Program-made: the position numbers and the translations under genes
Origin: Rubritepida sp.
GTDB taxonomy: Bacteria; Pseudomonadota; Alphaproteobacteria; Acetobacterales; Acetobacteraceae
Reading direction: 5' to 3'
Length of the DNA: 42,503 nucleotides
Assembly (NCBI GenBank): GCA_028291455.1
Contig: JAQGHY010000213.1
Coordinates: 1-42,503 of the forward strand
The notes under the pieces: model-generated
What the model saw: only the letters and a program-made list of their open reading frames with translations
Database searches by the model: none
What the model was told of the DNA's origin: nothing
Shown here: positions 1 to 42,503 of the stretch, one piece after another
Numbering within the stretch: the stretch's first letter is position 1
How the letters are laid out: every line of letters starts with the position of its first letter

Positions 1-195
1 CAGTCCGCCTAGTCCAAGGCGCTGATCTACGTCCCTTCCAATGAGCTCGCCTTCGATTCCCTGACGCCGGAAGTAATCGCCCGTATGCCGGGTGGTGAGA
101 ACTCGCGGCGCACCGGCTTCTACCAGGACATCACCTGGTGGCACGAGAATCGTGACCGCGTGAACCGCGCCTGGTCGCGCTGGCTGTTGCGTTGA
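1..195 (+). pseudogene. 3' end of an ABC transporter solute-binding protein gene, with in-frame stop
   Basis: The frame ending in the TGA at 193-195 encodes a C-terminal tail (about 60 residues after codon 4) with features usual at the end of PotD/AfuA-type periplasmic binding proteins: a YVPSN segment, then a Trp-rich helix with ITWWHENRDRVNRAWSRWLL. The gene lies directly upstream of the ATPase and two permeases, as expected for the binding protein of this importer. However, codon 4 of the window (10-12) is TAG in the same frame, where the family normally has a sense codon. Either the gene is broken, leaving the importer without its own receptor, or there is a base-call error. The upstream part is outside the window. 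Identity as a binding-protein tail is fairly clear; pseudogene status is uncertain. Confidence 0.55.
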
Positions 196-1253
196 GCGAG
201 GGTTCGGTCAGCCTCGAGGCCGTCACGAAGCGATACGGGGCGGAGACCGTGGTGGCGGGCGTTTCCGTCGCCATTCCCGAGGGCGAGTTCTTCACGCTGC
301 TCGGCCCCTCCGGCAGCGGCAAGACCACAACCCTGTCGATGCTGGCCGGCTTCGTCGTGCCCGACGAGGGTCGCGTCGTCATGGGCGGACGCGACATGAC
401 GCGCGTGCCGCCGCGGGGCCGCGGCCTCGGCATGGTGTTCCAGAACTACGCCATCTTCCCGCACCTCAACGTTGCTGAGAACGTGGCCTTCCCGCTGACG
501 GTGAAGGGCGCCCCCAAGGCGGAGATCGCGTCCCGCACGGGCGAGGCCCTGGCCATGGTGAAGCTGAACGGCTTCGAGACGCGCTATGCGCGCCAGCTCT
601 CCGGCGGGCAGCAGCAGCGGGTCGCGCTGGCGCGCGCCATCGTCGGGCATCCCAAGGTGGTGCTGATGGACGAGCCGCTGGGCGCGCTCGACAAGAACCT
701 GCGCTACCACATGCAGGTCGAGATCAAGGAAATCCAGCAGCGGCTCGGCATGACGGTGATCTACGTCACCCATGACCAGGAGGAGGCGCTGACCATGTCG
801 GACCGCATCGCCATCATGGACCGCGGCCGCATCGCGCAGATGGGTCCGCCGCGTGAGGTCTACGAGAAGCCCGAGACGAGCTTCGTCGCCGCCTTCCTCG
901 GCGAGGCAAATCTGCTGAAGGTGCGGCGCGACGGCGAGGCGGTGCGTGGGCCCGGCGGCGTGGCCCTGGTTGCCGGGAGTGGCGCGCTGAGCGCCCCGGA
1001 AGGGCTCGTATTCGTCCGGCCGGAGAAGGTGAGCGTTGCCGCGGGACCTGCCGAGGCGGCACCGAACCATCTGCCGGGCCGGATCCTGCACGCCTCTTTC
1101 CTGGGGAATATCGTGCGCTATGCCGTGACCGCCGCCGAGGGCGCCACGCTCCTCTGCGACGTCGCAAACGGCGCGGGCACCGAGATCCACCGGCCCGGCG
1201 ACGCGGTGACGCTGAGTTGGCGCGCCGAGGACAGTCGATTGCTGGCGGGCTGA
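192..1253 (+). CDS. ABC transporter ATP-binding protein, PotA/FbpC type
   Basis: This is the ATPase subunit of a polyamine/Fe3+/opine-type importer, 353 residues, the usual PotA length. Walker A GPSGSGKT is at residues 38-45, the Q-loop Gln at 84, the signature LSGGQQQ at 136-142 and Walker B VVLMDEP at 156-162. The D-loop GALD follows, and the switch His lies in [10 protein letters not shown]. The C-terminal third (about 240-353) is a TOBE-type regulatory domain, including FVRPEK. The likely start is TTG at 192, which overlaps the upstream binding-protein stop as TTGA and suggests coupled translation. It is co-directional with the two permeases 1258-2897. The substrate cannot be read from the sequence; polyamine, ferric ion or a small organic acid are all possible for this family. 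Confidence 0.93.
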
Positions 1254-1257
1254 GACG

Positions 1258-2091
1258 GTGCCGCTCGGACGCCTCGCCGCATGGCTGATGCTGGCCCCCG
1301 CCCTGCTGCTCCTCGCCGGCGTGTTCCTGCTGCCGATCGGGTGGTTCCTGATCGGCTCCCTGAGCGAGCTCGGTGGCTTCGCCGAAATCTGGGAGGAGGC
1401 GCAGGACGTGCTGTTCTCCGGCACCGTCGGCCGGGTCCTGCTGAACACCAACGGGATCGGTGCCATCGTCACGCTGCTGGTGCTGGTGATCGGCTATCCC
1501 GTCTCCTACGCGCTGTCCCGCGCGCGGGGTTTTGCCTTCACCGCGATCCTGCTGTGCATCGTGCTGCCCTACTTCACCAGCACCATCGTGCGCACCTATG
1601 CCTGGATGGTGCTGCTTGGGCGGAACGGGCTGATCAACCGGATTCTGCTAGGGCTGCACCTCGTCGATGAGCCGGTGAACCTGCTCTACAACCGCACCGG
1701 CGTGATCATCGGCATGACCTATGTGCTGCTGCCCTACATGGTGCTCACGCTCTTCGCCGCCATGAAGGCCGTGGACCCCAAGCTCCTGCAGGCGGCCGAG
1801 GGCATGGGCGCCTCGCCGGTCACCGTCTTCCGCCGCGTCTTCATGCCGTTGACCTTGCACGGCGTGATCGCCGGCGTGCTGATCACCTTCATCCTCGCCA
1901 TCGGCTTCTTCATCACGCCGGCGCTGATGGGTGGGCCCGGCGACATCATGATCGCCATGCTGATCGAGCGGGAGGTGGAGCTGACGCAGAACTGGCCGTC
2001 GGCGGCGATGATGACCATCGTGCTCCTGGCGGTGACGCTCATCCTCTACGGTTTCTATAGCCGCTTCGCCGAGCAGGAGGCGCCGCGATGA
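1258..2091 (+). CDS. ABC transporter permease, PotB type
   Basis: This is the first inner-membrane channel subunit of the importer, 277 residues with about six hydrophobic segments, the first at roughly residues 8-28. The binding-protein-dependent permease loop is recognisable as EGMGASPVTVFRRVFMPLTL around residues 180-200; it contacts the ATPase. The start is GTG at 1258, four bases after the ATPase stop, and the 3' end overlaps the next gene by ATGA. It pairs with the second permease to form a heterodimeric pore. Assignment to the PotB/PotH branch rests on gene order and the long N-terminal periplasmic loop. The substrate is unknown. Confidence 0.9.
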   Translation: MPLGRLAAWLMLAPALLLLAGVFLLPIGWFLIGSLSELGGFAEIWEEAQDVLFSGTVGRVLLNTNGIGAIVTLLVLVIGYPVSYALSRARGFAFTAILLCIVLPYFTSTIVRTYAWMVLLGRNGLINRILLGLHLVDEPVNLLYNRTGVIIGMTYVLLPYMVLTLFAAMKAVDPKLLQAAEGMGASPVTVFRRVFMPLTLHGVIAGVLITFILAIGFFITPALMGGPGDIMIAMLIEREVELTQNWPSAAMMTIVLLAVTLILYGFYSRFAEQEAPR

Positions 2092-2897
2092 TGGGCCCCG
2101 TCCTGCGCGCCACGCTGTTGCGGGCGTTGGTGGTGCTGCTCTGCTTCGGGCTGGTGGCACCGATCGTCATCGTGGCCATCGCCTCCTTCAGCGGTGACGG
2201 CTACCTGAAATTCCCACCGGAAACCCTTTCCATCCGCTGGTACGAGCGCTTCCTGGGCGACCATCGCTGGCGCGGGGCCATCATGAACTCGCTGTTCATC
2301 GGCGTGCTGACCTCGATCTTCTCCACCGTGATCGGCTTCCTCGCCGCCTATGCGCTGATGCGGGGCCAGTTCCGGTTCAAACGCGTCATCGCGGCATTGC
2401 TGCTGACGCCCGTGATCGTGCCGCACATCATCACGGCGGTGGCGATCTACTTCCTCTCGGCGCGCATGGGGCTGGTCGGCTTCCGGCCCTGGATTGCCGT
2501 GGCGCATACCGTGGTCGCGCTGCCGGTGGTGCTGGTGATCCTGCAATCGGCGCTGCGCACCGTCGATCCGGCGCTGGAGCGCGCGGCGATGGTGTGCGGC
2601 TGCACGCGGTTCGGGGTGTTCCGCCGCGTGGTACTGCCCCTCGCGCTGCCGGGGATGGTATCGGCCGCGCTCTTTTCCTTCCTCACCTCCTTCGACGAGC
2701 TGGTGATATCGCTCTTCCTGGCCGGCATCCGGGCCGAGACGCTGCCCGTCCGAATCTGGAACAGCCTGCTGCTGGAGGTGGAGCCCACCATCGCCGCCGT
2801 CAGCACATTGCTGATCGCGGTGACGGCGACGGCGCTCGCGCTGGATGCGTTGATCCGCAAGTTCCAGGGCGGTCCGGCGGCGTTGGCCGCCCGCTGA
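2088..2897 (+). CDS. ABC transporter permease, PotC type
   Basis: This is the second permease of the importer, 269 residues, with an N-terminal membrane segment (about residues 8-28) and a FSGDGYLKFPPETLSIRWY stretch, typical of PotC/PotI proteins (F-S-x-x-x-Y-L-x-F-P-P). The coupling loop appears as CGCTRFGVFRRVVLPLALPG around residues 168-188. The ATG at 2088 overlaps the upstream TGA, so it is probably translated with the first permease. It is the last gene of the importer operon. Its stop codon lies inside an inverted repeat shared with the stop of the convergent DUF72 gene. Confidence 0.9.
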   Translation: MMGPVLRATLLRALVVLLCFGLVAPIVIVAIASFSGDGYLKFPPETLSIRWYERFLGDHRWRGAIMNSLFIGVLTSIFSTVIGFLAAYALMRGQFRFKRVIAALLLTPVIVPHIITAVAIYFLSARMGLVGFRPWIAVAHTVVALPVVLVILQSALRTVDPALERAAMVCGCTRFGVFRRVVLPLALPGMVSAALFSFLTSFDELVISLFLAGIRAETLPVRIWNSLLLEVEPTIAAVSTLLIAVTATALALDALIRKFQGGPAALAAR

Positions 2898-2930
2898 GCC
2901 CCCCTAGCGTCATTCGTGGCGCGGCTCAGC
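2893..2930. terminator. inverted repeat between convergent genes, candidate bidirectional terminator
   Basis: GCTGAGCC at 2893-2900 is the exact reverse complement of GGCTCAGC at 2923-2930, leaving a 22-base loop. The left arm contains the TGA of the permease gene and the right arm contains the stop of the minus-strand DUF72 gene. There is no clear U-tract, so the terminator role is inferred from position. Confidence 0.45.
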
Positions 2931-3738
2931 CTTTGCCGAGCTTTTCGATCATCGCCATGGCCGCCAGCGGGTTGCGCTCCTTGAAGCCGCTGATGACGTA
3001 GAGATACACGTCCCGGCCCGCATGCTCCGGCGTCTCCTTGGAGGCGCGTTCGACCCCATCCGGCTCGCCGCCCGCGGCCCATGTCTTGGCGTGCTCCACC
3101 CAGCTCGCGATGGCCTTGCCGGAATAGCCGAGCTTTTCCGTCTCACTGCTTCCCATGATGCGCGCATAGACGAAGGGCGCGGTGACGTCGGCGATCTGAG
3201 GAAAATCGGAATCCGCGGCGAGCACGATGGCGACGCCATGCTCGCGCACCATCGCCACGAAGTCCGGATCGCGGAAGCTCGGATGCCGCACCTCGACGAC
3301 GTGGCGGAGCGCGCGCCCGTCATGGCGCTTGGGGAGCAGCTTCAGAAAACCCTCGAAATCCTTGGGGTCGAACTGCTTGGTCGGCGCGAATTGCCAGTTG
3401 ATCGGACCGAGCTTGTCCTTCAGTTCGGTAATGCCGCTGTTGAGGAAGCGCTCGACGGATTCCCCGGCTTCCGAAAGCACGCGCCGGTTCGTGGTGAAGC
3501 GCGGGCCCTTCAACGAAAAGACGAAGTCGTCGGGAGTCTCGTCATGCCATTTCTGAAAGCTCGTGGGCTTCTGCGAGCCGTAAAAGGTGCCATTGATCTC
3601 AATGGAGCTCAGCTTGCGGCTGGCGTATTCAAGCTCGCGCTTCTGGGTTAGGCCCTCGGGATAGAAGGGGCCGCGCCAGGGCTCGTAGGTCCAGCCGCCG
3701 ACGCCGATGTAGATCTTACCCTTGCCCGTCTTCGGCAT
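2926..3738 (-). CDS. DUF72 (YecE-like) family protein
   Basis: The protein is 270 residues and a full-length member of the DUF72/YecE family, which has a TIM-barrel-like fold and no firmly established activity. The N-terminal hallmark IGVGGWTYEPWRGPFYP (about residues 11-27) is present, followed by the family's FYG, FVFSLKGPRF and VVEVRHPSF segments. The start ATG has AGGGGAG upstream. It is transcribed toward the ABC permease operon and divergently from the Bug gene at 3939. Nothing in the sequence links it to either neighbour. Family identity is firm; function is unknown. Confidence 0.9.
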   Translation of the reverse strand: MPKTGKGKIYIGVGGWTYEPWRGPFYPEGLTQKRELEYASRKLSSIEINGTFYGSQKPTSFQKWHDETPDDFVFSLKGPRFTTNRRVLSEAGESVERFLNSGITELKDKLGPINWQFAPTKQFDPKDFEGFLKLLPKRHDGRALRHVVEVRHPSFRDPDFVAMVREHGVAIVLAADSDFPQIADVTAPFVYARIMGSSETEKLGYSGKAIASWVEHAKTWAAGGEPDGVERASKETPEHAGRDVYLYVISGFKERNPLAAMAMIEKLGKG

Positions 3739-3833
3739 CGCTCGCTCCCCTGGCTGCGCCGGACGCCCGGCTTCTGCTGCGGGTTTAGCGCCGTTCAGGT
3801 CGGGTCGTCACCGCGATCTCTACCACCGATGTG

Positions 3834-3863
3834 TTGCCCCGGACGCGGAGGCGGTCCTATGCT
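3834..3863 (+). promoter_or_regulatory. candidate sigma70-type promoter for the Bug gene
   Basis: TTGCCC at 3834-3839 and TATGCT at 3858-3863 are separated by 18 bases. The expected start of transcription falls just before the inverted repeat at 3878-3893. The arrangement matches that upstream of the crotonase gene, which is the main support. Confidence 0.45.
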
Positions 3864-3877
3864 CCGTTCAATCGGCC

Positions 3878-3893
3878 GACCGACCGTCCGGTC
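3878..3893. promoter_or_regulatory. candidate TetR-family operator (imperfect palindrome)
   Basis: GACCGACCGTCCGGTC is an imperfect 16-base palindrome (12 of 16 positions symmetric) located 45 bases before the Bug start codon and just downstream of the predicted -10 element. It shares the CCGACCG core with the perfect palindrome at 5664-5679, on the other side of the TetR gene. This is a likely binding site for the regulator encoded at 4981-5616. Confidence 0.55.
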
Positions 3894-3938
3894 AGGAACG
3901 CGCGTGGTGAAGCGTCCGAGGGGTAAGGAAACATAGCC

Positions 3939-4943
3939 ATGAAGGCATTTATCCGTACAGCCGGAATTTCGCGCCGCGCCACCATGTTCAGCGCAGTTGG
4001 CTTGGCGGCGCCGGCATTTCTGGCTTCGGCCGCGAAAGCCCAGGCCTTTCCGGCTCGGTCTATCCGCATAGTCGTGCCCTTCGTCCCTGGCGGGGGCTCC
4101 GATATTACGGCCCGCTTCATCGCCGAGCCGCTGGGCGCCGAGCTCGGCCAAAACGTCGTCATCGAGAATCGCGGCGGCGCCGGCGGGACCATCGGCACCA
4201 TGGCGGTCGTCTCATCCCCCGCGGATGGCTACACCCTGCTCTACGGAACGCCGGGCCCGCTTATCACCAATCCGTTCCTGATGCCGAACCTGCCCTATGA
4301 CGCCGAGAAGGATTTCGCCCCGGTCAGCCTGGTCACCCGCGGAGCCTATCTACTGGCGGTGCACAAGGACGTTCCGGTGCGCAGCATGCCGGAACTTCTT
4401 GCCCTTGCCCGTGCGCGGCCGGGCCAGCTGACTTATGCCAGCGCGGGCACCGGTGCCGGCAGTCATCTCGCGGGCGAACTGCTGTGCATGCAGAACGGCA
4501 TCCGCATGACGCATGTGCCCTATCGCGGCACGGCGCAGGCGGTGCAGGACGTGGCGGCGGGGCGCGTCACCATGTCCATCGATACCTATGCCGTGATGAT
4601 CCCGAACATCCAGGCCGGAAACCTGCGGCCGATCGCGGTGACGAGCCTGGAGCGCTTTCCCGAAATCCCGGATGTGCCGACCATTGCCGAGACGCTGCCC
4701 GGCTTCGAAGTCGGCGTCGTCAACTACATCTGCGTCCGCTCCGGCACGCCCACCCCGATTATCCATCGACTCAATCAGGCCTTCGTGAAGGTGCTGGGAC
4801 AGCCGGCTCTGGCCGAGCGCATGAGGGAGGCCGGTAGCAGCGCCCCGCTCTCCAGCACGCCGGAGGAGCTGGCGGATATCCTCCGCACCGAAGCTGCGAA
4901 ATGGGGCCCGGTGATCCGCCGTGCCGGTATCCAGGCGGGTTGA
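3939..4943 (+). CDS. Bug/TctC family tripartite tricarboxylate-type solute-binding protein
   Basis: This is a periplasmic receptor of the Bug family, 334 residues, which binds small carboxylates, amides or amino acids. An N-terminal export signal with an SRR twin-arginine-like motif and a hydrophobic Ala-rich core ends near SAAKAQA (about residue 31). The mature part begins with the family pattern FPARSIRIVVPF, then PGGGSDITAR, NRGGAGGTIG and the ADGYTLL segment. AAGGAA precedes the ATG. No TctA or TctB membrane subunits are nearby, as is common for orphan Bug proteins. It precedes a TetR gene and acyl-CoA catabolic genes, so it may capture their substrate. It is probably controlled by the operator at 3878-3893. 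Confidence 0.92.
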   Translation: MKAFIRTAGISRRATMFSAVGLAAPAFLASAAKAQAFPARSIRIVVPFVPGGGSDITARFIAEPLGAELGQNVVIENRGGAGGTIGTMAVVSSPADGYTLLYGTPGPLITNPFLMPNLPYDAEKDFAPVSLVTRGAYLLAVHKDVPVRSMPELLALARARPGQLTYASAGTGAGSHLAGELLCMQNGIRMTHVPYRGTAQAVQDVAAGRVTMSIDTYAVMIPNIQAGNLRPIAVTSLERFPEIPDVPTIAETLPGFEVGVVNYICVRSGTPTPIIHRLNQAFVKVLGQPALAERMREAGSSAPLSSTPEELADILRTEAAKWGPVIRRAGIQAG

Positions 4944-4980
4944 GGCAATCCATGACGAGGCTTGCGGGTCGTTGAGCGCC

Positions 4981-5616
4981 ATGCAATTTCGGAGCATGGA
5001 CGATGTCGCCGAACTCCTGGAACTCGACAGCGCGGGCCATCCGCTGCAGGGGCGGATCGTGCAGATCTTCCAGGTGGCATGCCGGCTGTTTGCCCAGCGG
5101 GGCTTCGATGGGGTCTCGATGCGCGACATCGCCGCCGAATGCGGAATCTCCAAGGCGACGCTGTATCACTACTTTCCCGACAAGGATTCGATCCTCCGGC
5201 CACTGGCGATGGGCACGACGAAGTCGATCTTCCTGCACGTCTCAAAGCACGACGATGCTACCCAGCCACCACTCGTCCGGCTGCGCAGCTTCCTGGTGGA
5301 GACGGCGAATTTCTTCGAGAAGTTCCGCTGGGCATGGATCGCGGGATCGACCGTCTTCTGGAGCGACCCCAAGGCGCGGGCGCGCAAGGAGCGCATCGGC
5401 TGGCGGGACCGCTATGAGCATCTGCTGCGCGAGATCCTCCAGGCCGGCATCGATGCCGGCGAGATCCGCCAGACGGATGTGAAGATGGCCGGACTCTTCG
5501 TGCTGGGTTCCATCAACTGGATGGCGCGCTGGTACGACCCGGAGGGGCCGCTGACGGCGTCGGACATCGCCGAGCAATTCTGCGACATGATCGTGGAGGG
5601 CATCCGCCGGGGCTGA
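4981..5616 (+). CDS. TetR/AcrR family transcriptional regulator
   Basis: The protein is 211 residues from the ATG at 4981; an in-frame ATG lies at 4996, and GTG or TTG codons further upstream would overlap the Bug gene. The N-terminal DNA-binding domain (about residues 24-70) carries the TetR helix-turn-helix GVSMRDIAAECGISKATLYHYF at 44-65. The C-terminal part is a ligand-binding helical domain resembling those of regulators of acyl-CoA catabolism. The gene sits between the Bug gene and the crotonase operon, each preceded by a CCGACCG-containing inverted repeat. It is therefore probably the local repressor, with an acyl-CoA or related ligand as the likely inducer (inference). Confidence 0.9.
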   Translation: MQFRSMDDVAELLELDSAGHPLQGRIVQIFQVACRLFAQRGFDGVSMRDIAAECGISKATLYHYFPDKDSILRPLAMGTTKSIFLHVSKHDDATQPPLVRLRSFLVETANFFEKFRWAWIAGSTVFWSDPKARARKERIGWRDRYEHLLREILQAGIDAGEIRQTDVKMAGLFVLGSINWMARWYDPEGPLTASDIAEQFCDMIVEGIRRG

Positions 5617-5633
5617 AAGCGCGCCCCGGCGCC

Positions 5634-5662
5634 TTGCACCCGGCCGCGTGCGCCCCTAGGCT
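5634..5662 (+). promoter_or_regulatory. candidate promoter of the crotonase/acyl-CoA operon
   Basis: TTGCAC at 5634-5639 and TAGGCT at 5657-5662 are spaced by 17 bases. Around the -10 the sequence CCTAGGCTCC closely matches CCTATGCTCC upstream of the Bug gene. The perfect palindrome begins two bases downstream, overlapping the expected transcription start. Confidence 0.45.
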
Positions 5663-5663
5663 C

Positions 5664-5679
5664 CCGACCGATCGGTCGG
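5664..5679. promoter_or_regulatory. perfect 16-bp palindrome, candidate TetR operator
   Basis: CCGACCGATCGGTCGG is identical to its own reverse complement. It lies 64 bases before the crotonase start and directly after a promoter-like -10. Palindromes of this type are typical operators of TetR regulators of acyl-CoA pathways. The adjacent tetR gene is the obvious candidate for the binding protein. Confidence 0.7.
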
Positions 5680-5742
5680 CTGGCGTTCGAACGCCGCACG
5701 TTGCAGGATGAAGCCATCCGCTCGCAGGGGAAAAGAACAGAC

Positions 5743-6513
5743 ATGTCATCAGATGTCGTAAAGCTCGAAGTGTCCGGTTACATCGGGCTGATCACCTTGA
5801 ACCGCCCGCCGGTGAATGCGGTGAATGCCGAGGTGCGCGACCGGCTGATCGAGATCTTCGATGCCGCCACCGATCGCGACGATATCCGCGTGCTGGTGCT
5901 GACCGCGCAGGGCAAGATCTTCTGCGCTGGCGCCGACCTCAAGCAGCGGCCGGACCCCACGATCCCGGGCCAGTACTGGCACCACAACCGCACCACCCGC
6001 GAGACCGGCAATGCGATGAAGGAATGCGCCAAGCCGATCATCGCCGCGGTGAACGGCGCGGCGCTGGGCGCGGGTTTCGGGCTGATGGCCGCCTGCGACA
6101 TCATGATGGCCTCGGAGAGCGCCGTCTTCGGCATGCCGGAGATCGATGTCGGCCTGGCCGGCGGCGCGGCTATGATCCATGAGCATTTCGGCAAGTCCTT
6201 CACACGGCGTCTCATGTTCACGGGCGACCGGCTGCCTGCTTCGGAGCTCTATCGCCTGGGCGTGATCGACTCCGTCTGGCCGCAGGATCAACTGGTGCCC
6301 GAGGCGATGAAGATGGCCGCGCGCATCGCCACCAAGAGCCCGCTCGGCATTCGATACGCGAAGAACAGCTGTAACTTCGTCGAGCTCATGTCGCCCAAGG
6401 ACGCCTATCGCTTCGAGCAGAATTTTACCTTCGAGCTCTCCAAGACCGAGGATGCGAAGGAGGCGCGCGAGGCGCAGCTCGAAAAGCGCAAGCCAGTCTT
6501 CAAGGGGCGCTGA
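5743..6513 (+). CDS. enoyl-CoA hydratase/isomerase (crotonase) family protein with only one classical Glu
   Basis: The crotonase-fold acyl-CoA enzyme has 256 residues from the ATG at 5743, with AGGGG upstream. The oxyanion-hole segments are CAGADLK (61-67) and NGAALGAGFG (104-113). Aligned to the classical hydratase motif, the first catalytic Glu (Glu144 in rat mitochondrial hydratase) falls on Gly113. The second (Glu164) is kept as Glu133 in FGMPEI. Retention of only this Glu is seen in delta3-delta2-enoyl-CoA isomerases and some other crotonases, so simple hydratase activity should not be assumed. It is the first gene of an operon with two acyl-CoA dehydrogenases and an acyl-CoA ligase. The exact reaction is unknown. 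Confidence 0.9.
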   Translation: MSSDVVKLEVSGYIGLITLNRPPVNAVNAEVRDRLIEIFDAATDRDDIRVLVLTAQGKIFCAGADLKQRPDPTIPGQYWHHNRTTRETGNAMKECAKPIIAAVNGAALGAGFGLMAACDIMMASESAVFGMPEIDVGLAGGAAMIHEHFGKSFTRRLMFTGDRLPASELYRLGVIDSVWPQDQLVPEAMKMAARIATKSPLGIRYAKNSCNFVELMSPKDAYRFEQNFTFELSKTEDAKEAREAQLEKRKPVFKGR

Positions 6514-6516
6514 TCC

Positions 6517-7695
6517 ATGGATGCCGCCATCGACTACCAGGCGTTCCGGGCTGAGATTAGGGATTTCGCGCTGGCGCATTGCCCGCCGGATATCCGCGCG
6601 GTGGTGGCCAGCTATCGCAAGCTGTCGCGCAAGGTCTGGTACCCGTGGCAGCGCATCCTGTTCGAGCACGGCTGGGGCGCGCCGAGCTGGCCGAAGGAAT
6701 TCGGCGGCACCGGCTGGGATCCGCGGCAAAGGGTGATCTTCGACGAGGTGATGGCGGAATGCGATTGCCCGCCGCAATACCACCACGGGCTGCGGCATCT
6801 CGGCCCCGTCATCATCGAATTCGGCACGCCGGAACAGCAGAAGCGCTTCCTGCCCGGCATCCTCAATGGCGAGGATTGGTGGTGCCAGGGCTATTCCGAG
6901 CCGGGTGCAGGCTCCGACCTCGCCTCGCTGCGCACGACGGCGCGCCGCGAGGACGACCACTATATGGTGGACGGCCAGAAGACCTGGACCTCGCACGCGC
7001 ATGAGTCCGACTGGATGTACACGCTGGTGCGGACGTCCAAGGAGCCAAAGAAGCAGCAGGGCATCAGCCTGCTGCTGATTCCGCTGAATTTACCCGGCAT
7101 CACCATCCGCCCGATCCGCACCATCGATGGCTGGCACCATGTGAACGAGGTGTTTCTCGACGGCGTCCGCGTCCCCGCCGCAAACCGCATCGGTGAAGAA
7201 GGGCAGGGGTGGACCTACGGCAAGTTCCTGCTGGAGCGCGAGCGCCTCGGTGGCGCCAATATCGCGCCGCACCGCAAGGCGCTGGAGCGCGTGCGGGAGC
7301 TGGTCGCAACGGAGCTCGCGGGCGAGGGCCGGCGAGCCGAACGTGAACTGCTGCAGCATCGCCTGCTGCTGGCCGAATCCGAATTGCTCGCCGCCTCCGA
7401 ACTCGGCCGTGAATCGGTCGAGGCGGTGATGCAAGGGAACGCGCTGGGTATGCTGCCCTCGGTGATCAAGCTCGGCACCAGCGTGACCATGCAGACCATC
7501 AGCCAGATCGCGCTGGATGCAGTGGGCGAGCGCTTGGCGCCCCGCTTCCGCCGCGTCGACGGCGCCGGGCCGAACGCGGAGGAGCCGGGCATCGAATGGG
7601 TGCAGAACTACATGTACGCCCGTGTCCGTACGATCTACGGCGGCAGCAGCGAGGTGCAGAAGAACGTCATCGCCAAGCAGCTGTTCGGAATCTGA
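6517..7695 (+). CDS. acyl-CoA dehydrogenase, PimC-like large subunit type
   Basis: This FAD-dependent acyl-CoA dehydrogenase has 392 residues. The FAD/substrate motif YSEPGAGSDLAS (about residues 127-138) matches the family pattern, and the C-terminal signature TIYGGSSEVQKNVIAKQLFG gives the FAD-adenosine contact. At the position where medium-chain dehydrogenases have their catalytic Glu (YEGT), this protein has YGGS. The base must therefore lie elsewhere, as in many FadE/PimC-type proteins. The gene starts three bases after the crotonase stop and is one base from the next dehydrogenase. Two unlike neighbouring dehydrogenases suggest a heteromeric enzyme such as pimeloyl-CoA dehydrogenase PimCD (inference). 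The acyl chain is unknown. Confidence 0.92.
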   Translation: MDAAIDYQAFRAEIRDFALAHCPPDIRAVVASYRKLSRKVWYPWQRILFEHGWGAPSWPKEFGGTGWDPRQRVIFDEVMAECDCPPQYHHGLRHLGPVIIEFGTPEQQKRFLPGILNGEDWWCQGYSEPGAGSDLASLRTTARREDDHYMVDGQKTWTSHAHESDWMYTLVRTSKEPKKQQGISLLLIPLNLPGITIRPIRTIDGWHHVNEVFLDGVRVPAANRIGEEGQGWTYGKFLLERERLGGANIAPHRKALERVRELVATELAGEGRRAERELLQHRLLLAESELLAASELGRESVEAVMQGNALGMLPSVIKLGTSVTMQTISQIALDAVGERLAPRFRRVDGAGPNAEEPGIEWVQNYMYARVRTIYGGSSEVQKNVIAKQLFGI

Positions 7696-7696
7696 G

Positions 7697-8806
7697 ATGA
7701 CCTTCGCCACCACGCTCATCGTTTCGGGCGAGACCTTCGAGATGGCATATCGATTCGGCCAGGTTGCCGAGCGGGAGCTGGCCGGAATCGCCGATGCGGC
7801 TGGGCAGGCCGCCTGTATTGAAAGGCTATGGAACGGCATCGGCGAGCTCGGCTGGATGGGGACCGCCATTCCCGAGGAGGCCGGCGGCGCCGGCGGCGAC
7901 CTCGCCGATCTCGCGGCCATCGCCTCTGGGGCAGGGCGCGCGGGCCTCGCGCTGCCGGTGGCGTCGAGCTGCGGCGTGGTTCCCGCCTTGCTGGCGGGTA
8001 ATCCCGTCCTCCCCGATGTCGCGACGGGGGCCGCGCGCGTCGCCGTCATCCTGCCCGGCGCGGCCCAGGACGAGGATACCGGTGGGCTTCGTATCCGCCT
8101 CCTGAACGATGGACTAACGCTGGACGGCGTGGTCGTCGGCGTAGAGACGCCGCCCAATCCCACCCATGCGCTGGTCGCGGCCGAGGGCGCCGAGCCGATG
8201 CTGCTGCTGATCCCGGCCTCATCGCCCGGAGTTCAGACGGAGCTTTACCAGCGCATCGACGGTCGCCTTGCAGCCGACTGGCACTTCAGCCTCGTAACCG
8301 TCGATTCGGGCTGGATCGTCGCACGCGGGCCGGAGGTGCCGGAGCGCACCGCCGCCGCGCGTGACCTCGGTGCGCTGCTCACCTGCATCGAATGCGTCTC
8401 GGCCATGGGGGCGCTGATCGAGCAGACCATCCAGTACCTGCTGAACCGCGAGCAGTTCGGCGCGCCGCTGGCCACTTACCAGGCCCTGCGCCACCGCGTC
8501 GCGGATATGTATGTGGAATACGAGAACCTGCGCGGCATCACTGCGCGCGCCCTTCGGGCGGCGCAATCCGGCGAACCCTCGTGGCAGGCCATCGCCTTCG
8601 CCAAGTTGCGCCTCGGCGAGGCCGGGCGGGCGGTCGCCGAATCCGCCATCCAATGCCATGGCGGCATGGGCATGACGGAGGAACTGCCGGCGATCCGCCT
8701 TTGCAAGCGGCTCATGATGGCCGAGTTCGAATTCGGCAATCGCGTCTTCCAGGCCGCGCGGCTGCTGGCGGCGGATGGCCGAACCAGCACCGCCGCCGCC
8801 GATTGA
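7697..8806 (+). CDS. acyl-CoA dehydrogenase, PimD-like small subunit type
   Basis: This is the second dehydrogenase, 369 residues from the ATG at 7697, one base after the previous stop. Its N-terminal and middle parts diverge from the family. The middle lacks the usual TEPxAGSD segment, but the C-terminal domain carries REQFGAPLATYQALRHRVAD and QCHGGMGMTEELP, both typical. Missing motifs in one partner and presence in the other are what is seen in paired dehydrogenases whose subunits share FAD sites. It therefore likely forms a complex with the product of 6517-7695. A frame open upstream of 7697 exists but only shadows the preceding gene. Confidence 0.88.
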   Translation: MTFATTLIVSGETFEMAYRFGQVAERELAGIADAAGQAACIERLWNGIGELGWMGTAIPEEAGGAGGDLADLAAIASGAGRAGLALPVASSCGVVPALLAGNPVLPDVATGAARVAVILPGAAQDEDTGGLRIRLLNDGLTLDGVVVGVETPPNPTHALVAAEGAEPMLLLIPASSPGVQTELYQRIDGRLAADWHFSLVTVDSGWIVARGPEVPERTAAARDLGALLTCIECVSAMGALIEQTIQYLLNREQFGAPLATYQALRHRVADMYVEYENLRGITARALRAAQSGEPSWQAIAFAKLRLGEAGRAVAESAIQCHGGMGMTEELPAIRLCKRLMMAEFEFGNRVFQAARLLAADGRTSTAAAD

Positions 8807-8815
8807 AGGCCAGTC

Positions 8816-10894
8816 ATGCACGCGCTCGAGAAGATGTTCCGGCCGAAGTCGGTGGCTGTAATCGGCGCCTCGGGCGACCCGGATAAGCTAGGCGGCCGGA
8901 CGCTCTTTCATATCAAGGAGCTCGGCTACAAGGGCCGCATCTATCCGATCAACGTCTCGAGCAAGGAGGTCCAGGGTCTGCCCGCCTGGCCGAGCGTGGC
9001 CGATCTGCCGGAAGTGCCCGACAGCGCCCTGATCGTGCTGCCTGCGCCGCTGGTGGAACAGGCGCTCGAAGCTTGCGCGGCGAAGGGCATCCTGCATGTG
9101 CAGGTGCTGTCCTCCGGCTTTGCGGAAGAGGGCGGCGAGGGCGTCGCCATGCAGGAGCGCCTGGTCGGGATCGTCCGCCGCAATAAGATGCGTATCACCG
9201 GGCCGAATGCGTTGGGCAGTATCAGCCCGCCGGACGGCTTCTTCGGCACCTTCTCCAGCCTGCTGGCGACGGCCCGCCCGGGGCCGGGCAAGGTGGGCGT
9301 AGCGACGCAGAGCGGGGCCTATGGATCGCACATCTATGCGGTGGCGGGGTTTCGCGGCGTCGGCATCAGCCGCGCCATCGCGACCGGCAACGAGGCTGAC
9401 ATAGATGTGGCCGCCTGCATCGACTATCTGGCGGAGGACCCGGGCACCTCGGTCATCTGCGCCTCGCTGGAGGGCTGCAAGGACGGCGACCGCCTGCGCC
9501 GCGCGCTGCTGAAGGCCGCCGCGGCGCGCAAGCCGGTCATCATCATGAAGGTCGGCAGCACGGCGGAGGGCGCTGCGGCGGCGGCGACGCATACCGGCTC
9601 GCTCGCCGGCGAGGACCGGATCATCGACACGGTGTTCCGCGAATGCGGCGCCTGGCGGGCCTCCTCGATCGAGGAGATGATCGACATTGCCTATGTCTGC
9701 TCCATCGCGCCGCTGCCGCCCTCGCCGGGGGTCGGCATCCTCAGCGTGTCGGGCGGGCTGGGCGTGCTGATGGCGGATGCGGTCATCGGCGCGGGGCTGA
9801 CGGTGCCGCCGATGTCGGCCGAGGTGCTGCGGCGGATCGTCGAGATTCAACCCGCGGCCGGCGGACGGAACCCGATCGACACCACCGCGCAGCTCAACGG
9901 CCGGATGCACATCTTCGAGAGCATCAGCCAGGCGATGATGGAAGGCGCGGAGCTGGGCTCAGTCGTCTTCTACCTCGCGCATCTGGGGCGGAATGTGCTG
10001 CGTTTTCCGCCGTTGGAGAAGGCGCTGGCCGGTCTACGGGAGAACTTTCCGGACCGGCTGGTCGTGGCGGTGATGACGCATGTGGACGAGATCCGGCTGA
10101 AGCTGGAATCCTTGGGCATCCCGGTCTTCGAGGACCCTACCCGCGCGGTGCGCGCAATCGCGGGCGCCGCCCATGTGCGTAGCCTGCAACTGGCGGCCGA
10201 AGCTGTGCCGGATATAGCGCGCGGCGCACCGCTCGACCTTGTCTCCACCAACGAGGCCGGGGCGAAGCAACTGCTGGCGAAGGCCGGCGTGCCCGTCCTG
10301 CCTGAGCGCGTCTGCACCACCGCTCAGAATGCTGCTTCGGCGGCCGCGGCGATGGGCTTCCCGGTCGTCATGAAGATCCTCTCCGACGACATCCCGCACA
10401 AGACGGAGATCGGCGGAGTGTTGCTGAACGTGGTGGATGCAGCCGCAGCCGCCGCCGGCTTCGAGGAACTCATGCGCCGTGCCCGGGCAGCGAAGCCACA
10501 GGCGAGGCTGGATGGCGTGCTCATCGCGCCGATGGTCTCCGGCGGGGTGGAGACAATCATTGGCGTCCAGCGCGACCCGGTCTTCGGGCCAATGGTGATG
10601 TTCGGCCTCGGAGGCGTCTCGGTGGAGCTGTTCAACGACGTCGCCTTCGCCACCGCCCCACTGACGCCCGCCCGCGCGGAGGCGCTGATCGCCTCGGTCC
10701 GGGGCGCTAGACTGCTCGACGGATGGCGTGGCGCGCCGCCCCTCGCCAAGGCGGCGCTGGTCTCAACGCTGTGCATGATTTCGCAGATCGCGGCGGCGCA
10801 TCGGGACGTCATCGAAAGCATTGAAATCAATCCCTTCCTGGTGATGGCGGACGGCGGCTATGCCCTGGATGCGCTGATCGCGATTCGCGGATAG
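8816..10894 (+). CDS. NDP-forming acyl-CoA synthetase (acetate--CoA ligase family)
   Basis: The protein is 692 residues, with alpha and beta parts of the NDP-forming acyl-CoA synthetase fused in one chain. It begins with a Rossmann CoA-binding domain (VAVIGASGDPDKLGG, about residues 13-27). A succinyl-CoA-ligase-like domain follows, containing THTGSLAGED with the probable phospho-His. The C-terminal ATP-grasp domain has FPVVMKILSDDIPHKTEIGG. The enzyme would activate a free carboxylate to its CoA thioester, or run in reverse to gain ATP. It sits downstream of the dehydrogenases, so it probably starts or ends the same pathway. The substrate cannot be assigned; this family also handles aryl and branched acids. 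Confidence 0.92.
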   Translation: MHALEKMFRPKSVAVIGASGDPDKLGGRTLFHIKELGYKGRIYPINVSSKEVQGLPAWPSVADLPEVPDSALIVLPAPLVEQALEACAAKGILHVQVLSSGFAEEGGEGVAMQERLVGIVRRNKMRITGPNALGSISPPDGFFGTFSSLLATARPGPGKVGVATQSGAYGSHIYAVAGFRGVGISRAIATGNEADIDVAACIDYLAEDPGTSVICASLEGCKDGDRLRRALLKAAAARKPVIIMKVGSTAEGAAAAATHTGSLAGEDRIIDTVFRECGAWRASSIEEMIDIAYVCSIAPLPPSPGVGILSVSGGLGVLMADAVIGAGLTVPPMSAEVLRRIVEIQPAAGGRNPIDTTAQLNGRMHIFESISQAMMEGAELGSVVFYLAHLGRNVLRFPPLEKALAGLRENFPDRLVVAVMTHVDEIRLKLESLGIPVFEDPTRAVRAIAGAAHVRSLQLAAEAVPDIARGAPLDLVSTNEAGAKQLLAKAGVPVLPERVCTTAQNAASAAAAMGFPVVMKILSDDIPHKTEIGGVLLNVVDAAAAAAGFEELMRRARAAKPQARLDGVLIAPMVSGGVETIIGVQRDPVFGPMVMFGLGGVSVELFNDVAFATAPLTPARAEALIASVRGARLLDGWRGAPPLAKAALVSTLCMISQIAAAHRDVIESIEINPFLVMADGGYALDALIAIRG

Positions 10895-10961
10895 CCGTAT
10901 CAATCGTTGCGATCCGGGGTCGGCTCCGTCAGGATCGCCCCGCACGCAAAAGGCCGCTTCG

Positions 10962-11759
10962 ATGAACCAGATCAGCACCCCCAGCCGTCCGGGCGAGGAT
11001 TTCCTCGACCTCCTCCGCAACGGCCCGCCCGTCCGGACGCCGGAGGAGGAGCAGCTGCACCGCAAGCGCCGACTCGCCGCCACCTTCCGGCTCTTCGCGC
11101 GCTACGGCTTCGACCAGGGCCTTGCCGGCCACGTCACGGCACGCGACCCGATCAGGCCCGATCACTTCTGGGTGAACCCGCTCGGCTTCCATTTCAGCCG
11201 CATCCGCGTCTCCGACCTTATCCTCGTCAATGAGGAGGGCGAGGTGGTCGAGGGCGGCCATGCGGTGAACCGCGCGGCCTTCGCGATCCATTCCGCCATT
11301 CACGCGGCCCGTCCGGATGTGGTGGCCGCCGCGCACACTCATTCGACGCACGGCAAGGCCTGGTCCACGCTGGGACGCTTCCTCGATCCGCTGACGCAGG
11401 ACTCCTGCGAATTCTTCGAATCCCACGCGCTGTTCGACGAGTTCACCGGCGTGGTGCTGGAACAGGCCGAAGGCCGCCGCATCGCCGACGCCCTCGGCCA
11501 GAACAAGGCCGCGATCCTGAAGAACCACGGCCTGCTGACCGTGGGCCATACCGTCGAAGCCGCCGCCTGGCGCTTCATCTCGATGGACAATGTGGCGCGC
11601 GCCCAGCTCCTGGCGGAAGCAGCGGGCACGCCGCAGCTCATCCCTTACGACGTGGCGAAGCTGACCGCGACGCAAGTCGGCAGCGAGCGCGGCGGCATCC
11701 TCAACTTCCACCCGCTCTGGGACAAGATCACGGCCGAGGAGCCCGATCTGCTGAGCTGA
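10962..11759 (+). CDS. class II aldolase/adducin family protein
   Basis: The 265-residue protein has a class II aldolase/adducin domain across most of its length. Probable zinc ligands are the two His in AAAHTHSTHG (about residues 124-133) and the His in LKNHGLLTVG. The N-terminal HVTARDP segment is also typical. Family members include fuculose-phosphate aldolase, ribulose-phosphate epimerase and several hydroxy-acid decarboxylases and aldolases. It lies 67 bases after the CoA ligase and could be in the same transcript. The reaction is not determinable from the sequence. Confidence 0.9.
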   Translation: MNQISTPSRPGEDFLDLLRNGPPVRTPEEEQLHRKRRLAATFRLFARYGFDQGLAGHVTARDPIRPDHFWVNPLGFHFSRIRVSDLILVNEEGEVVEGGHAVNRAAFAIHSAIHAARPDVVAAAHTHSTHGKAWSTLGRFLDPLTQDSCEFFESHALFDEFTGVVLEQAEGRRIADALGQNKAAILKNHGLLTVGHTVEAAAWRFISMDNVARAQLLAEAAGTPQLIPYDVAKLTATQVGSERGGILNFHPLWDKITAEEPDLLS

Positions 11760-11851
11760 TACGACGAGCAGGGCACTGGCCAAGAAACATGGTAACGGGG
11801 AAAGGTCCCCGGGCCTGTTCCGGCAACCATTCCCCGAATCGAGATGCCGCT

Positions 11852-12706
11852 ATGCCCGATGCCCTGAGCTTTCCCGAAGGTTTCGAACTTCGGGACATCG
11901 CGGCCAAGGGAACAACCCTCCACGTCCGCATCGGCGGTACCGGTCCGGCCGTGCTGCTGTTGCACGGCTATGGAGAGACGGGCGACATGTGGGTGCCCCT
12001 CGCGACGGACCTCGTCTCGCGGCACACCGTCGTGGTGCCGGACCTCCGCGGCATGGGCCTCTCCGCCCGGCCCGAGGGGGGTTACGATAAAAAGACGCAG
12101 GCGCATGACATGGCCGGCGTGCTGGATGCGTTGACCATCGAGAAGGTGGACCTCGTCACCCACGACATCGGCAACATGGTCGGCTATGCCCTTGCCGCGC
12201 AGTATCCGGAGCGGGTGGCCCGCTTCGTCATCATGGATGCGCCCCTTCCAGGCATCGGACCTTGGGAGGAAATCCTGAAGAACCCGCTTCTCTGGCATTT
12301 CCGCTTCGGCGGACCGGATATGGAGCGGCTCGTCGCCGGCCGCGAGCGCATCTATCTCGACCGCTTCTGGAACGAATTCTCCGCAGACCGCACCCGCTTC
12401 AGCGAGGCCTCGCGTGAGCATTATGCGGCCCTCTACGCCCAGCCCGGCGCCATGCATGCCGGCTTCGCCCAGTTCGCCGCCTTCGACCAGGATGCGATCG
12501 ACAACAAGGCCCTGCTCGCCCGCGGCAAGCTCGCGATGCCGGTGCTGGCGATCGGCGGTGCGATGTCCTTCGGGCCGACCATGGCCGCGGTCATGCGCTT
12601 CGCGGCGGAGGACGTGACGGAAGGGGTGATCGCCGATGCGGGACACTGGCTCATGGAAGAGCAGCCCGCTGCGACGGTCGCTGCCATCACCGCCTTCCTG
12701 AAGTAG
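11852..12706 (+). CDS. alpha/beta hydrolase, haloacetate dehalogenase / epoxide hydrolase-like
   Basis: The alpha/beta hydrolase has 284 residues from the ATG at 11852; a longer start at 11789 is possible but adds a low-complexity extension. It shows the oxyanion HGYGETGDMW segment, a nucleophile elbow THDIGNMVGYA where Asp takes the nucleophile place, and a C-terminal DAGHWLMEE with the catalytic His. Asp at the elbow is characteristic of haloacetate/haloalkane dehalogenases and soluble epoxide hydrolases rather than Ser esterases. It ends the plus-strand catabolic block and is followed by a strong hairpin at 12716-12737. Substrate unknown. Confidence 0.88.
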   Translation: MPDALSFPEGFELRDIAAKGTTLHVRIGGTGPAVLLLHGYGETGDMWVPLATDLVSRHTVVVPDLRGMGLSARPEGGYDKKTQAHDMAGVLDALTIEKVDLVTHDIGNMVGYALAAQYPERVARFVIMDAPLPGIGPWEEILKNPLLWHFRFGGPDMERLVAGRERIYLDRFWNEFSADRTRFSEASREHYAALYAQPGAMHAGFAQFAAFDQDAIDNKALLARGKLAMPVLAIGGAMSFGPTMAAVMRFAAEDVTEGVIADAGHWLMEEQPAATVAAITAFLK

Positions 12707-12715
12707 CGCTTATCT

Positions 12716-12737
12716 GCCGGGCAATGCGTTGCCCGGC
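12716..12737. terminator. 9-bp perfect stem-loop between convergent genes
   Basis: GCCGGGCAA at 12716-12724 pairs exactly with TTGCCCGGC at 12729-12737 around a 4-base TGCG loop. It starts 10 bases after the hydrolase stop and just before the end of the minus-strand membrane protein gene. The stem is strong but there is no long T run on either side. Confidence 0.65.
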
Positions 12738-12747
12738 TCCTCGTTCA

Positions 12748-13233
12748 TCAGGCCGGCATGTGGCTGAGGCGGCCTGAATCACGCGTTGCCGCCACGCCGA
12801 TTACCACGAACAGGACCAGCAACGTCAGCTGCGCCACAGCGAAGGGTAGCTCCGACTGGGTAGGCGCCAGGACATGCAGCGAGGGCACCTTGGCAAAAGC
12901 CTGCGCCACGAGCACGAAGACCGAGAAATAGAGGCTGGCCACCAGGCCCGCCGCATCGACCTTCCGCCAGCCGCCGCCCAGGCCGAAGGCGTAGCGGGCG
13001 GCCAGCACCACCGCCAGCACCAACAGCGCAACGCCGCCCACGATGTGCGACGGAAGCACACCGCTGAAGGGGAACAGGTAGCCAGTTGCGCTGGTTGCGA
13101 TCGAGGTCAGGAGAAAGAGCACCGTCCAGAATGCGCTGTAGGTCGATCGCAGCAGATCGAACACCACCACGATCCCGGCTGCGATTGCGATGAAGCTGAT
13201 GGCGGTGTGGATGGTGACGAGATCGAAAGCCAT
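12748..13233 (-). CDS. small integral membrane protein of unknown function
   Basis: The product is 161 residues from the ATG at 13233, chosen because an AGGAGGG Shine-Dalgarno lies seven bases upstream on the minus strand. About five hydrophobic segments can be seen (near residues 6-26, 36-55, 61-82, 95-115 and 130-150), with short polar ends. Histidines sit in or near the first and third segments. I do not recognise the family with certainty. It follows the GST gene on the same strand after a gap of about 108 bases, so co-transcription is possible but not shown. Confidence 0.75.
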   Translation of the reverse strand: MAFDLVTIHTAISFIAIAAGIVVVFDLLRSTYSAFWTVLFLLTSIATSATGYLFPFSGVLPSHIVGGVALLVLAVVLAARYAFGLGGGWRKVDAAGLVASLYFSVFVLVAQAFAKVPSLHVLAPTQSELPFAVAQLTLLVLFVVIGVAATRDSGRLSHMPA

Positions 13234-13341
13234 GGTGGACCCTCCTGTTCCAGATCGCTGGATGACGTGCACCTTAGCGCCATCGAGTTTTAAGCTTCAC
13301 CGACTTTTTTGATTCTGGCGGGACGCCGGATGCGCCGGGCA

Positions 13342-14031
13342 CTAAGCCGCCATGGCGGGCACGCCGCGGGCGAGGCCGTCATAGAGATCGAGCATGCGCT
13401 CGCGCCAGGCGTGGATGGGATCGCTGCCTTCGAGCAGTTGTATCGGGCTGACGACACGGGCCCACATGAACGCGCCGAAGATGATGTAGTCCGCGTAGTC
13501 GGGCTCGTCGCCGCCCATGAAGGCCTGCTGCATCAGGACCGCGCGCAGCGGCTGGAGGCTGGCGCGGAACTCCGGCAGGCGGGCCTCGCGATCCGCCGTC
13601 ACCTGCGCGAGCGGCATGCCGAACCGCTTCTCCCGGCTCTGGAGGAAATAGGCGCGTTCGTCTTCTCCCAGCAGCGCGGGAATATCGGAGACGATGAGCT
13701 TAGCAATCCCCGCATGCAGCGCCCGATCCGCCCAGGAGGCGATGAAGCGCAGGCTCGCCGGCGTGCCGCGGAACAGGGCAGGGCGGTCGGGATAGGCGCG
13801 GTCGAGATGCTCGGCGATGTCCCAGCTGTCGGGCACCACCTGATCGCCATCCACCAGCACCGGCACGGTCTTGGAGTTGGCGAAGGCGAGGGCGTCGTTC
13901 TGCGTGAAGCGCCACGGCACCACCTCGGCGTCGAGGCCCTTATGGGCGAGCGCCATGCGGCTGCGCCAGCAATAGGGGCTGAAGCGGCGCTCGGCATCGG
14001 TCCCGCAGAGTTCGAAGAGCTTGCGTGCCAT
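13342..14031 (-). CDS. glutathione S-transferase family protein
   Basis: The 229-residue GST has an N-terminal thioredoxin-fold domain (about residues 3-85) with FSPYCWRSRMALAHKGL at 17-33, a TVPVLVDG cis-proline segment and PDSWDIAEHLD, the glutathione gamma-glutamyl site. The C-terminal half is the helical domain. Cys21 in the SPYCW segment sits where some bacterial GSTs, including beta-etherase-like and omega-like ones, have catalytic residues. The start codon lies three bases after the stop of a 16-codon ORF (14035-14085) that carries the best Shine-Dalgarno in the region. Translation may therefore depend on that leader. Substrate unknown. Confidence 0.9.
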   Translation of the reverse strand: MARKLFELCGTDAERRFSPYCWRSRMALAHKGLDAEVVPWRFTQNDALAFANSKTVPVLVDGDQVVPDSWDIAEHLDRAYPDRPALFRGTPASLRFIASWADRALHAGIAKLIVSDIPALLGEDERAYFLQSREKRFGMPLAQVTADREARLPEFRASLQPLRAVLMQQAFMGGDEPDYADYIIFGAFMWARVVSPIQLLEGSDPIHAWRERMLDLYDGLARGVPAMAA

Positions 14032-14034
14032 GGC

Positions 14035-14085
14035 TCAGCGTGCCCCTTCCGGGAGCGGCGTGGTCCAGCGGTGCGGATCGGTCAT
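14035..14085 (-). CDS. 16-residue leader ORF upstream of the GST gene
   Basis: On the minus strand an ATG at 14085 opens a 16-codon frame, MTDPHRWTTPLPEGAR, ending in TGA three bases before the GST start. It is preceded by AAGGAGGA (14094-14101) at an ideal 8-base spacing, so ribosomes very likely start here. The GST start itself has only a more distant GGAAGGGG inside this ORF. The peptide may be a real small protein or serve only to couple translation into GST. I know no family for it. Confidence 0.55.
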   Translation of the reverse strand: MTDPHRWTTPLPEGAR

Positions 14086-14253
14086 GTTCGATATCCTCCT
14101 TGATGTGGCCGAGCGCCTGGCGCGCGTCGTCCCGCAGCGGCGCCATGAAACACCAGATTGCTCGGCAAGTGACCGGCGGGGTGGCGAAAATATCCGCATT
14201 CCGCCCTCTTCGCCGTTGCGGCCCAGCCGAAACCGGCCACCGAGGCATTGCCC

Positions 14254-14263
14254 GTTCCGGAAC
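14254..14263. promoter_or_regulatory. 10-bp palindrome upstream of the second Bug gene
   Basis: GTTCCGGAAC is self-complementary and lies about 40 bases before the Bug start, in the divergent region between the GST leader and the Bug gene. It could be an operator. The region 14086-14302 shows nothing else that I can support. Confidence 0.25.
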
Positions 14264-14302
14264 ACTGCTTCACCGTCAGGCCACGAACGGAGCGAGTACT
14301 TC

Positions 14303-15268
14303 ATGCAGAACGGAGCCATCGCGCGGCGCGCGGCTCTTGGCCTCGCGGCTGCCGCGGGCCTTGCCCGAGCCGCCGCGGCCCAGTCCTGGCCGGCTCGCTC
14401 GATCCGCCTGATCGTGCCGTTCCCACCCGGCGGCGGCGTGGACCTCACGGCGCGGCTGCTGGCGGAACCGCTCGGCCGGGCGCTGGGGCAGTCCGTGGTG
14501 GTGGAGAATCGCGGCGGCGCCGGTGGCGTGATCGGCGTCGAGGCGCTCTCGCACGCGGCACCCGACGGCTACACGCTTTGCCTGACCGGTGCGGGCACGA
14601 TCACCGCCGGGCCGCATCTGCGGCAGCTTCCCTATGAGCCCATGGCGCTCGCGCATATCACGCGGCTCGTGCGCATGCCCTTCATCGTGGCGGTGCGGTC
14701 GGATCTGCCGGCGACGACGCTGCCGGAATTCCTGGCCTTGGCGCGACAGGGCAACCTTCGCTACGCGAGCGGCGGCGCGGGCACCAGCCAGCATCTGACG
14801 GGCGAACTCTTCAACCAGATGGCCGGCGTGCGGATCGAGCATGTGCCGTATCGCGGCACCGGCCCGGCGCTGAACGACCTCGCGGCGAAGGTGGTCGATG
14901 TCTATTACGGCGATCCCGCGACGCTGACGCTCGTGAATGGCGGGCAGGCCCGTGCCATGGCCGTCACCTCGCCCGGGCGCTGGCCGCTGCTGCCGCAGAC
15001 GCCGGCCGTCAGCGAGGCGGTGCCCGGCTATGCGTCGGAGAACTGGTACGGGCTGGTAGCGCCGGCCGGCACGCCCGAGCCGATCCTCGATACCCTCTCG
15101 GCCCAGGTCCTGCGCGTGCTTGCGGACCCCGAATGGAAGCGCCGATTCGACGAGGCCGGGCTGCACCCGGCAACCATGTCGCGCGCGGATTACGTCGCCT
15201 TCCTTCGCGACGACAGCGAGGTCTGGGCCCGTGTGGTCCGGGCCGGAAACATCAGGATCACGGATTAG
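14303..15268 (+). CDS. Bug/TctC family solute-binding protein
   Basis: This is a second orphan tripartite-tricarboxylate-type receptor, 321 residues from the ATG at 14303. The N-terminal signal (about residues 1-26) has an ARR pair and an Ala/Leu core ending AAAAQS. It is followed by WPARSIRLIVPFPPGGG, NRGGAGGVIG and PDGYTLC, the family hallmarks. The stop TAG abuts the ATG of the hydantoinase A gene, so the receptor and HyuAB are likely one operon. The ligand may then be a cyclic amide such as a hydantoin or 5-oxoproline-like compound, though HyuAB homologues also include carboxylases. No TctAB genes are visible. An open frame upstream of 14303 has no signal-peptide sense and is rejected. 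Confidence 0.9.
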   Translation: MQNGAIARRAALGLAAAAGLARAAAAQSWPARSIRLIVPFPPGGGVDLTARLLAEPLGRALGQSVVVENRGGAGGVIGVEALSHAAPDGYTLCLTGAGTITAGPHLRQLPYEPMALAHITRLVRMPFIVAVRSDLPATTLPEFLALARQGNLRYASGGAGTSQHLTGELFNQMAGVRIEHVPYRGTGPALNDLAAKVVDVYYGDPATLTLVNGGQARAMAVTSPGRWPLLPQTPAVSEAVPGYASENWYGLVAPAGTPEPILDTLSAQVLRVLADPEWKRRFDEAGLHPATMSRADYVAFLRDDSEVWARVVRAGNIRITD

Positions 15269-17302
15269 ATGCAGCATCGTTTGGCCGTCGATATCGGCGG
15301 CACCTTTACCGATCTGGTGCTCGAAGCGCCGGGACGCACGCATTCCCACAAGCTGCTGACGGCGCCCGATGCGCCGGAGCGCGCGGTGATCGAGGGCGCG
15401 ACGCTGCTGCTCGCGGCAACCGGCGTCGATCCGGGCTCAATCGGCTTGGTGCTGCACGGCACGACGCTCGCCACCAATGCGCTGATCGAGCGCAAGGGCG
15501 CGCGCACGGCGCTGGCCACCACGCAAGGGTTCCGCGACAGCATCGAGATCGCCTACGAGCACCGCTTCGCCCAATACGACCTGACTATGGAGCGCCCGGC
15601 GCCGCTGGTGCCGCGCGCGCTGCGCTACACGGTGCCTGAGCGCATCGCGGCCGATGGCGGTGTGCTGCTGGAGCTGGACGAAGCGGCGCTGCGCGAAGTG
15701 GCCGAGCAGGCGCGGGCCGACGGCGTGGTCGCGCTCGCCGTCTGCTTCCTACACTCCTTCACCAACGACGCGCATGAGCGCCGCGCCGGCGCGATCCTCG
15801 CGGAACTGTTGCCGGGCGTGTCCATCTCGCTCTCCTGCGAGGTCTGCCCCGAGGTGCGCGAATACGACCGCGCCAGCACCACCATCGCCAATGCCTATGT
15901 GCGGCCCCTGATGGACGGCTATCTCGCCAGGCTCGAGGATGGGCTGCGCGACCTCGGCGTAGCCGCGCCCGTGCTGATGATGATGTCCTCCGGCGGGCTC
16001 TGCACCGTCGGCGCCGCGCGGCGCTTCCCGGTGCGGCTGGTGGAAAGCGGCCCGGCCGGTGGCGCCATCCTGGCGCGCCACGTCGCGGCGCAGAATGCGC
16101 TGGACCGGGTGCTGGCCTTCGACATGGGCGGCACCACGGCCAAGCTCACCCTCATCGACCACGGCAAGTTCCACATGGCGCGCAGCTTCGAAGTGGCGCG
16201 CGCCTATCGCTTCGTGCAGGGCAGCGGCCTGCCGATCCGCATTCCCGTGATCGAGCTCGTGGAGATCGGCGCCGGCGGCGGTTCCATCGCCCGGCACGAC
16301 ATCATGGGCCGCATCCAGATCGGTCCGGACAGCGCGGGCAGCGCGCCCGGCCCGGCCTGCTACGGCCTCGGCGGTACCTCGCCCACCGTGACGGATGCCG
16401 ACCTCCTGCTGGGCCGGTTGGACCCAAAGCTCTTCGCCGGCGGCACCATGCCGCTGGACGAGGGCGCGGCGCGCTCCGCCTTCGCGTCCATGGGCGAGCA
16501 AGCCCCGGTCGGCGTCGCGGAGATCGTGGACGAGACCATGGCCAGCGCCGCCCGCGTGCATGCCGTCGAGAATGGCGAGGACACGGCTGGCCGTACCATG
16601 ATCGCGTTCGGCGGTGCGGCGCCTCTGCATGCCGCGCGCCTCGCGCAGAAGCTCGGAATCGCCCGCGTGCTGGTGCCGCGCGGCGCGGGCGTCGGCTCGG
16701 CGCATGGGTTCCTCCAGGCGCCGATCGGCTTCGAGGTCGTGCGGACGCGCTACACCCGGCTCGACAGCATGGACGAGACGGCGCTGGAGGCGATGTTCGA
16801 CGAGATGCGCACCGAGGCCGAGGATGTGGTCCTGCAGGCAGCTTCGCGCGAAGGCCTTGTGGAATCGCGCACCGCCTTCATGCGCTATCGCGGCCAGGGC
16901 CATGAGATCGCCGTGCCCGTCACGGCCGGCATCGGCGCCGATGCGCTGCACGAGGCCTTCATCGCCGCCTATCGCGGCATCTTCGGACGCGCGATCCCCG
17001 GCCTTCAGCCCGAGGTGATGACCTGGGCGCTCTCGCTCGCGCGCCCCGTGGCGGATCCCGCCGTGCTGGCGGCCGTGCCTGCCAGCCCGGCTCCCGCGCC
17101 AGGCTATCACCGCAGCCTCACCGATCCCGCGACCGGCGAGACGCACGACGCCGCAATCCATGTTCGCGATGCCCTGCCGCCCGGCGCCACCCTCGCCGGC
17201 CCCGCGTTGATCATCGAGGACGAGACCACCACCGTCGTGCCCAAGGGCTGGTCCGCCAGCATCAACGCCGCCGAGCAGATCGTGCTGGAGTTCACGCCAT
17301 GA
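15269..17302 (+). CDS. hyuA: hydantoinase/oxoprolinase family protein, subunit A
   Basis: The 677-residue protein belongs to the HyuA/OplA-type ATP-dependent amidohydrolase or acetone-carboxylase-like family. The N-terminal actin/ASKHA nucleotide motif VDIGGTFTD is at residues 7-15, and the second phosphate-binding motif FDMGGTTAKL is near residue 285. An EIGAGGGS motif and a C-terminal barrel region follow. The start ATG touches the Bug stop, with no separate Shine-Dalgarno. The 3' end overlaps hyuB by ATGA. HyuA with HyuB hydrolyses cyclic amides (N-methylhydantoin, 5-oxoproline) at the cost of ATP in known cases, but related pairs do other reactions; the substrate here is open. Confidence 0.92.
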   Translation: MQHRLAVDIGGTFTDLVLEAPGRTHSHKLLTAPDAPERAVIEGATLLLAATGVDPGSIGLVLHGTTLATNALIERKGARTALATTQGFRDSIEIAYEHRFAQYDLTMERPAPLVPRALRYTVPERIAADGGVLLELDEAALREVAEQARADGVVALAVCFLHSFTNDAHERRAGAILAELLPGVSISLSCEVCPEVREYDRASTTIANAYVRPLMDGYLARLEDGLRDLGVAAPVLMMMSSGGLCTVGAARRFPVRLVESGPAGGAILARHVAAQNALDRVLAFDMGGTTAKLTLIDHGKFHMARSFEVARAYRFVQGSGLPIRIPVIELVEIGAGGGSIARHDIMGRIQIGPDSAGSAPGPACYGLGGTSPTVTDADLLLGRLDPKLFAGGTMPLDEGAARSAFASMGEQAPVGVAEIVDETMASAARVHAVENGEDTAGRTMIAFGGAAPLHAARLAQKLGIARVLVPRGAGVGSAHGFLQAPIGFEVVRTRYTRLDSMDETALEAMFDEMRTEAEDVVLQAASREGLVESRTAFMRYRGQGHEIAVPVTAGIGADALHEAFIAAYRGIFGRAIPGLQPEVMTWALSLARPVADPAVLAAVPASPAPAPGYHRSLTDPATGETHDAAIHVRDALPPGATLAGPALIIEDETTTVVPKGWSASINAAEQIVLEFTP

Positions 17303-18858
17303 ACGACATTCGCCTCCAGGTCATGTGGAACCGCTTGCTCTCCGTCGTGGAGGAGCAGGCGCGCACGCTGGTCCGCACCGCCTTCTCCACCTCCGCGCGG
17401 GAGGCCGGCGACATTTCGGCCGGTGTCTTCGATGTGGAGGGCCGCATGCTGGCCCAGGCCGTCACCGGCACTCCCGGCCACATCAACTCGATGGCCCGCA
17501 GCGTGAAGCACTTCCTCGCGAAGATCCCGGCCGCGACGATGAAGCCGGGCGACCACTACGTCACCAACGATCCCTGGCTCGGCACCGGGCATCTCTACGA
17601 CATCGTCGTGACTTCGCCCGCCTTTCACGGCGGCAAGCTGGTCGGCCTCTTCTCCTGCACCGTGCATGTGGTCGATATCGGCGGCATCGGCCTTTCGCCG
17701 GATGGCCGCCAGGTGTTCCACGAGGGGCTGCGCATCCCCATCATGCCGCTGGCGCGGGAGGGCGTGGTGGACGAGTGGCTGATCTCGCTGGTCCGCGCCA
17801 ATGTCCGCGAGCCGGTGCAGGTGGAGGGCGACATCTACGCCCTCATGGCCTGCAACGAGACGGGCGAACGCCGCCTCTCCGCCATGCTGGCCGAGAACGG
17901 GCTGGACGATCTGGAAATGCTCGGCGCACACATCATCGCGCGCTCCCGCGACGCCATGCTCAAGGAGATCGCGGCCCTGCCCAAGGGCAGCTGGACCAGC
18001 CATATGCGGATCGACGGCATGGAGGCGCCCATCGACCTGCACGCCAGGCTCACCATCGCGGAGGACCACATCGCCGTGGACTTCGACGGCACCTCGGCCC
18101 AGAGCAGCTTCGGCATCAATTGCCCGCTCTGCTACACCGATGCCTACACGGCCTTCGGCATCCGCTGCATCATCGGGCCGGAAATCCCCAACAATGCCGG
18201 CACGCTGGACCTGATCCAGGTGACGGCGCCCGAGGGCAGCATCCTCAACGCGCTGTTCCCCGCCGCCGTGAACGCGCGCAGCACCATGGGCCATATGCTG
18301 CCCGACGTGGTCTTCGGCGCCCTGGACCAGGCGCTGCCCGGCCGCGTCCCGGCCGAGGGAACCTCCAACCTGTGGAACCTGAAGCTCGGCGCGGGGCAGG
18401 GGCTCACCGGCGCCACGCAGCAGCCTTTCATGGTGACGATGTTCCATTCCGGCGGCGCCGGCGCGCGCCCGGCGCAGGACGGGCTTTCGGCCACGCCCTA
18501 TCCCTCAGGCGTGAAGAACGTACCGGTGGAGGTGACGGAGACCGTCGCGCCCATCGTCGTCTGGCGGAAGGACCTGCGGGACGATTCCGGCGGTGCCGGT
18601 CGCTTTCGCGGCGGCGACGGCCAGATCATGGAGGTCGCGCACCGCAACGGCGAGGCCTTCGGCATCTTCGCGACCTTCGAGCGGGTGACGCATCCGGCCC
18701 GCGGCCGGCATGGCGGCGTGGATGGCGCGAAGGGCGTGGTGCGGCTCGGCTCGGGCACCGTGCTCAAAGCGAAGGGGTTCCAGGTGATCCCGGCGGGCGA
18801 TCGCCTCGTGGTGGAAATGCCGGGCGGCGGCGGCATGTTTAAGCCCGATCCGGACTGA
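17299..18858 (+). CDS. hyuB: hydantoinase B/oxoprolinase family protein, subunit B
   Basis: The 519-residue protein is a complete HyuB-family subunit. Typical segments are FSTSAREAGDISAGVFD, near residues 32-48 (early glycine-rich region), PGHINSMA with the conserved His, HYVTNDPWLGTGHLYD around 92-107 (metal- and substrate-site region), and ARSTMGHMLPDV. The C-terminal part holds GGAGRFRGGDGQ. The start overlaps the hyuA stop (ATGA), supporting a stoichiometric heteromeric complex. It is the last gene of the Bug-hyuA-hyuB set. Confidence 0.92.
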   Translation: MNDIRLQVMWNRLLSVVEEQARTLVRTAFSTSAREAGDISAGVFDVEGRMLAQAVTGTPGHINSMARSVKHFLAKIPAATMKPGDHYVTNDPWLGTGHLYDIVVTSPAFHGGKLVGLFSCTVHVVDIGGIGLSPDGRQVFHEGLRIPIMPLAREGVVDEWLISLVRANVREPVQVEGDIYALMACNETGERRLSAMLAENGLDDLEMLGAHIIARSRDAMLKEIAALPKGSWTSHMRIDGMEAPIDLHARLTIAEDHIAVDFDGTSAQSSFGINCPLCYTDAYTAFGIRCIIGPEIPNNAGTLDLIQVTAPEGSILNALFPAAVNARSTMGHMLPDVVFGALDQALPGRVPAEGTSNLWNLKLGAGQGLTGATQQPFMVTMFHSGGAGARPAQDGLSATPYPSGVKNVPVEVTETVAPIVVWRKDLRDDSGGAGRFRGGDGQIMEVAHRNGEAFGIFATFERVTHPARGRHGGVDGAKGVVRLGSGTVLKAKGFQVIPAGDRLVVEMPGGGGMFKPDPD

Positions 18859-19008
18859 ATTTCGGCCGGGGTCTTTCAATCCTGGATGTGCGGGCCTATC
18901 TCTCTGCGCAATGCGGCGATGTGCCATTGGCGCTTTCCTTCGGGCTTGCGTGGGCCTATCCCCTGCCGGCGCCGGCGATTCCGCGCGCCCTTCCACCAGG
19001 ATTATTAG

Positions 19009-20763
19009 ATGCCCTTCCCCGAGCTTGCTGCCCCTCTGGCGGCCACCCTTTCCGAACGCGGCTATGCCGAACCCACCGCAGTCCAGGCCGCGGTGCTCGA
19101 GCCTGAGACGGCGGGGCGGGATCTGCTGGTCTCCGCCCAGACCGGTTCCGGCAAGACCGTCGCCTATGGCGTCGCGATTGCGGCCGACCTGCTGGCCGGC
19201 GCCGAGCGCCTGCCGCCCGCGGCCTTCCCGCTCGCCCTCGTCGTCGCCCCCACGCGTGAGCTTGCGCTTCAGGTGCAGGTCGAGCTGACCTGGCTCTATG
19301 CCAAGGCCGGCGGCCGCGTCGTCGCCTGCGTCGGCGGCATGGACCCGATGACCGAGCGCCGCCAGCTCGCCCACGGCGCCCATATCGTCGTCGGCACCCC
19401 CGGCCGCCTGCGCGACCATCTGGAGCGCGGCAATCTCCAGCCCCGCTCGATGCGCGCCGTGGTCCTCGACGAGGCCGACGAGATGCTCGACCTCGGCTTC
19501 CGCGACGATCTGGAAGCCATTCTGGAGACGATGCCGCCCGAGCGCCGGACGCTGCTGTTCTCCGCCACCGTGCCGCGCGGCATCGCCGCCCTCGCCAAGG
19601 GCTACCAGAAGGACGCCCTGCGGATTGCCGCCTCGGGCGAGGGTACTCAGCACAGCGACATCGAATACCGCGCCCTCTCCGTCGCACCGGGCGAAATGGA
19701 GCGCGCGGTGGTGAACACGCTGCGCTTCTTCGATCCGCGTACGGCGCTGGTCTTCTGCACCACCCGCGCCGCCGTTGCGCGCCTGCACGGCAATCTCGTG
19801 GAGCGCGGCTTCTCCGCCGTCGCCCTTTCCGGCGAGCTGTCGCAGACCGAGCGCAGCCGCGCCATGCAGGGCCTGCGCGATGGCCGCGCCCGCGTCTGCG
19901 TCGCGACCGACGTCGCCGCCCGCGGCCTCGACCTGCCCGACCTCGCACTGGTCATCCACGCAGATCTCCCGAACGACCCCGAGACGCTGCTGCACCGTTC
20001 GGGCCGCACCGGCCGTGCTGGCAGGAAGGGCATCAGCGCCCTGATCGTCCCGCACAACCGCCGCCGCATCGCCGAGCGCCTGCTGATGGCGGCCAAGCTC
20101 AAGGCCACCTGGTCCCCCGCGCCGACCGCCGACGAGATCAAGGCCCGCGACGGGGAGCGCATGCTGGCCTCCGGTATCGAGATGCTTGAGGGCGAGATGG
20201 ACGAGGCCGACCTGACCCTCGGCCGCCGCCTGCTGGAAGGACGCAGCCCTGAGACTCTCGCCGCTGCGCTGGTGAAGCTGCTCCGCGCACCGCTACCGGC
20301 GCCCGAAGAACTGGCCGAGGCCGATTCCCGCCCCGCGCCGCGCGAGCCGAGCCGCATGCCCGCACCCACCGAGGTGGGCGAGGGCGTCTGGTTCCGCATG
20401 AATGTGGGCCGCGACACCCAGGCCGATCCCCGCTGGATCCTGCCGTTCCTCTGCCATCGCGGCCATGTGACGCGCGAGGCGATCGGCCGCATCCGCATCC
20501 TGGAGCGCGAGACGCGCTTCGAGGTCGCACCGGATATGGCCCAGCGCTTTGCCACTGCTGCGGCCAAGCCGGGCCAGGACGACGCGCATATCCTGATCGA
20601 GGCGTCCCAGCCTCCGGCCGCGGCTTCTTCGTCGCGTCCGCCGCATGCTGCCGGCCCGCGCCCCGCTTATGCCGACAAGCCGCGCCCTGCCTATCCCGCC
20701 AAGGCCCGCCCGGCCTATGCCGGCAACAAGCGCCCCGCCGGTCCGCGCACGCCGCGCAACTGA
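19009..20763 (+). CDS. DEAD-box ATP-dependent RNA helicase with DbpA-type RNA-binding domain
   Basis: The 584-residue helicase has two RecA domains. The visible motifs are: Q-motif ERGYAEPTAVQ (16-26), motif I AQTGSGKT (43-50), PTRELALQ, TPGRLRDHL, motif II DEAD (154-157), SAT, ATDVAARGLDLP and HRSGRTGRAGRKG. Residues about 460-535 resemble the DbpA/CsdA RNA-binding domain (VWFRMNVGR, GHVTREAIGRIRI). The last 40 or so residues are a Pro/Ala/Arg/Lys tail with RPAY repeated four times, probably disordered and RNA-binding. Likely roles are ribosome assembly or mRNA turnover, including in the cold. AGGA precedes the ATG. The 150 bases upstream (18859-19008) have no gene and hold the promoter or 5' UTR. 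Confidence 0.94.
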   Translation: MPFPELAAPLAATLSERGYAEPTAVQAAVLEPETAGRDLLVSAQTGSGKTVAYGVAIAADLLAGAERLPPAAFPLALVVAPTRELALQVQVELTWLYAKAGGRVVACVGGMDPMTERRQLAHGAHIVVGTPGRLRDHLERGNLQPRSMRAVVLDEADEMLDLGFRDDLEAILETMPPERRTLLFSATVPRGIAALAKGYQKDALRIAASGEGTQHSDIEYRALSVAPGEMERAVVNTLRFFDPRTALVFCTTRAAVARLHGNLVERGFSAVALSGELSQTERSRAMQGLRDGRARVCVATDVAARGLDLPDLALVIHADLPNDPETLLHRSGRTGRAGRKGISALIVPHNRRRIAERLLMAAKLKATWSPAPTADEIKARDGERMLASGIEMLEGEMDEADLTLGRRLLEGRSPETLAAALVKLLRAPLPAPEELAEADSRPAPREPSRMPAPTEVGEGVWFRMNVGRDTQADPRWILPFLCHRGHVTREAIGRIRILERETRFEVAPDMAQRFATAAAKPGQDDAHILIEASQPPAAASSSRPPHAAGPRPAYADKPRPAYPAKARPAYAGNKRPAGPRTPRN

Positions 20764-20769
20764 GGCGCT

Positions 20770-20799
20770 AGGCTGAGCGGCCCGACGGCCGTTCAGCCT
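20770..20799. terminator. 11-bp stem-loop between helicase and glycosylase genes
   Basis: AGGCTGAGCGG (20770-20780) pairs with CCGTTCAGCCT (20789-20799) in RNA with one G-U wobble around an 8-base loop. It lies 7 bases after the helicase stop and overlaps the last codons of the convergent tag gene. It is a likely shared terminator, although it lacks a T tract. Confidence 0.55.
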
Positions 20800-21368
20800 C
20801 CGGCCTGGCGGCGGCGGAAGCAATGCGTGTCGTGGTCGTTGACAATCCCGACCGCCTGCATCCAGGCATGAACGATGGTCGGCCCTACGAACTTGAAGCC
20901 ACGACGCTTCATCTCCTTGGAGGCGGTTTCGGAGAGCGGGGTGGAGGTGAGCCAGCTATGGCCGTTTCCCGTCAGCACCTTGCCGCCGGTGAAGGACCAG
21001 CAGAAGTCGCTGAAGCTTTCGCCCCTCTGCTGCATCTCACCGTAGATGCGCGCGCCAGCGATGGTGGCCACGATCTTGGCCCTGGCGCGAATGATGCCGG
21101 CATCGCCCATGAGGCGCTCGATATTCGCCTCGCCGAAGCCGGCCACCCTGGCGGGGTCGAAGCCCGCGAAGGCGGCGCGGAACGCTTCGCGCTTACGCAG
21201 GACGGTGATCCAGGCGAGCCCGGCCTGGAACCCCTCGAGCATCAGCATTTCCCAAAGCATGCGGGGATCGCGCTGAGGGATGCCCCACTCCTGGTCGTGA
21301 TAGGCCCGCATGAGCGGATCGTCCTGCGCCCAGGCGCAGCGCCTCTCACCGTCTCCGTGGTCCGTCAT
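20793..21368 (-). CDS. tag: DNA-3-methyladenine glycosylase I
   Basis: This base-excision repair enzyme removes 3-methyladenine from alkylated DNA. It has 191 residues from the ATG at 21368, chosen for the AGGAGA nine bases upstream. Family signatures present are CAWAQDDPLMRAYHDQEWG (residues 11-29), LEGFQAGLAWITVLRKR, and NDHDTHCFRR at the C-terminus. Cys11, His24, His179 and Cys183 match the four zinc ligands of E. coli Tag (Cys4, His17, His175, Cys179). Length is normal. It appears to be a stand-alone gene between the helicase and degP. Confidence 0.95.
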   Translation of the reverse strand: MTDHGDGERRCAWAQDDPLMRAYHDQEWGIPQRDPRMLWEMLMLEGFQAGLAWITVLRKREAFRAAFAGFDPARVAGFGEANIERLMGDAGIIRARAKIVATIAGARIYGEMQQRGESFSDFCWSFTGGKVLTGNGHSWLTSTPLSETASKEMKRRGFKFVGPTIVHAWMQAVGIVNDHDTHCFRRRQAGG

Positions 21369-21434
21369 GATGCGATTCTCCTGGGGCCTGAGTAGCCGCT
21401 TCCCCGGACGCCGCCGAGCCGCACCCACGAAATA

Positions 21435-21464
21435 GCCACGCGCACCGTTTCCGATGCGCGTGGC
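21435..21464 (-). terminator. terminator-like hairpin after the DegP gene
   Basis: GCCACGCGCA (21435-21444) is the exact complement of TGCGCGTGGC (21455-21464), a 10-bp stem with a 10-base loop. On the minus strand it lies 33 bases after the protease stop and is followed by TATTTCG, a short T-rich stretch. Confidence 0.65.
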
Positions 21465-21496
21465 CAGTATTCGGGGTCGAGTTCCCGACGGGAGCG

Positions 21497-23014
21497 TCAG
21501 CCCTGGGCGGGCATCCGCACCGCGACGAAGGCGCTCTGCCCTTCGCGCAGGATCCGCAGCGCCACCGCGGAACCCGGCGTGCGGCCGGCCTCGCGGATGG
21601 CGGTGGCCGCCTGCTGCACGTCGGTCACGTCGCGGCCTGCGACGCCGACGATGACGTCACCCGGGCGCAGCCCGGCCTCGGCCGCGGGGCTCTCGGGGCG
21701 GATCGTCGCCACCACGGCGCCACGGGTGTTCGCCGGGAGGTTCAGCTGCTGCCGCGCCTCGTCGGTGATCGGGGCCAGCGCCACGCCGACGGGGCCGCCG
21801 CGTGCCTCGCCACGGGGCGAAGTGCCGGTCTTGCCGCCGGTGGCATCGTTCTCCCGCAGTTCGACCAGCGTCACGTTCAACTCCTGCGGCTGGCCGTCAC
21901 GCTGGACGGAGAGCCGCACGGTGCTGCCCGGACGGGCCTCGCCGATGGCGCGGGCCAACTCGCGCGGGTTGGCCACATTGGCCTCGCCCACCTTGGTCAC
22001 GACGTCGCCGGCACGCAGTCCGCCGCGGGCGGCGGGGCTTTCAGGCTCGACCTGGCCGACCAATGCGCCTTCCGGACGCGGCAGGCGCAGGGCCTGGGCG
22101 AGGGCGGGCGTCACCGGCTGGGTCATGGCGCCGAGGAAGCCGCGCTCGACATGGCCGTTCGCCTCGATCTGCGCCACCACCTGGCGGACCATGTTGGAAG
22201 GAATGGCGAAGCCGATGCCGACCGAACCACCCGTGGGGGAGAAGATCGCCGTGTTCACGCCGATCACGCTGCCGTCGAGGGCGAAGAGCGGGCCGCCCGA
22301 ATTGCCGCTGTTGATGGAGGCGTCGATCTGCAGGAAGTCGTCATAGGGGCCAGCGCCGATGTTGCGGCCGCGCGCCGAGACGACGCCCGTGGTCACCGTT
22401 CCGCCAAGGCCGAAGGGATTGCCGACGGCCACGACCCAGTCACCCACGCGGGCATGGTTGCTGTCGCCGAGCTCCAGGAAGGGCAGGGGCTGGCCGGCGT
22501 CGATCTTCAGCACGGCGATGTCCGTGCGCGGGTCCCGGCCGACGACGCGGGCGGTCAGCTCGCGGCCATCTTCCAGCGTGACCTTCACGGTGGTGGCGCC
22601 CTGGACGACGTGGTTGTTGGTGACCACCGTGCCCTGCGCGCTGACCACGAAGCCGGAGCCGAGGGCCGTGGTCGGGCGGCGCTGCGCCTGCTGCTCCTGG
22701 CCCTGCTCCCCGAAGAAGCGGCGGAACATCTGGTCCTGCTGGCTGCCCTCGGGGAAGGGCGACTGGCCGCTGGCGGACTGCGGAGCGCGCTCGGTCGCGG
22801 TGATGGTCACGACGGCGGGGCGCACGCGATCGACGAGATCGGCGAAGCCGGGCAGGGCGATGGCCTGCTGCGTCAGGGCCGGCGGGTTGATGGCGGCGGT
22901 CTGCGCGCCGGCCGGGGTCGATTCCCAGAAGGCCAGGCTGCCGAGCGCGGTGCCGGCCATCAGGACGGCTGCGAAGCCTGCACTGCGGCGGCGGCGGGTG
23001 GTGGTGTCGGTCAT
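21497..23014 (-). CDS. degP: Do (DegP/HtrA) family periplasmic serine endopeptidase
   Basis: This is a 505-residue periplasmic protease/chaperone. An Arg-rich N-terminus and a hydrophobic segment (about residues 11-30) form a signal or anchor, with AGAQTA as a likely cleavage region. The trypsin-like domain has the full triad: His135 in NNHVVQG, Asp165 in RTDIAVLK, and Ser239 in NSGNSGGPL. Two PDZ domains follow (about 290-385 and 410-500), with RGFLGAM at the first and GVALAPI near the second. GGAGAG precedes the ATG. The gene is directly downstream of a response regulator-histidine kinase pair on the same strand, with a gap of about 105 bases, suggesting envelope-stress control (inference). 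Confidence 0.95.
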   Translation of the reverse strand: MTDTTTRRRRSAGFAAVLMAGTALGSLAFWESTPAGAQTAAINPPALTQQAIALPGFADLVDRVRPAVVTITATERAPQSASGQSPFPEGSQQDQMFRRFFGEQGQEQQAQRRPTTALGSGFVVSAQGTVVTNNHVVQGATTVKVTLEDGRELTARVVGRDPRTDIAVLKIDAGQPLPFLELGDSNHARVGDWVVAVGNPFGLGGTVTTGVVSARGRNIGAGPYDDFLQIDASINSGNSGGPLFALDGSVIGVNTAIFSPTGGSVGIGFAIPSNMVRQVVAQIEANGHVERGFLGAMTQPVTPALAQALRLPRPEGALVGQVEPESPAARGGLRAGDVVTKVGEANVANPRELARAIGEARPGSTVRLSVQRDGQPQELNVTLVELRENDATGGKTGTSPRGEARGGPVGVALAPITDEARQQLNLPANTRGAVVATIRPESPAAEAGLRPGDVIVGVAGRDVTDVQQAATAIREAGRTPGSAVALRILREGQSAFVAVRMPAQG

Positions 23015-23119
23015 GGGGCTTCTCTCCGTTGTCGAATTCTGCGGGGCGAGTGCCCTGCTACGGGAGGGACCATCGTCCAGAATGTCTGGAGGGAACCGGG
23101 ACCGATGATGACAGCTTTG

Positions 23120-24451
23120 TCAGAGAACTCCGGCATTCAGGGTCAGCATGGCCTTCAGGCCGGTGCCGCCGGGACCGCTTTGAAGGGTCAGCGCGCCGCC
23201 ATGCGCGCGTGCCGCCGCGGCGACCAGGGCGAGGCCGAGGCCTGTACCGGGGGTGGAACGGCTGCGGTCGAGACGGTGGAAGCGGCGTATCACCGCCTCG
23301 CGCTCCTCGACGGGAATGCCGGGGCCGTCATCCTCGACCTCGATCGCTGGGCCGTTGCGCAGCCGGAGCGCGATATTTGGGCCGCCATGCAGGACTGCAT
23401 TCTCGATCAGGTTCATCACGGCCTGGCGGAGCAGGGCCTCGTCTCCCGGCAGCGTTATGCCGGGTGCGATCTCGGTGCGGAGCGTGTGCCCGGCTTCCTC
23501 GGCGACGGGGGCGTAGATCTCGGCGCAGGTTTCGACCAGCGCCGAAAGATCCACGCGGGAAAAATCCTGGCGCAGAACGCCGCTTTCGGCACGGGCGATC
23601 CGGAGCAGCGCGGCGAAGGCGGCCAGCACGGCGTCCAGTTCGGTGATCGCGCGCTCCAGCATATCCGTATCCGAGACCGGGTCGCGCGGGTGGGCCAGCG
23701 CGCCTTCGAGGAGCTGGCGCAGGCGTGAGAGCGGGCTGCGCAGGTCATGCGCGATGTCGTCGGTCACCTGCCGCTGCGCGATCATCAGTGCCTCGATCCG
23801 GCCGAGCAGGGCGTTGAAGGTCTCGGTCAGGCGGTCGAACTCGTCGTTGCGGCCGCTCAGCGGCAGGCGGCGCGTGAGGTCGCCCTCCATCACCCCGCGC
23901 GCGGCGCTGGTGGCGCCGGCGAGGCGGCGCTCCATCCGCGCGGCCGCGATGAAACCGAGCAGCAGCGCGAGCAAGGCCGCGGCCCCTCCGGCGATCGGCG
24001 GTGTCCAGGCCAGCGCGGAGGCGGCGCGGTCCACGGGGGTGAGGTCGGCCGCGACGAGGAGGCGAGCCCCGCCCGGCAGCGTTCCGCCGAGGACGCGCAG
24101 GCTGGGCCGGTCGCCGGAGCCGGGCAGGATGGCGAAGCCGCGCAGCGCGGGCGGGGCGTCAGGCAGCCCGCCGGCCATCGGGCGGCCGTCCGGCGAGAGC
24201 AGGGCGACATAGATCGGGCCGCGCCGGCGCGAATAGGCCTCGACCGTCGCGGCCAGGCCCCGCAAGCCGAACTCCTCGTATTCGCGAAGGAAGCCCTCGG
24301 CCTCGGCGGCGATGGCGAGGTCGAGCTGCTGGCGCAACGCCGCCTCGGCCCGCCACCAGCCCCAGCCCGAGCCGAGCAGCGACAGCACCAGCATGACGGC
24401 GGCGGAACCGGCCGCCGCCCGCATCGCGAAGGAGGAGAAATGCTTGGTCAA
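23120..24451 (-). CDS. sensor histidine kinase
   Basis: The membrane-bound two-component kinase has 443 residues. The start is taken as TTG at 24451, which overlaps the regulator stop as TTGA just after GAGGAGG; ATG at 24424 is the alternative. An N-terminal membrane segment (about residues 11-31) precedes a periplasmic sensor of about 120 residues, a second segment near 160-180, HAMP, and HisKA with the phospho-acceptor His in DDIAHDLRSPLSRL. The HATPase domain has N-box NLIENAVLHGG, G1 DDGPGIP and G2 GTGLGLALV. It is co-translated with the response regulator at 24448-25143. The signal is unknown. Confidence 0.92.
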   Translation of the reverse strand: MTKHFSSFAMRAAAGSAAVMLVLSLLGSGWGWWRAEAALRQQLDLAIAAEAEGFLREYEEFGLRGLAATVEAYSRRRGPIYVALLSPDGRPMAGGLPDAPPALRGFAILPGSGDRPSLRVLGGTLPGGARLLVAADLTPVDRAASALAWTPPIAGGAAALLALLLGFIAAARMERRLAGATSAARGVMEGDLTRRLPLSGRNDEFDRLTETFNALLGRIEALMIAQRQVTDDIAHDLRSPLSRLRQLLEGALAHPRDPVSDTDMLERAITELDAVLAAFAALLRIARAESGVLRQDFSRVDLSALVETCAEIYAPVAEEAGHTLRTEIAPGITLPGDEALLRQAVMNLIENAVLHGGPNIALRLRNGPAIEVEDDGPGIPVEEREAVIRRFHRLDRSRSTPGTGLGLALVAAAARAHGGALTLQSGPGGTGLKAMLTLNAGVL

Positions 24452-25143
24452 ACCTCCTCGACCCCATCCGGTGTCGACAGCGCGTAGCCCGCGCCGCGCA
24501 CGGTGCGGATCATCGGCGGTTCGCCCGGCAGATCGAGCTTGCGGCGGAGCCGGCTCACATGCACGTCCACGACGTTGGTCGTGGGGTCGAAGGAAAAGTC
24601 CCACACTTTTTCAAGCAGCATGGTGCGCGTGATCACCTGGCCGGCATGCCGCATCAGGTATTCCAGCAGGCGCCATTCGGTCGGCAGCAGGTCCAGCTTG
24701 CGTGCGCCACGTATCGCCACGCGCTGGAGCAGGTCCATCCGCAGATCGGCCAGGCTCAGCACCGATTGCTCCGCCGGAGGGCCGGAGGGGCGGCGGGCCA
24801 GCGCCCGGATGCGCGCGCGCAGTTCGGCAAAGGCGAAGGGCTTGGCGAGGTAGTCGTCCGCCCCGGCCTCCAGCCCCTCCACGCGCTTCTCCACCTCGCC
24901 CAGCGAGGTCAGTACCAGCACCGGCGTGGTGATCTGCGCGAGGCGCAGCGCTCGGATGATGGAGAGGCCGTCGGGGCCGGGCAGCATGCGGTCGGTCACG
25001 ATCACGTCGAAGGGCTCGCCCATCGCGAGGAAGAGCCCGTCACGCCCGTTATTGGCGTGGTCCACCACATGGCCTTCCTCGCGAAGCCCCTTCGCGATGT
25101 AGCCGGCCGTGGATTCGTCGTCCTCGATGAGGAGGATCCGCAT
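24448..25143 (-). CDS. OmpR/PhoB-family response regulator
   Basis: The regulator has 231 residues from the ATG at 25143. The receiver domain has acidic pocket residues at EDD (7-9), phospho-acceptor Asp51 in VIVTDRMLPGPDG, switch Thr in VLTSLGEV, and Lys in LAKPF. The C-terminal winged helix (about 130-225) contains LLPTEWRLLEYLMRHAG and TNVVDVHVSRLRRKLD, the OmpR recognition helix region. It overlaps the kinase gene by TTGA. It is divergent from the transglutaminase gene with 93 bases between, and its own start region can fold into a hairpin (25146-25175). Targets are unknown; degP next door is a candidate. Confidence 0.94.
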   Translation of the reverse strand: MRILLIEDDESTAGYIAKGLREEGHVVDHANNGRDGLFLAMGEPFDVIVTDRMLPGPDGLSIIRALRLAQITTPVLVLTSLGEVEKRVEGLEAGADDYLAKPFAFAELRARIRALARRPSGPPAEQSVLSLADLRMDLLQRVAIRGARKLDLLPTEWRLLEYLMRHAGQVITRTMLLEKVWDFSFDPTTNVVDVHVSRLRRKLDLPGEPPMIRTVRGAGYALSTPDGVEEV

Positions 25144-25145
25144 GT

Positions 25146-25175
25146 GGTCCCGCGCAGGTTGCTGAACCTGGGACC
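25146..25175 (-). promoter_or_regulatory. inverted repeat abutting the response-regulator start codon
   Basis: Two nested inverted repeats: GGTCCC (25146-25151) with GGGACC (25170-25175), and CAGGTT (25155-25160) with AACCTG (25165-25170). In the minus-strand mRNA they give an approximately 11-bp stem with a small bulge that ends two bases before the AUG and includes the only GGGA ribosome-site-like sequence. It may be a translational control element or an operator in the divergent promoter region. Confidence 0.4.
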
Positions 25176-25236
25176 CTGCCACGGATCGGCGTCCTGCGGG
25201 AGACGCGGCCAGGCGCCGCATGCTATGATCGCCCGC

Positions 25237-26181
25237 ATGTCCGAAGCCGCCCCCACCGAGCTCAGCCCGCCGCCCGCGCGGATGCGGGACGTGCTCGCCG
25301 TCGCGCATTCGACCATCTACCGCTACGCCCGCCCTGTCGGGCTAGGCCCGCAGCGGCTGATGCTCCGCCCTCGCGACAGCCACGACACGCGGCTGCTCTC
25401 CGCCTCGCTGACGCTGTCGCCGCCTGGCAAGCTGCGCTGGTTCTACGATGTCTTCGGCAACAGCATCGCGCTGGCGGAGTTCGCGGGGACCACGACGGAG
25501 CTCGTCATCCGCAGCGACCTGCTGGTGGAACGCTTCGGCGGCAACGAGCCGCCGCGCGATATAGCGGCCGAGATCGCGTCGGAGGCCAGGGCCTGGCCCT
25601 TCGCCTATTCGCGGGATGATCGCGCCGATCTCGGCTCCATGCTGGTGCCGCAATATGCCGACCCCCAGGGGAGGCTGCTGCGCTGGGCGCGCGGCTTCGT
25701 GGCCGGCAATCCGACGCCGACGCTGGGACTGCTGAAGGATATCAACGCCAGCATCCAGGCTGGCTTCATCTACCGCGCGCGCGAGGAAGCCGGCACGCAG
25801 ACGCCGTTGCAGACGCTCGACAAGGGTTCGGGCACCTGCCGCGACTTCGCGGTGCTCATGATCGAGACCTGCCGCGCCATGGGCTTCGGCGCGCGCCTCA
25901 TCAGCGGGTACCTCCATGTGCGGGATTACGGTACCGCGCAGGGGGCGGGTTCGACCCATGCCTGGTGCGAGGTCTATCTGCCGCAGGCCGGCTGGATCTC
26001 CTTCGACCCCACCAACGGCGTCGTCGGCGGGCGGGACCTGATCCGCGTGGCGACGGTGCGCGACATCCGCCAAGCCGCGCCGATCACCGGCAGCTTCATC
26101 GGCCGCCCGACCGACTTTCTCGACATGGAGGTTTCGGTGCACGTCACGCAGGTCTCGCCCGAGGCGCTTCCGCCCGGATGA
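25237..26181 (+). CDS. transglutaminase-like cysteine protease family protein
   Basis: The protein has 314 residues from the ATG at 25237 (ATG at 25225 also possible). The N-terminal part (about residues 18-100) resembles the bacterial transglutaminase N-terminal beta domain, with HSTIYRYARPVGLGPQRLML. The transglutaminase core carries the triad Cys201 in GSGTCRDFA, His241 in STHAWCEVY and Asp257 in FDPTNG. Such cytosolic family members are probable peptidases or amidases rather than cross-linkers. The gene is divergent from the two-component genes. No signal peptide is seen. Confidence 0.9.
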   Translation: MSEAAPTELSPPPARMRDVLAVAHSTIYRYARPVGLGPQRLMLRPRDSHDTRLLSASLTLSPPGKLRWFYDVFGNSIALAEFAGTTTELVIRSDLLVERFGGNEPPRDIAAEIASEARAWPFAYSRDDRADLGSMLVPQYADPQGRLLRWARGFVAGNPTPTLGLLKDINASIQAGFIYRAREEAGTQTPLQTLDKGSGTCRDFAVLMIETCRAMGFGARLISGYLHVRDYGTAQGAGSTHAWCEVYLPQAGWISFDPTNGVVGGRDLIRVATVRDIRQAAPITGSFIGRPTDFLDMEVSVHVTQVSPEALPPG

Positions 26182-26189
26182 GATGCGGC

Positions 26190-26213
26190 TATCCTCCGTG
26201 AAAATGGAGGATA
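26190..26213 (+). promoter_or_regulatory. hairpin that contains the Shine-Dalgarno of the downstream hydrolase gene
   Basis: TATCCTCC (26190-26197) and GGAGGATA (26206-26213) are exact complements around an 8-base AT-rich loop. The 3' arm is the GGAGG ribosome site six to ten bases before the ATG at 26220. Folding would hide the site; the stem is also close to the upstream stop and could act as a weak attenuator. Confidence 0.55.
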
Positions 26214-26219
26214 ACGACC

Positions 26220-27371
26220 ATGCTGACCCCGCTGGATTCGACCGTTCTGCCCAATGGAGTCCGCGCGCGCTTCGTCCCTGAAGTGAACGGCCTGAACATG
26301 CATGTTCTGGAGGCCGGCACGCCGGGCCAACCCTTGCTCCTGCTGCTGCACGGCTTCCCTGAGCTGGCCTATTCCTGGCGCAACGTGATGCTTCCGCTGG
26401 CCGAGGCCGGCTACCACGTCGTCGCCCCCGACCAGCGCGGCTATGGCCGCACCACCGGTTGGGATGCGTCGTTCGACGGCGACCTCGCGAGCTTCCGCCC
26501 GCTGAACTATGTGCGCGATGCCCTGGCGCTGGTCGCTGCGCTGGGTCATCGCGAGGTGGCCTGCGTCATCGGCCATGATTTCGGAGCCCCCGTTGCGGGC
26601 AATTGCGCCTTGTCGCGGCCGGACGTCTTCCGATCGGTGGTGATGATGAGCGCGCCCTATGCGGGTCCGCGCGCCTGGCCTTTCGGCCCGCAGGAGGCGC
26701 CGGAGACGCCCGCCGGTCTCGCCTCGCCGGCGATGAACGAGGCGCTTGGCCGCCTGAACCCCCCTCGGCAGCACTACCAGTGGTTCTACTCGACGCGTGG
26801 TGCCAACGAGGACATGTGGCACGCCAAGCAAGGGCTGCACGCGTTCATCCGCGCCTATTACCACCACAAGAGCGCGGATTGGGCGGGCAACAAGCCCTAT
26901 CGCCTCGCGGCTTGGGAGGCTTCCGAACTGGCGAAGATGCCGACCTACTACATCATGCCGCGAGACCTCGGCATGGCGGCGACGGTGGCGGCGGAGATGC
27001 CGGACGCGGCGGCGATCGCGGCCAACAAGTGGCTGCCGGAGGCGGCGCTGGCCGTCTACGCTGGGGAATACGGACGCACCGGCTTCCAGGGTGGGCTGCA
27101 ATCCTACCGCTGCACCACCAGCGGCGCCGTAGCGGCGGATATGCGGCTCTTCGGCGGGAAGAGCATCGAGGTACCGGCTTGCTTCATCGCCGGCACCAGC
27201 GATTGGGGCACCTACCAGAAGCCCGGCGACTTCGAGATGATGCAGAGCCATGGCTGCGCGAAGCTGCTGGCCTGCCATCTGGTGCCCGGCGCCGGTCATT
27301 GGGTTCAACAGGAACAGGCAGCCGTGGTGGCCGACCTGCTGCGCGATTTCCTCGGCCGCAAGGATAGCTAG
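26220..27371 (+). CDS. alpha/beta hydrolase, epoxide hydrolase-like
   Basis: This 383-residue alpha/beta hydrolase has LLLLHGFPELAYSWRN (oxyanion region, about residues 40-55), and GHDFGAPVAGN around residue 120, where Asp is the probable nucleophile. It ends with GAGHWVQQEQ, which holds the catalytic His. HGFPELAYSWR is close to the HGxP motif of soluble epoxide hydrolases. The cap domain is long (about 150-300), making the protein larger than most dehalogenases. Its stop overlaps the convergent stop of the next gene in a CTAG. A strong GGAGG precedes the ATG but is buried in an inverted repeat. Substrate unknown. Confidence 0.9.
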   Translation: MLTPLDSTVLPNGVRARFVPEVNGLNMHVLEAGTPGQPLLLLLHGFPELAYSWRNVMLPLAEAGYHVVAPDQRGYGRTTGWDASFDGDLASFRPLNYVRDALALVAALGHREVACVIGHDFGAPVAGNCALSRPDVFRSVVMMSAPYAGPRAWPFGPQEAPETPAGLASPAMNEALGRLNPPRQHYQWFYSTRGANEDMWHAKQGLHAFIRAYYHHKSADWAGNKPYRLAAWEASELAKMPTYYIMPRDLGMAATVAAEMPDAAAIAANKWLPEAALAVYAGEYGRTGFQGGLQSYRCTTSGAVAADMRLFGGKSIEVPACFIAGTSDWGTYQKPGDFEMMQSHGCAKLLACHLVPGAGHWVQQEQAAVVADLLRDFLGRKDS

Positions 27372-28771
27372 GCGCGGCGCAGCCCTGTTGGGTAGAGCCG
27401 GCCAGCCTGACGGCCGCTTTCCAGCACGAAGCCGCCCGGCATCTCGATCAGCGCCAGGTCGGCGGGAGCGTCGGCCTTGTCGTCCCAGGCCTCGTGCAGC
27501 GGGCGGCCGTCCATACCATCCGTCGGCACGCCGAGCAGATGCAGCAGGGTAGGCACCATATCCGTCAGGTCCGCCATGGCCCGCACCGTGGCCCCGGAGC
27601 GGAACATGGCGCCCTGGAAGGCCAGCACCGTGGCCAACTCGCGCCGGTGCAGCCCGCCATGCATGCCGCCGCCCTCCGGCACATCTGCGGCGTCGAAGGG
27701 CGCGCGGCCGGGCAGGCCCCAATTGTCGGGGCCCTCTTCGCCAGCGAAGAGCAGCACGAGATCAGCGGCCCGCGCGTGCTCGGCATTGAGCATCGCGAGC
27801 GGCGCCACCCGCCCGGGCAGGATCGCCGGGTCGTTCGCCAGCAGCGAGCCGGCCCAGTCTTGCCGATCCAGCCAATCCGCGACCTGCGAGCCCATCGCCG
27901 GATCTTGCAGCCAGATCCCCGGGGCACCAGCCGGCGCCACGGTGATCGCCGTGCCGCCCTCGGCGGCGGGGAGGCCGTCACGCGCCATGAGCTGGGCGAC
28001 GGGGATCTTCCGATGACCCGTCACGTGGCCATGGTCCGACAGCACCACGAGGCCGATCTCGCCAGCGTCCGGCTGGGCATCGCGCCAGGCCACGATCCGC
28101 GCGACGCAGGCATCCGCTTCGGCCAGCGCCAGCCGCGCCTCCTCCGCGCCCAGGCCACGATAGTGGAAGGTGATGTCCGGCTCCGGGCACCAGAAGAGCG
28201 CCACATCCGGCCGCAACTCGGGCAGGACGAATTCGGTGAGAACCCGCGCCGCGTGCCGCGTGCGTTCGAGGTTGGGGATGGACGCGGGCGGCACCGGCCC
28301 GAGCTTCGCCGCGGCGGCCAGCGCATCGGGCGTATCCGTATCCGCCGCATTCCAGCGGAACTGGCCGAGCCGCGTGGCCGCCGGAGCCGCCACCAGGGTC
28401 TGCCCCGGCGTGCCGGCCGAAACGACCGCGAAGCTGCGGCCTGCCGCCGCCAGCCGCTCGCCGATGGTGGCCCGTTGCAGCGGCGATTCCGCCCCGGCCG
28501 AGAGAATGCGGAAATCCGCCGCATCCTTGGTGCGCAGCAGCCGGTCGGGCGCCAGCTTCGCGTCGAAAACCGTATTGCCGACCAAGCCATGCGCCGCCGG
28601 CCGGCAGCCGGTGACCAGCGAGGGCGTCGCCACGCGGGTCTCGCTCGGGAAGACGCTGCGCGCCTCTGCGAAACGCGTGCCCTGGGCGATCAGCGCGGAG
28701 AGCGCGGGCATCGAGGCAGGGGTCACAAGATCGGGGCGCAGCCCGTCCAGCACAATCATGACGAAACGCAT
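27368..28771 (-). CDS. alkaline-phosphatase-superfamily nucleotide pyrophosphatase/phosphodiesterase
   Basis: The 467-residue protein is of the NPP/type I phosphodiesterase group. Probable two-metal site residues are visible: Asp9 in IVLDGLRPD, nucleophile Thr45 in VFPSETRVATPSLVTG, Asp and His in EPDITFHYRGLG, Asp-His in LSDHGHVTGH, and His in MHGGLHRREL. No signal peptide is evident, so it may act in the cytoplasm, unlike many relatives. It would cleave phosphodiester or pyrophosphate bonds, perhaps of nucleotides, phosphonates or phosphoglycerol. It is divergent from the cellulose operon. Family is firm; the substrate is not known. Confidence 0.9.
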   Translation of the reverse strand: MRFVMIVLDGLRPDLVTPASMPALSALIAQGTRFAEARSVFPSETRVATPSLVTGCRPAAHGLVGNTVFDAKLAPDRLLRTKDAADFRILSAGAESPLQRATIGERLAAAGRSFAVVSAGTPGQTLVAAPAATRLGQFRWNAADTDTPDALAAAAKLGPVPPASIPNLERTRHAARVLTEFVLPELRPDVALFWCPEPDITFHYRGLGAEEARLALAEADACVARIVAWRDAQPDAGEIGLVVLSDHGHVTGHRKIPVAQLMARDGLPAAEGGTAITVAPAGAPGIWLQDPAMGSQVADWLDRQDWAGSLLANDPAILPGRVAPLAMLNAEHARAADLVLLFAGEEGPDNWGLPGRAPFDAADVPEGGGMHGGLHRRELATVLAFQGAMFRSGATVRAMADLTDMVPTLLHLLGVPTDGMDGRPLHEAWDDKADAPADLALIEMPGGFVLESGRQAGRLYPTGLRRA

Positions 28772-28893
28772 CCTGGCACCCCCCGACGAAGGGCAAAGGA
28801 TGCAACGGCGGGAGGTTTACGTCACCCGGCGGGTGTGTGAACAACTGGCGCGAATCTGTTACGCGTGGTGCAACCTGCTGCATTATGCGCGAG

Positions 28894-28911
28894 GGCGCCG
28901 CGGTCGGCGCC
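28894..28911 (+). promoter_or_regulatory. GC-rich hairpin in the leader of the cellulose operon
   Basis: GGCGCCG (28894-28900) and CGGCGCC (28905-28911) form a perfect 7-bp stem with a CGGT loop, two bases before AAAGGGA, the presumed ribosome site of the first gene. The interval 28772-28930 must hold the cellulose operon promoter and that of the divergent phosphodiesterase gene. I see no certain -35/-10 pair in it. Confidence 0.35.
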
Positions 28912-28930
28912 GGAAAGGGAAGCGGCTAGA

Positions 28931-29413
28931 TTGGAGCGAGAAATCGCAAACGTCATGGCGACCTGCCAATTGCGGGATTTTCGCTATATTGCGTTCCCGC
29001 CGGTCGTCTTTGAGACGCCGGTGCGTCCGGCCGTGCCCGCATCCGCCGTTTCCGGGACGGTATCGCCGGAAGCCGGGCTTCTTCCTCCCGAACCGAACAT
29101 CATCGCTAGCGCTCCTGAGCCGGTTCCAGCTGTCGTTCAATTGGTTCCTGCCGAACCCCTGCCGGTCATCGCACGGCCTCCGGCCCCGCTCGTGGTGCAG
29201 CAGCTAGCTCCTCCGGCCGTTGAGTCCACGCCCGTCGGCCCGGTCGTGGGACTTCGCCGGATCGCCGAGTTCGCTGCCGCCGCGGTACCGCCCCCGGAGC
29301 CGAAGGCGCCTGCGAGCACCACCCCCAGCTTCGCCCTTCTCAACGACATCGCGGCCGAGATGCGCCCGCGCCGGGCCCGCACGGGCCGGCGCTCGGGGTA
29401 CGAGCCGAAATGA
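28931..29413 (+). CDS. proline-rich protein, first gene of the cellulose operon (BcsO/BcsP/BcsH-like position)
   Basis: The product has 160 residues from TTG at 28931, preferred because AAAGGGA lies 10 bases upstream; the alternative ATG at 28955 gives 152 residues with a poor ribosome site. Residues about 30-130 are rich in Pro, Ala and Val (PAVPAS, PPEPNI, PLPVIARPPAPLVV) and likely disordered. The C-terminal stretch SFALLNDIAAEMRPRRARTG is more ordered and basic. There is no signal peptide. Pro-rich cytoplasmic accessory proteins BcsO, BcsP and BcsH occupy similar operon places in other cellulose producers, so a scaffold role is plausible by analogy. Sequence homology is not demonstrated. 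The stop is 7 bases before the bcsQ start. Confidence 0.7.
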   Translation: MEREIANVMATCQLRDFRYIAFPPVVFETPVRPAVPASAVSGTVSPEAGLLPPEPNIIASAPEPVPAVVQLVPAEPLPVIARPPAPLVVQQLAPPAVESTPVGPVVGLRRIAEFAAAAVPPPEPKAPASTTPSFALLNDIAAEMRPRRARTGRRSGYEPK

Positions 29414-29420
29414 GTCCCCC

Positions 29421-30224
29421 ATGCCGCTGATCGCCTTTGCCTCGCCCAAGGGTGGTGTCGGCAAGACCACAATCGCCGCGCATGTGGCCGCGCTGCTTGC
29501 TGGCCGTGGCCAGAAGGTCGTCGCGCTCGACCTCGACCCGCAGAATGCGCTGCGCCTGCATCTGGGCGTGCCGCTCCGCGAGGAGGGGCGCTTCATGTCC
29601 AGCCTCGCCGCGCGCGCGCCCTGGCGGGATTGCCTCGTAGACACCGAATCCGGCGTGCGCCTGCTGCCCTTTGGGCCGGTGGACCCCCTGCGGACGCTGG
29701 AACTCGCGGTGGCTCTGACGCAGGAGCCCGCGCTTCTCACCGAGCCCGTGCGCGAAATTCTTGCCTCACCCGACATCCTGGTGGTGGTGGACAGCCCGCC
29801 CGGTCCCAATGCAGCGCTGGCCGCCCTCATGCCGCTGCTGGACCTTCTGGTGTTGGTGCTGCTCGCCGATGCCGGCAGCGCCGCCATCATCCCGCAGATC
29901 GCCAGCAACCGCTTCCTCGGCCGCGGCACGCTGGCCGGCCGCTCGGCCGACCGTGCCGTGGTGGTGTTGAACCAGGTGGACGAGCAGGAGCCGCTCTCGG
30001 ATGCCGTGGTGGATATGGCGCGCAACGCGCTGGGCAAGCGCCTCATCGGCGCCGTCTGCCGGGACCAGGGCTTGGCCGAGGCCCTGGCCGACAAGCGCAT
30101 GCTGACCGCAGGCGAGCCCGGCGCCGGCGAGGATCTGCAGATCCTCGCCGATACGATCTCCAGGCACCTCCGGCTGCAGAGTTCCGAGGGCTATTCCGCG
30201 CTGTCCGAATGGCGGCGGCCATGA
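29421..30224 (+). CDS. bcsQ: BcsQ-like ParA/MinD-family ATPase of cellulose synthesis
   Basis: This is a 267-residue cytoplasmic P-loop ATPase. The deviant Walker A SPKGGVGKTT is at residues 8-17, and ALDLDPQNALRLHLG follows at about 35-49; DPQN is typical of BcsQ/YhjQ. A second acidic segment, VVVDSPPGPN, is near 116-125. The gene lies between the proline-rich gene and bcsAB, and its TGA overlaps the bcsAB ATG (ATGA at 30221), which fixes both boundaries. In enterobacteria BcsQ is needed for secretion and works with BcsR at the synthase. No BcsR was found here. Confidence 0.92.
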   Translation: MPLIAFASPKGGVGKTTIAAHVAALLAGRGQKVVALDLDPQNALRLHLGVPLREEGRFMSSLAARAPWRDCLVDTESGVRLLPFGPVDPLRTLELAVALTQEPALLTEPVREILASPDILVVVDSPPGPNAALAALMPLLDLLVLVLLADAGSAAIIPQIASNRFLGRGTLAGRSADRAVVVLNQVDEQEPLSDAVVDMARNALGKRLIGAVCRDQGLAEALADKRMLTAGEPGAGEDLQILADTISRHLRLQSSEGYSALSEWRRP

Positions 30225-33200
30225 AGGTGGAACGCTTCTCGGAATACGTTCAGACCTTTCCGGGGCCGGCGCCGCGCCGGGCCCGGCTGGAGCGGCTTGT
30301 CGCCGTCATCCTCGGCTTCATTTGCGCCTTCTTCTTCATCACCACGCCCATGGAGGCGGAGGGCCAGGCCTGGCTGACCCTGGGCGGGATCGTCGTCTTC
30401 CTGATCCTGAACCGCAGCCACTCGCGCAAGGCGGGGATGGTCCTCGTGGTGATGTCGGTGATGATCAGCTCGCGCTACCTCTTCTGGCGCGCGACGGAGA
30501 CGCTGGAATTCGAGAGCGTGCTGCAATCCATCCTGGGGTCGCTGCTCTTCGGTGCGGAGCTCTTCGCCGGCGCGCTGATGACGCTCTCCTATATCCAGAC
30601 CTCCTATCCGCTGGATCGCAAACCGGTGCCGCTGCCGCGCGATCCGGAGACGTGGCCGACCGTGGACGTCTATATCCCCAGCTACAACGAGAGCCTGGAC
30701 CTGGTACGCCCCACGGTCTTCGCGGCCATGAACATGGATTACCCGCGGGACCGGCTGAACGTGTGGATCCTCGATGACGGCCGCCGCCCGGAGTTCCGCG
30801 ACTTCGCCGAGGAATGCGGCTGCGGCTACATCATCCGCCCCGACAACAAGGGCGCGAAGGCTGGCAACCTCAATCACGCGCTGCGCCACACGACGGGCGA
30901 ATACATCGCGATCTTCGACTGCGACCACGCGCCCACACGCGCTTTCCTCCAGCTCACTTTGGGCTGGCTGGTGCGCGACAAGCGGATCGCCCTGGTGCAG
31001 ACGCCGCACCACTTCTACTCGCCCGATCCGTTCGAGCGGAACTTGGCGCGCCAGCGGCTGGTGCCCAACGAGGGCCTGCTCTTCTACGGCGCCATCCAGC
31101 CTGGCAGCGACCTTTGGAACGCGGCCTTCTTTTGCGGCTCCTGCGCCGTCATTCGTCGCGAGGCGCTGGAGGAAGTGGGCGGCGTGCCGCACGTCACCGT
31201 AACCGAGGATTGCCACTGCGCTCTGAAGATGCAGCAGAAGGGCTGGCACACCGCCTATATCCGCATCCCCCTCGCGGCCGGCCTCGCCACCGAGCGGCTG
31301 GCGCTGCACATCGGCCAACGGCTGCGCTGGGCGCGTGGCATGCTGCAGATCATGCGGACGGAGAACACGCTCTTCGCTCCCGGGCTGAAATGGGCGCAAC
31401 GCTTCTGCTACTTCATCGCAGGTTTCGGCTTCCTCTTCGCCCTGCCGCGCGTAATCTTCCTGACCTCGCCGCTTGCCTTTCTCTTCTTCGGGGAGAGCGT
31501 GATCGCGGCCAGCCCCGTCGCCATCATCGCCTATGCCGGCAGCCATATGTTCCACGCCGTCGGCACCACGGCGCGGCTGAACGGCAAGCATCGCCATTCC
31601 TTCTGGTCCGAGATCTATGAGGCGTCCCTGGCCGTCCCGCTGCTGCCGGTGACGCTGCTGACGCTGTGGGATCCGTCCAAGGGCAAGTTCAACGTGACCG
31701 ACAAGGGCGGCATCCTGGAGGCGGGCTATCTCGATTTCCGCGCCGAGCTGCCGAACCTCATCATGCTGGTTCTGCTGGGCATCGGCTTCGCCATCGGCAT
31801 CTGGGGCATCTGCACGACCGACTTCGGCAGCCTCGAGGGCAATGCCTATCTGCTCAACAGCATCTGGGCCGGTATGTGCCTGATCCCGCTGGCCGCCAGC
31901 GTGGCCGTGGGTCGCGAGCGCGAGCAGTCCCGTGTGCGGGCCCGCGTCGAGGCCGACCTTCCGGGCCACCTGATCCTGCCGAGTGGCGAGCGGCTGCCCG
32001 CGCATAGCGCCAACCTTTCCCTCTCCGGCGCCCGGCTCATCCTGGACCGCGCGCTCGGCGTCGCGGAGGGCGACCATGTGAGGGTCGCCTTCGAGACCGG
32101 CGGCGAGGAGGTCGAACTGAAGGCCGAGGTGATCCGCTGGGATGGCCAGGAGGCCTATCTGCAATTCGTCATCGAGAATATCGCCGATGAGGCGGCGGTG
32201 GTCCGGGCCTTTTTCGGCCGCCCCGATGCCTGGCTCTACTGGGACCATTGGCCCGAGGACAAACCCCTGCGCTCGCTTCTTAATGTCGTTCTGGCCACGG
32301 CCGATGTCGTGTTCCGCAAATACCGCTTCGGCATCCTCCGCGCCGCCAAGCCGGTGGCCGCCGCCGCCGCGAAGGTGCAGGCGCCCCGCGTCTCGGATGT
32401 GGTGGCCCCGCGCCGCCACAAGGTCGTCGCCACGACGACCGCGGCGATGCTGGCGCTCGGCCTCGCCTTTGCCGCGCCCGCCCTCGCGCAGACGCCCGAT
32501 GGCAGCGGCGCCGCCGTGTTGCCGCCAGGTGCGCGTGTGGTGACCCGCAGTCTGCGGGAGCTCGGACTTTCCGGCCCGATGCAGCTGCGCGGCATCGCCG
32601 ATCTTCAGGGCGTGCTCTTCGGCCTGCGCGGCGACGAGGTGGTGACGCAGGCGCGCATCAACGTGGCCGGCGGCGCCTCGCCGGCGCTGATCCCCAACCT
32701 CAGCCAAATCACGCTGACCCTGAACGACCAGTTCGTCGGCACCATCCCGATGGACGCCTCGCGGCAGAATTTCGGCCCGGTGGAATTCCCGCTCGATCCG
32801 CTCTTCTTCAGCGAGGTGAACCGGCTGAACTTCCGCTTCGCCGGCCGCTACACCACCGAATGCAACGACCCGCTTTCGGGCCTGCTCTGGGCCACCGTTT
32901 CCGATCTTTCCAGCGTCGAAATGCGGATCGAGCGCCTGCCGCCGCAGCGCGACCTCTCGCGCCTGCCCGAGCCGCTTTTCGACCGCCGAATCCTGCAGGG
33001 CTTGGTGACTCTGCCCATGGTCCTGCCCGAGGCGCTGGGCCCGGCTGGGCTGCGCGCCGCGGCCATCGCCGCCTCCTGGTTCGCGGTGCAGGCGGATTAC
33101 CGGGGCGCGACCTTCCCGGTCTCCCGCGCGATTCCCGATCGGGGCGATGCGATCGTGATCGCCGTCGGTACCGACGCGGTGCCGGGCATCACCATGCCGC

Positions 33201-34681
33201 GCCTCGACGGCCCGACGCTGGCGCTGCTGGCCCATCCGACCGACCCCTTCGGCACGCTCCTGGTGATCGGCGGACGTAGCGAGGCCGAGGCGGTTGCCGC
33301 GGCGCAGGCGCTGGCCGCCGGCCGTGCGACGCTGTCCGGCGAGATGGCGCGCGTCGTGGCGCCGACCATTCCCGCTCGTGCGCCCTATGATTCGCCGCGC
33401 TGGATCCGCACCGACCGGCCGGTGATGCTGGGCAGCATGGTCTCGCGCGAGGACCTGCAAGCTTCCGGCTATTCCTCGGGCTCCATCCGTATTCCGCTGC
33501 GCACCGCGCCCGACCTCTACACTTGGCGCGGCCGCGGCTTCCCCCTCGACCTGCAGTTCCGCGCGCCGCCGGGCCCGGTGATCGACGTCGCCTCCTCGCG
33601 GCTCGACGTGGCTGTGTCCGGTTCCTACCTCCGCTCCTTCCGGCTGGCCGATCCCGAGTTCTTCCCGCCGCTGAGCGGCGCCTGGGATTGGGTTACGAGC
33701 CAGTTCGGCTTCAATTTGGAGACGCGCGGCGGCCGCGTCACCATCCCGCCCTATCTCGTCCTCGGCCGGGACGAACTGCAGCTCCGCTTCGACATGCGCC
33801 CCATGGCGCGTGGCGATTGCGTCGCCGTTCCCGCCGATATCCGCGCCTCGATCGAGCCTGAGAGCACGGTCGACCTCAGCCGCGCGCATCGCCATGCGCG
33901 GATGCCCAATCTCGGCTTCTTCGCCTCCTCGGGTTTTCCCTTCACTCGGCTGGCCGACCTCTCCGGCACCGCCGTGGTGCTGCCCGAGCGCGCCAATCCG
34001 GTGGAGCTGACCGCCTTCCTCGATGTGGTGGGCCAACTCGCCGCCACCGTCGGCATCGCCTCGACGGGAATCCAGGTCGTCACGGCCGGGGCGCTGCAAT
34101 CGGTCGCCGCGCGGGACCTGCTGGTGATAGGCACGCTGGGCCGCAACCCGGCGCTGACCACCCTGCTGCGCGACACGCCCATGCGCGTCGAGAACGACCG
34201 GCTCACTCTCGCGCTGCCCGATGCGCTTCAGGATGCACGCGCGGTCTTCTTGGATGCGCCGAGCCGGGCCGAGCGCGGCCGCGCCAGCGCCCTGGTGAAC
34301 GAAGGCACGGGCGAGGGGATGGCCGCGCTGCTGGGGGCGGAGAGCCCGTTGCAATCCGGGCGCTCCGTCGTCGCGCTGACGGGGGTGACGCCGGCCGCCA
34401 TCACGCAGCTCGTCGCCGCGCTGCGCGATCCGGACCTCGCCCCGCGCATCCAGGGCGACGTCGCGGTGCTGTCCGGCGGGCGGATGCAGAGCTTCCGCAC
34501 CGGCACGTCCTATGGGGTCGGCGAACTTCCCTGGTGGCTGCGCCCGCAGGTCTGGCTGGCGGAGCGGCCGGGGCGCCTGCTGCTGCTGATGCTGGGCGCC
34601 GCCGCACTGATCGGCGTGCCCTTCTTCTGGATGCTTCGCCGCCGCTCGCTTTCCCGGTTGCGCGGACGCACCCCTTCGTGA
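30221..34681 (+). CDS. bcsAB: fused cellulose synthase BcsA-BcsB (catalytic plus periplasmic subunit)
   Basis: One frame of 1486 residues encodes both synthase subunits. The BcsA half (about 1-735) has multiple membrane segments and a GT2 domain with ILDDG (185-186 Asp pair), DCD at 233-235, TED at 328-330 and QRLRW at 366-370. The gating loop is FNVTDKGGIL at 490-499. The PilZ domain keeps its c-di-GMP residues: RxxxR at Arg571/Arg575 and NxSxxG at Asn598/Ser600/Gly603. An internal signal-like hydrophobic stretch (about 735-756) ending APALAQ marks the join. The BcsB half follows, with a C-terminal membrane anchor (about 1452-1475). This fusion is known from Komagataeibacter AcsAB. It makes beta-1,4-glucan from UDP-glucose and exports it. 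Confidence 0.95.
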   Translation: MKVERFSEYVQTFPGPAPRRARLERLVAVILGFICAFFFITTPMEAEGQAWLTLGGIVVFLILNRSHSRKAGMVLVVMSVMISSRYLFWRATETLEFESVLQSILGSLLFGAELFAGALMTLSYIQTSYPLDRKPVPLPRDPETWPTVDVYIPSYNESLDLVRPTVFAAMNMDYPRDRLNVWILDDGRRPEFRDFAEECGCGYIIRPDNKGAKAGNLNHALRHTTGEYIAIFDCDHAPTRAFLQLTLGWLVRDKRIALVQTPHHFYSPDPFERNLARQRLVPNEGLLFYGAIQPGSDLWNAAFFCGSCAVIRREALEEVGGVPHVTVTEDCHCALKMQQKGWHTAYIRIPLAAGLATERLALHIGQRLRWARGMLQIMRTENTLFAPGLKWAQRFCYFIAGFGFLFALPRVIFLTSPLAFLFFGESVIAASPVAIIAYAGSHMFHAVGTTARLNGKHRHSFWSEIYEASLAVPLLPVTLLTLWDPSKGKFNVTDKGGILEAGYLDFRAELPNLIMLVLLGIGFAIGIWGICTTDFGSLEGNAYLLNSIWAGMCLIPLAASVAVGREREQSRVRARVEADLPGHLILPSGERLPAHSANLSLSGARLILDRALGVAEGDHVRVAFETGGEEVELKAEVIRWDGQEAYLQFVIENIADEAAVVRAFFGRPDAWLYWDHWPEDKPLRSLLNVVLATADVVFRKYRFGILRAAKPVAAAAAKVQAPRVSDVVAPRRHKVVATTTAAMLALGLAFAAPALAQTPDGSGAAVLPPGARVVTRSLRELGLSGPMQLRGIADLQGVLFGLRGDEVVTQARINVAGGASPALIPNLSQITLTLNDQFVGTIPMDASRQNFGPVEFPLDPLFFSEVNRLNFRFAGRYTTECNDPLSGLLWATVSDLSSVEMRIERLPPQRDLSRLPEPLFDRRILQGLVTLPMVLPEALGPAGLRAAAIAASWFAVQADYRGATFPVSRAIPDRGDAIVIAVGTDAVPGITMPRLDGPTLALLAHPTDPFGTLLVIGGRSEAEAVAAAQALAAGRATLSGEMARVVAPTIPARAPYDSPRWIRTDRPVMLGSMVSREDLQASGYSSGSIRIPLRTAPDLYTWRGRGFPLDLQFRAPPGPVIDVASSRLDVAVSGSYLRSFRLADPEFFPPLSGAWDWVTSQFGFNLETRGGRVTIPPYLVLGRDELQLRFDMRPMARGDCVAVPADIRASIEPESTVDLSRAHRHARMPNLGFFASSGFPFTRLADLSGTAVVLPERANPVELTAFLDVVGQLAATVGIASTGIQVVTAGALQSVAARDLLVIGTLGRNPALTTLLRDTPMRVENDRLTLALPDALQDARAVFLDAPSRAERGRASALVNEGTGEGMAALLGAESPLQSGRSVVALTGVTPAAITQLVAALRDPDLAPRIQGDVAVLSGGRMQSFRTGTSYGVGELPWWLRPQVWLAERPGRLLLLMLGAAALIGVPFFWMLRRRSLSRLRGRTPS

Positions 34682-34707
34682 GATTCTTCCGCCTGGGGGA
34701 CTATTCG

Positions 34708-37700
34708 ATGCGTCGCATGCCTGTAGCCCTGCTACTCGGGGGAGTGGCTTTGGGGCCTGCCGCCGCCCAGGTGCAACCGGTCGTAGGCGATGCTTCGGCG
34801 ACGGCTGCCGCGCCGGTGCGTGCGGTGGACATCCTGATTCGGCAAGCGGAGCGCTGGCTCGCGCAGGACAGGCTCGACCTCGCCGCATCCTCCGTGGAAC
34901 GCGCCCTCGCGGCCGAGCCGCGCAACACCACGGCCCTTAGCCTCGCCGCCCGCATCGAAGCCGGGCGCAACAACCGTACTGCCGCCGCCGGCTTCGCCAC
35001 CCGCCTGCGGGAAGCGGGTGCCACCGACGAACAGCGCGCCGTCGCCGACACGGCCTTGCGCGGTGCGACCATCGATCGCGCCGCGATCGAGGAAGCGCGT
35101 CGCCTTGCCCGCGATGGCCGCGCGGAAGACGCCGCCGCCCGCTACCGCGCCATCTTCGGCGCCGCTGGCCCCACGCCGGCTTTCGCGCAGGAGTATTATT
35201 CCGCGCTGGCGGCGACCCAGGGGGGTGCGGAGGCCGGACGCACGGGGCTCGCGCGTCTTGCCGAGGGCGCCGCCGCCACGCCGCGCTCGCGCCTCGCCTT
35301 CGCGCAGACCCAGACCTATCAGCCCGCCACCCGCGCCGACGGCATCCGCCGGCTGGCCGCGCTGGTAGGCGACCCCGAGGTGGGCGGCGAGGCCCGCGGC
35401 GCCTGGCGTCAGGCGCTGGTGTGGAGCTCGACCGATCCCGCCGCCACGCCGCAGATCCAGGCCTATCTCCAGCGCTTTCCCGACGACGCCGAACTTCGCC
35501 GCAGCATGGAGGCGGCGCGCACGGCCGTCGCACCGGCTGATCCCGGAGCCACGCTGCGCCGCGAGGGCTTCGCCAGCCTGGAGACCGGCGGCCTGCGCGA
35601 GGGCGCGCAACGCTTCGAGGCCGCCATCGCCGCCAATCCACGCGATGCCGATGCATTGGGTGGCCTCGGCATTGTACGGCTGCGCGAAAACCGTCCCGCC
35701 GATGCCCGCCAGCTCCTCGAACGCGCCGTCGCGGCCGATCCGGCACGCGCCCAGCAATGGCAGCAGGCCTTGGACGGCGCGAGTTACGGCCTGGAGCTCA
35801 CCGAGGCCCGCAACGCCCTGCGCCGCAACGATATCGATGCCGCCGACACCCTCGCCCGCAGCGCCCAACGCCGCACTGTCGAGGACCGGACGGATGCCGA
35901 AACCCTGCTCGGCCAGATCGCGCTGCGGCGTAACGACGCGCCTGCCGCCGAGCAGCGCTTCCGCACCGCGCTCGCTCGCCGCCCCGGCTTCGCCCCCGCG
36001 CGAGACGGGCTGGCCCAGGCCCTGCGGGCGCAGGGACGCCTTGCGGAACTGCCGCCGCGCCCCGCTGGATCGCCGGCACCGATCGCCGCTGGCGAGAGCG
36101 GCGGCGGGCAGGCCGTCCAGCTCCGCGCCGAGGCCAATCGCGGCATGGACCCCGTCGTCGCCGAGGCGCTGCTGCGCCAGGCCATGACCCTCTCGCCGAA
36201 CGATCCCTGGCTGCGGCTCGACCTCGCGCGTGCGCTGCGCCGCCAGGGCCGCGCCTCCGAGGGCCGTGCCCTGGTCGAGGAACTGGCAGCCCGCGAGGCG
36301 CGAGCGGACAACCTCTTCGCCGCGGCGCTCTTCGCGGATGAGGACGGCCGGACGGCTGATGCCGAGTCCTATCTCGGCCGTGTTCCGCCGGCGGGCCGGA
36401 GTACCGACATGTCGCGCCTTCAGGCCCGCATCCGCACTCAGCGCGACGTCGCGCGGGCGGCGATCCTGCTTCGGAGCAACACGGCCGAGGCGCGGACTCA
36501 GCTCCTGACCATCGCCGCCCGGCCGGACCCCTCGGGCGCTACGGCCGCTGCCGTCATCCGGGCTTTCGGCGTGGCCAATGAGCGCTTCGGCGCCGCCGAG
36601 GCCGCGCGCGTGGGCGAGGCGGCCAACCGCGCCGCCGGTGCGCCCGTCCGCATCGCCATCGCGGGTGCCTTGCTCGGGGCCGGGCTTGAGGCAGAGGCGA
36701 TGGCCCTGGCGGATCAGGCGGATGCCGGCACGCTCACCCCGGAACAGCGGCGCGACGTCGCCTCGCTGCGCGCGGGCATCGCCGTCCGCGCCTCGGACCG
36801 TCTGAACGACGAGGGCAACCAGGCGCTGGCCTTCGAAAGGCTGCGCCCGACCCTGGAGCGCGAGCCGGAGAACCTGGATGCCAACCTCGCACTGGCGCGG
36901 CTCTTCCAGGGCGCGCGGCAGCCGGATGAGGCGCTGCGGATCGCCGAGGGAATCCTGGCCCGCAACCCCCGGAACTTCGAGGCCCGCCAGGGCGCGGTGA
37001 GCGCGGCGATCGCGCTTCGCCAACGCAGCCGCGCCGAGACGCTGCTGGCCGAGGGCCGTGAATTCTTCCCACGCGACAGCCGCATCTCGCTGATGGAGGC
37101 CCGTATCGCGCGCGCCTTCAACGACGATGGCCGCGCCCGCCGCGCGCTGGAAACCGCCGAAGCGCAGCGCCGGGCCGAACTCGGCCAGTTCGCGGGCGTA
37201 CCGAACGGCGTGGCGACGAGCCCCTCCGGCGTGGCAAACCCATTCCTGCGCCCCGGCGCCACCGCGCCGCTGCCGAGCGTCGGCGGCGCGTCCGCCGTGC
37301 CGGCTGACCGTGTCTCGCGCGAGATCGCGCAGGAGCTCGCCGCGCTCGAGCAGGCCAATGCCGGCCGCGCCACCCTCACGGCCGGTCTGCGCCAGCGCTC
37401 GGGCAGCACAGGGTTGGACCGGCTGCAGGAGATTTCCGCCGTTGCCGAGGCCGAGATCACGCCGCCAGGCCTCGGCGGGCGACTGGCTGCCACGGTGGCC
37501 GGTTATTCGCTCAATTCGTCGAGCATTGCCCAGGATGCCACCACGCTGCAGCGATTCGGCACCAATGCGGCGAACGGAAACACCCAGTCGCCGCGCACCA
37601 CGGCGGCGGGCGTGGGCGTCGGCGTCAACTACCGGCGCGGCGACAGCTTCCGCGCGGATGTCGTGTCCTCGCCCATTGGCTTCCCCACCACGACCATCCT

Positions 37701-38436
37701 CGGCGGCCTCGAAGTCGCGCCGCAGATCGGCGGCGTGCGGCTGCGTCTGACCGGCGAGAGGCGCTCCGTAACCGATAGCGTGCTTTCCTGGGCGGGGCAG
37801 CGCGACGCCGCGACGGGGCGCAACTGGGGTGCCGTGGTCCGCACCGGCGGGCGGGCGCAGATGGAGATCCCGGTGGGGCCCGGCTACGCCTATGTCGGCG
37901 GCGGCTACTCCACCTTCGCGGGCCAGAACACGGCCGACAACAACCGCCTGGAGGCCGGCGCCGGCTTCGCCTATCCCGTCATCGGCACCATGACCGAGGG
38001 GCTGAGCATCGGCACCGACCTCGTCTACTTCGGCTACGACCGGAACCAGCGGTTCTTCACACTGGGCAACGGCGGCTATTTCAGCCCGCAATCCTTCACC
38101 TCCGTGAACCTGCCCGTGGATTACCGCGGACGTTCCGGCGACTTCAGCTATCGTGTCGGCGGAACCGTGGGCTATGCCGTGTTCCGCGAGGAGGCGTCGG
38201 TGCTCTATCCCAACGATCCCGCGCTGCAACGCCAAGTTCAGGCGCGGGCGCTGGCCAACTCAACCGTCCTGACGAGCTTCCCTCCGCAGAGCCGGCAGAC
38301 CTTCGTGGGCAGCTTGCGCGGCGATCTCGACTACGCGCTCACCCCGCGGATCAACCTTGGCGCGGTCTTCCGCTACGACAAATCAGCCGATTACGACGAG
38401 ACACGGGTGATGCTGCGGCTGAACAGCCGGTTCTAG
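34708..38436 (+). CDS. bcsC: cellulose synthase outer-membrane export protein BcsC
   Basis: The protein has 1242 residues from the ATG at 34708, with GGGGGA just upstream. A signal peptide (about 1-21, LLLGGVALGPAAAQ) is followed by roughly 850 residues of Ala-rich TPR-type helical repeats, for example YRAIFGAAGPTPAFAQEYYS and GGLGIVRLRENRPADARQLL. From about residue 900 to the end is the BcsC C-terminal beta-barrel. The NGGYFSPQSF motif is present, and the last residue is Phe, as in outer-membrane barrels. Length falls within the BcsC/AcsC range. It forms the periplasmic scaffold and outer-membrane pore for the glucan made by BcsAB. It starts 26 bases after bcsAB. Confidence 0.95.
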   Translation: MRRMPVALLLGGVALGPAAAQVQPVVGDASATAAAPVRAVDILIRQAERWLAQDRLDLAASSVERALAAEPRNTTALSLAARIEAGRNNRTAAAGFATRLREAGATDEQRAVADTALRGATIDRAAIEEARRLARDGRAEDAAARYRAIFGAAGPTPAFAQEYYSALAATQGGAEAGRTGLARLAEGAAATPRSRLAFAQTQTYQPATRADGIRRLAALVGDPEVGGEARGAWRQALVWSSTDPAATPQIQAYLQRFPDDAELRRSMEAARTAVAPADPGATLRREGFASLETGGLREGAQRFEAAIAANPRDADALGGLGIVRLRENRPADARQLLERAVAADPARAQQWQQALDGASYGLELTEARNALRRNDIDAADTLARSAQRRTVEDRTDAETLLGQIALRRNDAPAAEQRFRTALARRPGFAPARDGLAQALRAQGRLAELPPRPAGSPAPIAAGESGGGQAVQLRAEANRGMDPVVAEALLRQAMTLSPNDPWLRLDLARALRRQGRASEGRALVEELAAREARADNLFAAALFADEDGRTADAESYLGRVPPAGRSTDMSRLQARIRTQRDVARAAILLRSNTAEARTQLLTIAARPDPSGATAAAVIRAFGVANERFGAAEAARVGEAANRAAGAPVRIAIAGALLGAGLEAEAMALADQADAGTLTPEQRRDVASLRAGIAVRASDRLNDEGNQALAFERLRPTLEREPENLDANLALARLFQGARQPDEALRIAEGILARNPRNFEARQGAVSAAIALRQRSRAETLLAEGREFFPRDSRISLMEARIARAFNDDGRARRALETAEAQRRAELGQFAGVPNGVATSPSGVANPFLRPGATAPLPSVGGASAVPADRVSREIAQELAALEQANAGRATLTAGLRQRSGSTGLDRLQEISAVAEAEITPPGLGGRLAATVAGYSLNSSSIAQDATTLQRFGTNAANGNTQSPRTTAAGVGVGVNYRRGDSFRADVVSSPIGFPTTTILGGLEVAPQIGGVRLRLTGERRSVTDSVLSWAGQRDAATGRNWGAVVRTGGRAQMEIPVGPGYAYVGGGYSTFAGQNTADNNRLEAGAGFAYPVIGTMTEGLSIGTDLVYFGYDRNQRFFTLGNGGYFSPQSFTSVNLPVDYRGRSGDFSYRVGGTVGYAVFREEASVLYPNDPALQRQVQARALANSTVLTSFPPQSRQTFVGSLRGDLDYALTPRINLGAVFRYDKSADYDETRVMLRLNSRF

Positions 38437-38441
38437 CTGTG

Positions 38442-38473
38442 GCCGGATTGCTTCAGTCGGCGGAATATCCGGC
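38442..38473 (+). terminator. weak stem-loop after bcsC
   Basis: GCCGGAT (38442-38448) and ATCCGGC (38467-38473) are complementary with an 18-base loop, 5 bases after the bcsC stop. There is no T tract, so this could be partial termination or an RNA-processing stem. A second small hairpin, CAGAAG/CTTCTG, lies at 38502-38521 before wecB. Confidence 0.35.
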
Positions 38474-38547
38474 GAGTTAATATGCTGGGGAAAACAACAC
38501 GCAGAAGTTGAGTATCTTCTGTCTGGCGCACGCATTTAGCTGTTTGC

Positions 38548-39747
38548 ATGCGTGTAACCTGCGTGCTCGGCACTCGCCCCGAGGCCATAAAGTTTGCCCC
38601 GGTCATCCTCGCCTTGCGCGGCCGCCGGGGCATCGCATGCGACATCGTTTCCACCGGCCAGCACCGGGACCTGGTGCGCCAGGCCCTTGCCGGCTTCGGG
38701 TTGGTGCCGGACCACGACCTGGCGCTGATGCGCCCCGACCAGACGCTGACCCAGCTGACCACCGGAGCATTGGAAGGTCTGGCGCCCTGGCTGGACGACG
38801 CTAGGCCAGACTGGGTGCTGGTCCAGGGCGACACGACCACGGCAATGGCGGCGGCGATGGCCGGCTTCTATGCGCGCATTCGCGTCGGCCATGTCGAGGC
38901 TGGGCTGCGGACCGGCAATCCCCTGTCGCCTTGGCCGGAGGAGATGAACCGCAGCCTCATCACGCGGCTGGCCACGCGGCATTTCGCGCCCACCCCCATC
39001 GCCGCCGCCAACCTCCGGCGCGAGGGCATCGCCGAGGCGGCGATCACCGTCACCGGTAATACCGGCATCGATGCGCTGCTGATGGTGGCGCGGCGGACGG
39101 CGGGGGATACCGCGCTGGCGGAGCGCTTCGCCTTCCTAGATTCCCAGCGCCGGCTGATCCTCGTCACCGGTCACCGGCGCGAAAGCTTTTCCGGCGGGCT
39201 GGCGCGCGTGGCGGAGGCGATCGCCGAACTGGCGGCGCGGCCGGACGTGCAGGTGGTCTTCGCGCTGCATCTGAATCCACGGGCCGAGCGGCCAGCGCGG
39301 GCCGCACTCGGGCACCTGCCGAATGTGCACCTGCTGCCACCGCAGGAGCATGCGAGCTTCGTCTGGCTGATGCAGCGCGCCCACCTCATCGTCACCGATA
39401 GCGGCGGCGTGCAGGAGGAGGCGCCGAGCCTCGGCCGCCCGGTGCTCGTCACCCGCAACGAAAGCGACCGGCCGGAGGCGATCATCGCCGGCACGGCGCG
39501 GCTCGTCGGCACGGGTGGTGCGGAACTCCTGCGTGAGGCGGGGCGACTGCTCGACGATCCGCAGGCATGGCGCGCAATGGTGCAGGCCGGCAATCCCTAC
39601 GGCGATGGCGAGGCTGCGGGGAGGATCGTGGAGGCGCTGCTGGCCGATGAGCAGGACGCTATCAATCCGCCGGGACGCGGCTGGCCTCACCTTCCGGCGC
39701 GGCGCAGGGGTAGCGAGCTGCCTGCAGGCGCAGCGGTCGAACCCTGA
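38548..39747 (+). CDS. wecB: UDP-N-acetylglucosamine 2-epimerase (non-hydrolysing)
   Basis: The 399-residue enzyme interconverts UDP-GlcNAc and UDP-ManNAc, a precursor of surface polysaccharides. Family signatures are LGTRPEAIKFAPVI (7-20), STGQHRDLV, VQGDTTTAMA, HVEAGLRTGN, TGHRRESF and DSGGVQEEAPSLGRPVLV. The C-terminal 30 or so residues are extra, Arg/Pro-rich and outside the usual fold. The start ATG at 38548 has no good ribosome site. It follows bcsC by 111 bases. It is not a known cellulose gene, so it probably serves another exopolysaccharide or the envelope. Confidence 0.93.
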   Translation: MRVTCVLGTRPEAIKFAPVILALRGRRGIACDIVSTGQHRDLVRQALAGFGLVPDHDLALMRPDQTLTQLTTGALEGLAPWLDDARPDWVLVQGDTTTAMAAAMAGFYARIRVGHVEAGLRTGNPLSPWPEEMNRSLITRLATRHFAPTPIAAANLRREGIAEAAITVTGNTGIDALLMVARRTAGDTALAERFAFLDSQRRLILVTGHRRESFSGGLARVAEAIAELAARPDVQVVFALHLNPRAERPARAALGHLPNVHLLPPQEHASFVWLMQRAHLIVTDSGGVQEEAPSLGRPVLVTRNESDRPEAIIAGTARLVGTGGAELLREAGRLLDDPQAWRAMVQAGNPYGDGEAAGRIVEALLADEQDAINPPGRGWPHLPARRRGSELPAGAAVEP

Positions 39748-39847
39748 GTCCCGGCTACCGCGGAGTTCAGGCCGGAAAGCCGCCGTCGAGCGGTTGGAAA
39801 CTATGCTACCTCGGCGCAGGATCGCTTCGTAAACGAGAACCGTGACC

Positions 39848-41092
39848 ATGATACAGATCACTCATCCTGCTCTCAGGCTGGTCCTGGCAGTTGGCCTCTG
39901 CTTTGCCGGGGTGACCGATGCTGTAGCGCAGACGCCGGATGGTCCGGCTGGAATGGCATTCTATAACCCACCATCGCCGCTGCCGCCGGCGACGCACGGG
40001 ACGCCTATCTGGATGCGGGACGCGCCCACGGCCGTTGCACTGCCCGGCGCCGCTCGCAATCTTCTCGTCCTGTACCAGTCGCTGACGCTCGAGGGAGTTC
40101 CGGTCGCGGTTTCGGGGACGGTTTCGATCCCCAGAGGCCGACCGCCGGAGGGGGGCTGGCCGCTCATCACCTGGACGCACGGAACCACGGGCATCTCACC
40201 CGCATGTGCCCCGTCCCTGGATGTGCCGGGAGGCACCGAACACTATTATCTCGGCCCGAGCCGCGAGAGGCTCGATGGACTGGTCCGGCTTGGTTACGCG
40301 GTGGTGTTTAGCGACTTCCAGGGCCTCGGCGTGACCGGTGGAAGCATTCACCCCTTCCTGCAGGGCGAGGCGGAAGCCCGCGGCGCACTCGATATCATGC
40401 GGGCCGCGCGGCAGATCGACCGGGACATCGGCGAAAGCTATGCCGTCATGGGACATTCCGAGGGCGGACAGGCAGCACTGTTCACGGCGCAGTTCGGCCC
40501 TTCCTATGTGCCGGAGCTATCTCTGTTGGGAACGGTCGCCTTTGCGCCGGCGTCGGATATGGCCGGGCGTATTCAGGGCCTGACTTCCACCGCGGAGCCT
40601 TCTGGTGCGCTCGTCTACGCCATGTATTTCCTGCAGTCGGTCGCCTCCAATCACAGCGATATCGACCTGCGCCGCATCCTGACCCCGCAGGCTCTCGATC
40701 ACCTGCCTCAAACCCAGCGGGAATGTGTGTCACCCACGCTGGCGGCCGGCTACTGGGCCACGGCGATACCGCGGGACCAGTTTATTGCGGGCGCCGATCT
40801 GGCCAGCGTCATGCAGCTTGCCTTGGCGAACGACCCGGGTCGCGTCCGCATTTCCGCACCGGTGTTCATCATGCAGGGAAGTGCGGACGTCACCGTTCCG
40901 CCCGGCGGTACGGACCTGGTCGCGAGCAGCATGTGCGCGAATGGCAACGAATTGCTCTACAGCGTGCTTCCGGGCGCTGACCACGAATCCGTGGTTCAAC
41001 AAGGCAACGAGGCTGCTATTGCCTGGGTCCAAGCCCGGTTTCAGCGGCTCGCTGCGACCAGCAATTGTAGCGCCGGGGCTCCTCGTCAGTGA
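39848..41092 (+). CDS. secreted lipase/alpha-beta hydrolase family protein
   Basis: The protein has 414 residues from the ATG at 39848 (GTG at 39842 also possible). An N-terminal signal peptide (about 1-27, ending DAVAQT) predicts export. The alpha/beta hydrolase core has TWTHGTTG for the oxyanion region, the nucleophile elbow GHSEGGQAALF with Ser near residue 203, Asp in QGSADVTVPP, and His in GADHESVV. Length and pattern fit the secretory lipase (LIP) type. Cysteines near both ends (SPACAP, SSMCANG) may form disulfides. It is isolated, with an imperfect promoter region 39748-39847 upstream and a hairpin downstream. Confidence 0.85.
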   Translation: MIQITHPALRLVLAVGLCFAGVTDAVAQTPDGPAGMAFYNPPSPLPPATHGTPIWMRDAPTAVALPGAARNLLVLYQSLTLEGVPVAVSGTVSIPRGRPPEGGWPLITWTHGTTGISPACAPSLDVPGGTEHYYLGPSRERLDGLVRLGYAVVFSDFQGLGVTGGSIHPFLQGEAEARGALDIMRAARQIDRDIGESYAVMGHSEGGQAALFTAQFGPSYVPELSLLGTVAFAPASDMAGRIQGLTSTAEPSGALVYAMYFLQSVASNHSDIDLRRILTPQALDHLPQTQRECVSPTLAAGYWATAIPRDQFIAGADLASVMQLALANDPGRVRISAPVFIMQGSADVTVPPGGTDLVASSMCANGNELLYSVLPGADHESVVQQGNEAAIAWVQARFQRLAATSNCSAGAPRQ

Positions 41093-41152
41093 TGTAGGCG
41101 CGGCCTGGGCATCAATGAGCCCGGGCCCGAAACCGTTTTCCTCGCGTTACAC

Positions 41153-41195
41153 GCACCCGGCCTAGGTGGCTAAGCCCTCAAGCCTCGCCGGGTGC
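41153..41195 (+). terminator. stem-loop downstream of the lipase-like gene
   Basis: GCACCCGGC (41153-41161) is the exact complement of GCCGGGTGC (41187-41195), with a 25-base loop that contains a further GGCT/AGCC pairing. It lies 60 bases after the stop. No T tract follows. Confidence 0.45.
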
Positions 41196-41330
41196 ATGCC
41201 GATCCGATGCAGGATGTTCGATCGGCTTCTAAGCACAGCCATCCGATGATGCGGACTAATGCCAAGACAGCTGAAACTCTGGCATGTAATTTCTTGCGAA
41301 CGACACCTACAGTCAGCTATTTGCGGGAGC

Positions 41331-41540
41331 ATGTTACAGTATAGGTGTAATTTTTTCCCACATAATGCCGTTCAAAATAACTTATGTTAGAAAACATATC
41401 ACATTATTATTATTTATGGTAGATTTATTGTATTATGGCGCCAAGTTCCGCTGTAGCATACCAAAGTTGGAAAGCAACCAATAGACAGGCCAGTAGATCT
41501 CATAGAAATTGCTAAAAATATTTCAGTTGATTGCAGCGAA
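41331..41540. other. AT-rich gene-free segment
   Basis: Hand count over 41341-41520 gives 58 G/C of 180 bases, about 32%, against a strongly GC-rich surrounding. It contains TTATTATTATTTA and a perfect inverted repeat TATGTT-AGAA-AACATA at 41383-41398. The whole interval 41093-41631 has no gene I can support. It may hold the promoter of the membrane protein at 41632 or be a remnant of foreign DNA. Confidence 0.6.
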
Positions 41541-41631
41541 CCCCAAACTTTTACCTGATTAAGTAGTTCCCCAGGTACCGGCGGCCCCGCACGTCGGGCG
41601 CGTCCCAACGCCTGCCTGAAGGAAACCCAAA

Positions 41632-42503
41632 ATGGTAAATACGGATTTCGAGCCCGTCGGCGAGCGGACGGGGAACCTCGGCGCGATGGCGGTCCCGCAA
41701 AGTGGCCGCGTCATGGCCCATGGAATGTCGTGGGGCGCGGTGCTTGCAGGCGCGGTTGTGGCGCTCGCGACCGGCCTCATGCTCAACGCTCTCGGGACGG
41801 CGGTCGGTGCAACCACGGTCAGCGCCGCAGCACGCGCCACGCCCTCTGCATCAAGTCTCGGTATCGGTGCCGCGGCCTGGTTCGCACTGGCGAATCTGAT
41901 CGGCCTTGCCCTCGGTGGATATGTCGCGGCTCGCCTCTCCGGCACATCGGACAACACGGATGGCACGCTGCACGGTCTCGCCGTCTGGGGGACCGCGTTT
42001 CTCATATCGGCCGTCCTGCTTGGGAACCTCGTAACCGGCATCGTGTCGACGGCGGCCTCCGGTGCGTCGTCCGTCGTTGGTGGCCTGGCTGGCGGTACGG
42101 CGAGGGTAGCGTCCGCGGTTGGGCAGCAGGCGGCCGACCAGAGTAACGGCGGCGCGATTCAGGCCATGGTCGATCGTGCGCAGAATGCGTTGAGCGGCGG
42201 CGGTGAACCCGCAGCGATGACTTCCGACCAACGCAAGGCCGAGGTCGGCAGGCTCGTGACCCGCCGCGTTACGGACGGCCAGCTGACCGGCCCGGATCGT
42301 GATCGGTTGAGCGCCCTGGTCGCCGCGGAATATGGCATCAGCCCCCAGGATGCTCAGGCCCGGGTGGCTCAGCTGGAGCAGCAGGCGACGGCGACGGCTC
42401 GCCAAGCGGAGGAAACCGCTCGGCGCGCGGCAGATGCAACTGCTTCGGGCGCATCGATGGCAGGCTTCGGGATCTTCGGCGTGATGCTGCTCGGTGCGAT
42501 TGC
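41632..42503 (+). CDS. multi-pass membrane protein of unknown function, cut by the window end
   Basis: An open frame from the ATG at 41632, with AAGGAA eight bases upstream, runs to the end of the window without a stop (290 codons visible). Three hydrophobic segments are visible near residues 37-57 (GAVLAGAVVALATGLML), 80-97 (AAWFALANLIGLALGGY) and 119-137, and a fourth begins at the window end (AGFGIFGVMLLG). Between them lies a soluble region (about 180-270) with TSDQRKAEVGRLVTRRVTDG and a Gln/Ala/Glu helix likely to be a coiled coil. The layout resembles proteins often labelled PhnA-like in alphaproteobacteria, but I cannot confirm this. The AT-rich segment upstream probably carries its promoter. 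Confidence 0.8.
   Translation, partial: MVNTDFEPVGERTGNLGAMAVPQSGRVMAHGMSWGAVLAGAVVALATGLMLNALGTAVGATTVSAAARATPSASSLGIGAAAWFALANLIGLALGGYVAARLSGTSDNTDGTLHGLAVWGTAFLISAVLLGNLVTGIVSTAASGASSVVGGLAGGTARVASAVGQQAADQSNGGAIQAMVDRAQNALSGGGEPAAMTSDQRKAEVGRLVTRRVTDGQLTGPDRDRLSALVAAEYGISPQDAQARVAQLEQQATATARQAEETARRAADATASGASMAGFGIFGVMLLGAI

Follow-up and report, generated by a model that had tools for sequence, protein, structure and literature searches.

Palindromic sites on both sides of an alphaproteobacterial tetR gene as probable operators of a PfmR-like repressor linking a Bug receptor to acyl-CoA catabolism

Two closely similar palindromes, each standing just downstream of a promoter-like sequence, flank a TetR-family gene in the DNA examined in this study, and comparison with related genomes indicates that they are very probably the operators of the repressor encoded between them. 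This repressor would be PfmR-like and autoregulated, and would control both a unit made up of a Bug receptor gene and tetR and an operon that begins with a crotonase gene. The original prediction that one TetR repressor governs import and degradation together gains strong support from three lines of comparison, namely the presence of the putative sites at orthologous promoters, their co-occurrence with tetR, and the operator core shared with PfmR.

The locus and its candidate operators

The window (the whole stretch of DNA that was analysed, 42,503 nucleotides) is one of the 356 contigs of a genome of 4.84 Mb that is 89.8% complete. A homologue search placed the closest named relatives of its TetR protein in Roseococcus and other Acetobacteraceae. 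The genes and sites discussed here are the following.

2926-3738, minus strand: DUF72 gene, the neighbour preceding Bug
3834-3863, plus strand: promoter-like -35/-10 of the Bug-tetR unit (TTGCCC 3834-3839, 18 bases, TATGCT 3858-3863)
3880-3895, plus strand: operator A (candidate), CCGACCGTCCGGTCAG, with core GACCGTCCGGTC at 3882-3893
3939-4943, plus strand: Bug/TctC-type periplasmic solute-binding receptor (Pfam TctC, E 1.3e-59)
about 4981-5616, plus strand: TetR-family regulator, the proposed repressor (TetR_N and TetR_C_24; closest solved relative 3VPR, E 8.9e-33)
5634-5662, plus strand: promoter-like -35/-10 of the crotonase operon (TTGCAC 5634-5639, 17 bases, TAGGCT 5657-5662)
5664-5679, plus strand: operator B (candidate), CCGACCGATCGGTCGG, a perfect palindrome with core at 5666-5677, one base past the -10
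5743-6513, plus strand: enoyl-CoA hydratase/isomerase (crotonase; Pfam ECH_1, E 2.5e-51)
6517-7695, plus strand: acyl-CoA dehydrogenase, PimC-like (TIGR03204, 319.6 bits, under the cut-off of 623.85)
7697-8806, plus strand: acyl-CoA dehydrogenase, PimD-like (TIGR03203, 106.3 bits, under the cut-off of 652.7)
8816-10894, plus strand: NDP-forming acyl-CoA ligase (Pfam CoA_binding, Succ_CoA_lig and ATP-grasp)

The crotonase also matches NF005073 (E 6.3e-117) above the cut-off of that model, and the ligase matches NCBIfam equivalogs only under their cut-offs. The start codon of tetR is unsettled, its reading frame being open from GTG 4921. Since tetR lies 37 bases 3' of Bug on the same (plus) strand, the site upstream of Bug is probably also the autoregulatory site of tetR.

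Direct reading of the sequence located both promoter-operator modules as claimed, with CCTAKGCTCC around each -10 (CCTATGCTCC at 3856-3865 and CCTAGGCTCC at 5655-5664) and the perfect palindrome CCGACCGATCGGTCGG upstream of the crotonase at 5664-5679. On the Bug side, the imperfect palindrome originally described, GACCGACCGTCCGGTC, is present at 3878-3893, but its register was 4 bases off; the register that matches the crotonase site is 3880-3895, which holds a perfect 5+5 core, GACCG-TC-CGGTC, at 3882-3893. The core common to both promoters is GACCGNNCGGTC, with TC at the centre in 3882-3893 and AT in 5666-5677, and 3 bases separate the -10 hexamer from the start of the core at the crotonase promoter of the window. 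An E. coli-type sigma-70 scan of 3700-5800 returned no promoter at its threshold (0 matches), and the interval between DUF72 and Bug at 3739-3875 holds no core with two or fewer mismatches.

Because operator B is a GC-rich, perfect inverted repeat located 47 bases past the tetR stop codon, it might be read as a stem-loop terminator or another RNA element at the end of tetR, with operator A resembling it by chance. We give this reading almost no credence and have rejected it: a terminator scan of 3700-5800 found none, operator B has no T run, its position relative to the -10 is fixed across the crotonase loci, and the site stays with promoters when tetR is elsewhere, both before the crotonase of locus L043 and before unlinked SBP5 and Bug genes.

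The exact core GACCGNNCGGTC was observed twice in the window; shuffled sequence gave a mean of 0.19, and 3 of 100 shuffles reached two. The looser 16-mer, with up to three mismatches, was not enriched in the window (9 vs 7.05), so the in-window statistics on their own back the imperfect site only weakly, and genome-wide the 14-mer with up to one mismatch was not enriched either (65 and 67 matches, the reversed control giving 151 and 132). That GC-rich DNA yields such strings often, with the reversed control even higher genome-wide, is what would be expected if the palindromes were chance products of base composition whose conservation reflected shared ancestry alone, a reading taken up with the related loci below. 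A scan of the window's own genome for ACCGWWCGGTY gave 7 matches spread over 4 places. Operator B is one of these; the others (C141, C200 and C227) lie in or beside predicted reading frames, with no clear promoter site among them. Other exact 14-mers in this genome (C112, C285 and C332) fall within reading frames, and no nameable target was seen at further exact 14-mers in genomes G007, G011 and G012 (L255, L256 and L259-L261 inspected).

Kinship of the TetR protein with PfmR

The TetR protein contains PF00440 (TetR_N; E 1.1e-19, 70.4 bits vs a cut-off of 24) and PF17932 (TetR_C_24; E 4.7e-24, 85.3 bits vs a cut-off of 26.4), and its NCBIfam matches all fall under the model cut-offs. Among solved structures the best match is 3vpr_A (E 8.9e-33; the next is at 8.3e-21), with 3DCF and KstR2 ranking after it, and 3VPR is identified as PfmR (PMC10636190, excerpt). 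For PfmR the consensus is given as CTGACCGATCGGTCAG, with a KD of 2.1 nM that rises to 59.5 nM (a loss of about 28-fold) on one change at the centre of the site (PMC7022988, excerpt). The crotonase core is contained letter for letter in this consensus, and the degenerate form of the consensus is fitted by operator B at 16 of 16 positions and by operator A at 15 of 16. By analogy with PfmR only, this difference in fit and the centre effect would make the site at the degradation operon the stronger of the two, as had been suggested. Searching the window with the same degenerate consensus gave 4 matches against 0.68 expected. Besides the two operators, these were an unrelated one-mismatch match at position 33411 and, at 3876, a register that overlaps operator A.

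The recognition segment reads SKATLYHYF in the window TetR and SKAALYHHF in 3VPR, and SKATLYHYF is conserved in every aligned relative of at least 55% identity, some of which have HH in place of HY. Ten relatives at 44-51% identity carry SKSLLYHHF or SKALLYHHF, and seven of the ten have a site near tetR, which is exact CTGACCGNNCGGTCAG in four (L119, L200, L201 and L202) and has the CC flank in L205; the search near tetR found no site in L199, L203 and L207.

Conservation in related loci

Of the related loci, the best 17 of 80 (L031-L047, 55-89% identity) were studied closely, and L048-L053 were checked for gene content and exact cores only. The crotonase is held by 10 of 18 loci (the window, L031, L033-L038, L042 and L043; 72-86% identity), and in every one of these ten a palindromic core lies no more than 110 bases upstream of the crotonase. 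Seven of these cores are exact (L033 and L034 being nearly identical over this stretch and not independent), two have one mismatch (L036 and L042) and L035 has two; the L035 core, AACCGATCGGTT, reads AACC..GGTT, with the identical change in both half-sites. The chance of finding a core with one mismatch or fewer upstream was 0.006-0.024 per locus (500 dinucleotide shuffles). When the ten crotonase loci are anchored on the core, which favours core columns and not promoter columns, mean identity is 9.3 of 10 in the operator, 8.1 in the -10 region and 4.8-4.9 in the distant flanks. In the promoter itself, each base of the -35 TTGC is kept in 8-9 of the ten loci, the first T of the -10 in all ten and its A in nine. 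The examination of orthologous loci proposed with the original prediction was run, and the sites recur at the matching promoters of relatives.

These observations bear on the chance reading introduced above, which we consider very improbable: the sites persist while their surroundings drift, the paired change in L035 alters both half-sites alike, and in the genus the 16-mer, including its copies at unlinked promoters, is found only in genomes with a window-type tetR. The pair of sites exceeds chance, and it is conservation in relatives that makes the observation solid.

On the Bug side, the 16 letters of operator A are identical in L031 and L032, and TTGC, 17-18 bases and TATGC recur in the equivalent position in L031, L032, L036 and L037, though not in L035. 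In the class formed by the window and these four loci, the core begins 10-18 bases past the TATGC-type -10; in L035 the Bug site is followed downstream by a -10-like TAGCAT, so that the spacing and order of these elements vary between loci. The gene divergent from Bug in L031, L035, L036 and L037 encodes an SBP5-type receptor (by Pfam for L031 and by 72-78% likeness to the L031 gene for the others) and is faced by a second site.

Several loci have been rearranged. Five genomes (G056, loci L182/L213; G180, L215; G301, L210; G330, L211; G352, L212) have a gap of about 31 bases between Bug and the crotonase, and sites only at the Bug and divergent SBP5 promoters. L043 and L230 represent one record; there the crotonase has no tetR upstream and yet retains its own site, Bug has another, and the site lies 5.8 kb from tetR. 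Across such rearrangements the putative operator follows the promoter. L032 has no close Bug orthologue beside tetR, and a crotonase is absent from the same genome at E 1e-60; the site before tetR is retained, which fits autoregulation. Among SBP5 orthologues (69-100% identity), an exact core is present upstream in all four genus genomes, two of them with the gene unlinked to tetR (G011 and G016), whereas 26 of 26 other SBP5-like loci fetched have at least two mismatches, in a sample of 30 loci retrieved among the 90-odd matches listed.

Five of the 17 named loci (L039, L043, L044, L046 and L047) have no core with one mismatch or fewer between -2200 and +1200 of tetR. The lone match in L040 has one mismatch and is unconvincing, as it falls 35 bases ahead of the stretch matched to tetR and within the open frame of that stretch. 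The TetR recognition segment is unchanged in all six of these loci despite the missing or unconvincing site near tetR.

Distribution of the sites among genomes

Within the genus, 5 of 6 tetR carriers and none of 15 non-carriers contain the strict 16-mer CCGACCGNNCGGTCGG. In the family, 26 of 299 genomes carry tetR at E at most 1e-40, three family samplings being treated as one set on the agreement of genome handles. Sixteen of the 26 carriers have the strict 16-mer compared to 39 of the 273 others, and the A/T-centred 16-mer occurs in 13 of 26 compared to 3 of 273 (Fisher p 2.7e-13, a value that overstates independence because the genomes are related). The non-carriers with the A/T-centred form are G119, G158 and G264, and the reversed control pattern has matches in 6 of the 299 genomes (G131, G157, G166, G217, G242 and G316). 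Among the ten carriers that lack the strict 16-mer, five (G031, G035, G165, G261 and G266) have cores whose flanks are of the CT or TT type.

Another TetR-family protein of the same specificity, either a paralogue or a PaaR-type regulator, could also own these sites. Near-identical palindromes are bound by PfmR and by Burkholderia PaaR, i.e., operators are shared across regulators (PMC7022988 and PMC9493321, excerpts), and in Roseomonas oleicola (L045) a further tetR (59%) is present that has overlapping sites of its own. However, the next TetR match in the window's genome covers just 50 residues, at 44% (E 4e-7), and all 13 carriers of the A/T-centred 16-mer have, by their coordinates, one or more copies no farther than 7 kb from the window-type tetR. 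We consider a different owner improbable and continue with the TetR encoded between the two sites.

Extra places with the 16-mer were found in G007 (one), G011 (four) and G016 (three), and all eight precede genes for Bug receptors, one SBP5 receptor, a pair of acyl-CoA dehydrogenases or a FadB-type enzyme (assigned by Pfam for six and by likeness for two). The predicted regulon in these three genomes seems to be larger than in the window's genome.

Proposed regulation and its implications

In the mechanism that we infer, a TetR dimer would bind GACCGNNCGGTC with its CC/GG flanks just 3' of each -10, and the repressor, covering the start region at each promoter, would block transcription. Operator A would close the Bug receptor and tetR, presumably transcribed together, which would bring about autoregulation, and operator B would close the operon of the crotonase, the two acyl-CoA dehydrogenases and the acyl-CoA ligase. 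A substrate-derived CoA thioester would most likely free the promoters of the repressor, and the import and degradation of a single carboxylic acid would then be induced jointly. By analogy with PaaR (PMC9493321, excerpt) and MbdR (PMC4424350, excerpt), the inducer would probably be the CoA thioester that the ligase at 8816-10894 produces.

There is, in our estimate, an even chance that in Roseococcus/Sabulicella and relatives this control extends to a multi-locus regulon, in which one PfmR-like repressor would act genome-wide on several Bug genes, an SBP5 gene, acyl-CoA dehydrogenases and a FadB-type enzyme, with operators gained and lost as promoters are rearranged. Bug receptors are very numerous, and most have no assigned substrate. 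If the multi-locus regulon is real, a shared acyl-CoA inducer could allow substrates to be assigned to many orphan Bug receptors. An operator that can be read from sequence would connect specific receptors of the Bug and SBP5 types with one specific CoA-dependent pathway, and identifying the CoA thioester that releases the repressor offers a route to the substrate. The sites would also represent a PfmR-type operator in alphaproteobacteria, for which the rearranged loci serve as natural tests.

Comparison with known systems

Among characterized regulators, KstR2 (4W1U, 4W97) is likewise a TetR repressor and matches the window TetR over nearly its full length (E 3.5e-19). Its operator differs, and its ligand is a steroid-derived CoA. 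MbdR of Azoarcus sp. CIB, a TetR repressor with 3-methylbenzoyl-CoA as inducer, has several operators, including one at its own promoter, with an operator placed over the start site, and its ATACN10GTAT operator is unlike those of the window (PMC4424350, excerpt).

PaaR of Burkholderia cenocepacia is a TetR repressor with the operator ACCGACCGGTCGGTT at several catabolic promoters, and a single intermediate of the pathway, 'compound II', releases it; for the Thermus PaaR, a title cited in the same paper names phenylacetyl-CoA (PMC9493321, excerpts). PaaR controls phenylacetate (paa) genes, whereas the window operon consists of the crotonase, two acyl-CoA dehydrogenases and the ligase; no phenylacetyl-CoA oxygenase was found among the scanned neighbouring proteins of the window.

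PfmR (TTHB023) of Thermus thermophilus HB8 is likewise a TetR repressor, and its consensus CTGACCGATCGGTCAG holds the same 12-base core; its own gene has two sites in front and is followed in the operon by acyl-CoA dehydrogenase genes (PMC7022988, excerpts). The predicted sites of the window stand at the promoters expected for PfmR-type autoregulation and acyl-CoA metabolism targets. The flanks are CC/GG in the window and CT/AG in PfmR, the predicted regulon takes in Bug and SBP5 receptors, and the host is an alphaproteobacterium, the likeness to PfmR being one of sequence and operator. Literature searches on the operator with TetR and acyl-CoA, on a Bug/TetR regulon and on PfmR returned, among the papers listed, no description of this system. 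The type of control is an ordinary one, that of a PfmR-like TetR regulon; its predicted membership, and the proposed coupling of Bug receptors to acyl-CoA catabolism, are new.

Operator flanks and the repressor recognition segment

Among relatives of the window's TetR protein at 44-48% identity, the tetR genes of four loci (L119, L200, L201 and L202) are flanked by sites of the form CTGACCGNNCGGTCAG. Therefore, the SKSLL variant of the recognition segment pairs with CT/AG flanks, while the SKATL variant, which is carried by the window's protein, pairs with CC/GG flanks; locus L205 is the exception to this pairing. Because the lineages are few, the correspondence between segment and flank may reflect descent alone.

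Additional candidate site and receptor frame

A third candidate operator in the window's genome (G000), GACCGAGCGGTC, lies on another contig (G000:C226:2304-2317; loci L178 and L279), upstream of a gene whose protein begins MAHAGLKFGIFLAPFHRLGDN and which, judging from its sequence, we take to resemble a luciferase-type monooxygenase. The 24-mer spanning this site was found in three of the six tetR carriers of the genus, namely the window's genome, G012 (exact) and G007 (one mismatch), and at up to three mismatches it was found in none of the 15 genus genomes without tetR.

The window also contains a second Bug-type receptor reading frame and, divergent from it, a glutathione transferase gene:

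13342-14031: beta-etherase-like glutathione transferase (168 bits, under the model cut-off)
14021-15268: reading frame of the second Bug-type receptor (by tblastn alone, 44% like relatives of the first family member)

No exact operator core was found near either feature.

Gene content around tetR in relatives

When the related locus L031 (positions 3-4976) was set against window positions 2926-3939, gene content beyond Bug differed. In L031 this side holds a DUF72 gene (81%) plus an SBP5 receptor bearing its own operator, whereas in the window DUF72 directly adjoins Bug and this side lacks both the SBP5 gene and its operator, as though the pair had been lost jointly.

Roseococcus pinisoli (L032; record G012:C8) has kept both tetR and operator A, with no close Bug orthologue adjoining tetR and no crotonase in the genome at E 1e-60. 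Roseomonas oleicola (L045; record L204) carries another tetR (59%) approximately 7 kb from the first; immediately downstream of this second copy are two overlapping cores, CGACCGACCGGTCGGTCG, followed by a gene that, from its sequence, presumably resembles a CoA-transferase.
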